Positions 1 to 64,000 of a stretch of 64,000 nt of DNA are shown here, piece after piece. Origin of the DNA: Xanthomonas sp. F10 (lineage in GTDB: Bacteria; Pseudomonadota; Gammaproteobacteria; Xanthomonadales; Xanthomonadaceae); assembly GCF_014206815.1 (NCBI RefSeq), contig NZ_JACHNP010000001.1:1516456-1580455 (forward strand), read 5' to 3'. Position numbers and translations under genes: made by a program. How positions within the stretch are numbered: the first letter of the stretch is position 1; every line of letters starts with the position of its first letter. The notes below the pieces were generated by a model that did not search any database, was not told where the DNA came from, and saw only the letters and a list, made by a program, of their open reading frames with translations.

Positions 1-236
1 ACGAAGCGCTCGTAGTGGCCCAGGTCCAGGTCGGTCTCGGCGCCGTCGTCGGTGACGTACACCTCGCCATGCTGGAACGGGCTCATCGTGCCCGGGTCGA
101 CGTTGATGTAGGGGTCCAGCTTCATCATCGTGACCGACAGGCCACGTGCTTCGAGAATGGACGCAAGCGAAGCGGCCGCGATGCCCTTGCCAAGCGAGGA
201 CACTACGCCGCCGGTAACGAAGATCAGGGGGGTCAT
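1..236 (-). CDS. pyrG: CTP synthase, N-terminal part (runs off the window)
   Basis: CTP synthase makes CTP from UTP, ATP and glutamine in the cytoplasm. Only the first 78 or so residues are in the window. They start [18 protein letters not shown], with the P-loop [10 protein letters not shown] at residues 9-18, followed by the conserved stretches [19 protein letters not shown] and [18 protein letters not shown] of the synthetase domain. The ATG at 234-236 gives the family's normal N terminus. The C-terminal glutaminase domain lies outside. Identification is certain from these motifs. Confidence 0.97.
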
Positions 237-316
237 GGCTCAAAGGCCTCCCGGAAAGCCATAGTTTAACGGGTGAAGCGGATTTGCCCAAGCGCTTTCG
301 CGAACAGCCGCCCCAC

Positions 317-349
317 AAAAAAGCGACGCCCCGGGCGACCGGGGCGTCG
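317..349 (-). terminator. Rho-independent terminator after the small Ala/Lys-rich gene
   Basis: Read on the minus strand, a 9-bp stem CGACGCCCC/GGGGCGTCG (341-349 with 324-332) closes an 8-nt loop and is followed by six T residues (317-322). It lies 24 bp past the stop of the 84-residue gene at 373-627 and before pyrG, so it most likely ends that transcript. Confidence 0.8.
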
Positions 350-372
350 TGTGCAGGAAACCGTGCGCAGGC

Positions 373-627
373 TCAGGGCTTGCGCGCTTCCTCTTCCTCT
401 TCCTTCTTCGGCGCGGCCGCATCCTTGCCGGCCTTGTGCTCGGCAGCGGCGGCGGCGCGGCGCTTGGCCTTGGCGTCGGCCTCGGCCTTTTCCTTGGCGA
501 CCTGCGCCTCGTAGGCGGCGGCACCGGAGGCGGCCGGATCGGCGCTCTGCGCCTGGGCCATCGCGACCGGCACGGCCACCGCGGCGGCGACCAGGGCGGC
601 CAGGGTCAACAGCTTGCGAACGTTCAT
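373..627 (-). CDS. Small secreted Ala/Lys/Glu-rich hypothetical protein
   Basis: An 84-residue protein of unknown function. It begins MNVRKLLTLAALVAAAVAVP with a typical Sec signal peptide, cleaved probably after the AMAQAQ region near residue 27. The mature part is low complexity: alanine-rich, then alternating K/E/A (residues 44-66), and a strongly acidic run EEEEE near the C terminus, so it is probably helical or disordered. It stands alone between pyrG and parE and is followed by its own terminator, which supports it being a real monocistronic gene. The start at 627 is preceded by AGGAGTCTGCC (minus strand), a good ribosome site. No family could be assigned. Confidence 0.75.
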   Translation of the reverse strand: MNVRKLLTLAALVAAAVAVPVAMAQAQSADPAASGAAAYEAQVAKEKAEADAKAKRRAAAAAEHKAGKDAAAPKKEEEEEARKP

Positions 628-792
628 GGCAGACTCCTTTGGGACGTGCGACGAAGATGTGGGCGACGTCGCGGTTTTTCCAGGGCCAGCGTAGCGCAGA
701 GCCCCCGCACCCGCCCTGAACACCGGCGACGTGCAAAAAACCGCCGCAGACCGCACACTTCCGGATCTGCTTCGCGCCACCTGCTGAGACGC

Positions 793-2682
793 ATGAATAC
801 CCGCTACAACGCCGCCGACATCGAAGTTCTCTCTGGCCTGGACCCGGTCAAGCGCCGGCCCGGCATGTACACCGACACCGCACGCCCCAACCACCTGGCG
901 CAGGAAGTCATCGACAACGCCGTGGACGAGGCACTGGCCGGCCACGCCCGGCACATCGAGGTGACGCTGTACAAGGACGGCAGTTGCGAGGTGTCCGACG
1001 ATGGCCGCGGCATGCCGGTGGACATCCACCCGGAAGAGAAGATCTCCGGCGTCGAACTGATCCTGACCCGGCTGCACGCCGGCGGCAAGTTCAGCGACCG
1101 CAACTACACCTTCAGCGGCGGCCTGCACGGCGTCGGCGTCAGCGTGGTCAATGCGCTGTCCACCCGGGTGGAGCTGTTCATCAAGCGCGAAGGCAACGAA
1201 TACCGCATGGCCTTCGCCGATGGCCACGCCGCCTCCAAGCTGGAGATCGTCGGCAGCGTCGGCAAGAAGAACACCGGCACGCGCCTGCGCTTCTGGCCGG
1301 ATCCGAAGTATTTCGACACGCCGAAGTTCGCGGTGCGCGCGCTGCGCCACCTGCTGCGCGCCAAGGCCGTGCTGTGCCCCGGGCTGACCGTCAAGCTGCA
1401 CGACGAGGCCACCGGCGAACAGGACACCTGGTACTTCGAGGACGGCCTGCGCGACTACCTGCGCGGCGAATTGGCCGAGCGCGAGCTGCTGCCGGCCGAG
1501 CTGTTCGTCGGCAGCCTGAAGAAGGACCGCGAGATCGTCGACTGGGCGGTAGCCTGGGTGGTGGAAGGCGAACTGGTGCAGGAGAGCTACGTCAACCTGA
1601 TTCCGACCGCGCAGCACGGCACCCACGTCAACGGCCTGCGCAGCGGCCTCACCGACGCGCTGCGCGAGTTCTGCGATTTCCGCAACCTGCTGCCGCGCGG
1701 CGTGAAGCTGGCGCCGGAAGACGTGTGGGACCGCGTGGCGTTCGTGCTGTCGCTGAAGATGACCGACCCGCAGTTCAGCGGCCAGACCAAGGAACGCCTG
1801 TCCTCGCGCCAGGCCGCCGGCTTCATCGAGGGCGCCGCGCACGATGCCTTCAGCCTGTGGTTGAACCAGAACGTGGAGACCGGCACGCGCATCGCGCAGA
1901 TCGCCATCGACCGCGCCAGCGCGCGGCTGAAGACCGAGAAGCAGATCGTGCGCAAGAAGGTCACCCAGGGTCCGGCGCTGCCGGGCAAGCTGGCCGACTG
2001 CATCAGCCAGGACCTGTCGCGCACCGAACTGTTCCTGGTCGAGGGCGACTCGGCCGGCGGCAGCGCCAAGCAGGCCCGCGACAAGGATTTCCAGGCGATC
2101 CTGCCGCTGCGCGGCAAGATCCTCAACACCTGGGAAGTGGCCTCCGGCAGCGTGCTGGCCTCCGAGGAAGTGCACAACCTGGCGATCGCGATCGGCTGCG
2201 ACCCGGGCAAGGAAGAGATCGACGGCCTGCGCTACGGCAAGGTGGTGATCCTGGCCGACGCCGACTCCGACGGCCTGCACATCGCCACCCTGCTGACCGC
2301 GCTGTTCCTGCGCCACTTCCCTGCCCTGGTGCGCGCCGGCCACGTGTTCGTGGCGATGCCGCCGCTGTTCCGCGTGGACGTGGGCAAGCAGGTGTTCTAC
2401 GCGCTGGACGAGGAAGAGAAGCGCTCGCTGCTGGACAAGATCCAGCGCGAGAAGATCAAGGGCCAGGTCAGCGTGACCCGCTTCAAGGGCCTGGGCGAGA
2501 TGAATCCGCAGCAGCTGCGCGAATCCACCATCCACCCGGACACCCGGCGCCTGGTGCAGCTGACCGTGGACGACGGCGACCAGACCCGCTCGTTGATGGA
2601 CATGCTGCTGGCCAAGAAGCGCGCCGGCGACCGCAAGCAGTGGCTGGAGACCAAGGGCGACCTGGCGTCGCTGGAGGTCTGA
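793..2682 (+). CDS. parE: DNA topoisomerase IV subunit B
   Basis: ATPase subunit of topoisomerase IV, which with ParC decatenates daughter chromosomes. The product is 629 residues, the normal length for proteobacterial ParE rather than the longer GyrB. The N-terminal GHKL ATPase has NAVDEALAG (near residue 42) and the glycine loop GLHGVGVSVVNALS. The TOPRIM domain has EGDSAGGSA at about residue 417, PLRGKILN, and the metal-binding DADSDG near 488-492. The C terminus has the conserved FKGLGEMNPQQLRE. An open frame extends 444 bases upstream, but the ATG at 793 gives the family N terminus (MNTRYNAADIEVLSGLDPV). It appears to be transcribed alone. Confidence 0.97.
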   Translation: MNTRYNAADIEVLSGLDPVKRRPGMYTDTARPNHLAQEVIDNAVDEALAGHARHIEVTLYKDGSCEVSDDGRGMPVDIHPEEKISGVELILTRLHAGGKFSDRNYTFSGGLHGVGVSVVNALSTRVELFIKREGNEYRMAFADGHAASKLEIVGSVGKKNTGTRLRFWPDPKYFDTPKFAVRALRHLLRAKAVLCPGLTVKLHDEATGEQDTWYFEDGLRDYLRGELAERELLPAELFVGSLKKDREIVDWAVAWVVEGELVQESYVNLIPTAQHGTHVNGLRSGLTDALREFCDFRNLLPRGVKLAPEDVWDRVAFVLSLKMTDPQFSGQTKERLSSRQAAGFIEGAAHDAFSLWLNQNVETGTRIAQIAIDRASARLKTEKQIVRKKVTQGPALPGKLADCISQDLSRTELFLVEGDSAGGSAKQARDKDFQAILPLRGKILNTWEVASGSVLASEEVHNLAIAIGCDPGKEEIDGLRYGKVVILADADSDGLHIATLLTALFLRHFPALVRAGHVFVAMPPLFRVDVGKQVFYALDEEEKRSLLDKIQREKIKGQVSVTRFKGLGEMNPQQLRESTIHPDTRRLVQLTVDDGDQTRSLMDMLLAKKRAGDRKQWLETKGDLASLEV

Positions 2683-2711
2683 GGCGGCCGCAGCTCGATT
2701 GCTTGCTGCCG

Positions 2712-2780
2712 TCGTAGGAGCGGCTTCAGCCGCGATCCGGTGCTCGGAAAGCCCCGTCGCGGCTGAAGCCGCTCCTACGA
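2712..2780. repeat. REP-like intergenic palindrome, copy 1
   Basis: Two perfect 24-bp inverted arms (2712-2735 and 2757-2780, beginning TCGTAGGAGCGGCTTC) flank a 21-bp loop just after parE. A second copy with the same arm core is at 39990-40056. Such extragenic palindromes occur in many copies in xanthomonad genomes. They can fold as RNA and may stabilise or end upstream transcripts. Confidence 0.85.
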
Positions 2781-2865
2781 TGAAAGACGACGACATGGCG
2801 GGCTTATGCACCGACTTGCTCGTTCGTCACGCTGGCTATCCGGCAATGGATTGCCGCCCAGGCAA

Positions 2866-3678
2866 TCAACCGTGTGCAGGCGCCGCCGCGACCAGGCCGG
2901 TGCAGTCGTGATCCTGTAGCTCCTCCGCACCGACGCCGTCGCCGGGACGTGCCGTGGCCGCCAGCAGCACGAAGCCAGGGCGGCCATCGACATCCGCGCC
3001 GACCACCGCCAGGGTCTGTTGCGCCATGCCCTGCTGCGGCGGCAACGCGCGCGCCAGCAACGTCAACGGATTCGCATCAAGCGCCTCGCCCTCCACGCGC
3101 ATGGCCCGATAGGCGTGGCCGTGCAGCGGTTGCGGCAACGGCGCCCAGGCCGGCCCGATCGACGCCTGCATCGCCTGCAGCTGATCGCGCACCTGCGGCG
3201 CTAGGCAATCGATGTGGATGTGCAACTGGTCCTGCGAGCGCGCCGAGGGCGGATTGATCGTCAGGCTGGCCAGATCGCGCGGCAGCGGCCTGCCCAGTGC
3301 AGTCGCGACCCGGCTGCGCGCCTGCCAGGCCAGGCCCAGCCAGTTCGGCGCACCGGCGGCACGCGCGCGCGGATCCTCGATGCCGCTGACCGGCACCGTC
3401 GGGATCAGCAGGTACTGGTAGGCGCCGCGCAGGTCCTTCATCAGCGCGTAGCGCTGGCCGGGCTCGGCATGGACTTCGCTGCACGGCGCCGGATCGGCGC
3501 CGGCCCGTGCCTGCGGCAGGCAGCGGGTGCTCAGCAGCCGCCACAGGCGCTGCCGATCGTGGGCATGCGGATCGTGTGCGGCCGGCGAGTCGGACACGGG
3601 CCGCGGCGCGCCGATGCAGCCGGCCAGCTGCGTCGCCAGCAACAGGCACAGCGGCAGGCGGAAACGAAAGACGGGCAT
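2866..3678 (-). CDS. cdh: CDP-diacylglycerol pyrophosphatase
   Basis: Hydrolyses CDP-diacylglycerol to CMP and phosphatidate, in phospholipid turnover at the envelope. The 270-residue product has a hydrophobic leader ending in a lipobox-like LAGC (Cys21), so it is probably exported and may be a lipoprotein. The histidine motif HIHIDCL (about residues 153-159) is the HIT-like catalytic signature of this family. Preceding it is the segment SLTINPPSARSQDQL, which is also typical. The start at 3678 is chosen because it gives the signal sequence directly, although the frame is open further upstream. It stands alone, divergent from the S10 peptidase. Confidence 0.85.
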   Translation of the reverse strand: MPVFRFRLPLCLLLATQLAGCIGAPRPVSDSPAAHDPHAHDRQRLWRLLSTRCLPQARAGADPAPCSEVHAEPGQRYALMKDLRGAYQYLLIPTVPVSGIEDPRARAAGAPNWLGLAWQARSRVATALGRPLPRDLASLTINPPSARSQDQLHIHIDCLAPQVRDQLQAMQASIGPAWAPLPQPLHGHAYRAMRVEGEALDANPLTLLARALPPQQGMAQQTLAVVGADVDGRPGFVLLAATARPGDGVGAEELQDHDCTGLVAAAPAHG

Positions 3679-3835
3679 GCGCAGCGGACCGGACACGGGA
3701 CGAACCGGCGATTGTAGCCAGCGCCGATGAACCGGCATGCCGCGGCGGCGCCGCCAGCGACCATGGCTTTGTGCACATCCGCCACGCCGACGCCGCGGCC
3801 TAGCATGCCGGCTCCCTCCCTGCGAGCGACTGCCC

Positions 3836-5335
3836 GTGCCGACCTTCCCCTCCGTCCTGCTGGCCGTGCTGCTGGCCGCGACGCCGATGACCGCGGCGCT
3901 GGCCGCCGATGCCGATGCGGCGAATGCCGACAAGCCCGACAAGGCTGCCGCCGAACCGGCGCCGCTGCCGGCCGACGCGCAGACCAGCCAGTCCATCCAG
4001 CTCGACGGTCGCACGCTGCGCTACACGGTCAAGGTCGGCACGCTGCCGGTGAAGGACAAGCAGGGCAAGGTCGTCGCCGACGTGGTCTATACCGCCTACA
4101 CCATGGACGGCAAGGACCGCCCGGTGACCTTCGCGCTCAACGGCGGCCCCGGCGCGGCCTCGGTGTATCTCAACCTGGGCGCGATCGGGCCGAAGGTGGT
4201 GGCGTTCGGCAGCGAGGGCGACAGCGCCTCGGCGCCGGCGCACCTGCGCGACAACCCCGGCACCTGGCTGGATTTCACCGACCTGGTGTTCATCGACCCG
4301 GTCGGTACCGGCTTCAGCCGCTCGCGGGTGCCCGACGAGCAGGCCAAGAAGCAGTTCTACAACCCGCAGGCGGACGTCGAGTACCTCTCGCGCACCATCT
4401 ACGACTGGCTGCTGAAGAACCAGCGCCTGCAATCGCGCAAATACCTGGTCGGCGAAAGCTACGGCGGCTTCCGCGGCCCGCGCATCACCCACTACCTGCA
4501 GACCAAGCTCGGCGTGGCGATGAACGGCGTGGTCCTGGTCTCGCCGTATCTGAACCCGACGCTGGACGACAACGGCGACGTCTCGCCGCTGCCGTGGATG
4601 CTGACCCTGCCGTCGATCGCCGCCGCGCACCTGGAGCGCGAGGGCAAGCTGACCCCGGAGGCGATGCGCCAGGTGATCGACTACACCCGCGGCGATTACG
4701 TCACGGCGCTGCTGCGCGGGCGTTCCGACCCGGCCGGCACCACCCGCATGATCCAGCAGGTGACCGCGATGACCGGCCTTGACCCGGCCTTCGTGCGCCG
4801 CGCCGGCGGCCGCCTGGAGACCCAGGCCTATCTGCGCGAGGTGTTCCGCGACAAGGGCGAACTGGGCAGCCGCTACGACTCCAACGTCACCGCCTTCGAC
4901 CCGTTCCCCAACGCCCCCGAGCAGCGCGCCAACGACCCGCTGCTGGACAGCATCATCGCCCCCACCACCACCGCGATGGTCGATTTCGTGACCCGCGTGG
5001 TCGGCTGGAAAATCGACGCCCGCTACGAGGCGCTGAACTACGACGTGAACCGGCTGTGGGACTGGGACGACGAGCTGCGCAAGGGCTCGGTGACGCAACT
5101 GCGCCAGTCGGTGGCGATCGACCCGAAGCTGCGCGTGCTGATCGTGCACGGCTGGAACGACCTGTCGTGCCCGTTCATGGGCTCGGTGCTGACCGTGGAC
5201 CAGATGCCGGTGATGGGCAACGACCCGACCCGCGTGCAGGTCAAGAACTATCCCGGCGGCCACATGTTCTACAACCGCGCCGACAGCCAGCGCGCGCTGC
5301 GCCAGGACGTTTTGGCGATGTATCGGGCGAACTAG
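3836..5335 (+). CDS. Secreted serine carboxypeptidase, family S10
   Basis: Predicted exported peptidase removing C-terminal residues from peptides. The start is GTG at 3836 because it gives a clean signal peptide (MPTFPSVLLAVLLAATPMTAALA); the in-frame ATG at 3737 would add 33 arginine-rich residues. The 499-residue product shows the S10 alpha/beta-hydrolase catalytic triad: Ser208 in GESYGG, Asp442 in HGWNDLSCPF and His476 in YPGGHMFY. An early NGGPGAAS oxyanion motif is also present. Bacterial S10 enzymes are common in Xanthomonas, Burkholderia and relatives. The natural substrate is unknown. Confidence 0.9.
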   Translation: MPTFPSVLLAVLLAATPMTAALAADADAANADKPDKAAAEPAPLPADAQTSQSIQLDGRTLRYTVKVGTLPVKDKQGKVVADVVYTAYTMDGKDRPVTFALNGGPGAASVYLNLGAIGPKVVAFGSEGDSASAPAHLRDNPGTWLDFTDLVFIDPVGTGFSRSRVPDEQAKKQFYNPQADVEYLSRTIYDWLLKNQRLQSRKYLVGESYGGFRGPRITHYLQTKLGVAMNGVVLVSPYLNPTLDDNGDVSPLPWMLTLPSIAAAHLEREGKLTPEAMRQVIDYTRGDYVTALLRGRSDPAGTTRMIQQVTAMTGLDPAFVRRAGGRLETQAYLREVFRDKGELGSRYDSNVTAFDPFPNAPEQRANDPLLDSIIAPTTTAMVDFVTRVVGWKIDARYEALNYDVNRLWDWDDELRKGSVTQLRQSVAIDPKLRVLIVHGWNDLSCPFMGSVLTVDQMPVMGNDPTRVQVKNYPGGHMFYNRADSQRALRQDVLAMYRAN

Positions 5336-5336
5336 C

Positions 5337-5558
5337 GGGGATTGGGCATTCGGGATTGGGGATTCGCTAAGGCGGGTTCCCGGCGCCGACAGCGGAGATT
5401 GGGGAGTTGGGATTGGGGATTCGGAAAAGCCGCATTTCGGCGGCGTGAGCCAGTCCGCATGATTCGGGCAGAGCTCGCTGCAGAGCGGCGAGCGGATATC
5501 AGGCTAGCCGGGAATCCGCCTTAGCGAATCCCCATCCCAACTCCCCAATCCCCGCCCC
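5337..5558. repeat. G-rich intergenic repeat cluster with an inverted copy
   Basis: The 225-bp space between the S10 peptidase and pit is almost filled by copies of a degenerate unit GGGATTGGGGATTCG. Forward copies are at about 5337-5366 and 5394-5433, and an inverted copy at about 5520-5558. Each arm continues into a TAAGGCGGGTT-like tail (5368-5378), mirrored at 5512-5523. The first unit has four runs of three or more G with short loops, a standard G-quadruplex pattern on the plus strand. The inverted copy has the same pattern on the minus strand. Related units are at 12271-12393 and 30066-30097. Confidence 0.75.
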
Positions 5559-5560
5559 AC

Positions 5561-6682
5561 TCACACCCACCCGGCCAGCGCGAATCCCCGAAAAATCAGG
5601 TACGCCACGCCGGCGGCGGCGGGGATGGTCAGGATCCAGGCCCAGACGATGCGTTCGATGACGCCGAAGCGCAGCGAGCGCGGGTTCTTGGCAAAGCCCA
5701 CGCCCATGATCGCGGTGGAGATGCTGTGGGTGGTGGAGACCGGCATGCCGAAGTGCGCGGCCAGGGTCAGGATCGTGGCCGAGCTGGTCTCCGCGGCGAA
5801 GCCGTGGATCGGATGCAGCTTGACCATCTTGTGGCCCAGGGTCTTGATGATCTTCCAGCCGCCGGAGGCGGTGCCGGCGGCCATCACCACCGCGCAGGTC
5901 AGCACGATCCAGGTGGCGATGCCCTGCCCCTGATGGGCGTCGGGGTGCAGGAACGCCAGCCACGACGGCAGCTCGTCCAGGGCGCCGGTGCTCTGTGCGC
6001 CGATCAGGGTCATGGCGATGATGCCCATGGTCTTCTGCGCATCGTTGTGGCCGTGCGCGTAACCCATGTACGCGGCCGAGGCGATCTGCGCCTTGCCGAA
6101 GAAGGCGTTGACCCAGCGCGGCCGCGCCAGCCGCCCGAGCGGACCGCCCAGCTTGGCCAGGCCGGCGATCGCCGCCCACAGCAGCAGCATCACCGCGATG
6201 CCGAGCAGGAAACCGGCGATCGGCGAGGTGACCATCGGCACGAACACCTTCCACAGCAGGCCCTTGTTCTTGGCCCAGTCGCCGACGTTCTGCGACCAGA
6301 TCAGCGCGCCCCAGTTGTTGTGCGCGGCGGCCAGGCCGGCGCCGCACAGGCCGCCGATCAGCGCATGCGAGGACGAGGACGGCAGGCCCTTCCACCAGGT
6401 GATCAGGTTCCACACGATGCCGCCGAGCAGCGCGCACAGCACCACCTGCGGGGTCACCGCGACCACGTCGGTGTTGAGCAGGCCCGAGGCGATGGTCATC
6501 GCCACGGCGGTGCCGGTCAGCGCGCCGACCAGGTTCATCGCCGCGGCCAGCATCACCGCCCAGCCGGGACTGAGCACCTTGGTGGCGACCACGGTGGCGA
6601 TCGAGTTGGCGGTGTCGTGGAAGCCGTTGATGAACTCGAACACCAGCGCCGCCAGGATCACGATCAGGACCAGGGTCAGCAT
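5561..6682 (-). CDS. pit: Inorganic phosphate transporter, PiT family
   Basis: Inner-membrane symporter for metal-phosphate complexes with low-affinity phosphate uptake. The 373-residue product has the PiT signature GFHDTANSIA at residues 20-29, a second repeat-type motif AMGYAHGHNDAQKTMG, and multiple hydrophobic segments. Length fits bacterial single-domain PiT proteins. The start at 6682 is chosen over upstream in-frame codons because it gives the normal N terminus MLTLVLIVILAALVFEF. The gene follows the DUF47 gene by 85 bp on the same strand, the standard Pit-accessory arrangement, so both are probably cotranscribed. Confidence 0.93.
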   Translation of the reverse strand: MLTLVLIVILAALVFEFINGFHDTANSIATVVATKVLSPGWAVMLAAAMNLVGALTGTAVAMTIASGLLNTDVVAVTPQVVLCALLGGIVWNLITWWKGLPSSSSHALIGGLCGAGLAAAHNNWGALIWSQNVGDWAKNKGLLWKVFVPMVTSPIAGFLLGIAVMLLLWAAIAGLAKLGGPLGRLARPRWVNAFFGKAQIASAAYMGYAHGHNDAQKTMGIIAMTLIGAQSTGALDELPSWLAFLHPDAHQGQGIATWIVLTCAVVMAAGTASGGWKIIKTLGHKMVKLHPIHGFAAETSSATILTLAAHFGMPVSTTHSISTAIMGVGFAKNPRSLRFGVIERIVWAWILTIPAAAGVAYLIFRGFALAGWV

Positions 6683-6767
6683 TGGCGCGCCTCCGCGCAC
6701 GAACCAGCGGCGGCCGGCGCGCACAGGGCGCCGCGGCCGCGCAGGCAGCAACTCCGCAGCGCGTCCA

Positions 6768-7394
6768 TCAGGAGTTCTTCAGCACGATCTGGTAAACCAC
6801 CACGCCGGCCTCGCGGCAGCGGTCGATGGCCTTCTCCAGGATTTCGAAGAACTCCTTGAGCAGGAACATCTGCAGGTTGTCCAGGCGCCCGGAGTAGATG
6901 TCGCGGTACAGCTCCAGCATCAGCCGGTCGGCCTCGTTCTCCAGCGAACGCAGCTTGTCGTTGAGCGCACTCATCCGGTCCAGGTTCATGTTGCGCAGAT
7001 CGTGGACCATCTCCACCACCACCGCCGCGGCCTGCTCGAGCATCGCCGCGCGCGGGGCGAAGTCGATGTGCTCCAGGTGCTGGATCGCCAGCGAGTAGCG
7101 GTCGGCGAACTTCTCCACCTGCTTGGGGATCTTGTACAGCGCCGAGCCCAGCGCCTCGATGTCCTCGCGCTCGATCGGGGTCATGAAGCTGTCCACCAGC
7201 GCCTGGCCGATCTTGTCGGACGCGGCGCGCTCGCGCAGGCGCGCCAGCTTGAAGCCGTCCAGCGCCGGCTGCCGGTCGGACTCGCGCATCATCGCGTGCA
7301 GGGCCTTGGTGCTGTCGTAGGCGGCCTGCGCCGCCTCGTCGAGCAGGGTGTAGAACTGCTTGCCGGAACCGAAGATGGTCTGCAACGAAAACAT
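6768..7394 (-). CDS. DUF47 (PhoU-like) phosphate transport accessory protein
   Basis: A 208-residue all-helical cytoplasmic protein of the DUF47/YkaA family, related in fold to PhoU and usually encoded just upstream of pit, where it is thought to control phosphate uptake. Family-like stretches are MFSLQTIFGSGKQFYTLL at the start, TPIEREDIEALGSALY in the middle and LENEADRLMLE later. The start at 7394 yields this normal N terminus. First gene of the probable DUF47-pit operon. Confidence 0.9.
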   Translation of the reverse strand: MFSLQTIFGSGKQFYTLLDEAAQAAYDSTKALHAMMRESDRQPALDGFKLARLRERAASDKIGQALVDSFMTPIEREDIEALGSALYKIPKQVEKFADRYSLAIQHLEHIDFAPRAAMLEQAAAVVVEMVHDLRNMNLDRMSALNDKLRSLENEADRLMLELYRDIYSGRLDNLQMFLLKEFFEILEKAIDRCREAGVVVYQIVLKNS

Positions 7395-7654
7395 GCAACG
7401 CGCTTCCCGCCGTCGCGGGAAGGACGGCACTGGGGCGGAATTATGACTGTTTGCTGACACCTGCGGGTAGTCGCGGCGGCCAGGCATGCCCCTGACGGCG
7501 TCGCGGCGGCGTGGACGCGGCCCCCACCCGGGTTTGCTACCATCGCAGCCGCGCCCTCCGCGGGCGCACCCTATGGACGACCACCCCAGCCCCCCTCCCC
7601 CGCGCCGCAACGGCGCCCATGTCCCCGCTTTCCTTGGCGCCAAGGAGCGCGCGC

Positions 7655-8998
7655 ATGCTTGAACTGTTGATCGTGGCAGCCCTGGTGCTGCTGAACGGTT
7701 TCTTCGCGATGTCCGAGATGTCGCTGATGACCTCGCGCAAGAGCCGCCTGAAGCAGATGGCGCAGACCAGCACGCGCGCGGCCAAGGCGCTGGCGCTGGC
7801 CGAGAACCCCGAGCACTTCCTGTCCACCGTGCAGATCGGCATCACCGCGATCGGCATCCTGACCGGCGTGTTCGGCGGCGAGGCCATCGGCGTGGCGATC
7901 GCGGCCAAGCTGCAGGCGCTGTTCCCGGCGCTGTCCGCCAACTTCACCCTGTTCGGCGATCCGCAGCCGTGGTCGGCGCTGATCGGCAAGACCCTGGCGA
8001 TCGTGCTGATCACCTTCCTGACGCTGATCTTCGGCGAACTGGTGCCCAAGCGCCTGGCGCTGACCCGCTCGGAGGCCATCGCCGGCTTCGTCGCGATGCC
8101 GATGGGCTGGCTGGCCTGGATCGCCGCGCCGTTCGTGTGGGTGCTGTCGCGCTCGACCCGGCTGGTGCTGCGCCTGCTCGGCCTGGGCAAGGAGGAGTCG
8201 GCCTCGGTGTCCGAAGAGGAGATCCGCATGCTGGTGGCCGAGAGCCACGAGGCCGGCGTGATCGACGCGCACGAGCGCGACATGATGAACAGGGTCATGC
8301 GCCTGGGCGACCGCACCGCCGACAGCCTGATGACCCCGCGCAACCGCATCGCCTGGCTCGACGCCAACGCCGAGCCGCAGCGCAACCTGCAGGTGATGCG
8401 CGAGCACGAGTTCTCGCGCTACCCGGTGTATCGCGGCAGCGACCAGGACATCGCCGGCGTGCTGGAGGTGAAATCGCTGGTCACGCGCATGGACGGCGAC
8501 GCCACCCAATTGTTCCAGAGCCTGCGCGACACCCTGTTCGTGTCCGAATCCACGCACGCGATGAAGCTGCTGGAGATCTTCCGCGAGGAGCAGCAGTCGA
8601 TGGCGCTGGTGGTGGACGAGTACGGCGAGATCCAGGGCCTGGTGACGATCAGCGACCTGATGGGCGCGGTGGTCGGGCGCCTGCAGTCGGCCGACAACGC
8701 CGACGAGGACGCGCTGGTGGTGACCCGCGCCGACGGCTCGCTGCTGATCGACGGCTCGCTGGCGATCGAGGATCTGCGCGAACTGCTCGGCGGCGCCGAA
8801 CTGCCCAGCGCCGAGGAAGGCGACTACAACACCCTGGCCGGGCTGTGCATCTACTACTTCGGGCGCATCCCGCATGCGGGAGAGTTCTTCGACTGGGCCG
8901 GCTGGCGCATCGAGATCGTCGACCTGGACGGCGCGCGCGTGGACAAGCTGCTGCTGCGCAAGCTGCAGGACGAGAACAGCGATGACATCACCGGGTGA
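7655..8998 (+). CDS. CNNM/CorC-type membrane protein with CBS domains (hemolysin family)
   Basis: 447 residues. The N-terminal DUF21 (CNNM) membrane domain covers about residues 1-190 with four hydrophobic segments and starts MLELLIVAALVLLNGFFAMSE. A paired CBS module follows at about 210-340 (SLMTPRNRIAWLDA...). The C-terminal CorC_HlyC domain carries DYNTLAGLCIYYFGRIPHAGE. Family members are implicated in magnesium or cobalt efflux or resistance; the hemolysin name is historical. AAGGAG at 7642-7647, 7 nt upstream of the ATG at 7655, fixes the start although the frame is open further upstream. It overlaps the next gene by 17 bp. Confidence 0.88.
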   Translation: MLELLIVAALVLLNGFFAMSEMSLMTSRKSRLKQMAQTSTRAAKALALAENPEHFLSTVQIGITAIGILTGVFGGEAIGVAIAAKLQALFPALSANFTLFGDPQPWSALIGKTLAIVLITFLTLIFGELVPKRLALTRSEAIAGFVAMPMGWLAWIAAPFVWVLSRSTRLVLRLLGLGKEESASVSEEEIRMLVAESHEAGVIDAHERDMMNRVMRLGDRTADSLMTPRNRIAWLDANAEPQRNLQVMREHEFSRYPVYRGSDQDIAGVLEVKSLVTRMDGDATQLFQSLRDTLFVSESTHAMKLLEIFREEQQSMALVVDEYGEIQGLVTISDLMGAVVGRLQSADNADEDALVVTRADGSLLIDGSLAIEDLRELLGGAELPSAEEGDYNTLAGLCIYYFGRIPHAGEFFDWAGWRIEIVDLDGARVDKLLLRKLQDENSDDITG

Positions 8999-9638
8999 CG
9001 CACCCGGCGGCGAGCCCCGCGACCACGGCTACAGCGCCGAGGGCATCCGCACCCTGCTCGACACCTTCGTCCTCGGCGATCCGGACGAACACCTGCGGCT
9101 GCGGCTGATCCTCGCCGACCTGCAGCAGAGCGCGTTCGGCGTGTTCCTGTTCGTGGCGATCCTGCCGGCGTTCCTGCCGGTGCCGGGCCTGGCCGGCGGC
9201 ATCAGCGGGCCGCTGGTGACGCTGATCGGCGTGCAGATGCTGATCGGCCTGCGCAAGCCATGGCTGCCGCGCTTCATCGGCGAGCGCGGGCCGCGCCGCC
9301 GCACCATGCAGCGCTTCGTCGGCCGTATCGCGCCGTGGCTACGGCGCCTGGACCGGCTGCTCAAGCCGCGCCTGCCGGCGCTGGTCGACACGCTGCCGGC
9401 GCGCGCCTTCAGCGGCCTGTTGCTGATCGTGCTGGGGATCCTGCTGTCGCTGCCGATCCCGTTCACCAACTACGCCTTCGGCGCGATGCTGCTGCTGTTC
9501 GCGTTGGCGCTGCTGGAACGCGACGGCGGGCTGATGCTGCTGTCGTGGCTGGGCAGCATCGCCGTGGCGCTGAGCCTGGGATTGGCCTCGGACCAGGTGG
9601 TCGACCTGGGCCGGGAATGGATGCAGAAGCTGCGTTGA
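8982..9638 (+). CDS. ExoD family membrane protein
   Basis: 218 residues, ExoD superfamily. Founding members affect exopolysaccharide production or alkali tolerance in rhizobia; the biochemical role is unknown. The family core is visible: LRLRLILADLQQSAFGVFLFVAILPAFLPVPG, then LIGLRKPWLPRF and two C-terminal hydrophobic hairpins. The ATG at 8982 lies inside the end of the CorC-like gene, with a 17-bp overlap in another frame, so translation is probably coupled. Whether the two products act together is inference from this overlap. Confidence 0.82.
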   Translation: MTSPGDAPGGEPRDHGYSAEGIRTLLDTFVLGDPDEHLRLRLILADLQQSAFGVFLFVAILPAFLPVPGLAGGISGPLVTLIGVQMLIGLRKPWLPRFIGERGPRRRTMQRFVGRIAPWLRRLDRLLKPRLPALVDTLPARAFSGLLLIVLGILLSLPIPFTNYAFGAMLLLFALALLERDGGLMLLSWLGSIAVALSLGLASDQVVDLGREWMQKLR

Positions 9639-9675
9639 TCCCGCGGCCGCAGCGGCGCTGCGCCGCTGGCCTGGC

Positions 9676-9864
9676 TCACTTCACCAGAGACAGTTCCACA
9701 TCGCCGGCGAAGACGTTGCGCCTGTACGACGGGCGCGGCGCTACGCTCTGCGCGGCGCGTTCGCTCGCCTGGCTGCGCGCGCGCTCGAAATACTTGCTCA
9801 TCTGTTGCAAGGCCGCTTCCAGTCCACATTCGTGCGCCGGCGCCATCGGATGTTGTGCGTTCAT
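9676..9864 (-). CDS. Small hypothetical protein (62 aa)
   Basis: Starts MNAQHPMAPAHECGLEAALQ and ends DVELSLVK. No signal peptide or transmembrane segment; the middle is helical (LEAALQQMSKYFERARSQASERAAQ). The ATG at 9862-9864 has CAGGGGAT 6 nt upstream on the minus strand, a plausible ribosome site, which favours it over the longer 80-residue form. Function unknown. It could be spurious in such GC-rich DNA; an intact, conserved homologue would settle it. Confidence 0.5.
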   Translation of the reverse strand: MNAQHPMAPAHECGLEAALQQMSKYFERARSQASERAAQSVAPRPSYRRNVFAGDVELSLVK

Positions 9865-10063
9865 TGCCGATCCCCTGTTTGCGTCGTTGTACGGCCATCT
9901 CCTGGGGCCGAACGCCACGCTGATGCGCGGCGCGACACGATCACATACCGGGGAAAATCAAGGCGTCGTGAAAGCAGCACATGCTGTGATGCGCATCAAC
10001 GCAGATGCGGCGTTACTCGCTCGAGTGCGTCTGCGCTCGTAGACACGCGCGCAGAGCTGTGCA

Positions 10064-11062
<999 letters not shown>

Positions 11063-11196
11063 GTGAGGCGGGTTCCTGCAGGCGATGCGATCGAATTGGG
11101 GGCACCGGTCGCCGATTGCAGTGGCTGCGGCCGGAACGCTGATTTGCGCTGGGTGTAGTGGGTGGATGTGGGCGGGACGCTTGGCTGGCTGCCGTA

Positions 11197-11287
11197 CCCT
11201 CACCCCAACCCCTCTCCCGGGGGGAGAGGGGCTTTGGCCTCTCCCTTCTCCCACCAAGAAGGTGCCCCGAAGGGCGGATGAGGGTGC
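11197..11287. repeat. CCCTCACCCCAACCCC-type intergenic repeat, long copy
   Basis: The 396-bp space between the LLM gene and the SDR gene has no convincing gene. This copy runs CCCTCACCCCAACCCCTCTC, an inverted GAGAGGGGCTT arm, then ends with GGCGGATGAGGGT, which mirrors the start. The whole 91 bp is therefore a large imperfect palindrome. A shorter copy follows at 11338-11375. Confidence 0.75.
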
Positions 11288-11337
11288 GGCCGAAGCTTCG
11301 CGCAACCAGATCCCTGCAGACGCTGCGCGCTCCGTTC

Positions 11338-11375
11338 CCTCACCCCAACCCCTCTCCCGAGGGGAGAGGGGCTTT
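11338..11375. repeat. CCCTCACCCCAACCCC-type intergenic repeat, short copy
   Basis: A 38-bp near-identical copy of the left half of the 11197-11287 element in the same orientation. It includes the CCTCTCCC/GGGGAGAGG hairpin and stops at GGGGCTTT. It ends about 84 bp before the SDR start. Confidence 0.75.
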
Positions 11376-11458
11376 GACTGCCTGCGCCGCCGCGCTACCA
11401 CGCGGGTTGCACGGCACGCCGGCTACGCTGGCGAACCCGCCCTCGCCTGGTCACCTCC

Positions 11459-12265
11459 ATGTCGCTGATTCCGCCGCCCGCCCCCGTTCCCGCCCTGCCC
11501 TTGCGCGACCGTGTGGTGCTGGTCACCGGCGGCGCGCAAGGCATCGGCCGCGGTGTGGTGCAGGCGGTGCTGGGCGCCGGCGGCCGGGTCGCCTTCTGCG
11601 ATCTCGACGCCGATGCGGGGCGTGCCTGCGTGGCCGAACTGGACGCCGGCGAGCGCCTGCTGTTCCGCCGCGTCGACGTGGCCGCCGAGGCCAGCGTGCG
11701 CCGCTTCGTCGATACCGCCTTGGCCCGCTTCGGCCACATCGACGGCCTGGTCAACAACGCCGGCATCGCCGATCCGCATACCGGACCGCTGGAGCGGCTG
11801 TCGCTGCGCGAATGGAACCGACGGCTCGGGGCAAGCCTGGGCGGCGCATTCCTGTGCAGCAAGCACGCCCTGCCGGCGCTGCGCGACAGCCGCGACGGGG
11901 GCGCCATCGTCAACATCGCCTCCACCCGCGCGCAACAGTCCGAACCGGATACCGAGGCCTATGCCGCGTCCAAGGGCGGGCTGGTGGCCTTCACCCATGC
12001 GCTGGCGATCAGCGCCGGTCCGGCGGTGCGGGTCAATTGCATCAGCCCCGGCTGGATCGCCACCGATGCCTGGCGCATGCCGAACGCGCGACGCGCTCCC
12101 AAACTGTCGCGGCAGGACCATGCGCAGCACCCCGCCGGGCGGGTCGGCACGCCGCCGGACATCGGCGCATTGGCGGTCTATCTGCTGTCGGCACAGGCCG
12201 GCTTCATCACCGGCCAGGACTTCGTGGTCGATGGCGGGATGACGCGCAAGATGCAGTACGCCTGA
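11459..12265 (+). CDS. Short-chain dehydrogenase/reductase (SDR)
   Basis: 268-residue NAD(P)-dependent oxidoreductase of the classical SDR type. The Rossmann motif TGGAQGIGRG is near residues 23-32 and NNAGIADPHTGP follows in the middle. The active-site YAASKGG (YxxxK) comes with the upstream serine in NIASTRAQQ, and then the conserved ISPGWIATD. The ending GQDFVVDGGMTRKMQYA resembles 3-oxoacyl-ACP-reductase-like and sugar dehydrogenase-like members. Substrate unknown. Asp in FCDLDAD after the second strand suggests NAD rather than NADP preference (inference). Confidence 0.88.
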   Translation: MSLIPPPAPVPALPLRDRVVLVTGGAQGIGRGVVQAVLGAGGRVAFCDLDADAGRACVAELDAGERLLFRRVDVAAEASVRRFVDTALARFGHIDGLVNNAGIADPHTGPLERLSLREWNRRLGASLGGAFLCSKHALPALRDSRDGGAIVNIASTRAQQSEPDTEAYAASKGGLVAFTHALAISAGPAVRVNCISPGWIATDAWRMPNARRAPKLSRQDHAQHPAGRVGTPPDIGALAVYLLSAQAGFITGQDFVVDGGMTRKMQYA

Positions 12266-12270
12266 CGGCG

Positions 12271-12393
12271 TGGGGATTGGGGAGTCGGGATTGGGGATTC
12301 GTTAAAGCGGGTGTTGCCTCACCTGACGGGCCACGTGCATAGCTGGCAGCAACCCGCCTTTGCCAATCCCCAAGCCCGACTCCCCAATCCCGC
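12271..12393. repeat. Inverted pair of G-rich intergenic repeats
   Basis: Left arm 12271-12316 (GGGGATTGGGGAGTCGGGAT...) and right arm 12350-12393 are imperfect inverted copies of the same unit as at 5337-5558. They flank a 33-bp centre and fill the convergent gap between the SDR gene and trhO. Each arm has four G-runs, plus strand on the left and minus strand on the right, fitting G-quadruplex patterns. As RNA the element would form a long hairpin from either direction, so it may also act as a bidirectional transcript end (inference). Confidence 0.75.
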
Positions 12394-12398
12394 GGCGA

Positions 12399-13136
12399 TC
12401 AGCCACCAACCAGCGGCCGCAACTGCGGATCCAGCGCCACGCGTTCGTCGAAGACGAAGCAGCGGCCGTCGTAGCCGTCGCCGCCCACCTCCTCGAAGTA
12501 GCCGAGGATGCCGCCGTCCAGTTGCAGCACGTTGTCCATGCCATCGGCGCGCATCCACAGCGCCGCCTTTTCGCAGCGGATGCCGCCGGTGCAGAAGCTG
12601 ACCACGGTGGCGTCGGCCAGCGCCGCACGATGCGGGGCCAGCGCCTCCGGCAGGTCGGTGAACTTGACGATCGGCAGGGTCAGCGCGCCGGCGAAGGTGC
12701 CATGGACCACTTCCTGCGCATTGCGCGTGTCCAGCAACACCACGCGCCGGCCGGCGTCGTCGTGGCCCTGGCGCAGCCAGCGCTGCAGCGTGGCCGGCGC
12801 CACCGCCGGCGCGCGCGCCGCCCCAAGCGGTGAGGCGGCGTCGCGGCGGAAGCTGATGATCTCCGGCTTGACCTTGACCTTCAGCCGCGCGAACGGCTGC
12901 TGTGCGCTGGCGCTGGTCTTGATGCGCAGATCGGCGAAGCGCGGATCGCTGCGCAACTGCGCGTAGAAGCCGTCGATCGCCGCCGGCGCGCCGGCCAGGA
13001 ACAGGTTGATGCCCTCGCCCGCCACCAGGATGGTGCCGCGCAGATCGCCGTCCTGCGCCCAGGCGTGCAGCTGCGCGGCGAGCGCGTCGGGGTCGGCGAT
13101 GGCGACGAAGTGGTAGGCGGCGGTATTGGCGATCAT
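12399..13136 (-). CDS. trhO: tRNA uridine(34) hydroxylase, rhodanese family
   Basis: Oxygen-dependent hydroxylation of U34 in tRNAs that carry cmo5U/mo5U. 245 residues. The N-terminal acylphosphatase-like domain (DLRGTILVAGEGINLFLAG) is followed by a rhodanese domain with the catalytic loop CTGGIRCEKA, giving Cys182 and Cys188. LDGGILGYFEEVGG at the C terminus is also diagnostic of the YceA/TrhO family. The start at 13136 is the first codon of the normal N terminus. Confidence 0.92.
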   Translation of the reverse strand: MIANTAAYHFVAIADPDALAAQLHAWAQDGDLRGTILVAGEGINLFLAGAPAAIDGFYAQLRSDPRFADLRIKTSASAQQPFARLKVKVKPEIISFRRDAASPLGAARAPAVAPATLQRWLRQGHDDAGRRVVLLDTRNAQEVVHGTFAGALTLPIVKFTDLPEALAPHRAALADATVVSFCTGGIRCEKAALWMRADGMDNVLQLDGGILGYFEEVGGDGYDGRCFVFDERVALDPQLRPLVGG

Positions 13137-13240
13137 CGGCGCATTTTAGAGCCTGCGGCGCGCGACCGCTGCAGGACACGCTGCTCCCCACGCACCGGCG
13201 ACGCGCGCCAAGGCTGGGGCCCGCAGCGCCAGCGCCGTCG

Positions 13241-13606
13241 CTAGCCGCGCAGCAGCAGGAACGGCAGCAGCACCAGCGAGGCCACCAGCAGCATGCCCAG
13301 CAAGGTCGCCAGCACGAACAGCGGGCGCTGCCGCAGCAGGCTGGCGAAGGTCTCGGCGCTGCCGTCGCGCAGCGCCGCGGCGCGCTCGGCACGGGCACGT
13401 TGGCCACGTTCGGTCTGGTACTCGGCCAGCAGCGCCTTGGCTCGCGCCTGCTCGGCGTCCTCGCGCAGCCAGATCCCGCCGGCGGAGATGCCGAAGGTGC
13501 CGGCGCGGGTTTCGTAGTAGCCGATGCCGGCGGCGTCGAGCAGCGCGCAGACCTCGGCGCGCTCGTCGTCGGGCACGTGGCGCAGATTGAGCAGCAGTTT
13601 GGCCAT
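13241..13606 (-). CDS. DUF6164 family membrane-anchored protein
   Basis: 121 residues of unknown function. The N-terminal part (MAKLLLNLRHVPDDERAEVC) resembles a small ferredoxin-like or signal-transducing-type domain, with YYETRAGTFGISAGGIWL in the middle. The C-terminal 25 residues form a transmembrane helix (LFVLATLLGMLLVASLVLLPF). This domain layout matches the gammaproteobacterial DUF6164 family. It is divergent from the FKBP gene, with starts only 66 bp apart. Confidence 0.8.
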   Translation of the reverse strand: MAKLLLNLRHVPDDERAEVCALLDAAGIGYYETRAGTFGISAGGIWLREDAEQARAKALLAEYQTERGQRARAERAAALRDGSAETFASLLRQRPLFVLATLLGMLLVASLVLLPFLLLRG

Positions 13607-13672
13607 GCGCCGATGATAGCCGCTGCGGCGATGCGCTACCCTTGCACGCCCTGCCCGCCGTGGACGTCCCGC

Positions 13673-14116
13673 ATGCGCCGAATCCTGCTGCTGTTGAGCC
13701 TGTCGTTGCCGGCGTGGCTGCTGAGCGGCTGCACGCCGCCGGGTCCGCCGCCCGGCGGCAGCATCGCCGCGTTCCAGGCCACCGACGAGCGCGTCGGCGA
13801 TGGCGCCGAGGCCCGGCCCGGCAGTCGCGTCACCGTGCACTACACCGGTTGGCTGTACGACGAGCATGCCAAGGACAAGCGCGGCGAGAAATTCGATGCC
13901 TCCGCCGACCACGGCCAGCCCTTCAGCTTCGTGCTCGGTGCCGGCCAGGTGATCCGTGGCTGGGACGACGGCGTGGCCGGCATGCGCGTAGGCGGCAAGC
14001 GCCTGCTGATGCTGCCGTCGGATTACGGCTACGGCGCCAGCGGCGCCGGCGGGGTGATCCCGCCGGGCGCCTCGCTGGTGTTCGAGGTCGAACTGCTCGA
14101 TGTCCAGCCGCGTTGA
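13673..14116 (+). CDS. FKBP-type peptidyl-prolyl isomerase lipoprotein
   Basis: 147 residues. A lipoprotein signal ends in LLSGC (Cys20). The FKBP domain at about 45-145 has VTVHYTGWLYD, GQVIRGWDDGVAGMRVGGKR and PSDYGYGASGAGGVIPP. It is expected to fold or chaperone envelope proteins in the periplasm, anchored to a membrane. The start at 13673 gives the signal peptide; an in-frame ATG at 13631 would add 14 residues. The 3' end may overlap the start of the flavoprotein gene. Confidence 0.9.
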   Translation: MRRILLLLSLSLPAWLLSGCTPPGPPPGGSIAAFQATDERVGDGAEARPGSRVTVHYTGWLYDEHAKDKRGEKFDASADHGQPFSFVLGAGQVIRGWDDGVAGMRVGGKRLLMLPSDYGYGASGAGGVIPPGASLVFEVELLDVQPR

Positions 14117-14129
14117 GCCGCGCCCGCAC

Positions 14130-15392
14130 ATGTCCGCTGCCAAACACGCCGCGCCGGTGCGCGGCCGACTCGCCATCGTCGGCGGCGGCCCGGCCGGGCT
14201 GATCGCCGCCGAGACCGCGCGCGCCGCCGGCGCCGAGGTCGATGTCTACGAGGCCAAGGGTTCGGTCGGACGCAAGTTCCTGATCGCCGGCAAGGGCGGC
14301 CTCAACCTGACCCACTCCGATCCGTTCGCCCGTTTCGTCGCGCGCTATCGCGAGCGCGCCACGGCGGTCGGCGACTGGCTGGCCGACTTCGATGCCGATG
14401 CGCTACGCGCCTGGGCGCAGGCGCAGGGCGTGGAGACCTACGTCGGCAGCTCCGGACGGGTGTTCCCGCTGGACCGCAAGGCGGCGCCGCTGCTGCGCGG
14501 CTGGGTGCGGCGGTTGAAGGACGCCGGCGTGCGCTTCCACGTGCAGCAGCGCTGGCTGGGTTGGGACGCGGACGGCGCGCTGCGCTTTGCCGGCGCCGAC
14601 GGCGAGCAGCGGGTGCAGGCCGATGCCTGCGTGCTCGCGCTGGGCGGCGGCAGTTGGCCGCAGCTCGGCTCCGACGGCGCCTGGCAGGACACCCTGCGCG
14701 CGCGCGGCGTGGAGGTGGCGCCGCTGCAGCCGGCCAACTGCGGCTTCGACGTGGACTGGAGCGCGCATTTCCGCGAACGCCATGCCGGCGCGCCGCTGAA
14801 GCCGGTGGTCGCACACTGGCACGATGCGCAGGGCCAGGCGCAGTCGCTGCAGGGCGAATGCGTGGTCGGCGAGCACGGCATCGAAGGCAGCCTGATCTAT
14901 GCGCTGGCCGCGGACCTGCGCGAGGCCATCGCCGCGCACGGCCCGGCCACGCTGTGGCTGGACCTAGTGCCCGGCCGCGACCTGCCGCGGCTGCAGGCCG
15001 AGCTGGGCAAGCCGCGCGGCGGCCGCAGCTTCGGCGAGCACCTGCGCCGCCAGGCCGGCATCGACGGGGTCAAGGCGGCGCTGCTGTTCGAGATCCTCGG
15101 CAAGCAGGCCGGCCAGGATCCGGCGCTGGCCGCGGCCACGCTCAAGCGCCTGCCGCTGACCCTGCAGCGCCCGCGCCCGCTGGCCGAGGCGATCAGCAGC
15201 GCCGGCGGCGTGCGCCTGGAGGCACTGGATGCGCAACTGATGCTGCGCGCGCTGCCGGGCACCTTCTGCGCCGGCGAAATGCTCGACTGGGAAGCGCCGA
15301 CCGGCGGCTACCTGCTCACGGCGTGCTTCGCCAGCGGCGTGCGCGCCGGGCGCGGCGCGGTGGCCTGGCTGCAGCGCCAAGCTGCGCACTGA
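14130..15392 (+). CDS. BaiN/HI0933-like NAD(P)/FAD-dependent oxidoreductase
   Basis: FAD-dependent oxidoreductase, 420 residues from the ATG at 14130 (430 if the ATG at 14100, overlapping the FKBP gene, is used). The dinucleotide-binding site is RLAIVGGGPAGLIAAETARAAG at the very start. It is followed by the family signature GRKFLIAGKGGLNLTHS and, near the end, TFCAGEMLDWEAPTGGYLL. It matches the TIGR03862 branch. The substrate of this branch is not known. The start is uncertain because neither codon has a clear ribosome site. Confidence 0.85.
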   Translation: MSAAKHAAPVRGRLAIVGGGPAGLIAAETARAAGAEVDVYEAKGSVGRKFLIAGKGGLNLTHSDPFARFVARYRERATAVGDWLADFDADALRAWAQAQGVETYVGSSGRVFPLDRKAAPLLRGWVRRLKDAGVRFHVQQRWLGWDADGALRFAGADGEQRVQADACVLALGGGSWPQLGSDGAWQDTLRARGVEVAPLQPANCGFDVDWSAHFRERHAGAPLKPVVAHWHDAQGQAQSLQGECVVGEHGIEGSLIYALAADLREAIAAHGPATLWLDLVPGRDLPRLQAELGKPRGGRSFGEHLRRQAGIDGVKAALLFEILGKQAGQDPALAAATLKRLPLTLQRPRPLAEAISSAGGVRLEALDAQLMLRALPGTFCAGEMLDWEAPTGGYLLTACFASGVRAGRGAVAWLQRQAAH

Positions 15393-15418
15393 CCGCCGCT
15401 GCGCCGCGGCGCGGGTGC

Positions 15419-17605
15419 TCAGAGCACCGCGATCTGCACCCGCGCCTGCGGGTCGCGCTTGGCCACGTACATGGCCTCGTCGGCGCGCTGGGTGAGCAGC
15501 ACCGGGTCGAAGCCCGGTCCCGTCTGCACGGCGATGCCGATGCTCGGTTGCAGCGGCAGATGCCGGCCGCTGACCACGCAGCCTTCCGCACACGCCTCCA
15601 TGATCCGCGCGGCGGCGGCCAGCACTTCGTGCCGGGCGTCGGCCAGCCCTTCCAGCAGGACCACGAACTCGTCGCCGCCCAGCCGGGCGATGCTGTCCTG
15701 CCCGCGCAGGCAGCGCTGCAGCAGCCGCGCGAAGTGCACCAGCAGCGCATCGCCGACGTGATGGCCGAAGCGGTCGTTGACGCTCTTGAAGTCGTTCAGA
15801 TCCAGGAACATCACCGCCACCTGGCCCTGGCTGCGGCGCTCGTTCATGCGCCGCCGCAGCGTCTGGTTCCAGGCCATCCGGTTCGGCAGTCCGGTCAGCT
15901 CGTCGCGCAGTGCACGCTCTTCCAGCAACCGTGCCAGCCGGGTCTGCCCGGTGATGTCGCTGATCATCAGGTGCAGGCCGACCCGCTGCGGTGCCAACGC
16001 CACATCCGGGATCAGGCTGAAGTGCATGATCCGCAGGGCGTCGGTGGCATCGCACAGTTCGGCGTCGAACTGCGCCGGGACGCCCTGCAGCGCTGCCGGC
16101 AGATGCGGTTGCAGCAAGGCCTGCTGCTGTGGATCCAGCACCTCGTGCAGGCGGCGGCCGATGATGCGCTCCGGCGCCAGCCCGAACCACGCCGCATACG
16201 GCCGGTTGACAAACTGGTAGCGCAGGTCGTGGTCGAGGTAGGCGATCAGCGCCGGCGCGTTGTCGGCGATGGTGCGCAGTTGCGCCTCGCTGTCGCGCAG
16301 GCGGTGCTCGGCCAGGTGCTGCTCGGTGATGTCCTGGATGTGGGTGACGAAGTGCAGCGGACGCTGCTGTTCGTCGCGCACCAGTGACACCGCCAGGCGC
16401 GCACGCACGGTATGGCCGTCGCGGTGGTGATAGCGCTTTTCGCTGTGGTAGTCGCTGCGGTGGCCGTCGATCAACGCGGCCACCTGTTCCATGTCTTCGG
16501 CGAGGTCCTCGGGATGGGTCAGATCCTGGAAGCGCAGCTCCAGCAGCTCCGCGCGGCTGTAGCCGAGCATCGCGCACAAGGCGTCGTTGACGTCCAGCCA
16601 ACGCCCTTCCAGCGACACCAGCGCCATGCCGTGCGCGGCCACCGAGAACGCGCCGGAGAAGCGCTGCCCGGCCAGCAGCGCCGCGTGCGACGCCGCACGC
16701 TCGACACTGACGTCGCGCATCACGCAGACCGCGCCCAGGCTGCGCCCATCGCCGCCTTCCAGCCGTTCCGCATTGCACAGGACGCTGCGCGGCGCTTGCC
16801 CCTTGGCGGCGATCATGATCTCCGCATCGCGCACCGACTCGCCGCGCCAGGCACGGACCAGCGGCACCTCCTCGCTGGTCAGCAGGCGTTTGCCGCTGGC
16901 GTCGAACAGGTCGAAGTACTGCGGCCACTGCTCGGGCGGCAAGGCGCGCGGATCGGCGCCATGCCACTGCCGTGCCACCTGGTTGAACTCGCCCAGGGTG
17001 CCGTCGGCCAGACACGACACCACGCCGTCGGGCATGGTTTCCAACAGCAGGCCCAGGGTCTTGGCCTGGTCGTGGGCGATGCGCGCGTCGCGGCGCGCTT
17101 CCAGTTGCGCGGTGACCTGCCTGGCCAGCCGCCGCAGGCCCTCGCGCTGGCGCGCGTCCAGCTGCCGCGGACGGGTGTCGATCACGCACAGGGTGCCGTA
17201 GCTGTGGCCCTGGTCGCCGACCAATGGCATGCCGGCGTAGAAGCGCAGGTGCGGCGCACCGCACACCAACGGGTTGCGGGCGAAGCGCGGGTCCAGCGTG
17301 GTGTCCGGCACCTCCAGCAACTGCGGCGACAGCAAGGCATAAGTGCAGAACGCGATCTCGCGTGGATAGCCGGTGGTGCCGCTGGGCAGGCCGCAACTGG
17401 CCTTGAGCCATTGCCTGCGTTCGTCGATCAGCGAGATCAGCGCGATCGGCACCTCGCACAGCTGGCTGGTCAGCCAGATCAGGTCGTCGAAGGCCGGTTC
17501 CTGCGCAGTGTCGAGCATGCCCAGTTCGGCCAGCGCGCGCAGGCGGCCCGCTTCATCGGCGGGCAGCGGCACGGAAGCGACGTCGGGGACCGAGGGTGGA
17601 TTCAT
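15419..17605 (-). CDS. Diguanylate cyclase with GAF and PAS sensor domains
   Basis: 728 residues. A GAF domain is at about 25-170 (FDDLIWLTSQLCEVPIALIS). Three PAS segments follow (about 195-300, 310-430 with GYSRAELLELRFQDLTHPED, and 445-560), then a GGDEF domain at about 575-725. The catalytic motif GGDEF is at residues 643-647. RGQD at 634-637, exactly five residues upstream, is the inhibitory I-site, so product feedback is expected. There is no EAL domain, so it should only make c-di-GMP. No transmembrane segment is seen, so the sensor is cytoplasmic; its signal is unknown. Confidence 0.9.
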   Translation of the reverse strand: MNPPSVPDVASVPLPADEAGRLRALAELGMLDTAQEPAFDDLIWLTSQLCEVPIALISLIDERRQWLKASCGLPSGTTGYPREIAFCTYALLSPQLLEVPDTTLDPRFARNPLVCGAPHLRFYAGMPLVGDQGHSYGTLCVIDTRPRQLDARQREGLRRLARQVTAQLEARRDARIAHDQAKTLGLLLETMPDGVVSCLADGTLGEFNQVARQWHGADPRALPPEQWPQYFDLFDASGKRLLTSEEVPLVRAWRGESVRDAEIMIAAKGQAPRSVLCNAERLEGGDGRSLGAVCVMRDVSVERAASHAALLAGQRFSGAFSVAAHGMALVSLEGRWLDVNDALCAMLGYSRAELLELRFQDLTHPEDLAEDMEQVAALIDGHRSDYHSEKRYHHRDGHTVRARLAVSLVRDEQQRPLHFVTHIQDITEQHLAEHRLRDSEAQLRTIADNAPALIAYLDHDLRYQFVNRPYAAWFGLAPERIIGRRLHEVLDPQQQALLQPHLPAALQGVPAQFDAELCDATDALRIMHFSLIPDVALAPQRVGLHLMISDITGQTRLARLLEERALRDELTGLPNRMAWNQTLRRRMNERRSQGQVAVMFLDLNDFKSVNDRFGHHVGDALLVHFARLLQRCLRGQDSIARLGGDEFVVLLEGLADARHEVLAAAARIMEACAEGCVVSGRHLPLQPSIGIAVQTGPGFDPVLLTQRADEAMYVAKRDPQARVQIAVL

Positions 17606-17785
17606 GCGCTGCACGCTGAGGAGGTAGCGGCACGATAGCGGGCGGCGGTGATGATGGCGAGCACGCCGCGAAATGCTGCAGTGCAAAAAGCACGCTACGG
17701 CCGGCTGCGACGCCGCCATGGCTGCCGGCGGCGAACCGTAGAGCGTACCGCGCCTGCCAGCCCGACGCCGCACCGACGGCGTCGA

Positions 17786-18277
17786 TCACCCGGTCGCGGC
17801 GGTCTTCTCCATGAACACGCAAGCGAGGACGATGCCGCTCGGGTGCGGATAGCCGCCCTCGCGCACCACCGCGTAGCCCTGCGCACGGTAGAACGCCACC
17901 GCATTGAGCGCCGCCGCCACCTGGATGCGCGGGCAGGCGGCCAGGCGCTGCTCCAGCGCCTGCAGCAGGCGCCGGCCGAGGCCGCTGCCGCGCAGCGTCG
18001 GGTCGACGAACAGGCCGTCGATCTCGGCACCGGCCAGGTCGACGACGCCGAACCCGAGCACGCGACCGTCGGCGTCCTCGGCGACGATCGCGCCGCCCTC
18101 GGCGACCAGCGCGCAGTACGAGGCCGGCGCCGGCGCCGCCGACCAGCGCGCGATCACCTCCGGCGGATAATGGCTGCTGCAGACCTCGCGGACACAGCGG
18201 GTGCGCAACGCCCAGAGCGTCGGGATGTCCTCGGGCAGACCCGGCCGCAACCGCGTCGGCAGCGCCGCGCCGCTCAT
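17786..18277 (-). CDS. GNAT family N-acetyltransferase
   Basis: 163 residues. Acetyl-CoA-binding motif A is DPTLRGSGLGRRLLQALEQR, preceded by the strand AEIDGLFVD and followed by NAVAFYRAQGYAVVREG. Substrate unknown. Its ATG overlaps the stop codon of the upstream glutamate-synthase-like gene by 4 bp (18274-18277), so the two are translationally coupled. Confidence 0.87.
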   Translation of the reverse strand: MSGAALPTRLRPGLPEDIPTLWALRTRCVREVCSSHYPPEVIARWSAAPAPASYCALVAEGGAIVAEDADGRVLGFGVVDLAGAEIDGLFVDPTLRGSGLGRRLLQALEQRLAACPRIQVAAALNAVAFYRAQGYAVVREGGYPHPSGIVLACVFMEKTAATG

Positions 18278-19896
18278 TCCGATTTGCTGTCGCGTAGGCG
18301 CCGGATCCGCTCCGGCGGCTGGAACGAATCGCTGCGCGCGTCGCCCCAGTAGTCGTGGAAGACCGCATGGTCGGGCACCGTGCGCAGCAGTTCGCCCGGC
18401 TCCAGGTAGCGGTACAGCGAGGCCAGCGAGCGGATCTCCACCTGCGAGATGCGGCGCAGGATGTGCTCCGGCCCCAGTTGCGAGGGATGCGCCAGCCCGG
18501 CGGCGCTGAGCAGTTCGCGCAGCGCCTTGAGCGTGTTGGCGTGGTAATGCGCGACCCGGGTGGCCTTGTCGGTAGGATCCAGGTGTTGCCAGCGGCGTCG
18601 GTCCTGGGTGGCGATGCCGGTCGGGCAGCGGTCGCTGTGGCAGCTCAGCGACTGGATGCAGCCCAGCGCGAACATGAAGCCGCGCCCGGCATTGCACCAG
18701 TCCGCGCCCAGCGCCAGGGTGCGCGCGATGTCGAAGGCGCTGGTGATCTTGCCGGCGGCGCCGAGCTTGATCCGCTCGCGGATGTCCAGCCCGACCAGGG
18801 TGTTGTGCACCAGCAGCAGGGCCTCGTGCATCGGCACGCCGACGTGGTCGATGAATTCCGCCGGCGCCGCGCCGGTGCCGCCCTCGGCGCCGTCGACGAC
18901 GATGAAATCCGGGTACAGGCCACTTTCCTGCATCGCCTTGGCGATGGCGAACCACTCCCAGGGGTGGCCGATCGCCAGCTTGAAGCCAGTGGGCTTGCCG
19001 CCGGACAGCTCGCGCAGCCGGGCTACGAACTGCAGCAGTTCCAGCGGCGTGGAGAACGCCGAATGCCGCGACGGCGACACGCAGTCGCGGCCCATGGCGA
19101 CGCCGCGGGTGGCGGCGATCTCGGCGCTGACCTTGGCTGCCGGCAGCACCCCGCCGTGGCCCGGCTTTGCGCCCTGCGAGAGCTTGATCTCGATCATCTT
19201 GACCTGCTCCAGCGTCGCATTGGCGACGAAGCGCTGCGGGTCGAAGCGCCCGTCCTCGTCGCGGCAGCCGAAGTAGCCCGAACCGATCTCCCACACCAGG
19301 TCGCCGCCGCATTCGCGGTGGTAGGGCGAGATCGAGCCCTCGCCGGTGTCGTGATAGAAGCCGCCCTGGCGCGCGCCGGCGTTGAGCGCGCGGATGGCGT
19401 TGGCCGACAGCGCGCCGAAGCTCATCGCCGAGATGTTGAACACGCTGGCCGCGTACGGCTGCGCGCAGTCCGCGCCGATGGTGATGCGGAAGTCGTGGTC
19501 GGCGATCTCGCTGGTGGCCAGCGAGTGGTTGATCCATTCGTAGTCCGGCGCATAGGTGCTGCGCTGGGTACCGAACGGCACCACGTCCATCACGTTCTTG
19601 GCGCGCTGGTAGACCAGGGCGCGCTGCTGCCGCGAGAACGGCGCCTCCTCGATGTCGCTCTGCAGGAAGTACTGGCGCATCTCCGGGCCGACCGATTCCA
19701 GGCCGTAGCGGAAATGCGCCAGGATCGGATAGTTGCGGCGCAGGGTGCTGCGGGTCTGCAGCAGGTCCACGGTGCCCAGCACCGCCAGCACGGCGAAGGC
19801 GGCCACGCCCCAGCCCCACAGCGGCCAGATCGCGCACAGGGCAATGGACAGCGCCAGCAGCAGGCAACTGGCGATATAGGCTAGGTAACGGTGCAT
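18274..19896 (-). CDS. FMN-binding glutamate synthase family protein
   Basis: 540 residues. Two transmembrane segments lie in the first 45 residues (YLAYIASCLLLALSIALC). A glutamate synthase-type FMN-binding (beta/alpha)8 barrel follows, with ISAMSFGALSANAIRALN, KLSQGAKPGHGG and DGAEGGTGAAP. The iron-sulfur ligands are Cys413, Cys419 and Cys424 in CIQSLSCHSDRC. It lacks the amidotransferase domain of true GltB. Such membrane-anchored relatives are common in proteobacteria and their substrate is unestablished. GAGGAA lies 5 nt upstream of the ATG at 19896. First gene of a two-gene unit with the GNAT. Confidence 0.88.
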   Translation of the reverse strand: MHRYLAYIASCLLLALSIALCAIWPLWGWGVAAFAVLAVLGTVDLLQTRSTLRRNYPILAHFRYGLESVGPEMRQYFLQSDIEEAPFSRQQRALVYQRAKNVMDVVPFGTQRSTYAPDYEWINHSLATSEIADHDFRITIGADCAQPYAASVFNISAMSFGALSANAIRALNAGARQGGFYHDTGEGSISPYHRECGGDLVWEIGSGYFGCRDEDGRFDPQRFVANATLEQVKMIEIKLSQGAKPGHGGVLPAAKVSAEIAATRGVAMGRDCVSPSRHSAFSTPLELLQFVARLRELSGGKPTGFKLAIGHPWEWFAIAKAMQESGLYPDFIVVDGAEGGTGAAPAEFIDHVGVPMHEALLLVHNTLVGLDIRERIKLGAAGKITSAFDIARTLALGADWCNAGRGFMFALGCIQSLSCHSDRCPTGIATQDRRRWQHLDPTDKATRVAHYHANTLKALRELLSAAGLAHPSQLGPEHILRRISQVEIRSLASLYRYLEPGELLRTVPDHAVFHDYWGDARSDSFQPPERIRRLRDSKSE

Positions 19897-20055
19897 CGCG
19901 TTCCTCGCAGGAGTCGGAAGCCGGCGAGTGTAGAGGGTGTCGCGGGTCGGGCGCGGCGGTGGCGGCGCGGTCCGCTCCGCCCGGGTACAGCTTGCCGGTG
20001 CCGCCACCCGCGTTGCGCCGGCGGCGCGGGAGCGCGGACGGCGCTCGGCGGCATG

Positions 20056-21345
20056 CTAGAGGCGGTCGTCCACCGCCGCGCGCGGCCACACCGACTTGAC
20101 GTCGTAGACCACCAGGTCGGGTTTGCCGAGCGCCCGGATCTGGGCGGCATCCAGGTCGCGGTAGGCCGCGTGCGCCACCGCCAGCACCACCGCGTCGTAG
20201 CGGCCGGGCACCGGGTCGGGCAACAGGGCGACGCCGTGCGCCTGCGCCGCCTGCGGATCGGCCCAGGGATCGCAGGCGTCGACGCGGGCGCCGGCCGCGG
20301 CCAGCGCCTGCACCAGTTCCAGCGCGCGGCTGTTGCGCAGGTCCGGGCAGTTCTCCTTGAAGGTGACGCCGAGCACCAGCACCGACGCATCGGCCATCGC
20401 CACGCCCTTGCCGGCCAGCAGCGCCTGCACCCGCGCGGCGACGTGCGCGCCGACCCGGTTGTTGACCTGGCGCGCGGTGTGGATCAGGTCCGGGTGGTAG
20501 CCGACGCTCTCGGACTTGTGCAGCAGGTAGTAAGGATCCACGCCGATGCAGTGGCCGCCGACCAGGCCCGGCCGGAACGGCAGGAAGTTCCACTTGGTGC
20601 CGGCCGCGTCCAGCACGTCCTGGGTGTCGATGCCGAGCCGGTCGAAGATCAGCGCCAGTTCGTTGACCAGGGCGATGTTGACGTCGCGCTGGATGTTCTC
20701 CACCACCTTGGCCGCCTCGGCCACGCGGATCGACGGCGCGCGCCAGGTGCCGGCGGCGATGATGCCGGCATACAGGGCGTCCACCGCCTCGGCGGCGGCC
20801 GGGTTCGACCCGGAGGTGATCTTGCGGATGTCGGCCAGGCGCCGCTGGCGGTCGCCGGGATTGACCCGCTCCGGGCTGTAGCCGCAGTGGAAGTCGATGT
20901 CGCAGCGCAATCCCGAGCCCTGCTCCAGCAACGGCACGCACACCTCTTCGGTGGTGCCCGGATAGACGGTGGACTCGTAGATCACCAGGTCGCCGCGCTT
21001 GAGCACGCCGGCCAGCAGTTCGCTGGCCTGGCGCAGCGGCTGCAGGTCGGGCTGTTCCTGCGCATCGATCGGGGTCGGCACGGTGACGATATACACGTTG
21101 CGGTCGCGCAGTTCCGCCGCGTCGTTGCTGTAGCGCAGGTGCACGCCGGCGCGCAATTCCTCGGCCTCCAGTTCCAGGGTCTGGTCGTGCCCGGCGCGCA
21201 ATTGCGCCACGCGCTGCGCATCGATGTCGTAGCCGAGCGTGTCGTGGCGGGCACCGAAGGCCACCGCCAGCGGCAGGCCGACGTAGCCGAGGCCAATCAC
21301 GGCGATGCGCGGCGGCGCGGAATCGAACACGGGGGCAACGGGCAT
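20056..21345 (-). CDS. tviB: Nucleotide-sugar 6-dehydrogenase, TviB/WbpO type
   Basis: NAD-dependent oxidation of a UDP-N-acetylhexosamine to the uronic acid, for a surface polysaccharide. 429 residues. The NAD site is GLGYVG at 18-23; further motifs are VYESTVYPGTTEE, EAAKVVENIQRDVNIALVNE and GGHCIGVDPYYL with catalytic Cys266. The C-terminal domain has FKENCPDLRNSRALELV and ends VYDVKSVWPRAAVDDRL, matching TviB rather than the Ugd or RffD subgroups. No other polysaccharide genes adjoin it in this window, which is unusual. The ATG at 21345 is chosen over a much longer upstream frame as it gives the normal N terminus. Confidence 0.85.
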   Translation of the reverse strand: MPVAPVFDSAPPRIAVIGLGYVGLPLAVAFGARHDTLGYDIDAQRVAQLRAGHDQTLELEAEELRAGVHLRYSNDAAELRDRNVYIVTVPTPIDAQEQPDLQPLRQASELLAGVLKRGDLVIYESTVYPGTTEEVCVPLLEQGSGLRCDIDFHCGYSPERVNPGDRQRRLADIRKITSGSNPAAAEAVDALYAGIIAAGTWRAPSIRVAEAAKVVENIQRDVNIALVNELALIFDRLGIDTQDVLDAAGTKWNFLPFRPGLVGGHCIGVDPYYLLHKSESVGYHPDLIHTARQVNNRVGAHVAARVQALLAGKGVAMADASVLVLGVTFKENCPDLRNSRALELVQALAAAGARVDACDPWADPQAAQAHGVALLPDPVPGRYDAVVLAVAHAAYRDLDAAQIRALGKPDLVVYDVKSVWPRAAVDDRL

Positions 21346-21708
21346 GCCAGTCCTTCGCGGGCACCGGCAGCGGCGGCCGTCGGCGCATGGTGGTGGATGG
21401 GGATGTCCGCGCGTGCGGACCTCGCCCATGGTAAGCCGCGCCACCGGCACGGACCAAGCCGATCTGCGACATGCCCGACGCGTCGCGCGCGGTGCGTCTT
21501 CACACGCGCTGGCGCCCGCCTTCACAACGCCGTACGTGAAAGTCGGCGCGCTACATCACGCTTTGCCGCCTGGCACGTGCGACTTTTGTCACGCACACCA
21601 CGCCAGCACCACCTGACCTTTACGCATCAGGGCCTAGGGTGATGGAGCGGTTGCTGCCAGGGGGGCACCAGCCGCCTCTCTCTTCCCTCTTACTCAAGGA
21701 GAACTCGC
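21346..21708. other. Divergent intergenic region, no gene seen
   Basis: 363 bp between the divergent tviB and 107-residue-protein genes. It is less GC-rich towards its right end and must hold both promoters. A possible plus-strand promoter is TGACCT (21614-21619) and TAGGGT (21635-21640), spaced 15 bp, which is weak. No terminator or repeat was seen. Confidence 0.35.
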
Positions 21709-22032
21709 GTGAGTCACGCTCCGAGCCTGCTCGTGGATGTCGAAGCCGAATTGGCGCATTGGAAAGCGCTGCACGCGGCGGGCAAACTGGGGTCGCAATC
21801 GTTCAGCGAGCATGCGCGTCTGATCAAGATGGCCTGCGACGTGTTCCTGCAGTTGCCACGCGAATCCAACGACGTGCGCCTGCAGCGCCTGCGTCAGCGC
21901 TACGACGCCGAGCACCCCTGGCCGCGCATCGCCTGGAGCGATGCCGAAACCCTGGTCGTCGCCTGCTGGGCACGCCTCGACGGATCCGAGCAGCGCGACC
22001 GCAGCCCCGATCCGGCGCACACCCCCGCCTGA
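21709..22032 (+). CDS. Hypothetical soluble protein (107 aa)
   Basis: Unrecognised 107-residue protein starting at GTG 21709, which has a perfect AAGGAGA ribosome site at 21697-21703. It has no signal peptide and is probably all-helical: VDVEAELAHWKALHAAGKLG, then SEHARLIKMACDVFLQLPRESNDVRL. The C-terminal 15 residues are hydrophilic and disordered. A 58-residue acidic gene follows after 15 bp, so the two are likely cotranscribed. Confidence 0.72.
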   Translation: MSHAPSLLVDVEAELAHWKALHAAGKLGSQSFSEHARLIKMACDVFLQLPRESNDVRLQRLRQRYDAEHPWPRIAWSDAETLVVACWARLDGSEQRDRSPDPAHTPA

Positions 22033-22047
22033 TCCACGAGGTCCGCC

Positions 22048-22224
22048 ATGTCCCCGCCCGCCAACCGCGACAACGCCCACGATCCGCAGCAACGCAGCCA
22101 GACGCCCGACAAGATCCACAACGACGACGCGCAATGGACCGATCGCGATCAACCCGATAGCGACCCCAAACGCGACCACGCCGATCCGGAACACGACTAT
22201 CCGCGCCCGGACGGCAGCGAGTAA
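22048..22224 (+). CDS. Tiny acidic, probably disordered protein (58 aa)
   Basis: Begins MSPPANRDNAHDPQQRSQTP and ends DYPRPDGSE. Nearly every residue is polar or charged, with many D, P, R, N and Q; there is no predicted hydrophobic core, so it is probably disordered. The GAGG at 22038-22041 lies 6 nt upstream of the ATG. It follows the 107-residue gene by 15 bp. The composition is unlike a random GC-rich reading frame, which would be rich in A, G and R. A 9-bp GC-rich hairpin (22246-22276) without a T-run follows. Function unknown. Confidence 0.55.
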   Translation: MSPPANRDNAHDPQQRSQTPDKIHNDDAQWTDRDQPDSDPKRDHADPEHDYPRPDGSE

Positions 22225-22312
22225 CTAATAAGAAGCAAGCCACTCCCGCTGCGGCAGACCCTCGTCCCCGCAGCGGCAACCTCCCGCTACCCTACCGACC
22301 AGACGTGCGGCG

Positions 22313-23293
22313 TCAGCGCAGGCTCGAGCCGCGCACGATGCAGCGGCCGCTGAGCACCACCTTGCGGGTCGGCTGCGTCGGCGCGTTCATCCGCTCCAGC
22401 AGCAACGACATGGCGGTGCGGCCCATCTCTTCCACCGGCTGTTCGATCACGGTGATGCCGGGTTCGACCAGATCGGTCCAGCTTTCGTTATCGAAACCGG
22501 CCAGGGCCAGGTCCTGCGGAATGCGCAGGCCGGCGCCGCGCGCGGCCTTCATCGCGCCCATCAACAACAGGCTGTTGCTGGCCACCAGCGCATCCGGCCG
22601 CGGCGTCTGCGTCAGCCAGGCCTGGACTTCGGCGATCGCCGCCTCCGCGCTCGGTGCCACCTCGCGGTAGTCCGGGGCCAGGCCATGCCCGCGCATCGCC
22701 TCCAGATAGCCGTCGCGGCGCTCGGCAGCGGTGCTGCTGGTCTTGCCGAACAGGCCGCCGATGCGGCGCACGCCACGGCCGACCAGATGGTCGACCAGCG
22801 CGGCCATCGCCGCCGCGTTGTCGAGCACCACGCTGTCGTGGGTGCCGCCCTTGCCGGCGCGGTCCAGCAGCACCACCGGATGATCGAACGTCAATTTGCC
22901 CAGTTGGCCCTGGGTGGTGCGGGTGGGGGCGAAGATCAGACCGCTGACCCGCTCTTCCTGCATCAGTTGCAGATACAGCGCCTCGCGCTGCGGATCCTCG
23001 TCGGTGTTGCACAGGATCACACGCATGCCGGCGCGGTAGGCCACGTCCTCGACCGCGCGGATGGCCGCGGTGAAGAACGGATTGCGGATGTCGGCGACGA
23101 TCAGGCCCACCACCCCGGAACGCTGCGAGCGTAGCCGCCGCGCCATCAGGTTGGGGCGGTAGCCGGTCTCGCGCACCGCCGCTTCCACCCGTGCCCGTAC
23201 CTCTTCGCTGACCGGGCCGTGGCCCAGCGCGCGCGACACCGTCGAGGTCGAGACACCGGCGACCCGGGCCACGTCATGGATGCTGACGCTCAC
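22313..23293 (-). CDS. fruR: LacI-family regulator of the fructose operon (FruR-like)
   Basis: 326 residues. The LacI helix-turn-helix is at the N terminus (SIHDVARVAGVSTSTVSRAL) with the hinge RPNLMARRLRSQRSG. A periplasmic-binding-like effector domain (VVGLIVADIRNPFF, ALAGFDNESWTDLV) follows. It is divergent from fruB and two operator-like palindromes sit between them, so it most likely represses fruBKA and itself, with a fructose phosphate as inducer (inference from the family). GTG at 23293 gives the normal VSVSIHDVA start; the TTG two codons upstream lies inside the operator-like sequence and is less likely. Confidence 0.88.
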   Translation of the reverse strand: MSVSIHDVARVAGVSTSTVSRALGHGPVSEEVRARVEAAVRETGYRPNLMARRLRSQRSGVVGLIVADIRNPFFTAAIRAVEDVAYRAGMRVILCNTDEDPQREALYLQLMQEERVSGLIFAPTRTTQGQLGKLTFDHPVVLLDRAGKGGTHDSVVLDNAAAMAALVDHLVGRGVRRIGGLFGKTSSTAAERRDGYLEAMRGHGLAPDYREVAPSAEAAIAEVQAWLTQTPRPDALVASNSLLLMGAMKAARGAGLRIPQDLALAGFDNESWTDLVEPGITVIEQPVEEMGRTAMSLLLERMNAPTQPTRKVVLSGRCIVRGSSLR

Positions 23294-23307
23294 TGGCAAC
23301 GTTCCCG
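23294..23307. promoter_or_regulatory. Second FruR operator candidate, abutting the fruR start
   Basis: TGGCAACGTTCCCG matches 12 of 14 positions of the perfect palindrome at 23403-23416 and directly abuts the fruR start codon. It would place a repressor on the fruR leader, consistent with autoregulation. Confidence 0.6.
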
Positions 23308-23402
23308 CATCATTTTCATTTCCACTCCCTGTCGCCTAGCGTGAGGAGATAGTAGCACCGGGCTTTTCCGAAGGATTTGTGCACTGCACATTGACGATTG
23401 AC

Positions 23403-23416
23403 TGGGAACGTTCCCA
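23403..23416. promoter_or_regulatory. FruR operator (perfect palindrome) in the fruB promoter
   Basis: TGGGAACGTTCCCA is a perfect 14-bp palindrome with the central CG step typical of LacI-family operators, 38 bp before the fruB start. A possible -35 TTGACG (23391-23396) and weak -10 CACACT (23415-23420) would place the operator over the core promoter, a classic repression site. Confidence 0.8.
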
Positions 23417-23454
23417 CACTGCGCCCACTCGCCGCCCACCCTCAAGGAACCTGC

Positions 23455-25968
23455 GTGTCCCAGACGCCCTCCTCCCCCCTGGTTTCCAGCGATCTGGTCC
23501 GGATCGATGTCCAGGCCCGCGACAAGGCCGACGCGATCGCCCAGGCGGCGCAGTTGCTGGTCGCCGCCGGCTGCGTGCCGCCGGCCTACGAGGCCAGCAT
23601 GCTGCGCCGCGAAGCGCTGGCCAACACCTTCCTGGGCCACGGCGTGGCGATCCCGCACTGCACCGGCGAAGACCGCCACCTGGTGCGCCGCGACGGCATC
23701 GCGGTGCTGCAGCTCCGCGACGGCGTGGAGTGGAACCCGGGCCAGACCACGCGCCTGGTGGTCGCCATCGCCGCCCAGTCCGACACCCATATCGCCCTGT
23801 TGCGGCGGCTGACCCGGTTGATCCAGGACCCGCCGCGGCTGGAGGCGCTGTTCGCCAGCGACGATCCGCAGGCGATCGTCGCCGCGCTGAGCGAGGACGC
23901 GGCCCCCACCGCGCCCGCCGCCCCGGCCAGCGACCTGGCCGAACGCTTCGACTGGACCGTGCGCTACCCCACCGGCCTGCACGCGCGTCCGGCCACGCGC
24001 TGGGTGGAAACCGCGCGCGGGTTCGCCGCCCGCATCCAAGTGCGTGCCGGCGACCAGGTCGGCGACGCCAAGAACCTGGTGTCGCTGCTGCAGCTGGGCC
24101 TGCATGCCGGCGACACGGTGACCATTTCCGCAGAAGGCCAGGACGCCGCGGCGGCGCTGGCGCGGCTGCGCAGCGTGATCGACGGCCTGACCGCCCAGGA
24201 ACAGGCCGACGCCGAGGCGGCGGCGCAGCGCCGCGCCGCGCCGGTCGCCGGCTGGACCCCGCCGCAGGCGCAGCCGGCCATCGTCGGCATCGGCGCCAGC
24301 CCCGGGCTGGCGATCGGCGTGGTGCACAAACTGGCCGGCCACGCCGTCGCGGTGGCGGACACGCCGGTGCCGCTGAGCGACGGCGGCGCCCTGCTGCACG
24401 ACGCCCTGCAGCGCACCCGCGCGCAGTTGCAGGCCATCGAGGAGGACACCCGGCGCCGGCTCGGCGCTGGCGACGCGGCGATCTTCCGCGCCCAGGCCGA
24501 ACTGCTCAACGACACCGACCTGATCACCCTGGCCTGCCAGCTGATGGTCGAGGGCCACGGCGTCGCCTGGTCCTGGCAGCAGTCGGTGGAGCGCCTGGCC
24601 AACAAGCTCTCGGCGCTGGGAAATGCAGTGCTGGCCGGGCGCGCCAGCGACCTGCGCGACGTCGGCCGCCGGGTGCTGGCGCAACTGGATCCGAGCCTGG
24701 CCGGCGGCAGCCTGGAGCAGCTGCCGGCCGCGCCGTGCATCCTGCTCGCCCACGACCTGTCGCCGTCGGATACCGCCAACCTCGACACCGGTCGCGTGCT
24801 CGGCCTGGCCACCGCCGTGGGCGGCCCGACCTCGCACACCGCGATCCTCTCGCGCACCCTCGGGCTGCCGGCGCTGGTCGCCGGCGGCGCCGACCTGCTG
24901 GACCTGGAGAATGGCGCCACCGTCATCGTCGACGGCAGCAGCGGCCGCCTGTACCTGGCGCCGTCTGAGGCCGACCTGGCCTCGGCCCGCGCCTACATCG
25001 ACGAACAGCAGCAGCTGCGTGCGCGCGAGGCCGAGCAGCGCAACCAGCCGGCGCAGACCGAGGATGGCCATCGCCTGGAGATCGGCGCCAACGTCAACCT
25101 GCCCGAGCAGGTCGCCGCGGCGCTGGCGCAGGGCGCCGAGAGCGTGGGTCTGATGCGCACCGAATTCCTGTTCCTGGAGCGCGGCAGCACCCCCAGCGAG
25201 GACGAGCAATACGCCACCTACACCGCGATGGCGCAGGCGCTGGACGGCCGCGCGCTGATCGTGCGCGCGCTGGACATCGGCGGCGACAAGCAGGTCGCGC
25301 ACCTGAACCTGCCGCGCGAGGACAACCCGTTCCTGGGCGTGCGCGGCGCGCGCCTGCTGCTGCGCCGCGCCGACCTGCTGCAACCGCAGCTGCGCGCGCT
25401 GTACCGCGCGGCCAAGGACGGCGCGCGCCTGGCGATCATGTTCCCGATGATCACGTCGGCCGCGGAGTTGCTGACGCTGCGCGCCGAATGCGAGTGCCTG
25501 CGCGCGGAGCTGCAGGCACCGGAGGTGCCGCTGGGCATCATGATCGAAGTGCCGGCGGCGGCGATCCAGGCCGATGCACTGGCCAAGCACGCGGACTTCT
25601 TCTCGATCGGCACCAACGACCTGACCCAGTACACCCTGGCCATCGACCGCCAGAACCCGGACCTGGCCGCCGAGGCCGACAGCCTGCACCCGGCGGTGCT
25701 GCGCCTGATCCGCACCACCGTCGAGGGCGCGGCGCGCCACGGCCGCTGGGTCGGCGTGTGCGGCGGCCTGGCCGGCGATGCATTCGGCGCGGCGCTGCTG
25801 GCCGGGCTGGGCGTGCACGAACTGTCGATGACGCCCAACGACATCCCCGCGGTGAAGGCGCGCCTGCGCGGCAGCCGCCTGGACGCGCTGCAGGCGCTGG
25901 CGCAGCGCGCCCTGGACTGCGAAAGCGCGGCCGAGGTGCGGGCGCTCGACGGCGGAGCCGGCGCATGA
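23455..25968 (+). CDS. fruB: Fructose PTS multiphosphoryl transfer protein (EIIA-HPr-EI)
   Basis: Carries phosphate from PEP through EI, HPr and EIIA to FruA in one 837-residue cytoplasmic polypeptide. The EIIA(Fru) domain is at about 5-150 with His68 in AIPHCTG. HPr is at about 160-250 with His176 in GLHARP. Enzyme I spans about 270-830 with the phosphohistidine His461 in GGPTSHTAILS, then RTEFLFLERG, GTNDLTQYTLAIDR and Cys769 in GVCGGLAGD. All catalytic residues are present. It starts at GTG 23455, with AAGGAA 5 nt upstream. The stop overlaps fruK by 4 bp. Confidence 0.96.
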   Translation: MSQTPSSPLVSSDLVRIDVQARDKADAIAQAAQLLVAAGCVPPAYEASMLRREALANTFLGHGVAIPHCTGEDRHLVRRDGIAVLQLRDGVEWNPGQTTRLVVAIAAQSDTHIALLRRLTRLIQDPPRLEALFASDDPQAIVAALSEDAAPTAPAAPASDLAERFDWTVRYPTGLHARPATRWVETARGFAARIQVRAGDQVGDAKNLVSLLQLGLHAGDTVTISAEGQDAAAALARLRSVIDGLTAQEQADAEAAAQRRAAPVAGWTPPQAQPAIVGIGASPGLAIGVVHKLAGHAVAVADTPVPLSDGGALLHDALQRTRAQLQAIEEDTRRRLGAGDAAIFRAQAELLNDTDLITLACQLMVEGHGVAWSWQQSVERLANKLSALGNAVLAGRASDLRDVGRRVLAQLDPSLAGGSLEQLPAAPCILLAHDLSPSDTANLDTGRVLGLATAVGGPTSHTAILSRTLGLPALVAGGADLLDLENGATVIVDGSSGRLYLAPSEADLASARAYIDEQQQLRAREAEQRNQPAQTEDGHRLEIGANVNLPEQVAAALAQGAESVGLMRTEFLFLERGSTPSEDEQYATYTAMAQALDGRALIVRALDIGGDKQVAHLNLPREDNPFLGVRGARLLLRRADLLQPQLRALYRAAKDGARLAIMFPMITSAAELLTLRAECECLRAELQAPEVPLGIMIEVPAAAIQADALAKHADFFSIGTNDLTQYTLAIDRQNPDLAAEADSLHPAVLRLIRTTVEGAARHGRWVGVCGGLAGDAFGAALLAGLGVHELSMTPNDIPAVKARLRGSRLDALQALAQRALDCESAAEVRALDGGAGA

Positions 25969-26918
25969 GCGTCGATGCCGTCACCGTGACGCTGAATCCG
26001 GCGATCGACCTGACCGTGGCGATCGACCGGCTGCAACCGGGCCAGGTGCACCGCGCACGCAGCGCCCACGCCATCGCCGGCGGCAAGGGCATCAACGTCG
26101 CCGCCTGCCTGGCCGATGCCGGCCTGCGCTGCGCCGCGCTCGGCGTGCTCGGCGCCGGCAATGCGCCGGTGTTCGAGACCCTGTTCGCCGAACGCGGCAT
26201 CGACGACCGCTGCCTGCGCGTGCCCGGCGACACCCGCAGCAACCTCAAGCTGGTGGCCGCCGACAGCGGCGCCACCACCGACATCAACCTGCCCGGCCTG
26301 GCCCTGGACCAGGCGCAGCTCGACACCATCGGCGCGCGCCTGGCCGAACTGCTGCGCCCCGGCCTGCCGGTGGTGCTCAGCGGCAGCCTGCCCGCCGGCC
26401 TGGCTGAGGACACCTGGCGGCAACTGCAGGCGCAGGCCGCCGCCGCCGGCGCGCGGGTGCTGCTGGACACCAGCGGTGCGCCGCTGCACGCCGCACTGGA
26501 CGCGCCGCGCCCGCAACTGCCGTTCGCGATCAAGCCCAACCGCCACGAACTGGAGGAATGGGCCGGTACGCCGCTGACCGCCACCGCCGACCTGCTCGGC
26601 GCCGCGCGCGCGTTGCTGGCGCGCGGCATCGGCCTGGTCGCCGTGTCGCTGGGTACCGACGGTGCGCTGTTCGTGCGCGGCGAGCAGGCGCTGCTGGCGC
26701 AGCCGCCGCAACTGACTGGCGGCAGCAGCGTCGGCGCCGGCGATGCGATGGTCGCCGGCCTGGTCGCGGCCTTGCGCGCCGACGCCGACCTGGCGACCTG
26801 CGCGCGCCAGGCCACCGCCTTCGCCGTGGCCACGCTGGGCAGCGGCGTCGCCCGCCGCCTGCCGCGCGAGCGCCTGCCGGCGCTGGCCGCCGCGGTCCGC
26901 CTGGAGACCCTGGCATGA
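25965..26918 (+). CDS. fruK: 1-phosphofructokinase
   Basis: Phosphorylates fructose-1-phosphate, delivered by FruA, to fructose-1,6-bisphosphate. 317 residues of the PfkB/ribokinase fold. The N-terminal motif is TVTLNPAIDLTV, followed by GGKGINVA, the substrate loop SGSLPAG and the C-terminal anion-hole motif GAGDAMVAG with catalytic Asp260. The ATG at 25965 overlaps the fruB stop, so the two are translationally coupled. Confidence 0.95.
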   Translation: MSVDAVTVTLNPAIDLTVAIDRLQPGQVHRARSAHAIAGGKGINVAACLADAGLRCAALGVLGAGNAPVFETLFAERGIDDRCLRVPGDTRSNLKLVAADSGATTDINLPGLALDQAQLDTIGARLAELLRPGLPVVLSGSLPAGLAEDTWRQLQAQAAAAGARVLLDTSGAPLHAALDAPRPQLPFAIKPNRHELEEWAGTPLTATADLLGAARALLARGIGLVAVSLGTDGALFVRGEQALLAQPPQLTGGSSVGAGDAMVAGLVAALRADADLATCARQATAFAVATLGSGVARRLPRERLPALAAAVRLETLA

Positions 26919-26973
26919 CTTCCGCCGCGTCGCTGCTGTGCGCCGCGCCCCCTTGCGCTCATCGGGAGCCCGC

Positions 26974-28704
26974 ATGAATCCGATCCTCGTGGTGATCGCC
27001 GCTGGCGATCGCAGTACCGAAGCCGTCCTCGCCGCCGAGGCGCTGCGCCATGCCGCCACGGCGCGGGGCGCGGTGCTGCAGGCCGAGGTGCGCACGCCGC
27101 AGGGCGTGATCGCGCCGTTGGACCTGGCCGCGGCAACCGCCGCCGCGCCGCTGCTGCTGGTCGGCGACGGCGACGCCGATGCCGCCCGCTTCGCCGGCCG
27201 CCGCGTGCAGCGCAGCAGCCTGGACGCGGTGCTGGCCGATGCCGACGCGGTGCTGGCGCCGCTGCTGGCGGGCGCCGCGGCGACCACGGCCGCCGTTGCA
27301 GACGCGGGCGGCAGCGCCGAGGGCGCCGGCAAGCGCATCGTCGCCATCACCTCCTGCCCCACCGGCATCGCCCACACCTTCATGGCCGCCGAAGGCCTGC
27401 AGCAGGCGGCCAAGGCGCTGGGCCACCAGATCCGGGTGGAGACCCAGGGCTCGGTCGGCGCCCAGGACGCGCTCAGCGCCGAGGAGATCGCCGCCGCCGA
27501 CCTGGTGCTGATCGCCGCCGACCGCGAGGTCGACCTGGGCCGCTTCGGCGGCAAGCGCCTGTTCAAGAGCGGCACCAAGCCGGCGATCAACGACGGCCCG
27601 GCGCTGATCCGCAAGGCCCTGGCCGAGGCCAGCGTGCATGCGGCCGGCAACGGCGCCAGTGCGCCGACCAAGGCGCAGGGCGGCCGCTCCGCCGGCCCGT
27701 ACAAGCATCTGATGACCGGCGTGTCGTTCATGCTGCCGTTCGTCACCGCCGGCGGCCTGCTGATCGCGCTGGCGTTCGCGCTCGGCGGCATCTACGCCTT
27801 CGACGACGCGCACAAGGGCACCCTGGCCTGGTCGCTGTTCCAGATCGGTGCCAAGGCCGGCTTCACCCTGATGGTGCCCGCCCTGGCCGGCTACATCGCC
27901 TACTCCATCGCCGACCGCCCCGGCATCGCCCCGGGCATGATCGGCGGCATGGTCGCGGCCAACCTCGGCGCCGGCTTCATCGGCGGCATCCTGGCCGGCT
28001 TCATCGCCGGCTACGGCGTGGCCGCGCTGAACCGCGCGATCAAGCTGCCGCGCACCCTGGAGGGCCTGAAGCCGGTGCTGATCCTGCCGGTGCTGGGCAC
28101 CTTGCTGGTCGGCCTGGCCATGCTCTATGTGGTCGGCCAGCCGGTGGCCGAACTGCTGGCCTGGCTCACCGAGTGGTTGCGCGGCATGCAGGGCAGCAGC
28201 GCGGTGCTGCTAGGCCTGCTGCTGGGGGCGATGATGGCCTTCGACATGGGCGGGCCGGTCAACAAGGCCGCCTACGCCTTCTCCACCGGCCTGATCGCCA
28301 GCCAGGTGTACACGCCGATGGCCGCGGCGATGGTCGCCGGCATGACCCCGCCGCTGGGCATCGCCCTGGCCACCTGGGTGTTCCGCAGCCGCTTCACCCA
28401 GGAGGAGCGCGGCAGCAGCGCCGCCACCGGCGTGCTCGGCCTGGCCTTCGTCACCGAAGGCGCCATCCCGTACGCCGCGCGCGACCCGCTGCGCACCATC
28501 CCCGCGCTGATGCTCGGCTCGGCGCTGGCCGGCGCGATCTCGATGGCCGCCGGCGCCGAACTGAAGGTGCCGCACGGCGGCGTGTTCGTGCTGCCGATCC
28601 CCAATGCGGTCAGCCACCTGGGGATGTACCTGGTGGCGCTGCTCGCCGGCACCGTGGTCACCGCGGTGGCGCTGCGGGTGCTGAAGAAGCCGGTCGTCGC
28701 CTGA
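26974..28704 (+). CDS. fruA: Fructose-specific PTS EIIBC permease
   Basis: Inner-membrane fructose transporter that phosphorylates the sugar at C1. 576 residues: a degenerate EIIB' domain (about 1-105) lacking the active Cys, then the true EIIB with phosphocysteine Cys128 in ITSCPTGIAHTF, a linker, and the EIIC membrane domain (about 240-575) with FMLPFVTAGGLLIAL, FDMGGPVNKAAYAF and FVTEGAIPYAA. The duplicated B'BC order is that of enterobacterial FruA. The start is 55 bp after fruK with GGGAG upstream. Confidence 0.95.
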   Translation: MNPILVVIAAGDRSTEAVLAAEALRHAATARGAVLQAEVRTPQGVIAPLDLAAATAAAPLLLVGDGDADAARFAGRRVQRSSLDAVLADADAVLAPLLAGAAATTAAVADAGGSAEGAGKRIVAITSCPTGIAHTFMAAEGLQQAAKALGHQIRVETQGSVGAQDALSAEEIAAADLVLIAADREVDLGRFGGKRLFKSGTKPAINDGPALIRKALAEASVHAAGNGASAPTKAQGGRSAGPYKHLMTGVSFMLPFVTAGGLLIALAFALGGIYAFDDAHKGTLAWSLFQIGAKAGFTLMVPALAGYIAYSIADRPGIAPGMIGGMVAANLGAGFIGGILAGFIAGYGVAALNRAIKLPRTLEGLKPVLILPVLGTLLVGLAMLYVVGQPVAELLAWLTEWLRGMQGSSAVLLGLLLGAMMAFDMGGPVNKAAYAFSTGLIASQVYTPMAAAMVAGMTPPLGIALATWVFRSRFTQEERGSSAATGVLGLAFVTEGAIPYAARDPLRTIPALMLGSALAGAISMAAGAELKVPHGGVFVLPIPNAVSHLGMYLVALLAGTVVTAVALRVLKKPVVA

Positions 28705-28796
28705 TCCCGTCCATGTGCCGGCGCGTCGCCATGCGATGCCCCTCCCCCCGTCGCCGCTGGCGGCGCGCCGGCCTTTTCCTGCTGAGGAGTTCCGCC

Positions 28797-30065
28797 ATGT
28801 CCCGTTCCCTCGTCTCGCACCTGCCCGTGGCCACCCTGGCGCTGGCCCTCGCCGCGCCGCTGGCCCATGCCCAGGACGCCAGCGATGCGTTCACGCCCAA
28901 GCTCGCCTACACCGGCGAAGGCGCGGTCTCGCTGGATGGCGGCAAGCACCAGGGCAGCGCCTACGCCGGCCAGCTGATGTTCGGCACCGACGTGGACCTG
29001 CAACGGCTGATGGGCTGGAACGGCGCGACGCTGAAGGTCTATGGCATCAACCGCCACGGCACCAACCTGGCCAACGGCAACATCGGCAACAGCACCTCGG
29101 TGCAGGAAATCTACGGTGGCCAGGGCACCCGCCTGGCCAATTTCACCATCGACCAGAAGCTGTTCAACGACCGCCTGGAACTGGAGGCCGGCCGCAGCGT
29201 GGCCAACATCCACTTCCTGGGCTCGGACCTGTGCAACTACTTCCAGGGCAACTCGGCCTGCGGCAACCCCACCTTCGTGTTCCGCACCAGCAACTTCACC
29301 TACTGGCCGGTGTCGAGCTGGGCCGCGCACGCCAAGGCCTGGGTGACCCCGAACGTCTACGTCCACGTCGGCGCCTACGAGGTCAACCCGATCCAGGCCG
29401 AACGCGGCCAGCACGGCCTGAACTGGAGCACCAACGACCGCACCGGGGTGATCGTGCCCTACGCGATCGGCTACACCACCCAGGCCAGCGGCGCGCGCCT
29501 GCCGGCGATGTACGAGATCGGCGGCTGGCAGGACAACTCCGATTACCGCGATCCGCTCAACGACCGCAACGGCAACCCGGCGCGGCTGAGCGGGCTGGAC
29601 TACGCCAATCGCAACGGCCGCTCCGGCGCGTTCGTGCGCTTCGAGCAGCAGGTCACCCGCCCCGACCCGGACAGCAACCGTGGCCTGGTGCTGTTCGGCT
29701 CGGCGCTCAAGGGCACCTCCGGGCAGTTGATCGAAGACCACTTCCTGGAACTGGGCCTGGTCCAGCGCGGCACCTTCGCCAGCCGCCCGCAGGACAACAT
29801 CGCCTTCGTCGTCACCCAGCAGCACTACAGCGACGACGCCCTGGAAGACCTGCGCCTGGCGCGCGCGGCGGCCGGCGGCAGCGGCACCCCGCACCGCTCC
29901 CAGACCATGATGGAACTGAGCTACGGCATCCAGGTGACCCCGCAGCTGCGCATCGCCCCGAACCTGCACTACATCGTGCACCCGGACCAGTTCAACGAGC
30001 CGGCGCGCACCCGCGACCTGCCCAATGCCCTGGTGGCGGGGTTGCGGCTGGACTGGGCGCTCTGA
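28797..30065 (+). CDS. oprB: Carbohydrate-selective porin, OprB family
   Basis: Outer-membrane sugar porin, 422 residues with a signal peptide cleaved after AHA (about residue 25). It has aromatic-ended beta strands and family-like segments such as LANFTIDQKLFNDRLELEAGR, SDLCNYFQGNSACGNPTF and GAYEVNP. It ends with a beta strand in VAGLRLDWAL. TGAGGAG lies 8 nt upstream of the ATG. It follows fruA by 92 bp and is most likely the last gene of the fructose operon, bringing fructose or sucrose-derived sugar across the outer membrane. Confidence 0.9.
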   Translation: MSRSLVSHLPVATLALALAAPLAHAQDASDAFTPKLAYTGEGAVSLDGGKHQGSAYAGQLMFGTDVDLQRLMGWNGATLKVYGINRHGTNLANGNIGNSTSVQEIYGGQGTRLANFTIDQKLFNDRLELEAGRSVANIHFLGSDLCNYFQGNSACGNPTFVFRTSNFTYWPVSSWAAHAKAWVTPNVYVHVGAYEVNPIQAERGQHGLNWSTNDRTGVIVPYAIGYTTQASGARLPAMYEIGGWQDNSDYRDPLNDRNGNPARLSGLDYANRNGRSGAFVRFEQQVTRPDPDSNRGLVLFGSALKGTSGQLIEDHFLELGLVQRGTFASRPQDNIAFVVTQQHYSDDALEDLRLARAAAGGSGTPHRSQTMMELSYGIQVTPQLRIAPNLHYIVHPDQFNEPARTRDLPNALVAGLRLDWAL

Positions 30066-30097
30066 GGGGCCGGGATTTGGGATTCGGGATTGGGGAT
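30066..30097. repeat. G-rich intergenic repeat directly after oprB
   Basis: GGGGCCGGGATTTGGGATTC followed by GGGATTGGGGATT: five G-runs of three or more with loops of 2-4 nt, a strong G-quadruplex pattern. It starts at the oprB stop codon and is a member of the family at 5337-5558 and 12271-12393. Confidence 0.75.
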
Positions 30098-30230
30098 TCG
30101 CAAAGGCCGCGGATTGCGGCCTGAGGGGTCGCGTGCAGGCGTGGCGCGCGGTGTGGCGCTGACGGCATGGTACAGACCGGGCCTGCCGTGCGTGATGCCG
30201 ACATGATTCCTGCTCGATAGCAGCACGTTG

Positions 30231-30270
30231 AACGCACGAGGCCCCGGCATGCCGGGGCCTCGTGCGTTTT
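30231..30270 (+). terminator. Perfect 38-bp palindrome with T-run (terminator)
   Basis: AACGCACGAGGCCCCGGC and its exact reverse complement meet at the central AT, giving an 18-bp stem, then TTTTCTTCCC. It lies 165 bp past oprB. Between them are the G-rich repeat and a stretch with a small CTGCTCGATAGCAG hairpin, but no gene. It may end the fructose operon; alternatively it ends a short untranslated RNA from about 30100-30268. The remaining 390 bp up to the response regulator hold no gene. They include an inverted repeat GATGACAATCGTCATC (30521-30536) that could be an operator. Confidence 0.75.
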
Positions 30271-30657
30271 CTTCCCTCTGATTCCGATCGCAGTGGCGCT
30301 GCGCCGATCCTTCGGCGTCTGCGGGAGCGAAACGTGGCCGGCGAATCGAGATCCGTTCGATTCCGTGCGAGCCGCCTCCCTGGCGCGGGAGCGGTGACGT
30401 TGCCGACACATGCATGATGCCGCCGCCCCGGGGGCGTGAGGATCGGCGGATGCCGTGGCCGGCTATAGGATTTTTCCTACCCTGTAGGGTCAGGACCGGG
30501 AGCGCGCGAACGATGTCATGGATGACAATCGTCATCACCGCATCGCAGAATCTGGATGCAGTCTCCACCGAAGCTACATCGACGTATGTGAACGTACTGA
30601 CTTCGCGGCCGCCGATTACGACGGTTTTCCCACATCCCCGTTGCAAGCATTCGCGTC

Positions 30658-31365
30658 ATGCGCATCCTGGTTGCCGAAGACGATACGTCCATTGCCGTTG
30701 CATTGCGCGACTCGCTCGCCGAGTGCGGGCACGTGGTGGACCATGTCAGCGACGGTGCCGCCGCCGAACGCGCGCTCGGTAGCGAAAGCTATCAGTTACT
30801 GGTCCTGGACCTGGGCCTGCCACGCCGCGACGGGCTGCAGGTACTGCAGCGCCTGCGCGCCCGCCGCGACGAGATCCCGGTGCTGGTGGTGACCGCGCGC
30901 GACGCGGTGGAAGACCGTATCCGCGCGCTCGACCAGGGCGCCGACGACTACCTGATCAAGCCCTTCGAACTGTCCGAGTTCCTCGCCCGCACCCGCGCGC
31001 TCCTGCGCCGCAGCAGCAGCGGCGGGGTGCCGGAACTGGTGCTGGGGCAACTGCGCATCAACCTGGCCGGGCGCCGGGTGTGGCTGCAGGACCAGCCGCT
31101 GGACCTGACCGCACGCGAGTTCGCGCTGCTGGAGACCCTGTTGCTGCGCAGCGGGCGCGTGGTCAGCCGCAGCCAGCTGACCGAGGCGCTGTGCGACTGG
31201 CAACACGAAATCACCGACAACGGCCTGGACATCTCCATGCACCGCCTGCGGCGCAAGCTGCATGGCGCCGGCGTCGGCATCCGCACCATCCGCGGCCTGG
31301 GCTACCTGCTGGAGGAGTCGCGCGCCGCCTCACCGGCCGCCGACCACGCACAGATCCCGCAGTGA
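30658..31365 (+). CDS. Two-component response regulator, OmpR/PhoP family
   Basis: 235 residues. The receiver domain (1-120) has the acidic pocket EDD at 7-9, phospho-acceptor Asp51 in VLDLGLP and Lys101 in LIKPF. The C-terminal winged-helix domain carries LDLTAREFALLETLLLRSGRVVSR and TIRGLGYLLE. It is most like the PhoP/QseB/TctD group. First of six tightly coupled genes (histidine kinase, NodT lipoprotein, FtsX permease, ABC ATPase, adaptor), so it probably controls its own exporter. Its stop overlaps the kinase start (GTGA). Confidence 0.92.
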   Translation: MRILVAEDDTSIAVALRDSLAECGHVVDHVSDGAAAERALGSESYQLLVLDLGLPRRDGLQVLQRLRARRDEIPVLVVTARDAVEDRIRALDQGADDYLIKPFELSEFLARTRALLRRSSSGGVPELVLGQLRINLAGRRVWLQDQPLDLTAREFALLETLLLRSGRVVSRSQLTEALCDWQHEITDNGLDISMHRLRRKLHGAGVGIRTIRGLGYLLEESRAASPAADHAQIPQ

Positions 31366-32783
31366 GCGCGACCACCGCCGCGCACGCGCCGGCCTACCGC
31401 CATCCCAGCCTGCGCCAGCGACTGCTGGCGTTCCTGCTGATTCCGACCGTGCTGCTGATGCTGGTGGTGTCGGCGCTGTTCTACCTGCTGATGCTCAAGT
31501 ACACCAATCACGTCCACGACATGGACCTGAAGGAGGACACCCAGGGCCTGGCCAACGCGGTCAACGACCCCGGCGAGCGCATGCCGCTGACCCTGCAGGC
31601 GCGGCAACTGCTGGAGTACAGCAGCGATGGCCGGGTGTTCTTCAAGCTGGACAGCCGTCGCCACGGGGTGATCAGCGGCAGCACCCAGCCGATTCCGATG
31701 CACCCGGATCCGGCCGAGGTCGGCCGGGTGATGCTGTACGACGACCGCATGGACAACGGCGTGCCGGTGCGCGTGGCCAGCCTGTTGCTGCCCTCGGCGC
31801 TGGAGCCGGGCGACTGGCTCACCGTGTCGGTGGCCGAGACCCTGGACGACCGCCATCGCCGCGCCCGCGAGATCCTGGTGCTGATGCTGCCGACCGAACT
31901 GCTGCTCACCTGTTCCCTGCTGGTGCTGGTCTGGCACGGCGTGCGGGTCGGCCTGCGCATGCTGGAGCCGGCGGTGCGCCGGCTCGACGACAGCCAGCGC
32001 GACCTCAGCCCGGTGTCCGGGCCGGACATCCCGGTGGAGATCCTGCCGCTGACCCAGGCCATCGACGGCCTGCTTGGCCGCCTCAAGCACATGATGGCGC
32101 TGCAGGAACGCTTCCTCGCCGACGCCGCACACCAACTGCGCACGCCGCTGGCCGGGCTGAGCATGCACGTGCAGCGCGCCCAGGCCAGCCAGCGCCCGGG
32201 AGACAGCGCACAGGCGCTGCAACACATCCGCCAGCTGACCGACCGCGCCACCCGCACCTCCACCCAGTTGCTGGCGCTGACCCGCACCCAGGCGCCGCGC
32301 GAGAGCATCCGCCCACTGCTGCCGCTGGACCTGGCGCAATGGCTGCCGCAGGCCCTGGCCGAGCGCATCCCCGACGCGCTGCACGCCGGGGTGGACCTGG
32401 GCTACGACGGCGGCGATGACGACACGCCCGCCTGGGTGGCCGCCGATGCCTATGCGCTGCGCGAACTGCTCGACAACCTGCTGGACAACGCCTTCCGCCA
32501 TGCCGCCGGGCGCGTGGTCACGGTCAGCCTGCGGCGCGAGCCGCAGTCCGTGCGCCTGGCGGTGGACGACGCCGGCAGCGGCATCGACGAGGCCCTGCTG
32601 CCGCGCCTGGGCGAGCGCTTCTTCCGTGCCCCGGACGCGCCCGAAGGCGGCACCGGCCTGGGCCTGGCGATCGTCGCCAACATCGCCGCCCGCCACCACG
32701 CCACGCTGCGCTACCGGCGCTCGGCGCTGGGTGGCTTGCGTGCGGAGCTGGACCTGCCGGCCGACGCGGAGCCGCAGGCATGA
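31362..32783 (+). CDS. Sensor histidine kinase
   Basis: 473 residues, starting at GTG 31362 overlapping the regulator's stop by 4 bp. A first transmembrane helix (FLLIPTVLLMLVVSALFYLL), a periplasmic sensor of about 120 residues and a second helix (ILVLMLPTELLLTCSLLVLVW) precede a short HAMP-like linker. The dimerisation domain has the phosphorylatable His257 in DAAHQLRTPLAGL. The ATPase domain has N box LLDNLLDNAFRHA, DDAGSGID and GGTGLGLAIV. The layout resembles QseC/TctE kinases. Signal unknown. Confidence 0.92.
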   Translation: MSATTAAHAPAYRHPSLRQRLLAFLLIPTVLLMLVVSALFYLLMLKYTNHVHDMDLKEDTQGLANAVNDPGERMPLTLQARQLLEYSSDGRVFFKLDSRRHGVISGSTQPIPMHPDPAEVGRVMLYDDRMDNGVPVRVASLLLPSALEPGDWLTVSVAETLDDRHRRAREILVLMLPTELLLTCSLLVLVWHGVRVGLRMLEPAVRRLDDSQRDLSPVSGPDIPVEILPLTQAIDGLLGRLKHMMALQERFLADAAHQLRTPLAGLSMHVQRAQASQRPGDSAQALQHIRQLTDRATRTSTQLLALTRTQAPRESIRPLLPLDLAQWLPQALAERIPDALHAGVDLGYDGGDDDTPAWVAADAYALRELLDNLLDNAFRHAAGRVVTVSLRREPQSVRLAVDDAGSGIDEALLPRLGERFFRAPDAPEGGTGLGLAIVANIAARHHATLRYRRSALGGLRAELDLPADAEPQA

Positions 32784-34210
32784 ACCGGATCCGCTTTCGC
32801 CCGGCCAGCGTGCTGGGGCTGGCCGCCGCGCTCGCGCTGACGGGCTGCGCCAGCCAGCCCATCCCCGACCTGCGCCAGCCGTCGCTGCCCGCACAGTGGA
32901 GCAGCGCGACGCCGCAGGCGGCCGCGACGCGCCCGCCGGGCAGCGCCTGGTGGCAGGATTTCCACGATCCGCAGCTCGACGCGCTGGTCGCGCAGGCGCT
33001 GCGGGACGATCTCGAGGTCGGCCAGGCGCTGGCACGGCTGCGCGCGGCGCGGCGGCTGGACGCGGTCGCCGACGCCACCCTGCGGCCGCAACTGCGCGCG
33101 CGCACCGAGGACCCGATCGACCCGGACGCCAGCGCCTCGTTCCTGGTCGTGGGTGTGGATTCGGAGTGGGAGCTGCCGCTGTTCGGCCGCGGCGAAGCCA
33201 CCAACCGCGTGGCCCGCGGCGACCTGCAGAGCGCCCAGGCCAACCTGGCGCAGGTGCGCGCGGCGACGATCTCCGACGTGGCGCACAACTGGATCGACCT
33301 GCGCCACGCGCAGCAGGCCGAACGCCTGCTGCAGGACATCGCCAGCGCACGCCAGCGCCAGGCCAGCCTGCAACAGACCCTGGTCGACCTGCATCTGGCC
33401 GCGCCGGCCACCGCCGCACAGGCGCAGGCCGCGGCGCTGCAGGCGCAGGGCGCGGTGAACGAGCCGCGCGATGCCGCCGCCGCCGCGGCGCGGCGCCTGG
33501 CGGTGCTGCTGGGCCGCGACACGCCCGACCCGGCATGGAGCGCGGCCGCGGCCACCACCGCGCCGGGACAACTGCAGATCGCCGCGGTCGACAGCGTGCC
33601 GGCCGACCTGCTGCGGCGACGCCCGGACATCGCGGCGCACGAGGCCGAGGTGATCAGCGCCGCCGGCGCGCTGGGCATCGCCCGCGCCGACCGCTACGGC
33701 AGCATCGGCCTGGGCGGCGCGATCCGCTGGTCGACCAGCCTGCTGAGCCACCGCCGCACCGCCACCCACGGCATCGCCTCGTTCGGCCCGGTGATCGACA
33801 TCCCGCTGTTCGACTGGGGCATCCGCCAGGCCAGGGCCAAGGCGCGCGGCGACCTGCTGGAAGCGGCCACCCTGGCCTACCGGCAGACCGTGCTGGACGC
33901 GGTCAACGAGGTCGAGACTGCGCTGACCACGCTGGAGCAGCAGCGGCGCAACACCGAGACCCAGCAGCAGGTGCTGCAGGCGCAGCAGCAGGTCGCCGAG
34001 GCGGCGCAACAGCGCCGGCGGCTGGGCCTGGGCAGCGATCTGGACGTGGCCACGCAGCAGGCCGCGCGCGACCAGGCGGCGCTAGAACTGCTGGAAGCGC
34101 AGCGCCAGCGCGACCTGGCCTACGTCGCCCTGCACACCGCGCTGGGCAGCGCCACCGCGCCGATCCCCGGCGCCGGTCACGGCAGCGACCGCAAAGGCGC
34201 GCAGCCCTGA
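32780..34210 (+). CDS. Outer-membrane efflux lipoprotein, NodT/TolC family
   Basis: 476 residues. A lipoprotein signal ends in LTGC (Cys23). Two outer-membrane factor repeats follow, with WWQDFHDPQLDALVAQAL at the start, long alanine/glutamine-rich coiled-coil segments, RRRPDIAAHEAEVISAAG in the middle and NEVETALTTLEQQ near the end. It forms the trimeric exit duct of a tripartite exporter. The ATG overlaps the kinase stop by 4 bp. In this operon it pairs with an ABC permease/ATPase rather than an RND pump. Confidence 0.92.
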   Translation: MNRIRFRPASVLGLAAALALTGCASQPIPDLRQPSLPAQWSSATPQAAATRPPGSAWWQDFHDPQLDALVAQALRDDLEVGQALARLRAARRLDAVADATLRPQLRARTEDPIDPDASASFLVVGVDSEWELPLFGRGEATNRVARGDLQSAQANLAQVRAATISDVAHNWIDLRHAQQAERLLQDIASARQRQASLQQTLVDLHLAAPATAAQAQAAALQAQGAVNEPRDAAAAAARRLAVLLGRDTPDPAWSAAAATTAPGQLQIAAVDSVPADLLRRRPDIAAHEAEVISAAGALGIARADRYGSIGLGGAIRWSTSLLSHRRTATHGIASFGPVIDIPLFDWGIRQARAKARGDLLEAATLAYRQTVLDAVNEVETALTTLEQQRRNTETQQQVLQAQQQVAEAAQQRRRLGLGSDLDVATQQAARDQAALELLEAQRQRDLAYVALHTALGSATAPIPGAGHGSDRKGAQP

Positions 34211-35343
34211 TGGTCGCGCTGGCCCGCCAGACCCTGCGCTACGAGTGGCGCCGCTTCCTGCCGGTGGTGGTGTCGGTGGGCTTCGCCAGCCTGTTGCTGC
34301 TGCTGCAGACCGCACTGGTGCTGGGCATCTTCGGCAGCGCCAGCGTCTATGTCTCGGGCTCCGACGCCGACCTGTGGCTGGGCTATCCCGGCACGCAGAG
34401 CGTGGACCAGGGCCGCGCCATCGATCCGGACGCGGCCGCGCCGCTGCACCTCGACCCGCGGGTGGCGCAGATCGAGCCGTTCATCTGGTTCGACGGCGAC
34501 TGGCGCGGCCCCGGCGACACCGGCGCGGTATCTGTCTACATCTCCGGCATCGACACCCGCGACGGCGGGCTGATGTTCTCGCGCCTGCTCAGCCCCGCCC
34601 TGCGCGCGGCGCTGCGCGAACCGGACACCGTGGTGGTGGACCGCGCGGAACTGGACAAGCTCGGCGTCGGCGTCGGCAGCAGCGCGCGCATCAACGGCCA
34701 CCGCGTGCGGGTGATCGGGGTCGGCCGCGGCCTGCGCGCGCTGGGCGGCGTCAACGTACTGGCCTCGCTGGACACCGCGCGCGCGCTCAACAGCGACACC
34801 GCGCATCCGGACTGGCCGACGTACATGGTGGCCAGGCTGCGCCCCGGCGCCGACCCGCAGGCGGTGGCGCAGGCGATCGACGGCGCAATCACGCGGCCAC
34901 GCGTGGAAGCCTGGAGCGCCGACGATTTCGCCCGGCGCAGCATCCTGTTCTGGATGTTCGACACCGGCGCCGGCTCCGGCGTGCTGTTCCTCGGCGGCAT
35001 CGTGCTGCTGGTCGGCGTGGCCATCACCAGCCAGACCCTGCTCGGCACGGTGCTCGGCGCCGCGCGCGAGTACGCCACGCTCAACGCGCTGGGCGTGAGC
35101 ATGCGCAACCTGCGCTGGGTGGTGCTGGAACAGGCGGCCTGGGTCGGGGCGCTGGGCCTGATCGGCGCCAGCGCGCTGGGCGCGGCGCTGGTCGCGCTGG
35201 CCCGCGCGCACGACGTGCCGGTGGCGTTCAATGCCAGCGGCTGGGGCCTGTGCGTGTGCGCGGTGATGCTGCTGACCGTGGTCTCGGCCCTGGCCGCGCT
35301 GCGCGGGCTGCGCCGCGCCGATCCGGCGTTGCTGCTGCGATGA
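34210..35343 (+). CDS. ABC transporter permease, FtsX/MacB type
   Basis: 377 residues. One N-terminal helix (FLPVVVSVGFASLLLLLQTALVLGI), a periplasmic domain of about 230 residues, then three C-terminal helices starting VLFLGGIVLLVGVAITSQTLLGTVL. This is the type VII (MacB-like) topology, without a fused ATPase. Its ATG overlaps the stop of the NodT gene by one base (TGATG). With the separate ATPase that follows and the adaptor, it should form a mechanotransmission exporter acting on periplasmic substrates. Substrate unknown. Confidence 0.88.
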   Translation: MVALARQTLRYEWRRFLPVVVSVGFASLLLLLQTALVLGIFGSASVYVSGSDADLWLGYPGTQSVDQGRAIDPDAAAPLHLDPRVAQIEPFIWFDGDWRGPGDTGAVSVYISGIDTRDGGLMFSRLLSPALRAALREPDTVVVDRAELDKLGVGVGSSARINGHRVRVIGVGRGLRALGGVNVLASLDTARALNSDTAHPDWPTYMVARLRPGADPQAVAQAIDGAITRPRVEAWSADDFARRSILFWMFDTGAGSGVLFLGGIVLLVGVAITSQTLLGTVLGAAREYATLNALGVSMRNLRWVVLEQAAWVGALGLIGASALGAALVALARAHDVPVAFNASGWGLCVCAVMLLTVVSALAALRGLRRADPALLLR

Positions 35344-36104
35344 GCCGCATCGTCGCCCCCGCCGCGCTGCACCCGGCCGCCGCCACGCTCAGCGGCAGCG
35401 GCCTGTGCAAGAGCTTCGTCTCCGGCAGCCTGCGCACGCCGGTGCTGCGCGACGTGGAACTGCAGGTGTGGCCGGGCGAACTGACCCTGATCTCCGGCCC
35501 GTCCGGCTGCGGCAAGAGCACCCTGCTGTCGATCCTCAGCGGCCTGCAGCGCGCCGACGCCGGCCAGGTGCTGGCGCTGGGCGAGGCGCTGGGCACGCTC
35601 GGCGCCACCGCACTGGAGCAGTTCCGCCTGCGCCATACCGGCTTCATCTTCCAGGGCTTCAACCTGTTCCCGGCGCTGTGCGCGCTGGACCAGGTGCGGC
35701 TGCCGCTGCAGTACATGGGCCTTGCCCCCGCCGAGGTGCGCAGCCGCGCCGAAGAGGCGCTGGCCGAGGTCGGCATCGCCCACCGCCAGCACCTGCGCCC
35801 AGCCGAGCTGTCCGGCGGCGAGAAGCAGCGCGTGGCGATCGCCCGCGCGCTGGCCAAGCACCCGGCGCTGCTGTTCGCCGACGAACCGACCAGCGCGCTG
35901 GATGCCGGCAACGGCCAGATCGTGATCGACCTGCTGCACCGCATCGCGCGCCGCCACAACACCATGGTGCTGTGCGTGAGCCACGACCCGCGCCTGATCC
36001 GCCACGCCGACCGCGTGCTGTCGATGGAGGACGGCCGCATCCTCGACGACCGCCGCGTGAACGCGCCGCCCTCGCCCCTGCCCTCACGGAATCCCGCACC
36101 ATGA
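35340..36104 (+). CDS. ABC transporter ATP-binding protein (LolD/MacB-like)
   Basis: 254 residues. Walker A GPSGCGKST at about residues 53-61, Q-loop FIFQGFNLFPAL, signature ELSGGEKQRVAIARAL, Walker B LLFADEPTSALD, H-loop VSHDPR. It resembles the LolD/MacB/FtsE group that partners FtsX-type permeases. It overlaps the permease stop by 4 bp and the adaptor start by 4 bp. The 15 C-terminal residues are proline-rich, beyond the conserved fold. Confidence 0.92.
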   Translation: MSRIVAPAALHPAAATLSGSGLCKSFVSGSLRTPVLRDVELQVWPGELTLISGPSGCGKSTLLSILSGLQRADAGQVLALGEALGTLGATALEQFRLRHTGFIFQGFNLFPALCALDQVRLPLQYMGLAPAEVRSRAEEALAEVGIAHRQHLRPAELSGGEKQRVAIARALAKHPALLFADEPTSALDAGNGQIVIDLLHRIARRHNTMVLCVSHDPRLIRHADRVLSMEDGRILDDRRVNAPPSPLPSRNPAP

Positions 36105-37003
36105 AAGCGTTCGCCGCCGCGCCCCTGCTGAGCCTGCTGCTGGCCGCATGCGCGCCATCGGACCGCACGCCGGCCCCGGCGCCGGCCGCCGCCCCCGCCG
36201 CCTACCTGGCGGTGGCGCGCGGCCGCATCGACGTGGAGGGCGGCGTGCTCAAGCTCGGCCTGCCGGTCGCCGCGACCCTGCGCGAGGTGCCGGTGCACGA
36301 GGGCGACGCGGTGCAGAAAGGCGCCTTGCTGGTCGCCGGCGACGACCGCGCCGCCGCGGTCGACCTGGACATCGCCCGCACCCGCGCGCAGGCCGCGGCC
36401 ACCCACCTGAAACAACTGCAGCAGCGCCTGCAAAGCGCCCAGCAGAAGCAACGGCGGCTGGCCGAGGCCGCGCGCCTGGGCGCCAGCGACGGCCAGAGCG
36501 CCGACGACGCCAGCGACGCGGTGCAGAGCCTGGTCGACGCGCTGGACACCGCACGCAGCGATGCGGCCCTGGCCGACGCGCAGGTGCGCGCGGCCGAGCT
36601 GCAGCGCGCGCAGTACCGGCTGCAGGCGCCGGTCGCCGGGCGCGTGCTGCAGCTGTCGGCCGCGGTCGGCGCACGCAGCGAGGCCAACGCGCCACTGCTG
36701 ACCCTGCTGCCGGACGCCCCGCGCCTGGTCCGCGCCGAATTGAACGAAAGCTATGCCGGCAGCGTCACTCCGGGCATGGCCGCCGAGGTCATCAGCGACG
36801 ACGGCCGCCAGACCGTGCTCGGCCAGGCGGTGGTGCGCTGGCTGGCGCCGGCCTACGGCCCCACCCAACTGCACGACGACGCCACGCCCGCCGGCAACGA
36901 TCGCAGCGTGGCCTGCGTCCTGGCCTTCACCCAGCCCTCGACCCTGCGCATTGGCCAGCGCGTGCTGGTACGCTTCCGCAATCCGGCCGCGGCCAAGCAC
37001 TGA
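36101..37003 (+). CDS. Periplasmic adaptor lipoprotein, HlyD/MacA family
   Basis: 300 residues. A lipoprotein signal ends in LLAAC (Cys17) and a proline/alanine spacer follows. A lipoyl half-motif comes next (PVHEGDAVQKGALLVAGDD), then a coiled-coil hairpin of about 100 residues (TRAQAAATHLKQLQQRLQSAQ), the second lipoyl half (YRLQAPVAGRVLQLSAAVG) and a beta-barrel domain. It should bridge the FtsX permease to the NodT duct. It is slightly shorter than MacA, lacking a long membrane-proximal domain. Last gene of the six-gene operon; 91 bp separate it from the hydrolase. Confidence 0.88.
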   Translation: MKAFAAAPLLSLLLAACAPSDRTPAPAPAAAPAAYLAVARGRIDVEGGVLKLGLPVAATLREVPVHEGDAVQKGALLVAGDDRAAAVDLDIARTRAQAAATHLKQLQQRLQSAQQKQRRLAEAARLGASDGQSADDASDAVQSLVDALDTARSDAALADAQVRAAELQRAQYRLQAPVAGRVLQLSAAVGARSEANAPLLTLLPDAPRLVRAELNESYAGSVTPGMAAEVISDDGRQTVLGQAVVRWLAPAYGPTQLHDDATPAGNDRSVACVLAFTQPSTLRIGQRVLVRFRNPAAAKH

Positions 37004-37094
37004 CCCCTTCGCCGCGGCGGCGGCGAAAGGCTGCTGAAACGCGCAGCGGCCACCCTGCACGGATTGCCGAGACTGCGCAGCCGCGCCCATTCCA

Positions 37095-37922
37095 ATGATC
37101 GAATCTGCCGAGTTCCACTTCGAAGGCGGCCGCAACGGCGTGCTGCTGATCCACGGCCTGACCGGCACGCCCAGCGAGATGCGCCTGCTCGGCAAGAGCC
37201 TGAACCGCGAAGGCTTCAGCGTCCACGGCGTGCAGCTGGCCGGCCACTGCGGCGACGAGGACGACCTGCTGGCCACCAGTTGGCGCGACTGGTACGCCAG
37301 CGTCGAGGCCGCCGCCGCGCGGATGCGCCCGCAGGTCGACCGGCTGTTCGTGGCCGGGCTGTCGATGGGCGCGCTGCTTGCGTTGCGCCTGGCCCAGGAG
37401 CGGCCGCAGTGGGTGGACGGCGTCGGCGTGCTCGGCGCCACCTTCCGCTACGACGGCTGGAACATCCCCAAGCGCGCGCGGCTGGCGTTCCTGCTGCCGT
37501 GGTTCAAGCGCCTGGGCATCGGCAAGCGCCGCATGTTCCTGGAAGAACCGCCGTACGGCCTGCGCGACGAGCGCATCCGCGCCCAGGTCAGCAGCGCCAT
37601 GCTCGGCGGCGACAGCAGCGCCGCCGGCCTGCCCGGCAATCCGTGGCACGCGCTGGCCGAGATGTACCTGCTCTCGCGCGACGTGCGCCGCAACCTGCCC
37701 AAGGTGGTCGCGCCGTGCCTGGTCGCGCACGCGGCAGAGGACGACATCGCCGACCTGCGCAACGCGCGGCTGGTGATCGCCAACGTCTCCGGGCCGACCG
37801 AACTGCTGCTGCTGCACGACAGCTACCACATGATCACCCTGGACCGCGAACGGCGCGTGCTCGGCGCGCGCCTGGCGCAGTTCTTCGCGGCGCTCACCGC
37901 CCCGCAGCAGGCCGCCGCCTGA
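37095..37922 (+). CDS. Alpha/beta hydrolase, carboxylesterase-like
   Basis: 275 residues. Oxyanion strand GVLLIHGLTGTPSEM, nucleophile elbow GLSMG near residue 94, acidic residue in HAAEDDIAD and catalytic His in HDSYHMITLD: all members of the triad are visible. It resembles Est30-type carboxylesterases/lysophospholipases. No signal peptide, so cytoplasmic. Its stop overlaps the first small transporter by one base (TGATG). This ties it to the putative biosynthesis/export group at 37-46 kb, where it could release or hydrolyse an acyl intermediate (inference). Confidence 0.85.
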   Translation: MIESAEFHFEGGRNGVLLIHGLTGTPSEMRLLGKSLNREGFSVHGVQLAGHCGDEDDLLATSWRDWYASVEAAAARMRPQVDRLFVAGLSMGALLALRLAQERPQWVDGVGVLGATFRYDGWNIPKRARLAFLLPWFKRLGIGKRRMFLEEPPYGLRDERIRAQVSSAMLGGDSSAAGLPGNPWHALAEMYLLSRDVRRNLPKVVAPCLVAHAAEDDIADLRNARLVIANVSGPTELLLLHDSYHMITLDRERRVLGARLAQFFAALTAPQQAAA

Positions 37923-38284
37923 TGGCGATGACCGGCTCGGTGGTGGCGATCTGGCTGGCGACGGTGGCGCTCGACACCGCCGGCCAGTTGGCCTTCAAGT
38001 ACGTCGCCAGCCACCCGCAGGGCACCGGCATGGCGCGCTGGCAGCACATGGCGCGGCAGCCGCAGCTGTGGTTCGGCGTGGCCTGCTACGTGTTCGAATT
38101 CCTCGCCTGGACCGCGTTCCTGTCGCTGGTGCCGCTGGGCCGCGGCGTGCTGCTGGGCTCGATCAACATCGTGGCGATCATGCTGGCCGGGCGCTGGCTG
38201 TTCGGCGAACGCCTCGGGCGCATGCAGGTGGCCGGCATCTGTCTGGTCAGCGCCGGCGTGGCCGTGGTGGGGCTGGGCTCATGA
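37922..38284 (+). CDS. Small DMT-superfamily transporter, ArnE-like subunit
   Basis: 120 residues with four predicted transmembrane helices, the size of ArnE/EmrE-type proteins. Conserved features include the early ALDTAGQLAFKYVA segment, the SLVPLGRGVLLGSINIV stretch and the closing GICLVSAGVAVVGLG. It overlaps the next gene, a second four-helix protein, by 4 bp. The pair resembles the ArnE/ArnF aminoarabinose-lipid flippase or other heterodimeric small exporters. No other arn genes are present, so the substrate is probably different. Confidence 0.8.
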   Translation: MAMTGSVVAIWLATVALDTAGQLAFKYVASHPQGTGMARWQHMARQPQLWFGVACYVFEFLAWTAFLSLVPLGRGVLLGSINIVAIMLAGRWLFGERLGRMQVAGICLVSAGVAVVGLGS

Positions 38285-38679
38285 GCCGGCCGCCGCTGCA
38301 TCGCTACGCGGTCGGCTTCGCCCTGCTGCTGAGCTTCGACACCCTGGCCCAGATCGGCTTCAAGCTGGCCGGCACCCACGCGTTTCCGCCGCAGGCCGAA
38401 CTGGCCTGGGTGCTGCGCCTGCTGGGCAGCCCGTGGCTGTACGCCGCGCTGCTGGGCTACGTCGGTGCGTTCTTCACCTGGATGAAGCTGCTCGAGCACG
38501 CGCCGATCGGCCCGGCCTTCGCCGCCTCGCACCTGGAGGTGGTCAGCGTGATGCTGCTGTCGGCCTGGTGGTTCAACGAACACATCGGCCTGTTGCAGGC
38601 GCTGGGCGCGGCGCTGATCGTCGCCGGCATCGTCTGCCTGGCGATCGGCGAACGCGCGGATCCCGCCGATGCGCATTGA
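38281..38679 (+). CDS. Small DMT-superfamily transporter, ArnF-like subunit
   Basis: 132 residues, four predicted helices. LLSFDTLAQIGFKLAGTHAF at the N terminus parallels the previous protein, and LEHAPIGPAFAASHLEVVSVML is the third-helix region. It presumably forms a heterodimer with the 120-residue protein. It overlaps the DegT-type aminotransferase gene by 11 bp, so hydrolase, both transporters and aminotransferase form one coupled unit. Confidence 0.8.
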   Translation: MSRPPLHRYAVGFALLLSFDTLAQIGFKLAGTHAFPPQAELAWVLRLLGSPWLYAALLGYVGAFFTWMKLLEHAPIGPAFAASHLEVVSVMLLSAWWFNEHIGLLQALGAALIVAGIVCLAIGERADPADAH

Positions 38680-39922
38680 GGTGCCGCCGACCGCGGGCCT
38701 GCCGCTGCAGTGGCGCGACCTGTGGCCAGGCCGCCCGCGCACGCGGCTGGCCACTGCGCTCGGCCTGCCGCAGGCGCTGCTGACCTGCTCCGGCACCGCC
38801 GCGCTGATCGTGGCGCTGCGCACCCTGACCGCGGCCAGCCGGCGCCGGCAGGTGCTGGTGTCGGCCTACACCTGCCCGCTGGTGGCGCTGGCAGTGGCGC
38901 ACTGCGGCCTGCAGTTGGTGTTGTGCGATCTGCTGCCCGGCTCGCTGGAACTGGACCCGGCGCAGTTGGCGCAACGCTGCGGCAGCGACACCCTGGCGAT
39001 CATCGCCACCCACCTCGGCGGGCGCCTGACCGACCTGGCGCCGCTGCGCCGCGCCGCCGAAGGCTGCGGCGCGTTGCTGATCGAGGACGCGGCGCAGGCG
39101 CTGGGCGGCGTGCACCCCGACGGCCGCCCGGCCGGCCTGGGCGGCGACATCGGCTTCTGCAGCCTGGCCGCCGGCAAGGGCTTGACCCTCTACGAAGGCG
39201 GGCTACTGATGTCGCGGCATGCGCCGCTGCAGCGCAGCCTCGCCGACACCGCCGCACGCCTGGGCCAGCGCGACTGGCGCTGGGAACTGCGCCGCAGCCT
39301 GGAACTGCTCGGCTACGCCGCGCTGTACCGGCCGCAGCCGCTGCGCTGGGCGTACGGCGCACCGGTACGCCGCGCACTGCGTCGCGGCGACCGCGTGGGC
39401 GCGGCCGGCGACCGCTTCGGGACGGCCATCGCCCAGCATGCCGTCGGCGCCTGGCGCGAAGGCGTCGGCGTGCGCGCCAGCGCGCGCTGGCCGGCGTTCC
39501 TGGCGCAGATCCGTGAGCAGGGTCGGCGCCGCAGCGCACGCCTGGCCGGCATTCCCGGCCTGACCGTGATCGCCGATACCCCCGGCGCCCAGGGCAGCTG
39601 GCCGATCCTGATGGTGCTGCTGCCCGAGGCGGCCGCGCGCGAATCGGTGCTGGCCGCACTGTGGCCGCGCGGGCTCGGCGTGGCGGTGCCGTTCGTGCAT
39701 GCCCTGCCCGATTACGATTACCTGGACGGCATCGTCGAGCGCACGCCGATGCCCAACGCCCGCGACTTCGCCGCACGCTGCCTGAGCATCAGCAACAGCC
39801 CCTGGCTGGACGAGGCGCGCTTCGAGACCATCGTGGCCACGCTGCAGGCGGCCTGCGCCGGCACGGTCGGACCGGCGCCGCTGGATGTCGATCTGGTGCA
39901 TGCCGCTGCGCCGAGCGCTTGA
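38669..39922 (+). CDS. DegT/DnrJ/EryC1-type PLP aminotransferase
   Basis: 417 residues. The cofactor-phosphate motif is CSGTAALIVALRTL. Further motifs are SAYTCPLVALAVAHCG and the cofactor aspartate in LIEDAAQALGG. The Schiff-base lysine is Lys170 in SLAAGKGLTLYEGG. Family members transaminate nucleotide-linked keto sugars (ArnB, DesV) or serve in aminocyclitol synthesis. Here the C-terminal half is divergent, and no nucleotide-sugar gene is adjacent, so another carbonyl substrate is plausible. It starts inside the end of the transporter gene and is followed by a REP-like palindrome. Confidence 0.85.
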   Translation: MRIEVPPTAGLPLQWRDLWPGRPRTRLATALGLPQALLTCSGTAALIVALRTLTAASRRRQVLVSAYTCPLVALAVAHCGLQLVLCDLLPGSLELDPAQLAQRCGSDTLAIIATHLGGRLTDLAPLRRAAEGCGALLIEDAAQALGGVHPDGRPAGLGGDIGFCSLAAGKGLTLYEGGLLMSRHAPLQRSLADTAARLGQRDWRWELRRSLELLGYAALYRPQPLRWAYGAPVRRALRRGDRVGAAGDRFGTAIAQHAVGAWREGVGVRASARWPAFLAQIREQGRRRSARLAGIPGLTVIADTPGAQGSWPILMVLLPEAAARESVLAALWPRGLGVAVPFVHALPDYDYLDGIVERTPMPNARDFAARCLSISNSPWLDEARFETIVATLQAACAGTVGPAPLDVDLVHAAAPSA

Positions 39923-39989
39923 TCGAGCGACGGGCGGCTTCGCCAGCGTCGCGATGACAATGCGCCGCTCGTGACGACGGGAAGCATCC

Positions 39990-40056
39990 TGTAGGAGCGG
40001 CTTCAGCCGCGAGGGCATTACCGGTAACGCCTCTCGCGGCTGAAGCCGCTCCTACA
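39990..40056. repeat. REP-like intergenic palindrome, copy 2
   Basis: Perfect 24-bp inverted arms at 39990-40013 and 40033-40056. The 19-bp centre is itself almost palindromic (GCATTACCGGTAACGC), so the whole 67 bp folds as one long hairpin. It lies in the convergent gap between the DegT-type and arginase-fold genes. The arm core is the same as in 2712-2780. Confidence 0.85.
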
Positions 40057-40072
40057 CACCGACAAGGCCGCG

Positions 40073-40951
40073 CTAGCCGACGCTGGACGCGTCCAACGCC
40101 GCCAGCAACCGCAGGTTCAATGTATGCTGCTGCGCCTGCCACGCCGACAGATCCGCCGGCGACGGCTCGGGCTGCGCGTCCAGCGCCGCCAGCTTGCGCT
40201 TCCACCATTGCGGGTAATGGGCCAGCGAGACTTCGCCGGTGATGTCGCTGCCGCACACCTGGCCGCGCAGCGCGTCGATCGCCTGCAGCAACTGCGGCAC
40301 GCGCAGCTGGCCCTGGTCCCAGTTGGTACGCACGTCCTGTGGATCCAGCACGTCCTTGTCCAGCGACAGATAGGTCGGCATCGGCGTGCGCCGCAGGTGT
40401 TCGACGAAGGCGTCGCTCAGTTCGCTTACGCTGGCGAAGCCGCGCACCGCCTGGCCCAGCCCCAGCCATCGCGCCCAGCCCACGTCCACGCCACTGCACC
40501 AGTAACGCAGCTTGCCGCGGTACAGCGGCAGCAGATGGTTCTCCCAGGCATGGCCAGGGCCGACGTCGCTGGAAGTGATGCCGGCCACCTCGACCTGCGC
40601 CACCTGCGGCAGCGCGGCGATGCGCCGCACCCACGAGCCGCAGTGCACCCCGAACGGGAAGCGCATGTTGTCCGGATGGTTGTCGAACACCACCACGCGC
40701 AACGGCGCCTGCGCGCGCTGCGCCAGGCGCACGATCAGCGGCAGGCTCAGGTGATGGAAATCGCCGCTGCCCAGCAGCACGGTGCCGTACTGCGCCGGCA
40801 GCGCCTGCTCCAGCGCCGCGCCGAAGCGGCGCAGCCGCGCCATCGAGCAGGCGAAGCGCAGGCCGTCGCACCAATCGCGCATCGGCAAGCGCACGGCAGC
40901 GGGCACCGCGCCCAGCGAATCATCGAGATCGAGCAGGACCGGAGTGCGCAT
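40073..40951 (-). CDS. Arginase/ureohydrolase-fold family protein
   Basis: 292 residues. The binuclear-metal motifs of the arginase superfamily are recognisable but modified. GSGDFHH (61-67) stands where arginases have GGDH. FDNHPDN gives Asp90, His92 and Asp94. SLDKDVLDP gives Asp198, Asp200 and Asp203, and SDITGE follows. It is therefore probably a metal-dependent C-N hydrolase of a guanidino, formimino or acyl-amide group, but not a canonical arginase or agmatinase. It starts one base after the stop of the FemAB-like gene (TGAGATG), so the two are coupled. Confidence 0.75.
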   Translation of the reverse strand: MRTPVLLDLDDSLGAVPAAVRLPMRDWCDGLRFACSMARLRRFGAALEQALPAQYGTVLLGSGDFHHLSLPLIVRLAQRAQAPLRVVVFDNHPDNMRFPFGVHCGSWVRRIAALPQVAQVEVAGITSSDVGPGHAWENHLLPLYRGKLRYWCSGVDVGWARWLGLGQAVRGFASVSELSDAFVEHLRRTPMPTYLSLDKDVLDPQDVRTNWDQGQLRVPQLLQAIDALRGQVCGSDITGEVSLAHYPQWWKRKLAALDAQPEPSPADLSAWQAQQHTLNLRLLAALDASSVG

Positions 40952-40952
40952 C

Positions 40953-42020
40953 TCAGTCCTCCTCGGCGGCATCGGCCGCCGGCCCGACGTCGTCGGATTC
41001 GAACAGCGGCCGCAACCGCCGCAGCAGCGCGCGCAGCAGCGGATTGCGCAGGTACACCGCATGCCAGGTGTAGGTGAAGCTGGCGCCGAGTTGGGCCTTC
41101 ACTTCCGGGTCCGTCCAGCCGGCGACATAGGCCGTCAGGCCGTGGCGGCAGGCATAGTCGAGGTTCTCGATCCAGCTCAACGCGTACAGGTTGTGCTCGC
41201 GCGCGTCCGGGTAATGCAGGCCGATGTACTTGTCCAGCAGCCGGCCCTGGTGCACGTAGCAAAGGTTCCAGCCGATGATGCGGCCCTGGTGCCGGTACAC
41301 GAACACCTGCCCGCCGGACTCGGCGTCGGTCAGCAGCGCGTCGAAGAACGGCTGGGTGAGCAGGTCGAAATGGATCTCGCTCTGCGCATACACCTCCTGG
41401 TACAGCGCATAGCAGTGCGCGCGCAGCGCCGGGTCGGCGAAGGCCGGGCCGGTCGGCAGCACCTCGATCTCCAGATCGGCGCGCGAGCGCAGCTTGCGGC
41501 GGATGTTGCGCCGGCGCCCGCGCGAAAGTCGCGCCAGGTACTCGTCGGTGGAGGCGAAGTCGATCGGCACCCAGGCCAGCGCCTGCCCGCGCAGCAGCAC
41601 ATAGCCATTGCGCTCGCAGGCGTCCAGGAACGTCTGCGCCCAGGAGTTGTCGGCGTCATCCAGCAGCGGCGAATGCTGCGCCACGTCCTTGACGATCAGC
41701 AGCGCGCGTTGCCGCCCCAGTTGCGCGCGCCATTGCCGCGGCAACTGCGCCGGGTCGGCCGCGCGCGGCAGCCAGGCGTATTCGCTGACGGTGCTGCCGA
41801 CGAAGCTGGTGCGCGGCCGCAGCAGGCGCTGCCACAGCCGCTGCAGCGGCAACCGCGCCACCTTCGCGCGCAGCGCCGGTTCGGCGGTGGTGAGCAGGTC
41901 GAAATCGGCCTCGAAGGCCGGCACCCCGTGCTCCAGGGGCTGGATCAGGAAACCGGCCGGCGGGTGCTGCAGGAACTGCCGCTGCAAGGCCTGCGGCTCG
42001 AGTTGGTTGACGAAAGGCAT
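40953..42020 (-). CDS. FemAB/GNAT-like acyltransferase
   Basis: 355 residues with a C-terminal GNAT-type fold resembling FemAB-like and PF04339-like proteins. Visible stretches are YLARLSRGRRRNIRRKLRSR (a basic segment common in this group), YALYQEVYAQSEIHFDLLTQ, GGQVFVYRHQGRIIGWNL and DKYIGLHYPDAREHNLYAL. Members transfer aminoacyl or acyl groups onto amines. It is divergent from the acyl carrier protein gene with only 112 bp between, and coupled to the arginase-fold gene. A role moving an ACP-bound acyl group to an amine is inference. The start at 42020 is the first ATG giving MPFVNQLEP. Confidence 0.75.
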   Translation of the reverse strand: MPFVNQLEPQALQRQFLQHPPAGFLIQPLEHGVPAFEADFDLLTTAEPALRAKVARLPLQRLWQRLLRPRTSFVGSTVSEYAWLPRAADPAQLPRQWRAQLGRQRALLIVKDVAQHSPLLDDADNSWAQTFLDACERNGYVLLRGQALAWVPIDFASTDEYLARLSRGRRRNIRRKLRSRADLEIEVLPTGPAFADPALRAHCYALYQEVYAQSEIHFDLLTQPFFDALLTDAESGGQVFVYRHQGRIIGWNLCYVHQGRLLDKYIGLHYPDAREHNLYALSWIENLDYACRHGLTAYVAGWTDPEVKAQLGASFTYTWHAVYLRNPLLRALLRRLRPLFESDDVGPAADAAEED

Positions 42021-42132
42021 CTGCAAGATTGATCGTCTAGCGTGGAGAATGGATGCTGCGGCCCAGGCCGCAGCGTGCGATCCACCGGCGGCGGGCGCCG
42101 CACGGTGGCCCTTCATTTCGCGGAGCACTGCC

Positions 42133-42405
42133 ATGACCCCGTCCATCGAGTCGCAAATCCACAGCATCGTCGCCAAGCATGGCGAGATCGACCCGGCGCG
42201 CCTGACCCCCGATGCCAAGCTGCAGGACCTGGGCGTGGATTCGCTCGAGGCCATCGAAATCCTGTTCGACATCGAGGAACACTTCGACATCACCTTCCCG
42301 CAGCGCGACCCGAACCTGGACGACGGTTCGCTCGGCAAGCTGGTGCAGGCGGTCGAGGACGCGCTGGCGGCCAAGGCGGCCAGCGCGGCGCAACCGGCGC
42401 ACTGA
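42133..42405 (+). CDS. Dedicated acyl carrier protein
   Basis: 90 residues. The phosphopantetheine site is Ser37 in LGVDSLEAIE, and the typical acidic helix II (IEILFDIEEHF) follows. The sequence differs from housekeeping AcpP (a longer loop RDPNLDDGSL and an alanine-rich tail), and it sits next to its own ketosynthase rather than in a fab operon. The ketosynthase gene follows after 6 bp. Likely carries the acyl chain in the putative pathway at 37-46 kb. Confidence 0.9.
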   Translation: MTPSIESQIHSIVAKHGEIDPARLTPDAKLQDLGVDSLEAIEILFDIEEHFDITFPQRDPNLDDGSLGKLVQAVEDALAAKAASAAQPAH

Positions 42406-42411
42406 CCCGCC

Positions 42412-43650
42412 ATGGGCGCCTCTCCGCACGCGCGGCGCGTCGTCATCACCGGCATGGGCGCGGTCAGCGCGCTCGGCCTCGGCGCCGCGGCGCTGTGGAG
42501 CGCGATGCGCGAGGGCCGCAGCGGCATCGCCGCCCTGCCCTCGCCCGATCCGCTCAGCACCCTGAAGATGCGCCTGGCCGCGACCCTGCCCGGGTTCGCG
42601 CCCGACGCCACGCAGACCGGCGGCATCGCCCCCGGCCAGCTCGATCGCATGACCCAGATGGCGTTGGTCGCCGCCCAGGAAGCGATCGTCCAGGCCGGCC
42701 TGCCGCGCGACGATGCCGCGCTCGGCGCGCGCTGCGCGGTGGTGGTCGGTACCGGCGTCGGCGCCGAACTCAGCCGCGACGAGCAATCGCGCCGGCTGTA
42801 CCGCGACCAGGCCGAACGCCTGCATCCGCTGACCATCGTGCGCAGCATGGCCAACGCCCCGGCCAGCCAGATCAGCATCGCCTTCGGCCTGCGCGGCCCG
42901 GCCTTCGCCGTGTCCAGCGCCTGCGCCTCGGCCAACCACGCCTTCGCCCAGGCCGTGCTGATGATCCGTCACGGCCTGGCCGACGTGGCCATCGCCGGCG
43001 GCAGCGAAGCCTGCCTGAGCCTGCCGCTGATCCGTGCCTGGGAAGCGATGCGCGTGGTCAGCGACGACACCTGCCGGCCGTTCTGCGCGCAGCGCAGCGG
43101 CTTGGTGCTGGGTGAAGGCGCCGGGATGTTCGTGCTGGAAAGCGCCGAACACGCCGCTGCCCGCGGCGCACGGCCGCTGGCGGAACTGGCGGGATTCGGC
43201 ATGAGTTCCGATGCCGGCGACATCGTCGCGCCCAGCGTCGACGGCGCCGCCACAGCGATGCGCCTGGCGCTGCAGGATGCCGGCCTGGCGCCGGAACAGA
43301 TCGACTACATCAACGCCCATGGCACCGGCACGCAGGCCAACGACCGCTGCGAGACGCAGGCGCTGCGCCAGGTATTCGGCGCGCATGCCGAGACGCTGGC
43401 GGTGAGTTCGACCAAGGCGGTGCACGGCCACGCGCTCGGCGCGGCCGGCGCGCTGGAACTGGTGGCGGCGCTCGGCGCGCTGCGCGAGCAGGAGGTCCCG
43501 CCCACGGCCAACTTCCTCGATGCCGATCCGCAATGCGATCTGGACTACGTGCCCAACCAGGCGCGCGCCCGCCATGTGCAGGCGGTGCTGAGCAATTCCT
43601 TCGCCTTCGGCGGACTCAATGCGGTGATCGCGCTGCGCGCGGCGGGCTGA
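42412..43650 (+). CDS. Beta-ketoacyl-ACP synthase, FabF/KAS II-like
   Basis: 412 residues of the thiolase fold. Decarboxylating Cys-His-His triad complete: Cys171 in SSACASANHA, His303 in NAHGTGTQAND and His338 in AVHGHALGAAGA. NSFAFGGLNAVI closes the protein. It condenses malonyl-ACP with an acyl starter, presumably on the adjacent ACP. No ketoreductase, dehydratase or enoyl reductase gene is nearby, so either one condensation occurs or FASII enzymes are borrowed (inference). It converges with the class III aminotransferase, 65 bp away. Confidence 0.9.
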   Translation: MGASPHARRVVITGMGAVSALGLGAAALWSAMREGRSGIAALPSPDPLSTLKMRLAATLPGFAPDATQTGGIAPGQLDRMTQMALVAAQEAIVQAGLPRDDAALGARCAVVVGTGVGAELSRDEQSRRLYRDQAERLHPLTIVRSMANAPASQISIAFGLRGPAFAVSSACASANHAFAQAVLMIRHGLADVAIAGGSEACLSLPLIRAWEAMRVVSDDTCRPFCAQRSGLVLGEGAGMFVLESAEHAAARGARPLAELAGFGMSSDAGDIVAPSVDGAATAMRLALQDAGLAPEQIDYINAHGTGTQANDRCETQALRQVFGAHAETLAVSSTKAVHGHALGAAGALELVAALGALREQEVPPTANFLDADPQCDLDYVPNQARARHVQAVLSNSFAFGGLNAVIALRAAG

Positions 43651-43715
43651 AGCGCCCGCCGCCGCGGCGAACGGCGGGAGGCAACGCGAACCGCGCGCGT
43701 CGTCTCCCGCCCGGC

Positions 43716-45188
43716 TCATGCGACCTGCTTGGCGCGGGTCAGCAACTGGTCCAGCAAGGACAGGCCCAGGTCGATCTCTTCGTGGCTGATGTGCAGCGAC
43801 GGCGCCAGCGTGATCACGTTCTTGTAGTAGCCGCCCACGTCCAGGATCAGGCCGATGCGCTTGCCGTTGTGGCGCAGCTCGCCTTCCAGGCCCATGTCGA
43901 CCATGGTGTCGAGCAGCTTGCGGTTCGGCGTGAAGCCGTCCGCCTGGCAGATTTCCGCACGCAGGGCCAGGCCCAGGCCGTCGACGTCGCCGATTTCCGG
44001 GTGACGCTTCTGCAGGTCGCGCAGGCCGTCCAGGAAGTGCGCGCCCTTGGCCATGACCATGGACTCGTAGTCGGTCTCGGCCAGCATGCGCATGGTCTCC
44101 AGGCCGACCGCGGTGCCCAGCGGGTTGGAGGCGAAGGTGGAATGGGTCGAACCCGGCGGGAACACGGTCGGGTTGATCAGCTCCTCGCGCGCCCAGATGC
44201 CGGCCAGCGGATTGAGGCCGTTGGTCAGCGCCTTGCCGAACACCAGCACATCCGGGGTCACGCCGAAATGCTCGATCGCCCACAGCTTGCCGGTGCGGAA
44301 GAAGCCCATCTGGATTTCGTCGACCACCAGCAGGATGCCGTACTTGTCCAGCACCCGCTTCAGGCCGGTGAAGAAGTTCGGCGGCGGGATCACGTAGCCG
44401 CCGGTGCCCTGGATCGGCTCGACGTAGAACGCCGCGTACTCGCACTGCCCGGCCTTGGGATCCCACACGCCGTTGTACTCGGTCTCGAACAGGCGCTCGA
44501 ACTTGGCCACGCACTGCTCGCCGTACTCTTCCTTGGACATGCCCTTGGGGCCGCGGAAGTGATACGGGAATTCGATGAACTGGGCGCGGTCGAAATGGCC
44601 GAAGCGGCGGCGGTAGCGGTACGACGAGGTGATCGCCGAGGCACCGAGGGTCCGGCCGTGGTAGCCGCCCTCGAAGGCGAACACCAGGCTCTTGCCGGCG
44701 CTGGCGTTGCGCACCAGCTTCAGCGAGTCTTCCACCGACTGCGCGCCGCCGACGTTGAAGTGCACGCGGCCCTTGCGGCCCCACTTGCGCTCGGCGTCGA
44801 CCGCGATGGTCTTGGCCAGCTCGATCTTGGTCGGGTGCAGGTACTGGCTGGCGACCTGCGGCAGGGTCTCGATCTGGCGGGTCAGCGCCTGGTTCAGGCG
44901 CGGATTGGCGTAACCGAAGTTGACCGCCGAGTACCACATCTGCAGGTCCAGGTACGGCACTTCTTCGGTGTCGTACAGGTAGCTGCCGTCGCAACGGCCG
45001 AAGATGCGCGGCGGCTCGCTGTAGTGCACGGTGTCGCCGTAGGAGCAGTACTGGGATTCGTCGGCCAGCATCTGCGCATCGCTGAGCGCGCGCTGGTGGT
45101 CGGCACCGGTGCGCAGCAGCGCCTCCGGATCGGGCGCGGCATCGCCATGCAGCGGTGCGAGCGAGGAAAGCGAAACATTCCGGTTCAT
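43716..45188 (-). CDS. Class III PLP aminotransferase
   Basis: 490 residues, fold type I, class III. Motifs are FNVGGAQSVEDSLKL (phosphate binding), EGGYHGRTLGASAIT, the cofactor Asp in LLVVDEIQMGFFRTGKLWA, Lys319 in VFGKALTNGLNPLAG and STHSTFASNPLGTAVG. The N-terminal 60 residues are longer than in ornithine or acetylornithine aminotransferases. It follows the HAD phosphatase by 5 bp on the same strand, so the two form an operon. The donor is probably an amino acid or diamine such as ornithine or 2,4-diaminobutyrate (family inference only). Confidence 0.87.
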   Translation of the reverse strand: MNRNVSLSSLAPLHGDAAPDPEALLRTGADHQRALSDAQMLADESQYCSYGDTVHYSEPPRIFGRCDGSYLYDTEEVPYLDLQMWYSAVNFGYANPRLNQALTRQIETLPQVASQYLHPTKIELAKTIAVDAERKWGRKGRVHFNVGGAQSVEDSLKLVRNASAGKSLVFAFEGGYHGRTLGASAITSSYRYRRRFGHFDRAQFIEFPYHFRGPKGMSKEEYGEQCVAKFERLFETEYNGVWDPKAGQCEYAAFYVEPIQGTGGYVIPPPNFFTGLKRVLDKYGILLVVDEIQMGFFRTGKLWAIEHFGVTPDVLVFGKALTNGLNPLAGIWAREELINPTVFPPGSTHSTFASNPLGTAVGLETMRMLAETDYESMVMAKGAHFLDGLRDLQKRHPEIGDVDGLGLALRAEICQADGFTPNRKLLDTMVDMGLEGELRHNGKRIGLILDVGGYYKNVITLAPSLHISHEEIDLGLSLLDQLLTRAKQVA

Positions 45189-45193
45189 CGGGA

Positions 45194-45886
45194 TCAGGCT
45201 CGTTGGGTGACGGGAAGCGGGAAGGACACGGCGGCCGTGGCCGGCACGGCCAGGTCGGGCAGCAGGGCGATGGCGTCGTCGAAACCGGTGATCGCGCAGT
45301 GGGCGATCCCGTTGGCGCGGCAATGGCGCAGCAGACCGTCCTTGGCGAACACCAGGTCGGCCTTGCCGGCCAGGCAGAAATCGGAGCGGCCGTCGCCGAT
45401 CAGCAAGGTGGCGCGCTCGGGCGGCTGTTGCGCCATGACCGCGCACTTGCAGGTGCCGCTGGGGCAGTCCGGCCGCGCATGCGGCGAGGCCATGCGCCAT
45501 TCGCCGGCGTCGGTGCGCAGCAGGCGGTTGGCGATGATCGGCAGATGGTGCAGGCCGTGGCGGGCCAGGATCCGGGCGATACCGTAGTCCAGGCCGTCGC
45601 TGACGATGCTCAGCGGGATGCCCAGGCGCTCGGCCTGCGCGACGAAGCGCACGAAGGCCGGGTCGATCCGCACCGCATCCAGCACCCGGTGCAGCGCATC
45701 GACGTCGCCGTCGAGCAGCGCGACCTGCTTGCTCATGCACTCGCGGGCGCCGATCCGACCGGCGACCCAGTCGTCCTCCAGCGCCTGCCAACCGGGGCGC
45801 CCGAGGTGCTCGAGCAGGCTGTCGGTCACGTCCTGCAGGGACACGGTACCGTCAAAATCGCAAAGGATGTTCCATTGGGCGCGCAA
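45194..45886 (-). CDS. HAD-family phosphatase (MtnX/SerB-like)
   Basis: 230 residues. HAD motif I DFDGTVS contains Asp10 and Asp12. Motif II is SIVSDGLDYG and motif IV is LIGDGRSDFCLAGKADLVFAK. It resembles the HAD-IB group (MtnX, phosphoserine phosphatase-like). The start is most likely TTG at 45886, because GGAGAG lies 7 nt upstream and the product then starts MRAQWNILCDFDGT; no ATG fits. A second Cys-rich stretch PDCPSGTCKC is unusual for the family and could bind metal. First gene of the two-gene unit with the aminotransferase. Confidence 0.82.
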   Translation of the reverse strand: MRAQWNILCDFDGTVSLQDVTDSLLEHLGRPGWQALEDDWVAGRIGARECMSKQVALLDGDVDALHRVLDAVRIDPAFVRFVAQAERLGIPLSIVSDGLDYGIARILARHGLHHLPIIANRLLRTDAGEWRMASPHARPDCPSGTCKCAVMAQQPPERATLLIGDGRSDFCLAGKADLVFAKDGLLRHCRANGIAHCAITGFDDAIALLPDLAVPATAAVSFPLPVTQRA

Positions 45887-46220
45887 GGTGGCTCTCCGGC
45901 TGATGGGGCAGAGCCTAGGCACGCTGTCTTTCGCACTCCTTTCGGCGAGGCGAAAGAAAGCGGAGCGTTCACATTGGGCGTGGTAGGCCGGCGGGACAGC
46001 CCCCCTACGCTTTAATCCGGGATGCCCAGCACAGAGACCTCGCCGGCCGAGCGGACAGGCGTGTGCGCTTGCAAGATGCAGAGAGCGCGTCGGCGAAGGT
46101 GAGCCAGTCACCGTCCTGGAGCCAGCCAACGCATGTGGCCACCTGTTGCCGGGCGAATGACGCTGCGTGTTCGACGGTCGAAACGCGCTGGATCGTGAGC
46201 GGATCCAGGCAGGCGTGTCG
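45887..46220. other. Non-coding stretch between the HAD gene and LysR
   Basis: 334 bp with no convincing gene on either strand. It is visibly less GC-rich than the rest and marks the change from the biosynthetic group to the decayed islet. A small hairpin CTTTCG/CGAAAG lies at about 45937-45954. It must hold the HAD-aminotransferase promoter; no clear -35/-10 pair was found. Confidence 0.35.
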
Positions 46221-47093
46221 TTACACGACAAACCATCCGGTCGGGTACTGCTCCACCATGAACTCCACAAACGCCTTGACCTTCGGGCTTTGCAGGCGAC
46301 GCGACGTATGCATCACCCAGAGCTGGGTGTCCTTGCCGGCGACGCCCCAGGACACGAGCTCCCCAGTGTCCAACTGGGTTCCGATGATCGACTGCGGCAA
46401 CAGGGCGACCCCCGCACCCGCCACGACGGCATCGCGGATCGACAGCAGCGAAGACAGCGTGAGCACTGGCTGCGGCTCATAAGCGACCTCCCCCTCTACG
46501 GACCAGACGTCTCCTTCGCGATGGGTCCGCATGACGACCGCAGGAACAGGAGCGGGCCCGCCAGAATGCGCTGCAGGAATCCGTAGCGACGGGGCCGCTG
46601 CGAGGATCAGCCTGTCTTTGGCGAAGCACCTGCCGACTAGGCCCCCTTCCTCTCTTGGGTTGACACGGATGGCGACGTCGAAATGCTCCTCGACCAGATC
46701 GGCCAACCGGTCTTCCGCAACGACCTCGATCTGAACGTCCGGATGTAGGGCCCTGAACCGCGCAGCCAGCCGACCGAGCGCGACCTGCGAGAACAGCTGC
46801 GGTGCGGCGACGCGAAGACGTCCACGCGGCCCGGTCAAGCCTTCCCGCGCCGTCATGACCGCCTCGACGATCTCACGCATCGGGCCAACGGTCTGGGACA
46901 GCAACAGCGTTCCGGTCTCCGTGAGTACCAGGCTTCGGCCCCCTCGTTCAAGGAGGCGAACCCCCAGGGCATTTTCGAAGTCGGCGAGCCGTCGCGAGAG
47001 GGTGGCCTTCGAGCGGCCGCTGGCGCGGCTGGCTTTGCCAAAGCCGCCGTGAGTCGCCACGAGCTGGAAATCCTGGAGGGCGTCGAGATCCAT
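46221..47093 (-). CDS. LysR-family transcriptional regulator
   Basis: 290 residues. The N-terminal winged helix (FQLVATHGGFGKASRASGRSKATLSRRLADFENALGVRLLER) is followed by the usual LTETG and a LysR effector domain (GRLRVAAPQLFSQVALGRLAARF). It is divergent from the NmrA-like gene with 112 bp between, the classic arrangement for a LysR regulating its neighbour. It resembles regulators of NmrA/quinone-reductase type genes. Intact, although its probable target is frameshifted. Confidence 0.88.
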   Translation of the reverse strand: MDLDALQDFQLVATHGGFGKASRASGRSKATLSRRLADFENALGVRLLERGGRSLVLTETGTLLLSQTVGPMREIVEAVMTAREGLTGPRGRLRVAAPQLFSQVALGRLAARFRALHPDVQIEVVAEDRLADLVEEHFDVAIRVNPREEGGLVGRCFAKDRLILAAAPSLRIPAAHSGGPAPVPAVVMRTHREGDVWSVEGEVAYEPQPVLTLSSLLSIRDAVVAGAGVALLPQSIIGTQLDTGELVSWGVAGKDTQLWVMHTSRRLQSPKVKAFVEFMVEQYPTGWFVV

Positions 47094-47205
47094 ATTCGTC
47101 CCATATATGAGACGAGCAGTCTATGTTTTTCCGCCTGTGATTCGCAAATGAAACGACCTACAGTTCATTCGCACCCACCAACCCACCCATCAAGGAGTAC
47201 TCGCT

Positions 47206-48068
47206 ATGACCATCCTCGTCACTGGCGCAACTGGCCGCGTCGCCGCCACGTCGTCGCACACCTCTCCCAGCGTGGCGCAAGCGTCCGCGTTCTGAGCCGC
47301 GACCCTTCCAAAGCCGCATTCGGCACCGATGTCGACGTGGTCAAAGGCGATCTGCTGGACATCGACTCCCTGCGCCACGCGTTCTCCGGGGTCAAGACGC
47401 TCTTCCTCCTGAACGCGGTGACCGGCGATGAGTTCACCCAAGCGATCATCACCCTCAACGTTGCGCGAGAGATGGGCGTCGACCGGGTCGTCTATCTGTC
47501 GGTGTTCGATGCCGACCGCGCGGTGAACGTGCCGCACTTTGCGGTGAAGTACGGCGCCGAACGGATGCTGGAAGCGCTGGACTTCAGTGCCACGATCCTG
47601 CGGCCGACCTACTTCATCGACAACGAGGTCATGATCAAAGACGTCGTGAAGAACTACAACGTCTACCCCATGCCCATCGGCTCCAAGGGCGTGGCCATGG
47701 TCGACGCTCGCGACATCGCCGAAGTCGCCGCGATCGAGCTGATTCGCCGTGATCAGGCGCCCGGCAAGCTCCCGATCGAGACGATCAACATCGTCGGCCC
47801 CGACACCCTGACCGGCGCGGACGCGGCTGCCATCTGGAGCGAAGCGCTCGGCCGCCCGATCGCCTATGGCGGCGATGATCCGAGCGGCTTCGAAGCGAAC
47901 ATGGCCAGTTTCATGCCGACGTGGATGGCCTACGAAATGCGGGTCATGGCCGAGCGCTACGTCAGCGATGGCATGCTGCCCAACGCGGGCGACCGCGAGC
48001 GGCTGGTCGAACTGCTTGGGCGTCCCCTGCACTCCTATCGCGGCTTCGTCGCTGCGCTTGCCGGTTGA
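47206..48068 (+). pseudogene. NmrA-family NAD(P)-binding protein, frameshifted
   Basis: The gene starts at ATG 47206 with AAGGAG 8 nt upstream and reads MTILVTGATGRVAAT, then ends early. The continuation HVVAHLSQRGASVRVLSRDP is in the -1 frame. Restoring one G in the run at about 47239-47245 (GTCG-CCGCC to GTCGGCCGCC) rejoins TGATGRVGRHVVAHL, a normal NmrA/SDR Rossmann start. The rest, to residue 287 or so, is intact (LFLLNAVTGDEF, RPTYFIDN). A shorter product from an internal start would lack the cofactor site. It is probably LysR-controlled. A sequencing error cannot be excluded. Confidence 0.75.
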
Positions 48069-48453
48069 CGCCCTCGCACGGCTCGGAGGCTGGAGTTCCA
48101 GACGTGGAACTCCAGAACCTCGTCCTGATCAGGCATCGTCACAGCAGAGGCCAGCAGCAAGTAGAACGCGGCAAGTGCACGCCCCAACGTTTCTGGTCCT
48201 GGAGTCACCGGATCGGTCGGGCCTTCGTTGAATGCGGTCACCCGGCCCAGCGGGTCGTCGTCCAGTTCGACCACGGGGCGAGATTGCCCGGTGCGGTCGG
48301 CGCGCCCAGGTCGCCGACCGGGTCGGAGGCAAAGCCCACCGCAACCCATCGCGGCGGACCCAGCCAGAGCGCACGATTTTGCGCGTAGACCGTGAGCGGG
48401 TGTGGACTTTTCCGAAGTCCCGATGCGCCCCTGCTCGCGCGGGAGCGGATCAC
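48035..48453 (-). pseudogene. Frameshifted remnant of an unrecognised gene
   Basis: Two adjoining minus-strand frames look like one protein: LTVYAQNRALWLGPPRWVAV to GNLAPW in one, and VELDDDPLGRVTAFNEGPTD to PDQDEVLEF in the next. They would join if one G were restored at about 48270-48276. The second part is not GC-rich-shadow-like (acidic, hydrophobic helices). The remnant overlaps the 3' end of the NmrA gene. I cannot name the family with confidence; it is somewhat like small immunity-type or SMI1-type proteins. The full start was not identified. The 407 bp between NmrA and tetR hold nothing else. Confidence 0.4.
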
Positions 48454-48475
48454 GCGCAGACGTGATGCGCCATCG

Positions 48476-49099
48476 TCAGGAAGGCTGGGCGCGCTGAGCG
48501 GCCGCGTCCCAGACCTGCATGACCTCGGTCACCGCGCTGTCCAGGGCGGCCGACGTCAGGCCATCCCGGGCCAGGGTGGACAAGCCCACCAGAAAGCTCC
48601 CGAACACCATCGCCAGCGCGCGCACGTCGGTACCGGCCGGCAACTCGCCCGACTCCACCGCGCGCGCGACGCATGCGGCGATGCCCTCGCGCGTGCGAGC
48701 GCGCGCCTTGGCCAGCATTTTTTGCACGTGGGCATGCTCGGGCGAACAGACGGCAGCCGACAACACCATCAGGCAGCCCCTGGGGTGGCCGCGTTCGCTT
48801 TGCATCTTGGCCGAGCGGCGCAAGGTCAGTTCGATGGCCTGGCGTGCCGGAACGCTCGGGTCCCACAAGCTTTCCTCCACGCGCCCGTGCGTGGCCAGGT
48901 AGTGCGCCACGACCTCCTTGAACAGCGCCTCCTTGGAGCCGAACGCCGCATAGAAGCTGGGGGCCGTGATGCCGCCGCCCATGCCGGCCTTGAGCTGGGC
49001 CAGCGAGGTGGATTCGTAGCCATGCTCCCAGAAGATGTGCATGGCCTGATGGATGGCCTCGTCACGGTCGAAGCTGCGGGGGCGGCCCATTTGCGCCAT
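48476..49099 (-). CDS. TetR/AcrR-family transcriptional regulator
   Basis: 207 residues. The N-terminal TetR helix-turn-helix is GRPRSFDRDEAIHQAMHIFWEHGYESTSLAQL with FYAAFGSKEALFKEVV. The C-terminal domain is of the AcrR/YxaF type (GHPRGCLMVLSAAV). GAGGAG is 8 nt upstream of the ATG at 49099. It is divergent from the MFS transporter gene and most likely its repressor. Intact. Confidence 0.88.
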   Translation of the reverse strand: MAQMGRPRSFDRDEAIHQAMHIFWEHGYESTSLAQLKAGMGGGITAPSFYAAFGSKEALFKEVVAHYLATHGRVEESLWDPSVPARQAIELTLRRSAKMQSERGHPRGCLMVLSAAVCSPEHAHVQKMLAKARARTREGIAACVARAVESGELPAGTDVRALAMVFGSFLVGLSTLARDGLTSAALDSAVTEVMQVWDAAAQRAQPS

Positions 49100-49171
49100 G
49101 GTGAACTCCTCTGGGGACGAGATAAATACTAGTCGATATAAAAGTCGTTGACGAGCGGCGCAGCGCATCGC

Positions 49172-49195
49172 TACATTTGTATCGATCGATATGTA
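49172..49195. promoter_or_regulatory. Palindromic operator candidate between tetR and the MFS gene
   Basis: TACAT-N4-ATCGATCGAT-ATGTA is an imperfect palindrome in the middle of the 172-bp divergent region, about 76 bp before the MFS start. The surrounding 90 bp are AT-rich, including GATAAATACTAG and TCGATATAAAAG at 49120-49142, where both promoters probably lie. Confidence 0.5.
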
Positions 49196-49271
49196 ACTAA
49201 ACCACCTCACGCGGCGCTGGGTCGACCGGCCGCCTGTCCCTTCTCCCCCAACCTCCCAGGGAAGTGATGCG

Positions 49272-50507
49272 ATGACTGACATTATCTTGCCGCCACGCAA
49301 GGGGGCGGCACGCCCCGCCGATGCCGGACGACTGCCGATCGCGGCGCTGCTGGCCCTGGCCATGACCGGCTTCATCTGCATCGTGACCGAGACCCTGCCC
49401 GCGGGCCTGTTGCCGCAGATCGGTGAAGGGTTGGGCGTGTCCCCATCGCTCGCGGGGCAGATGGTCACCGCCTATGCCCTGGGATCGCTGCTGGCCGCCA
49501 TTCCCCTGACCATCGCCACCCGCGGCTGGCGGCGGCGCAACGTGCTGCTGCTGACCATCGTGGGGTTCCTGGCCTTCAACTCCGTCACCGCGCTGTCTTC
49601 CAATTACTGGTTGACGTTGGCGGCGCGCTTCTTCGCCGGCACGGCGGCAGGATTGGCCTGGAGCCTGCTGGCAGGCTACGCGCGCAGGATGGTCCAGCCG
49701 CACCAGCAAGGGCGTGCCATGGCCCTCGCCATGGTGGGAACACCCATCGAGCTCTCGCTGGGGGTGCCACTGGGCACCTAGCTCGGGGCCCTCGCCGGTT
49801 GGCGCACGGCATTCGGCATCATGTCGCTGCTGACGCTGGCGCTGATCGTCTGGGTGCAGGTGAAGGTGCCCGACTATCCGGGCCAGTCGGGCCGCGACCC
49901 GATGCCGCTGCGCCGTGTCTTCACCACGCCCGGCGTGCGCCCGGTGCTGGGCGTGGTGATCGCCTGGATGCTGGCCCACAACATCCTCTATACCTACGTG
50001 GCACCGTTCGTGGCGCCCGCAGGCTTGGCCGCCAAGGTGGACAGGGTCCTGCTGCTGTTCGGGCTCGCTGCGCTGGTGAGCATCTGGATCGCCGGTCGCT
50101 GGGTCGATCGCCGTCTGCGCGCGGGTGTGCTGATCAGCCTTGCAGCATTCGCCCTGACGGCGCTGGCGCTCGGGCTATGGATGGCGTCGCCCCTGGTCGT
50201 CTACGTGGGCGTGGCCATCTGGGGGTTGACGTTCGGTGGTGCCGCCACGTTCCTGCAAACGGCCCTGGCCGATACCGCGGGCGATGGCGCCGATGTCGCC
50301 CTGTCGATGAACGTGGTGGCCTGGAACGGCGCGATCGCTGGCGGCGGCCTGTTGGGTGGCGTTCTTCTGGATACCCAGGGCGTCGCTTCCCTCCCCTGGG
50401 CGGTCCTGGCGTTGCTTTGTGTCGGCTGGCTACTGGCCTGGTCGGCTCGCGCGCGGGGATTTCCTTCCGGTCCTCGGTCGTCCAACGTGGCGGTGGCGGG
50501 GCATTGA
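49272..50507 (+). pseudogene. MFS transporter (DHA1, AraJ-like) with an internal stop
   Basis: The frame encodes a 12-helix major-facilitator protein of 411 residues. It starts with the typical AALLALAMTGFICIVTETLPAGLLPQI and carries TRGWRRRNVLLL. A TAG at 49779-49781 interrupts it after about 169 residues, within SLGVPLGT-stop-LGALAGWRTAFG. Homologues have Trp here, so one G-to-A change (TGG to TAG) explains it. The second half is open and normal to 50507. Only six of twelve helices can be made without read-through, so it is presumably non-functional. Divergent from tetR. Confidence 0.82.
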
Positions 50508-50596
50508 GACGCCCTTTGGTTGAAACGGCTGGCGTGTGCTTCGGTCAGTCCGTGGACGCTGGCACCTGCTGTGGGGCTGCTACACCCCCTGCCCGA

Positions 50597-50683
50597 TGGT
50601 GCCCGGAGCCGGAATCGAACCGGCATGGGGTCGCCCCCGGCGGATTTTAAGTCCGATGCGTCTACCAGTTTCGCCATCCGGGC
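50597..50683 (-). tRNA. tRNA-Leu (TAA anticodon)
   Basis: 87 nt including the encoded CCA (50597-50599). The minus strand begins GCCCGGATGGCGAAACTGGT and has the anticodon loop CTTAAAA (anticodon TAA), a long variable arm starting GGGGGCGACCCC, the T arm GGTTCGATTCC and an acceptor closing CCGGGC-ACCA. All stems pair. Its 3' end points toward the decayed islet at 46-50.5 kb. Confidence 0.96.
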
Positions 50684-50866
50684 CTGGTGCCGCGTAGCGT
50701 GCCTGATCGGGCGGCGCTTGTGAACCGTGGGCGATGCCGATCCTTATGCTTTCCGAATCGGGGCACGGCACGCGGAGACCGGCACGTCCGGACGACACCA
50801 CCGCAAAGTCCCCAGCAATGCCGCACGGCGGCACTGGGGACACCAACGGCACAGGACGCGCGGCAC

Positions 50867-52273
50867 TCAGATCGCGCGCGAATAGCGCGCCGGCTGGTCC
50901 GGCTGGCGCAGGTAGCGGTCGAAGCACATGGCGATCAGGCGCAGCAGCGGGCGGCCGCGAGCGGTGGCCTGGACCACGCCGTCGCGGTCGTCGGCCAGGC
51001 CGTCCGCGCAGAGCGGCGCCAGCGCGCGCAGTTCCTCGCGGAAATAACTGGCGAAGTCGATGCCGTGGCGCTGCGCCAGTGCCGCCACGTCCACCCGCCC
51101 CTGGCACATCAGCTGCTGGATCAGCTCGGCGCGCAGGGCGTCGTCCGCGCTGAGCTGCAGGCCGCGCAGCACCGGGCTGTCGCCGGCGTCCACCGCCGCT
51201 TCCCAGGCCGGCAGCTCGCGCTGGTTCTGGCTGTAGCTGGCGCCGATGCGGCTGATCGCGCTGACGCCCAGGCCCAGCAGGTCGGTCTCGGCGTGGGTGG
51301 TGTAGCCCATGAAGTTGCGGTGCAGGCTGCCTTGCCGCTGTGCGCGCGCCAGGTCTTCCTGCGGCAGCGCGAAGTGGTCCATGCCGATGTACTGGTAACC
51401 GGCCGCCGACAGCCTGCGCACTGCCAAGCCGAGCAATGCCAGCTTCTGTTCGGCGTCCGGCAGGTCGGCGTCGGCGATGCGCCGCTGCGCCTTGAACAGC
51501 TGCGGCATGTGCGCGTAGCCGTAGACCGCCAGGCGGTCCGGGCGCGCGGCGATCACCGTGTCCAGGGTTTGCTCGAACCCGGCCAGGGTCTGCCGCGGCA
51601 GGCCGTAGATCAGGTCGACGTTGACCGAGCGCATGCCGTGCACGCGGCAGGCACGCAGGATGTCCAGGGTCTCGTGCACGCCCTGGCGGCGGTTGATCGC
51701 CTGCTGCACCAGCGGGTCGAAATCCTGGATGCCGAGGCTGGCGCGGTTGAAGCCCAGCTCGGCCAGTGCGGCGATGTCCTGCGGCGTCACCGTGCGCGGG
51801 TCCAGCTCGATGGACATCTCGCGGTCCGGCGCTTGGCTGAAGCGGAACAGGCCGCGCAGTCCCTGCACCAGCTCGCCCAGCAACTCGGGAGCGAGGAAGT
51901 TGGGGGTGCCGCCGCCCAGGTGCAGTTGCACCACCTCGCGCTCGCCCTCGAGACACGCCGCCATCATCGCCGCCTCGCGCAGCAGCCGCTGCACGTAGGC
52001 GCGGCCGCGCTCTGGGTCGCGGGTGATCACCCGGTGGCAGCCGCAGTAGAAGCAGGGACTGCGGCAGAACGGCACGTGCACGTACAGCGACAGCGGCCGC
52101 CGCGGATCGCTGGCCTGGACCGCGGCGAACAACTGCGCCGGGCCGAAGCCGGTCTGGAAATGCGGCGCGGTCGGGTACGAGGTGTAGCGCGGGCCGGGAC
52201 GGTCGTAGCGGCGCAGCAGGTCGGCGTCGAAGGTCCAGGCGGCGGAGGGATCGGGCGCGGTAAGGATGTCCAT
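50867..52273 (-). CDS. hemN: Oxygen-independent coproporphyrinogen III oxidase
   Basis: Radical SAM enzyme converting coproporphyrinogen III to protoporphyrinogen IX for haem synthesis without oxygen. 468 residues, the normal HemN length. The 4Fe-4S site is CRSPCFYCGC (Cys70, Cys74, Cys77, with Cys79 as in true HemN), preceded by SLYVHVPF and followed by LGGGTPNFL, the hallmark of HemN rather than HemW. GYTTHAETDLLGLGVSAIS is also diagnostic. An FNR-type box lies 35 bp upstream of the start, fitting low-oxygen induction. Confidence 0.95.
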   Translation of the reverse strand: MDILTAPDPSAAWTFDADLLRRYDRPGPRYTSYPTAPHFQTGFGPAQLFAAVQASDPRRPLSLYVHVPFCRSPCFYCGCHRVITRDPERGRAYVQRLLREAAMMAACLEGEREVVQLHLGGGTPNFLAPELLGELVQGLRGLFRFSQAPDREMSIELDPRTVTPQDIAALAELGFNRASLGIQDFDPLVQQAINRRQGVHETLDILRACRVHGMRSVNVDLIYGLPRQTLAGFEQTLDTVIAARPDRLAVYGYAHMPQLFKAQRRIADADLPDAEQKLALLGLAVRRLSAAGYQYIGMDHFALPQEDLARAQRQGSLHRNFMGYTTHAETDLLGLGVSAISRIGASYSQNQRELPAWEAAVDAGDSPVLRGLQLSADDALRAELIQQLMCQGRVDVAALAQRHGIDFASYFREELRALAPLCADGLADDRDGVVQATARGRPLLRLIAMCFDRYLRQPDQPARYSRAI

Positions 52274-52307
52274 GGATCCAGCATGCGCGACGCCCGGCGC
52301 GGCCGCC

Positions 52308-52321
52308 TTGACCTGGATCAA
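52308..52321. promoter_or_regulatory. FNR-type box upstream of hemN
   Basis: TTGACCTGGATCAA matches the consensus TTGAT-N4-ATCAA at 9 of 10 positions. It overlaps the last codons of the globin gene and lies 35-48 bp upstream of the hemN ATG, suggesting its own anaerobic or low-oxygen promoter. Confidence 0.75.
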
Positions 52322-52758
52322 TCCGCGCACGCGGCCGGCAGCGGCGACACCGGCTCGAACGGACGCCAGCTCATCTGGTGGCGGCGCCAGAAGGTCTCGG
52401 CGATGCGCTGGGCGATGTCGTCGGCCAGCAGGCGCATCGGCTGATTGGTCAGCTCGGCGGTGGTGGCGCGGAACAGGCCCAGCCAGCGCTGGAACAGCAG
52501 TGCGCTGAGTTCGCGCATGGCCATGTGCCGGGGCATCGGCGCACCGTGGAAGCGGCGGGTTCCGCGCAGCATCGCCGACCAGAAATCGCACAACTGCTGC
52601 TCGTGCGCGTCCCAGTCCTCGATGTGCGCGGCGAACACCGTCGACAGATCGGCGTCGGCGCGGACGCGGCGGTAGAACGCCTCGACCAGGGCCCGCACCT
52701 CGGCCTCGCTGCACAGCTCCGGCCCAGGCAAGGGCATCCCCACGATCTCGTCCTGCAT
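52318..52758 (-). CDS. Group III truncated haemoglobin
   Basis: 146 residues with the 2-on-2 globin fold of the group III class. EVRALVEAFYRRVRADADLSTVFA (helices A-B), LCDFWSAMLRGTRRFHGAPMP (helices C-E) and RHMAMRELSALLFQRWLGLF (with the proximal His in the MPRHM stretch) are characteristic. Such proteins bind oxygen or nitric oxide. It sits 44 bp upstream of hemN on the same strand, which fits a haem/microaerobic unit. The start at 52758 gives MQDEIVGMPLPGPE. Confidence 0.85.
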   Translation of the reverse strand: MQDEIVGMPLPGPELCSEAEVRALVEAFYRRVRADADLSTVFAAHIEDWDAHEQQLCDFWSAMLRGTRRFHGAPMPRHMAMRELSALLFQRWLGLFRATTAELTNQPMRLLADDIAQRIAETFWRRHQMSWRPFEPVSPLPAACAD

Positions 52759-52813
52759 GCTGGCTCCGCGTCGCTCGACGCCCACCAGTCTCCACGCCGC
52801 CACTGCGACGGCC

Positions 52814-52827
52814 TTGATCAGGATCAA
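52814..52827. promoter_or_regulatory. Perfect FNR-type box
   Basis: TTGATCAGGATCAA is a perfect match to TTGAT-N4-ATCAA. It lies 56 bp upstream of the globin start and 143 bp upstream of the small membrane protein gene on the other strand, so it could serve both divergent units. Confidence 0.85.
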
Positions 52828-52970
52828 TGTCGGGCCGGCCTTCGCTGCCTAGTCTGCAGCTGCGGCATGCGCCGACGCCGGTGTCGACGGGGGATCGGCG
52901 GCCAGGCGGCTGGCAGGCGCGGCGACGTGTGGCGCCGCTGCCTTGGCGCATGCCGCACCCTCCTTTCGCG

Positions 52971-53294
52971 ATGGAATCCACCGTCATGGCTTCTCCCGAC
53001 GATCCGCTGCTCGACCCGCTCGATCCCGGCACGCCGCGCCCGCTGGTGCAGCGGCTGGGGGTGATCCTGTGGCCGAGCTTCCTGGTCGCCGGGGCCATGA
53101 GCGTGCTGTTCTTCGCCCTGGTCGATCCGCTGGCGCTGCGCGACATCACCTTCCCCGGCCGCCAGCTGAGCCGCGAACTGGGCTATACGGTGGGGTTCTT
53201 CATGTTCTGGCTGGCGACGCTGGCCTCGAGCCTGCTGACCGGCTTCCTGTTGCGTCCGGCGCCGCACGGCGACGACGCCGCGCCGCTGTCCTGA
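52971..53294 (+). CDS. Small two-helix membrane protein upstream of ccoG
   Basis: 107 residues of unknown function, starting at 52971 (MESTVMASPDD) or at the ATG 52986. Two hydrophobic segments are LGVILWPSFLVAGAMSVLFFALV and LGYTVGFFMFWLATLASSLLTGF, joined by a periplasmic loop with LRDITFPGRQLSREL. It is 11 bp from the CcoG-like gene and on the same strand, so probably cotranscribed and related to terminal oxidase assembly or redox sensing (inference). Confidence 0.72.
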   Translation: MESTVMASPDDPLLDPLDPGTPRPLVQRLGVILWPSFLVAGAMSVLFFALVDPLALRDITFPGRQLSRELGYTVGFFMFWLATLASSLLTGFLLRPAPHGDDAAPLS

Positions 53295-53305
53295 GCGGGC
53301 TGCGC

Positions 53306-54427
53306 ATGCCCCGCCCCATTCCATTGCGCCTGGTCACCCCGCCCGCCCACGCGGCCTGTCCGGCGCCGCCGCATCGCTACACGCAGCTGCGCCGCAGTGC
53401 GCTGTGGCTGCTGTTCGCCGGGTTCTACCTGCTGCCATGGCTGCGCTGGCAGGGCCGCCAGGCGCTGCTGCTGGATCTGCCGGCGCGGCGCTTCGACGTG
53501 TTCGGCTGGACCCTGTGGCCGCACGACGTCGGCTGGCTGCTGCTGGCCCTGGGCGTCGCCGCCGCGGCCCTGGCGGTGTTCACCACCCTGGCCGGGCGCC
53601 TGTGGTGCGGCTTCGCCTGTCCGCAGACGGTGTGGAGCCATGCCTTCGCCTGGATCGAACGCCGCTTCGCCGACTGGCCGCCCGCAGCGCGGCACCTGGT
53701 GTGGGCGACCGTGGCGCTGTGGACCGGGGTCAGCTTCGTCGGCTACTTCGTGCCGATCGCCGACCTGGTCGCGCGCCTGCATCCGTTCGCCTGGAGCGGC
53801 TGGGAGACGTTCTGGGTGCTGTTCTACGCGCTGGCCACCTGGGGCAATGCCGGCTTCCTGCGCAGCCAGGCCTGCCGCTACCTGTGCCCGTACGCGCGCC
53901 TGCAACCGCTGCTGTGCGACCGCGACACGCCACTGATCGGCTACGACGCGATGCGCGGCGAACCGCGTGGCGTCCGCGACGGCGGCCACGGCAGCATCGC
54001 CCAGCGCGGGCGGCGCCTGCTCGACCCGGTCACCGCCCGCGACTACGCCTTGCGCGCCAGCATCGCCCAGCTCGCCGGCCAGGGCGGCAGCCGCGGCGAG
54101 GCGCTGGCCGCGTATGCCGGCACCCTGCCCAAGTTCAGCGCCGAGCAACTCGGCGACTGCGTGGCCTGCGACGCCTGCGTGCAGGCCTGCCCGGCCGGCA
54201 TCGATCCGCGCAACGGCGCGCACTATGCATGCACTGCATGCGGCGCCTGCGTCGACGCCTGCGACCGCAGCATGGATCGCCACGGGTTCGCCCGCGGCCT
54301 GCTGCGCCGGGCCGGCGCCAATGCCATCGACCGCCAGCCGCGGCGCTGGTGGCGGCGGCCGCGCTTGCTGGGCGGTACCGCGACCTTGCTGGTGGCGTTG
54401 CTGGCGTGGTGGTGGCTGGCGGCGTGA
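53306..54427 (+). CDS. ccoG: CcoG/FixG/RdxA-like cytochrome oxidase accessory ferredoxin
   Basis: 373-residue polyferredoxin of the CcoG family, which helps assemble copper in cbb3-type oxidase. Transmembrane helices are spread through residues 30-190, with RLWCGFACPQTVWSHAFAWIE and ACRYLCPYARLQPLL as the family motifs. The C-terminal ferredoxin domain has CVACDACVQACPAG and CTACGACVDACD, the ligands for two 4Fe-4S clusters. One more helix ends the protein. It is shorter than typical CcoG (about 470), lacking the C-terminal Ig-like domain. The ccoNOPQ genes are not in the window. Confidence 0.85.
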   Translation: MPRPIPLRLVTPPAHAACPAPPHRYTQLRRSALWLLFAGFYLLPWLRWQGRQALLLDLPARRFDVFGWTLWPHDVGWLLLALGVAAAALAVFTTLAGRLWCGFACPQTVWSHAFAWIERRFADWPPAARHLVWATVALWTGVSFVGYFVPIADLVARLHPFAWSGWETFWVLFYALATWGNAGFLRSQACRYLCPYARLQPLLCDRDTPLIGYDAMRGEPRGVRDGGHGSIAQRGRRLLDPVTARDYALRASIAQLAGQGGSRGEALAAYAGTLPKFSAEQLGDCVACDACVQACPAGIDPRNGAHYACTACGACVDACDRSMDRHGFARGLLRRAGANAIDRQPRRWWRRPRLLGGTATLLVALLAWWWLAA

Positions 54428-54564
54428 GCCGGGCCGCGGCGACGGTGGCGACTCCTTGGGCGCGGCGGAACCGCCTGCCGCCCGCCTGGGCCAGCAAGGG
54501 ACATTTTTTTGCAACGAAGGGCTAGCGCAGCCCCCGGCAGGCGTGTAGAATGCGCGGCTCCCAA

Positions 54565-54640
<76 letters not shown>

Positions 54641-54680
54641 AATTGCGTCACTTGCCTCCTGCGATGCGAGTGAGCCACTG

Positions 54681-54706
54681 AAAAAAGGAGCTTCGGCTCC
54701 TTTTTT
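54681..54706 (+). terminator. Rho-independent terminator after tRNA-Gly
   Basis: AAAAAAGGAGC-TTCG-GCTCCTTTTTT: 11-bp stem including A/T ends and a very stable TTCG tetraloop, 40 bp after the tRNA. It is symmetric and could also end transcripts from the DUF4087 gene on the minus strand. Confidence 0.9.
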
Positions 54707-54784
54707 CGTTTCCGCGATCCGCGGATTCGGCAGCAGCGCTGCCCGGATCAGCGCCGCTCCGGCAATCCGCCGCGGAGCGAACCC

Positions 54785-55201
54785 TCACTTCAGCGGATTC
54801 TCCGGCTCCTTGCCCCGCAACGCCTTGTCTTGCCGGCAGGTCGTCAAGGGCTGCACTGTGGCGGACACGATCGTGGTCACCTCCCGGGCGTCGTCACGTG
54901 TGCGCACCTTCAGACAGGCGCAGCCATAGCCGGCACTGCCGGTCCCGGTCGCCACCCAGCGCGCGCGGGGAAACGTCGGCCACGTGCCGTCGGCCTGATG
55001 TCCGCCCTGCTGGCCGACCGTCCATTCGCCGTCCCTGTCCACGAGCGTGGCGTTGCCTGGCGAGGGATTGTCGAACCAGCCGCAACGTGTCACGGTCTCC
55101 GCCGGCGGCGCGGCCTGCGCGACAGCGCACAGGCTGAGCGCGGCGACCACAGCCGCACCGCACATGCTTGCGAAACGCACAACCGGCTGCGATGGCGTCA
55201 T
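54785..55201 (-). CDS. DUF4087 family secreted protein
   Basis: 138 residues with a signal peptide (MCGAAVVAALSLCAVAQA, cleavage near residue 30). The mature part has the DUF4087 core RCGWFDNPSPGNATLVDRDGEW and a pair of cysteines in YGCACLK. Periplasmic, function unknown. The start at 55201 precedes the signal. It is followed on the same strand by the symmetric terminator near 54690. Confidence 0.8.
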   Translation of the reverse strand: MTPSQPVVRFASMCGAAVVAALSLCAVAQAAPPAETVTRCGWFDNPSPGNATLVDRDGEWTVGQQGGHQADGTWPTFPRARWVATGTGSAGYGCACLKVRTRDDAREVTTIVSATVQPLTTCRQDKALRGKEPENPLK

Positions 55202-55305
55202 GACATCAGGATCGCATGGCGAGGCCGGCATCATCGCAAAGTGGCGTTCGCCGGCGTCGCCGAGAGACCGCGACAGGCGTCGGAGCACCGCGCCGGCGCC
55301 GCGCA

Positions 55306-55758
55306 TCAGCGCCCCTGCTCCTGGTAATCGGTCAGGTAGTGCTCCGGGTTACTCTGCGCCGACAGGTCCGCGTCGTAGCGCACCCAAGACGGCTTCGGCG
55401 TACCCGGCAGGTACAGTTCGCCGGCAGCGTCGCTGACGATCAGCAGCACGTAGGGGCGCCCGTCCAGTTGCACGGTATAGCGGGTGTCCTTGTCGGTGGC
55501 GCGGGTGCTGGCGAGCAGGATCTTGCCATCGAGGGCGCTGTCCGCATCGATGACCTGGATCAACGCCTGCTGGCGCTCGCGCGGCCCGTAGCGCAGCGTG
55601 GACACCTTGACGCCATCGGCCGAGGCGTAGGCCTTGACCTGCTTGGCCACCTCCGGCCGCGCCGGCTCCGCATGCGCGGCAACCGTGGCGCCGGCGAGCG
55701 GCAGGGCGCACAGCAGAAGGGCGAAAGTGTGGTGACGCAAACGGGACAGCAGGTGCAT
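55306..55758 (-). CDS. Hypothetical periplasmic protein (150 aa)
   Basis: A signal peptide (LLSRLRHHTFALLLCALPLAGATVAAHA) precedes a soluble mature domain of about 120 residues with beta-strand-like stretches, such as KVSTLRYGPRERQQALIQVID and TRYTVQLDGRPYVLLIVSDAA. It ends EHYLTDYQEQGR. No family recognised. It may share a transcript with the DUF4087 gene, 105 bp downstream. The 249 bp on its left side up to the sigma factor gene hold no other gene. Confidence 0.7.
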   Translation of the reverse strand: MHLLSRLRHHTFALLLCALPLAGATVAAHAEPARPEVAKQVKAYASADGVKVSTLRYGPRERQQALIQVIDADSALDGKILLASTRATDKDTRYTVQLDGRPYVLLIVSDAAGELYLPGTPKPSWVRYDADLSAQSNPEHYLTDYQEQGR

Positions 55759-56007
55759 TGGCCGGGTCCTTGGTGGGAAACTAGAGGGATGAGCGGGCCG
55801 ATCGCCTCGGCCCGTGCTGGAATAGACGAAGCAGACCGCCGCTTCCCCCATGGCAGCGGCTCAAGGAGAAGCGCGTGACAGGACGCACCCTGCTTTGCCG
55901 CTGCGGCGGTTGCCTGGCATTACCGACGCCGCCTCGTGCAGCGACGCGCCGGCCCCGTCGTCTGCGCCGCGCCGGCCGTGCGCGGCGCGCCTGCAGGGAA
56001 CGACGCG

Positions 56008-56580
56008 ATGCGCAATGAACTGGACCGCTGGTTCGCCCAGCACATCCTCATTCACGAGTCGGCGCTGGTCGCCTACCTGATGCGGTGCTGGCCGCATCCG
56101 CAGGAAATCCACGATCTGCGCCAGGAGGTCTACACCCGGGTCTACGAAGCGGCGCGGCGCGCCTTGCCGGACACGCCGCAGGCCTTCCTGTTTGCCACCG
56201 CGCGCAACCTGATGGCCGACCGGGTGCGGCGCAGCCGCATCGTCTCCATCGAGGCGGTGGGGAATCCGGACGACTTGAACGTCTTGATAGAAGAACGCTC
56301 GCCGGAACGCTGGCTCGGCGGCCGCCAGGTGCTGGCGCGGCTGGCCCACGCGCTGGACCGGCTGCCGGACCGCTGCCGCGAGGTGCTCTGGCTGCGCCGG
56401 GTGGAGGAACTTTCGCAGAAGGAGGTGGCGGTGCGCCTGGGGATCAGCGAGAAGACCGTCGAAAAACACATGGCCAAGGGCGTGCGCCTGCTCGCCGATC
56501 ATTTCCATGGCGCGGTGGTGACCGCCGCGCCGATGCCCGTGGTGGTGCAGGAACCGCAAGATGGAAAGCTGGGCGATTGA
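56008..56580 (+). CDS. ECF sigma factor, FecI-like
   Basis: 190 residues. Region 2 is LVAYLMRCWPHPQEIHDLRQEVYTRVYEAA with FLFATARNLMADRVRRSR. Region 4 is LPDRCREVLWLRRVEELSQKEVAVRLGISEKTVEKHM. It is followed by an FecR anti-sigma gene (overlap 20 bp) and a TonB receptor with a signalling domain, so it is the cytoplasmic output of a surface-signalling system. GGGAA lies 8 nt upstream of the ATG at 56008. Confidence 0.9.
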   Translation: MRNELDRWFAQHILIHESALVAYLMRCWPHPQEIHDLRQEVYTRVYEAARRALPDTPQAFLFATARNLMADRVRRSRIVSIEAVGNPDDLNVLIEERSPERWLGGRQVLARLAHALDRLPDRCREVLWLRRVEELSQKEVAVRLGISEKTVEKHMAKGVRLLADHFHGAVVTAAPMPVVVQEPQDGKLGD

Positions 56581-57622
56581 AGCGCTGGCCGCGCAGTGTC
56601 TGACGCGGCGCGAGAGCGGCAACTGGAGCGAGGCGGATCAGGCCGAACTCGACGCATGGCTGGAGGCGTCCACCGCGCACCGGGTGGCGTTCCTGCGCCT
56701 GGACGTGGCCTGGAACGAAGCTGCGCGCCTGCGCGCGCTGGGCGCCGGCATTCCCGCCGGGCAACCGGCGCCGCGCGGCTTGAGCACCGGTCTGGCGGTG
56801 ACGGCGGGGCCGTCGATCCCGCCGCCGCTGCAGGTGCCGACCGTCGCGCGCTCGGCCCGCACGCACCGGCGCGCCGTGCCCCGCCGCCGTGGCTGGCTGC
56901 TGGCCGCGCTCGGCACCGCGGCCAGCGTTGCCGTTGCCGCCGGCCTGTACCTGGGGCTGGCGCCCGCGGCACCGACGGCCCAGGCCTACCGCACCGAGAT
57001 CGGCGAACTGCGCACCGTCGCCCTCGCCGATGGCTCGCAGGCGACGCTGAGCAGCGACAGCCTGCTCGAGGCCAGCATCGGGCCGCAGGCGCGCCGGGTG
57101 GTGCTGCAGCGAGGCGAGGCGTTCTTCGCGGTGCGCAAGGATCCGGCGCGGCCGTTCGTGGTGCAGAGCGGCACACGCCGCGTGGTCGCGGTCGGCACCC
57201 GCTTCGACGTGCGCCAGGACCGCGACGCGCTGCGCGTGGTGGTGACCGAGGGCCTGGTGCGCATGGAGGATCCCGGCGTCGCGGACCGAACCCAGGCCGT
57301 GCTGCTGCCGGCCGGCAGCATCGCCACGGCCGGCGCGCAGGGCACACGCGTTCATCGTGCCAGCATCGCCGAGGCGGAGCGGCAACTGGACTGGCGCCAG
57401 GGCTACCTGAGTTTCGACGACGTGACGCTGCCGCAGGCGGTGGCCGAGATCAACCGCTTCAACCGGCGGCCGCTGGTGCTGGCCGATCCGGCGCTGCAGG
57501 CGCTGCGGATCAGCGGCAGCATCCGCTGGAACGATCTGGAGGGCTTCGCGCGACTGCTGGAACGCGAGTATCCGGTGCGCATGGAATCGCATGCGGAAGC
57601 GGTGATCCTGCACAGGCGTTAG
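56561..57622 (+). CDS. FecR-family anti-sigma factor
   Basis: 353 residues. The N-terminal cytoplasmic domain (AAQCLTRRESGNWSEADQAELDAWLEAS) binds the sigma factor. One transmembrane helix (WLLAALGTAASVAVAAGLYLGLA) is at about 111-133. The periplasmic FecR domain (RTEIGELRTVALADGSQATLSSDS, VVQSGTRRVVAVGTRFDVR) is followed by a C-terminal STN-like DUF4880/FecR_C segment. It overlaps the sigma gene by 20 bp, so the two are coupled. Confidence 0.9.
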   Translation: MESWAIEALAAQCLTRRESGNWSEADQAELDAWLEASTAHRVAFLRLDVAWNEAARLRALGAGIPAGQPAPRGLSTGLAVTAGPSIPPPLQVPTVARSARTHRRAVPRRRGWLLAALGTAASVAVAAGLYLGLAPAAPTAQAYRTEIGELRTVALADGSQATLSSDSLLEASIGPQARRVVLQRGEAFFAVRKDPARPFVVQSGTRRVVAVGTRFDVRQDRDALRVVVTEGLVRMEDPGVADRTQAVLLPAGSIATAGAQGTRVHRASIAEAERQLDWRQGYLSFDDVTLPQAVAEINRFNRRPLVLADPALQALRISGSIRWNDLEGFARLLEREYPVRMESHAEAVILHRR

Positions 57623-57689
57623 CCGTCGCGGCCGCGTCATGCCGCGGCGCGCGCCCTTCCCCGTTCCGTCGCGCCACCAGGAGATGCAT

Positions 57690-60600
57690 ATGTCGCAGCG
57701 GTCGATCCAGCGGAGACGGACGTGGGGCGTGCTGCTCGCCACGGCCGCCGGCTCGGCGATCGCGCAGCCGGGCGGCTTCGACATCCCGGCCGGGCCATTG
57801 GCACCGGCGCTGAACACGCTGGCGCGGCAGGCGGGCCTGCAACTGCTGTATCGGCCCGATCTGGTCCGCGACCTGTCCACCCCCGGCGTGCACGACATCG
57901 CCGATCCGCTGCGGGCGCTGGACGCACTGCTGCAGGGCACCGGCCTGCAGGCGCAGCGCGAGGGCAGCGACATCGTGCTGCGACGCCAGGCCGCGGTCGT
58001 TGCCCCGGCGGTTGCAGCGGCGCCCGCGAAGACGCCGCCCGTCGCTGCGGCGCCGGCGCAACTGGCCACCCTGCACGTCACCGGCTCGCGGATCCCGCGC
58101 GCACAACTGGAAGGGCCGGCGCCGGTGACAGTGATCGACGCCGAGCAGATCCGCGCCAATGGCTTCCGCCGCCTGCCGGACGTGCTGCGCGCGCTGACCC
58201 AGAACGGTGGCGAGACCCAGAGCCAGCAATCGGCCAGCGGCGCCGACTACACGCCCGGTGCCGAACAGGTGAGCCTGCGCGGACTGGGGCCGAACCATAC
58301 CCTGGTGCTGATCAACGGCCGCCGCGTGGCCGACTTCCCGCTGCCGTACAACGGCCGCAGCAACTTCGTCGACGTGGCCAGCATGCCGCTGGCCATGGTC
58401 GAGCGCATCGAGGTGCTGAGCGGCAGCGCCTCGGCGATCTACGGCTCCGACGCGATCGCCGGGGTGATCAACATCCTGCTCAAGCGCGACGCCGACGGCA
58501 CCACGCTGGACGCGCGCGTCGGCCAGAGCAGCCGCGGCGATGCGCGCACGCTGCAGGCCAGCCTCACGCACGGTTTTACCGGCCAGGCGCTGTCCGGCCT
58601 GGTCAGCATCGAGGCGAATCTGCAGCAGCCGCTGTGGGCCTACCAACGCGACCGCCAGGATTCCAGCAGCGACGCCCCCACCGCGCGCGCGGCCGCGCCG
58701 CGGCGTGCGTTCCTGCGCACCGATGCCGACGACCGCTACCTCGACCCGGGCGCCGCGGCCTGCGCAGGGCTGGCGTCGCTCAACGGGCACGACACCGGCT
58801 ACAGCGCGCGCGACGGCGCCGGTGCCGGCGGCCTGCCCGGCTACTACTGCGGCAGTCCGCACGCCATCGCCTACGGCACCGTGCTGCACCGTCGGCGCAG
58901 CCTCGATGCCTATGCCACGCTGCACCGCACGATGGGCACGCGTGCCGAGTGGTTCGCCGACGTGCAGGTGGGCCTGCAGGACATCGCCCTGATGCGCGGC
59001 GTCCAGACCTGGGCCTACATGCGCCCGGACGGCAACGAGGAAGGCTATTTCTACAATCGGCATACCGCGCAGGTGGAGTACTGGTACCGGCAGTTCGCGC
59101 CGGAGGAAATGGGCGGCCTGGCGGTCGGCATGGTCCACAACCGGCAGCAGCGCCTCAGCATAGCCACCGGCGTCGAGGGCGAGCTCGGCACCGGCGGTTG
59201 GTCGTACGAGGCGGTGCTGAGCCACGCCCAGGCGCGCCTGCGCACCACCTGGCCGCAGATCGTCGCCGCGCGCGCCAATGCCTGGTTCCTCGGCGAGCAG
59301 GTCGGCGTGGACCCGCGCTCGGGCTATCCGAGCTTCGACGCCGATCCGGCGCGGCTGTACACCGCCCTGACGCCCGCCGAGTACGCCGCGATCGCCGCGC
59401 GCACCACCTACCGCCCGCAAACGCGGGTCGATGCGGCCACACTGACGCTGCGCCAGCCTGCGCTGTTCGGCCTGCGCGGCGGCGATGCCGGCCTCGCGCT
59501 CACTGCCGAAGTCGGTGAGCAGGCCTACGCCCTGCACCCCGATCCGCTGGCGACCCGGTCCTACTACTACAGCTGGCGCGATGCCGACGGCGCCGGCCAA
59601 CGCCGGCGCTGGGCGTTGGCCGCGGAACTGCGCCTGCCGCTGCTGGAACCGCTGACCGTGGACAGCGCGGTGCGCTACGACCGCTACGCCTATGCCGGCC
59701 GGCAGATCGGCCGCTTCACCTGGAGCACCGGCCTGGAGTGGCGGCCCAGCGACCGCCTGCTGCTGCGCGCCTCGCAGGGCCTGGGGTTCCGCGCACCCGA
59801 CCTGCACTACCTGTACGCCGGCGAGGGCATCGACGAAAGCCAGGGCACCGACTACGTCCGTTGCGCCCGCGAAGATGCCGCCGTGGCCGCAGCCGATTGC
59901 CGCTTCGACAACGAGCCGCTGCTGCGCCGGCGCGCCGGCAATCTGGAGCTGAAACCGGAAACCAGCCGCGCCTGGACCGCCGGACTGGTCTGGTCGCCGC
60001 TGCAGGGGCTGGACCTGAGCGTGGATTACTTCGCCATCGATCTGCGCGACCAGGTCGAGGATCTGTCCGCCGACCGCGCACTGCGCGACGAAGCCGACTG
60101 CCGCCTCGGCCGCCGCCCGCTCGCCTCGCCCGCCTGCCAGCAGAGCGTCTCGCGGGTCGTCCGCACCGCAGACGGACGGCTCTACGCCGTGGCCTTGGGT
60201 CCGATGAATCTGGCCCGCACCACCACCAGCGGCGTCGATGCGCTGCTGCATGGGCAACGCGAAACCCGCTTCGGCACGTTCGACGCATCGCTCGCCTACA
60301 CCTGGGTCCGCGAATACCGCACCCAGCTCTACGCCGGCGAACCGATGCAGGACGCATTCGCGGTGAACAGCCGGGTCGACATGCCGCGCACCAAGGCCAG
60401 CGCCAGCCTGACCTGGTCGCGCCAGGCCTGGTCGGCGACCCTGCATGCGCAGCGGCTGGGGCGCCTGCCCAGCTGGGCCTCCTCCACCGGCACCTACGAC
60501 CCGAGCAGCGGGCTGCCGGCATGGATCGGCGCCAGCTACCGCGTCAATGCCAGCGTGGAATGCCAGCTGGATGCGCGCAGCACGCTGTCCCTGGGCGCCA

Positions 60601-60737
60601 CCAATCTGTTCGACGCGATGCCGCCGCGCGACCGCAGCGCCGTCGTGTACCCGTTCTACGACCTGTCCTGGTTCGATACCGTCGGCCGCCAGCTGTTCAT
60701 GCAGTACAACCGACGCTTCGGGGCGGCGGCGCCCTAG
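57690..60737 (+). CDS. TonB-dependent receptor with signalling (STN) domain
   Basis: 1015-residue outer-membrane receptor that both imports a ligand and signals to FecR/FecI. Signal peptide, then an STN domain at about 20-100 (FDIPAGPLAPALNTLARQAGLQ, LLYRPDLV), a plug (VTVIDAEQIRANGFRRLPDVL, EVLSGSASAIYGSDAIAGVINI) and a large barrel ending in FMQYNRRFGAAAP. The barrel contains long, probably extracellular loops. The ligand is unknown: it could be a siderophore or a plant-derived carbohydrate. AGGAG is 7 nt upstream of the ATG at 57690. Confidence 0.9.
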   Translation: MSQRSIQRRRTWGVLLATAAGSAIAQPGGFDIPAGPLAPALNTLARQAGLQLLYRPDLVRDLSTPGVHDIADPLRALDALLQGTGLQAQREGSDIVLRRQAAVVAPAVAAAPAKTPPVAAAPAQLATLHVTGSRIPRAQLEGPAPVTVIDAEQIRANGFRRLPDVLRALTQNGGETQSQQSASGADYTPGAEQVSLRGLGPNHTLVLINGRRVADFPLPYNGRSNFVDVASMPLAMVERIEVLSGSASAIYGSDAIAGVINILLKRDADGTTLDARVGQSSRGDARTLQASLTHGFTGQALSGLVSIEANLQQPLWAYQRDRQDSSSDAPTARAAAPRRAFLRTDADDRYLDPGAAACAGLASLNGHDTGYSARDGAGAGGLPGYYCGSPHAIAYGTVLHRRRSLDAYATLHRTMGTRAEWFADVQVGLQDIALMRGVQTWAYMRPDGNEEGYFYNRHTAQVEYWYRQFAPEEMGGLAVGMVHNRQQRLSIATGVEGELGTGGWSYEAVLSHAQARLRTTWPQIVAARANAWFLGEQVGVDPRSGYPSFDADPARLYTALTPAEYAAIAARTTYRPQTRVDAATLTLRQPALFGLRGGDAGLALTAEVGEQAYALHPDPLATRSYYYSWRDADGAGQRRRWALAAELRLPLLEPLTVDSAVRYDRYAYAGRQIGRFTWSTGLEWRPSDRLLLRASQGLGFRAPDLHYLYAGEGIDESQGTDYVRCAREDAAVAAADCRFDNEPLLRRRAGNLELKPETSRAWTAGLVWSPLQGLDLSVDYFAIDLRDQVEDLSADRALRDEADCRLGRRPLASPACQQSVSRVVRTADGRLYAVALGPMNLARTTTSGVDALLHGQRETRFGTFDASLAYTWVREYRTQLYAGEPMQDAFAVNSRVDMPRTKASASLTWSRQAWSATLHAQRLGRLPSWASSTGTYDPSSGLPAWIGASYRVNASVECQLDARSTLSLGATNLFDAMPPRDRSAVVYPFYDLSWFDTVGRQLFMQYNRRFGAAAP

Positions 60738-60907
60738 GGCGTGTCGCCCAGGTACGGTACGCGCAGTCCGTCTCGCGCCCGATCGGCTCCGAGCACGGTA
60801 GGGAAAGCCGCCACTGGCTCGTCTATCTACCGCAACGTCCCCCGCGGGAGACGCTGCCGCGCGCTGGTGCCGGTTCCCGCACCGCCCTGTTCCGGAGCAC
60901 CCGCTGC

Positions 60908-62578
60908 ATGCAGACCCTGATCCAACGCGGCATGGCCGCCCTTCACCAGGACGACTTCGCCGGCCTGTACACGCTGTGGTCCGGCACGAGCGCGCTCGAT
61001 CATCTGCAGGAGGCCGACCTTGCGCTGCTGATGCAGCGCTGCGACGCACGGATCCAGGCCGCGCCGGGCGACGCCGGACCGTGGTGGGTGAAGTGCCTGA
61101 TCTACCTGGACCGCAGCGCGCACTTCAACAGCAACCGCGAGCAGGCGCTGCGCACTGTCGCCGACTGGGCCGGGCGCGCGATCGGCCTGGCGCCGGACAA
61201 GGCCGAGGCGCACCGGTTGCTCGGCAGCGCGCACTACTGGCTGGACGAACACGCCGCCGCGATCGGCGCCTACCGCAATGCGCAGGCGCTGCAACCGCAG
61301 GTGGACCTGCAGGTCCGCCTGTTCGAGATGGAATCGCTGCCGGCCGGGCAGTCGCCGCAACTGCTGCAACTGGACTTCCGCGACGGCAACGCCTGCCACT
61401 ACTACGGTGCCGGTGTGTCCATCGGCAAATGGAAGCGCGCGGGGCTGGATCCGGCCGACGCCGGCTACGTCGACGCCGTGCAGTTCGCGCTCTACGAACA
61501 CTGCACCACGCTGTTCCGGCAGGGCCTGGAACTGGGCGACGCGGCCACCTGCAACACCGACACCCACACCTTCGCGATGTGCTGCAACAACCTCGGCATC
61601 CTGTACATGGACCGCGGCCTGTACGCGCAGGCGCGGGCCATCCTCGAGGAGGGCCTGCGCCACAGCCAGTTCCAGTTCCTGTACCAGAACCTGCGCGAGG
61701 CCTATCGTCATCAGGGCATGCGCGCCGAGGCGGCGGACCTGGCGCTGACCCTGATGATGGACTACGAACTGGACACGCCGCTGTTCCTGGATTGCGCGCA
61801 GGCGGCCTGCAGCCATCTCAACCGCGTCGGCCGCCATGCCGACGTGCTGGAGATCGCCGAGGCGGCGCAGGAAGCGTTCGAGGCGCTGCCCGACGATGCC
61901 CAGGCCGATCCGGAACTGCTGCGGATGTACGCGCTGGTGCAGGCGCACCACCGGCTCACCGCGGCGCGGGCGCTGGGCCGGCTGCAGCCGCAGCAGGTCG
62001 ACACCGCCCTGTCGCGGGCGGCGGCGGAGGCGAATCCGCACGACCTGGACACGCTGTTCGTGCACGCCAGCGCGCTCGGCGAGGCGCGCGAATATCCGGC
62101 CGCGGTCGACGCCTACACCACGCTGATCGCCCAGGCCGCACAGCAGCAGGACGCGCAGGCGCTCAAGCGCGCGCGGCACGGGCGCGGCTACCTGCTGCTG
62201 TACTATCTGCCGGACGCCAAGGCCGCGCTGCAGGACTTCCTCGCCGTGCAGCGCGACGGCACGGACGACTTCTACACGCACTATTACCAGGCCAACTGCC
62301 ATTACGTGCTCAAGGACTACCGCAGCGCATTGCCGGCCTGCGACGCGGCACGCGCCCTGCTCGACGACGCGATGTTGCAGGCGGACCCCGGCTCGGCGGC
62401 GCAGCTGTACATGATGGAGGCCAATTGCCACATGAACCTCGGCGCCTACCCCGCATCGCTCGCCGCCTTCGAGCGCTCGCTGGCATTGCACGAGCGTGCG
62501 GACGTGCGCGAGAGCTACGAGCTGGCCCGGCAACTGGCGGCCAAGCCGAAGAAGCGCCTGTTCGGGCTGTTCTCATGA
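60908..62578 (+). CDS. TPR-rich cytoplasmic protein of unknown function
   Basis: 556 residues with no signal peptide. TPR-like helical pairs are scattered throughout (AEAHRLLGSAHYWLDEHAAAIGAYRNA, NNLGILYMDRGLYAQARAILEEGL, YMMEANCHMNLGAYPASLAAFERS). It is cysteine-rich in the middle (TFAMCCNN). No family recognised beyond TPR. It follows the TonB receptor by 170 bp and precedes the DUF3142 gene by 98 bp on the same strand, so it is probably part of the same functional group. Confidence 0.7.
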   Translation: MQTLIQRGMAALHQDDFAGLYTLWSGTSALDHLQEADLALLMQRCDARIQAAPGDAGPWWVKCLIYLDRSAHFNSNREQALRTVADWAGRAIGLAPDKAEAHRLLGSAHYWLDEHAAAIGAYRNAQALQPQVDLQVRLFEMESLPAGQSPQLLQLDFRDGNACHYYGAGVSIGKWKRAGLDPADAGYVDAVQFALYEHCTTLFRQGLELGDAATCNTDTHTFAMCCNNLGILYMDRGLYAQARAILEEGLRHSQFQFLYQNLREAYRHQGMRAEAADLALTLMMDYELDTPLFLDCAQAACSHLNRVGRHADVLEIAEAAQEAFEALPDDAQADPELLRMYALVQAHHRLTAARALGRLQPQQVDTALSRAAAEANPHDLDTLFVHASALGEAREYPAAVDAYTTLIAQAAQQQDAQALKRARHGRGYLLLYYLPDAKAALQDFLAVQRDGTDDFYTHYYQANCHYVLKDYRSALPACDAARALLDDAMLQADPGSAAQLYMMEANCHMNLGAYPASLAAFERSLALHERADVRESYELARQLAAKPKKRLFGLFS

Positions 62579-62676
62579 TGGCCAGCGCATGAGCCGCGCT
62601 GCGCACATTGCCTGCCCGACGGTGCCGTTGCCGCACCGCGGCCGCGTGCGGCCGTGCGTGGCCTGACCCGGCCGTC

Positions 62677-63873
62677 GTGTCGCTGTGCCGCGCGCTCCTC
62701 GGGCTGAGTCTGCTGCTTGGCGGCTGCGCGGCATCGGCACCGGCGCCACTGGAACAACAGGTCTACGTCTGGCAACGGCAATGGAGCGGCGCGCATGCGA
62801 TGGCGCTGGCCCAGACCCGCGCGGACTTCGCGGCGCTGCGCGTGCTGGCGTTGCAGGCGCATCCGCGCGCCGGCTGGGGCCGCGCCGCGGTGGATCTGCG
62901 GCAGCTCGCCGCCGATGGCCGCCCGGTGATCGCCGTGGTGCGGCTGGACGGGCAGTTGCCGGCACTGGACGCGACGCGCATCGACACCGAGATACTGCAG
63001 GTGGTGCGCCGCTGGCGCACCGCCGGCGTGGCGCTGCGCGGGGTGGAGATCGACCACGATTGCGCCACCGCACGCCTGCCCGCCTATGCGGCACTGCTGC
63101 GGCAACTGCGCGGCGCGTTGCCGGCCGAGCTGACGCTGAGCATCACCGCCCTGCCCGCCTGGCTGGAGAGCCCGGCGCTGACGCCGCTGCTGCGCACGGT
63201 CGACAGTTCGGTGCTGCAGGTGCATGCGGTCAATGCGCCCGCCACCGGCCTGTTCGATCCGGTGCAGGCGCGGCGCTGGGCCGACCGCTACGCCCAGCGC
63301 AGCGCCACGCCATTCTGGCTGGCCCTGCCGGCCTACGGCGTGGCGCTGGTCGACAGCGCCGATGCCAACGTTGCCCCGCTGGTCGAGAGTGAAGCGCCGC
63401 TGGCGGCACGCGGCACACGCCACGAACTGCGGGTGTCGCCGCAGCAGCTCGTCGCGTTCGTCGCTGCGCTGCGCGACCGCCGTCCGCCGCACCTGGCCGG
63501 GCTGGTCTGGTTCCGCCTGCCGCTGCCGGGCGACCGCCGCGCCTGGCCGCTGGCGACGCTGCAGGCCGTGGTGCACGGGCGCCCCTTGCAAGCGGCGGTG
63601 CAGGTCCAGGCCAGCGGCACCGGCCCGGTCTACGATCTGACCTTGACCAACCATGGCAACACCGTGGCCGCGCCGCCGCAGCACGTGGTCCTGCACGGCA
63701 GCGCCTGCGAAGCCGGCGACGCGCTCGGCGATTACCGCCTGCAATTGCCGGCACAGGCGCCCCGTTTCGACCGCACCACCACATCCCCGCCCCTGGCCGC
63801 CGGAGAACGCCGCGCGCTCGGCTGGGTCCGCTGCCGCACCCTGCACCCAGGTGCCATCGATGTCCTGCCGTGA
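62677..63873 (+). CDS. DUF3142 family lipoprotein
   Basis: 398 residues from GTG 62677. A lipoprotein signal ends in LLGGC (Cys17), which is why this start is preferred over the ATG at 62608. The DUF3142 domain has QVYVWQRQWSGAHAMAL, VEIDHDCATARLPAYAALLRQL and LSITALPAWLESPAL. It looks like a (beta/alpha)8 glycosidase-like fold (inference). Envelope protein, function unknown. Its stop overlaps the next gene by 14 bp, so the two are coupled. Confidence 0.78.
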   Translation: MSLCRALLGLSLLLGGCAASAPAPLEQQVYVWQRQWSGAHAMALAQTRADFAALRVLALQAHPRAGWGRAAVDLRQLAADGRPVIAVVRLDGQLPALDATRIDTEILQVVRRWRTAGVALRGVEIDHDCATARLPAYAALLRQLRGALPAELTLSITALPAWLESPALTPLLRTVDSSVLQVHAVNAPATGLFDPVQARRWADRYAQRSATPFWLALPAYGVALVDSADANVAPLVESEAPLAARGTRHELRVSPQQLVAFVAALRDRRPPHLAGLVWFRLPLPGDRRAWPLATLQAVVHGRPLQAAVQVQASGTGPVYDLTLTNHGNTVAAPPQHVVLHGSACEAGDALGDYRLQLPAQAPRFDRTTTSPPLAAGERRALGWVRCRTLHPGAIDVLP

Positions 63874-64000
63874 TTCCCGACCCGCGGCCGCGCTCGCCGC
63901 CGCGCTGACGCTATCCCTGCTGCCGCTGGGCGGCGCCCGCGCCTGCGGCCCGGATTTCCCGTACCGCCTGCTCGACGACCGCGCCGGCGCCCTGGCGCAG
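63860..64000 (+). CDS. Secreted protein of unknown function, N-terminal part
   Basis: Only 47 residues are in the window. They are a signal peptide (ALAAALTLSLLPLGGARA) and the start of the mature part CGPDFPYRLLDDRAGALAQ. The ATG at 63860 lies within the end of the DUF3142 gene, so translation is coupled. The family cannot be assigned from this fragment. Confidence 0.7.
   Translation, partial: MSCRDSRPAAALAAALTLSLLPLGGARACGPDFPYRLLDDRAGALAQ

What the first reader, a model, noticed from the sequence alone, without database searches (positions are those of the whole stretch)
37095..45886. Possible undescribed acyl-amine biosynthesis and export system
In about 8.8 kb lie a dedicated ACP and ketosynthase, two different PLP aminotransferases, a FemAB-like acyltransferase, an arginase-fold hydrolase with altered metal motifs, an HAD phosphatase, an alpha/beta hydrolase and an ArnE/ArnF-like transporter pair. 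Seen directly: complete catalytic residues in ketosynthase, ACP and both aminotransferases, and translational coupling within each of four units. Known: ACP plus ketosynthase outside fab operons usually means a specialised pathway. Inference: one short acyl chain is built, aminated or joined to an amine, trimmed and exported. No typical NRPS or PKS module is present, so gene-cluster finders may miss it.
Basis: partly seen in the sequence, partly recalled or inferred. Interest (0 to 1): 0.8.

Follow-up and report, generated by a model that had tools for sequence, protein, structure and literature searches.

The report
Undescribed sensor-linked membrane aminolipid gene system
The genes form a real gene set shared by many bacteria that my paper searches did not find described; they look like a sensor-linked kit for making an unusual amine-bearing membrane lipid and flipping it across the membrane, possibly as armour against cationic peptides, but the product is not known.

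Summary
The block is too short: its first unit starts 6.4 kb upstream with a two-component system and a MacB/TolC/HlyD exporter (30658-37003). FEM+ARG are adjacent in 80 of 80 named loci; all ten genes lie together in 14 of 80. In 398 phylum genomes all 16 ARG genomes also hold AT3 and FEM, and 22 of 24 AT3 genomes hold FEM (12 of 13 genera). ACP, ketosynthase and DegT are optional.

Best reading: a sensor-linked membrane aminolipid system. AT3+HAD make a small amine (serinol is my guess), FEM adds an aminoacyl or acyl group, ARG may turn arginyl into ornithyl, the EamA pair flips the product. The chemistry is inference.

The parts
30658..31365 (+). RR: OmpR/PhoP-type response regulator
   Evidence: Pfam Response_reg 92 bits + Trans_reg_C 72 bits; RR hit in 23 of 80 named loci
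31362..32783 (+). HK: sensor histidine kinase with 2CSK_N domain
   Evidence: Pfam 2CSK_N, HisKA, HATPase_c; 4-bp overlap with RR
32780..34210 (+). OMP: TolC/NodT-like outer-membrane efflux protein
   Evidence: Pfam OEP 113 bits
34210..35343 (+). PERM: MacB-like ABC permease
   Evidence: Pfam FtsX + MacB_PCD
35340..36104 (+). ATP: ABC ATPase
   Evidence: Pfam ABC_tran 114 bits; ATG at 35340 read
36101..37003 (+). HLYD: periplasmic adaptor, a lipoprotein by eye
   Evidence: Pfam HlyD_3; hit in 20 of 80 named loci
37095..37922 (+). ABH: alpha/beta hydrolase (serine hydrolase or acyltransferase)
   Evidence: Pfam Hydrolase_4 76 bits; GxSxG; 65 of 80 named loci; near AT3 also in the 8 AT3 genomes without ARG
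37922..38284 (+). SMR1: EamA/ArnE-F-like membrane protein, half of a putative flippase pair
   Evidence: Pfam EamA 30 bits vs cut-off 28.2; 69 of 80
38281..38679 (+). SMR2: EamA/ArnE-F-like membrane protein, other half
   Evidence: Pfam EamA 41.6 bits; 69 of 80
38669..39922 (+). DEGT: DegT/DnrJ/EryC1-type PLP aminotransferase (optional part)
   Evidence: Pfam 127.5 bits; 63 of 80; no hit in the Gilliamella loci or in L109-L115
40073..40951 (-). ARG: arginase-fold ureohydrolase
40953..42020 (-). FEM: tandem-GNAT transferase of MprF/FemX fold
42133..42405 (+). ACP: acyl carrier protein (optional part)
   Evidence: Pfam PP-binding 42 bits; 45 of 80
42412..43650 (+). KS: FabF-like ketosynthase (optional part)
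   Evidence: Pfam ketoacyl-synt 174 bits; 46 of 80
43716..45188 (-). AT3: class III PLP aminotransferase, unusually conserved
   Evidence: Pfam Aminotran_3 258 bits; 71-99.6% identical in 43 of 80 named loci; in 24 of 398 phylum genomes at E<=1e-170
45194..45886 (-). HAD: MtnX-like HAD-IB phosphatase
   Evidence: NCBIfam TIGR01489 96.9 bits vs cut-off 81.55; Pfam Put_Phosphatase 36 bits vs 27; 37 of 80

Best explanation
This is a sensor-linked envelope system that makes an amine-bearing membrane lipid and moves it across the membrane. Proposed steps. (1) AT3 aminates a small phosphorylated ketone (best guess dihydroxyacetone phosphate to serinol phosphate) and HAD removes the phosphate, giving an amino alcohol. 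(2) An acyl chain from general fatty-acid synthesis, or in Xanthomonadales and some other lineages from the dedicated KS/ACP pair, is joined to it; ABH is the acyl transfer or turnover hydrolase. (3) FEM, a transferase of MprF/FemX fold, adds an aminoacyl (or acyl) group. (4) ARG works on FEM's product: if FEM transfers arginine from Arg-tRNA, ARG would cut it to ornithine, which has no tRNA of its own; this would explain why FEM and ARG are neighbours in every named locus. (5) The SMR1/SMR2 pair flips the finished lipid, as ArnE/ArnF flip Ara4N-undecaprenyl phosphate (recalled). (6) A two-component system senses envelope stress, perhaps cationic peptides, and the MacB-TolC pump acts in the same response. 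Shown: gene content, co-occurrence, predicted folds, metal ligands. Inferred: every chemical step, the product and the trigger.
Against: No member has been assayed as far as I found, and sequence fixes no substrate. FEM does not match an MprF-synthase model in Pfam (only PF04339 and PF13480 at E<=0.01). HAD is missing near AT3 in 8 of 43 loci (one truncated, seven Pigmentiphaga-type) and in both Bartonella loci. G121 has AT3, HAD, ABH and both SMR genes next to ORFs that look like an HlyD-ABC-TolC set and a two-component pair, without FEM or ARG, so steps 3-4 are not needed everywhere. The MipA linkage in whole genomes comes from two genera and is absent from the window's own genome, whose MipA gene is 0.4 Mb away. 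With my few seeds a two-component pair was found in 40 of 109 loci and the permease+adaptor in 26 of 109. The kinases beside FEM in G182 and G232 carry a nitrate/nitrite-sensing domain, not a peptide sensor. DEGT has no clear role. The exporter fits a secreted product as well as a membrane lipid.
Confidence: 0.45

Rival explanations
1. A secreted natural product: the cluster makes a small acyl-amine or amino-acid amide that leaves the cell through the EamA pair and the MacB-TolC pump, with its own two-component regulator.
Against: Lipid-tailoring enzymes in relatives; no NRPS or PKS module among the 16 window genes scanned; 19 of 20 genomes of the window's genus keep ARG, unusual for a strain-specific product; permease plus adaptor found in only 26 of 109 loci (a lower bound).
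Confidence: 0.25
2. An aminosugar lipid modification: DEGT makes an amino sugar that the ArnE/F-like pair flips, as in Ara4N transfer to lipid A.
For: DegT family, weak ArnE/ArnF/ArnB similarity, two-component system, EptA neighbour in one plasmid.
Against: DEGT, SMR1 and SMR2 miss the ArnB/ArnE/ArnF cut-offs by far (45 vs 631, 27 vs 92, 30 vs 99 bits); DEGT is absent from versions that keep the SMR pair; no glycosyltransferase among the 16 genes scanned.
Confidence: 0.12
3. A beta-amino fatty acid pathway: KS/ACP give a 3-ketoacyl thioester, AT3 aminates it, ABH releases it.
For: KS, HAD, AT3 and ABH lie together in G182, G206, G232 and G260, with ACP in the first three; weak similarity of ACP and KS to cispentacin AmcB/AmcF.
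Against: AT3 is still 71-89% identical in 26 named loci with neither KS nor ACP in the fetched flanks; an enzyme of another class III branch can take its place; a phosphatase lies near AT3 in 35 of 43 loci, which a thioester route does not need.
Confidence: 0.1
4. Chance neighbourhood of unrelated genes.
For: Four units on alternating strands in the window; all ten together in only 14 of 80 loci.
Against: Co-occurrence across the phylum and rearranged but still joined clusters.
Confidence: 0.01

Closest known systems
MprF / LpiA aminoacyl-phosphatidylglycerol synthases (with AcvB hydrolase)
   Different: FEM has no flippase part and no Pfam MprF match; flipping would be by a separate EamA pair; I know of no counterpart of ARG, AT3 or HAD there (recalled)
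Arn (Ara4N-lipid A) system
   Same: DegT-type aminotransferase, ArnE/F-like pair, two-component system nearby
   Different: far under Arn cut-offs; no glycosyltransferase among the genes scanned; DegT optional
Aminoacyl-tRNA-dependent peptide synthases of streptothricin pathways (Sba18, Sbb17)
   Same: highest Z for FEM (17.5-17.8; tied with MprF)
   Different: about 15% identity in the structural alignment; neighbours not compared
Proclavaminate amidinohydrolase / guanidinopropionase / agmatinase
   Same: ARG fold and metal ligands; the first also acts on an arginine-derived adduct (recalled)
   Different: 10-22% identity in structural alignments; agmatinase equivalog cut-off not reached
Serinol phosphate makers RtxA (Bradyrhizobium) and Cj1437, with HAD phosphatase Cj1435 (Campylobacter)
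   Same: aminotransferase plus dephosphorylation giving an amino alcohol group (passages)
   Different: sequence kinship to AT3/HAD not tested; products there are rhizobitoxine and a capsule amide
Ornithine lipids (OlsB/OlsA)
   Same: possible ornithine headgroup (inference)
   Different: OlsB uses free ornithine and acyl-ACP (recalled); not tested against Ols sequences

Membership tests
Arn system | ArnB equivalog score (NF008658) | tested here: not met
   DEGT 45.3 bits vs cut-off 631
Arn system | ArnE / ArnF equivalog scores | tested here: not met
   SMR1 26.6 vs 92 and 26.1 vs 99; SMR2 20.8 vs 92 and 30.0 vs 99
MprF family | MprF synthase sequence model in Pfam | tested here: not met
   only PF04339 and PF13480 listed for FEM at E<=0.01
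MprF family | tandem-GNAT fold of the synthase domain | tested here: met
MprF family | uses aminoacyl-tRNA and a lipid acceptor | not testable with these tools
   needs enzyme assay
Ureohydrolase (arginase) superfamily | Pfam Arginase above cut-off | tested here: met
   36.0 vs 22 bits
Ureohydrolase (arginase) superfamily | dimetal ligand motifs | tested here: met
   GSGDxHH, DNHPD, DKD invariant in 23 aligned sequences; mapping to arginase ligands recalled
Agmatinase | TIGR01230 equivalog score | tested here: not met
   17.1 vs 174.3 bits
FabF of primary fatty-acid synthesis | TIGR03150 equivalog score | tested here: not met
   422.5 vs 493.75 bits; the looser subfamily NF005589 is reached, 409.8 vs 387
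MtnX methionine-salvage phosphatase | TIGR03333 equivalog score | tested here: not met
   80 vs 303 bits; subfamily TIGR01489 is met, 96.9 vs 81.55
RtxA-type dihydroxyacetone phosphate aminotransferase | sequence kinship of AT3 to RtxA | not tested
   no RtxA sequence was at hand
Aryl polyene / xanthomonadin clusters | dehydratase, ketoreductase, several ketosynthases and MMPL exporter in the cluster (recalled) | tested here: not met
   none among the 16 window genes scanned; the rest of the genome was not searched for them
Anti-phage defence | PADLOC-DB model match | tested here: not met
   0 hits for the 7 of 10 proteins scanned; SMR1, SMR2 and ACP not given

The most novel reading that the evidence does not exclude
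A new class of cationic membrane lipid: AT3 and HAD supply an amino-alcohol core, FEM loads arginine onto it from Arg-tRNA, ARG then cuts the arginine to ornithine on the lipid, and an EamA heterodimer flips it outward under the command of a cationic-peptide sensor. It would be an aminoacyl-lipid pathway that gets round the lack of an ornithyl-tRNA.
Probability: 0.12. Interest if true: 0.85.

Novelty: new variant of a known kind. Interest (0 to 1): 0.6.

Why it matters
The gene set is shared by Xanthomonas relatives, rhizobial and Agrobacterium plasmids, bee-gut symbionts and bat Bartonella, yet six narrow searches of the open-access library found no description. If it makes a surface aminolipid it would be a further route, beside Arn, EptA and MprF, by which Gram-negative bacteria change envelope charge, and it would give a job to protein families now annotated only as 'arginase family', 'EamA family' or 'GNAT family'. 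The FEM/ARG pair gives one sharp, cheap test by mass spectrometry.

Tried and rejected
Aryl polyene link: the hosts (Xanthomonas, Lysobacter, Variovorax, Frischella) first suggested pigment synthesis; dropped because no aryl-polyene enzymes are among the 16 genes scanned. Pigmentiphaga insert between ARG and DEGT: an ABC half-transporter with DUF1854 and five proteins without Pfam hits; judged a separate gene group. PDB sequence searches: AT3 and DEGT gave nothing at the first strict limits and only distant matches later; ARG one weak match; HAD best to MtnX 2fea, ABH to monoacylglycerol lipases; none fixes a substrate. Literature: searches returned no paper; three papers that look unrelated (listing only); one search was too broad to judge (53,287 papers, ten listed). 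Searches served to find MipA, serinol and MprF/AcvB background. PADLOC: no hits. Promoter and terminator scan: nothing clear against shuffles. I did not test AT3 against RtxA and built no gene trees, so transfer between lineages is untested.

Limits: in the 80 named loci ARG is present by construction and flanks end at 10 kb or at the contig end, so counts of other genes are lower bounds (in G269 AT3 lies about 12 kb from ARG). The 80 are the best of 147 relatives. One search gave slightly lower counts than because its script dropped hits without a start codon; I use.
Full report
WHAT IS THERE. The window is a stretch of a Xanthomonas-type genome (71% G+C; nearest named records X. sacchari R1 with AT3 99.6% identical, and Xanthomonas sp. 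NCPPB 1128, ARG 96%). That the two parts share a transcript is likely but not shown. The HAD gene starts with TTG.

DO THE GENES STAY TOGETHER? Largely. A scan of public genomes with ARG gave 147 relatives, of which 80 loci were kept. In these 80, hits at E<=1e-4 are ARG 80 (by construction), FEM 80 (always the same strand, next to ARG), SMR1 69, SMR2 69, ABH 65, DEGT 63, KS 46, ACP 45, AT3 43 (71-99.6% identity; two more loci, L021 and L029, hit another class III branch at 26-27%), HAD 37. All ten lie within the fetched flanks in 14 of 80, L021 and L029 among them. Hosts include Lysobacter, Dyella, Rhodanobacter, Dokdonella, Salinisphaera, Variovorax, Pigmentiphaga, Pseudomonas luteola, Snodgrassella, Gilliamella and Frischella. 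In the window's genus 19 of 20 genomes carry ARG, the window's own included; in a family sample 15 of 119.

CHECK WITHOUT ANCHORING ON ONE GENE. In 398 genomes of the phylum, ARG is in 16, AT3 at E<=1e-170 in 24, FEM at E<=1e-10 in 26. All 16 ARG genomes hold AT3 and FEM. AT3 and FEM share 22 genomes; AT3 only: G121, G260; FEM only: G262, G280, G347, G359 (the last two weak, 43-48 bits). Fisher p is 5e-30 by genome and 4e-16 by genus, 12 of 13 AT3 genera. Genomes are related, so the genus figure is the fairer one, and even it is not fully independent.

SUB-MODULES. In the 8 AT3 genomes without ARG, hits to HAD, AT3 and ABH lie together; KS is there in four (G182, G206, G232, G260) and ACP in three of these. 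G121 adds SMR1, SMR2 and, judged by eye from the ORF list, an HlyD-ABC-TolC set and a two-component pair; it lacks FEM. Sensor kinase and NtrC-type regulator beside AT3 were confirmed by Pfam for G178 and the kinase for G278. In six of the eight genomes FEM lies elsewhere: beside an SMR-like gene in G178, G206 and G264, beside a large kinase with a nitrate/nitrite-sensing domain in G182 and G232, neither in G278. The FEM-only genomes G262 and G280 also have SMR-like hits beside FEM. In the unnamed gammaproteobacterial genomes G400 and G457 (I take genus g69 for Pseudomonas; not shown) and in G312 of another class, ARG and FEM are only about 26-30% identical while AT3 is 72-75%: ARG, SMR, HAD, AT3, ABH and FEM lie together, without DEGT, KS and ACP; kinase hits are there in all three. 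In three genomes of another genus of the window's family (L113-L115) ARG, ABH, FEM, SMR, ACP and KS lie together with a response-regulator hit and, in L113, a fatty acid desaturase, without AT3, HAD or DEGT. So no single gene is universal; FEM, ABH, the SMR pair, AT3 and HAD are the broadest.

PLASMIDS. ARG relatives occur on 49 and AT3 (E<=1e-80) on 34 plasmid records, mostly Rhizobium, Agrobacterium and, for ARG, Roseomonas. I fetched 12 loci, 11 with annotation. A two-component system is annotated beside the genes in 9 of 11 (not in the two Bartonella loci). Agrobacterium L126 and L135 carry TolC, permease, ATPase and adaptor right after the genes. Rhizobium L130 and L136, Agrobacterium L133 and Sinorhizobium L132 have a fatty acid desaturase inside the cluster; L130, L133 and L136 a cyclopropane synthase too. 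L133 also has a phosphoethanolamine-lipid A transferase, diacylglycerol kinase and MipA/OmpV nearby. KS and ACP were found in 1 of 12 (the Xanthomonas one), HAD in 10 of 12.

WHAT AT3 MAY DO. In NCBIfam AT3 reaches no cut-off among the 25 best families shown (top 273 bits vs 552). In Roseomonas L127, Aureimonas L131 and Dokdonella L021 the place near HAD is held by a class III enzyme of the glutamate-1-semialdehyde aminomutase branch (26% identical to AT3; the Roseomonas and Aureimonas copies 73% identical). Two branches at one place near one phosphatase suggest a small phosphorylated ketone. Serinol phosphate from dihydroxyacetone phosphate has precedents in RtxA (PMC3222319, passages) and Cj1437, with HAD phosphatase Cj1435 acting later (PMC11800397, passages). 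Serinol is my guess, not a result. HAD lies near AT3 in 35 of 43 named loci; of the 8 without it one begins inside AT3 (L018) and seven are of the Pigmentiphaga type.

STRESS LINK. In the 24 AT3 genomes there are 19 MipA genes over the cut-off in 12 genomes; 6 lie within 10 kb of AT3 or FEM (G309, G312, G352, G400, G423, G457: two genera); by my own rough arithmetic about 0.1 would be expected at random. In the window's genome the only MipA gene is about 0.4 Mb away, so the link does not hold there. MipA hits lie beside the genes in 4 of 6 Gilliamella loci and 6 of 12 plasmid loci. In P. aeruginosa MipA binds polymyxins and acts with the ParS kinase (PMC10936184, abstract and passages). With few tblastn seeds I found a two-component pair in 40 of 109 loci and permease plus adaptor in 26 of 109.

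READING. The best-supported account is a sensor-linked system for an amine-bearing membrane lipid, flipped by the EamA pair, working like Arn or MprF/LpiA-AcvB (AcvB: PMC13197417, abstract; MprF: PMC8131360, search listing) but a member of neither by the tests in the table. FEM and ARG always pairing in the named loci suggests that ARG acts on what FEM adds; arginine from tRNA cut to ornithine is the neatest form of that, and predicts a 42.022 Da shift. The main rival is a secreted product.

NOVELTY. Six narrow searches of the open-access library found no description of the gene set. Subscription papers and preprints are not held, so an existing description cannot be excluded.

Noticed in passing
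L033 11536-18762 and six like loci: In Pigmentiphaga-type loci the genes are split by an ABC half-transporter with DUF1854 (a pair tied to cyanophycin in annotation, recalled) and several proteins without Pfam matches.
   Followed up: partly
L127 9484-10827, L131 7547-8884, L021 18818-20203: A glutamate-1-semialdehyde aminomutase-like enzyme takes the place of AT3 near the HAD phosphatase in three lineages: a non-orthologous swap.
   Followed up: partly
L129 (NZ_CP010410.1 427937-452812): The 508-kb 'plasmid' of X. sacchari R1 carries this block with hemN and PTS genes, while in the window's genome the block is on a 2.6-Mb contig; the record may be a piece of chromosome.
   Followed up: no
window 46221-47093 (-): A LysR-type regulator lies upstream of HAD on the same strand, 334 bp away; whether it is a constant neighbour was not tested.
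   Followed up: partly
L036 10928-11803 and ten like loci: Dyella loci hold a CAAX-protease-like (Rce1) gene between ARG and DEGT.
   Followed up: partly
L128 12025-13407, L137 12045-13427: Bat Bartonella loci hold an annotated MBOAT O-acyltransferase two genes from ARG, and no HAD, ABH or EamA pair was found nearby.
   Followed up: no
L192 10457-13621, L193 5850-9053: In two deep-branching genomes FEM sits beside a hybrid kinase with a nitrate/nitrite-sensing (NIT) domain.
   Followed up: partly
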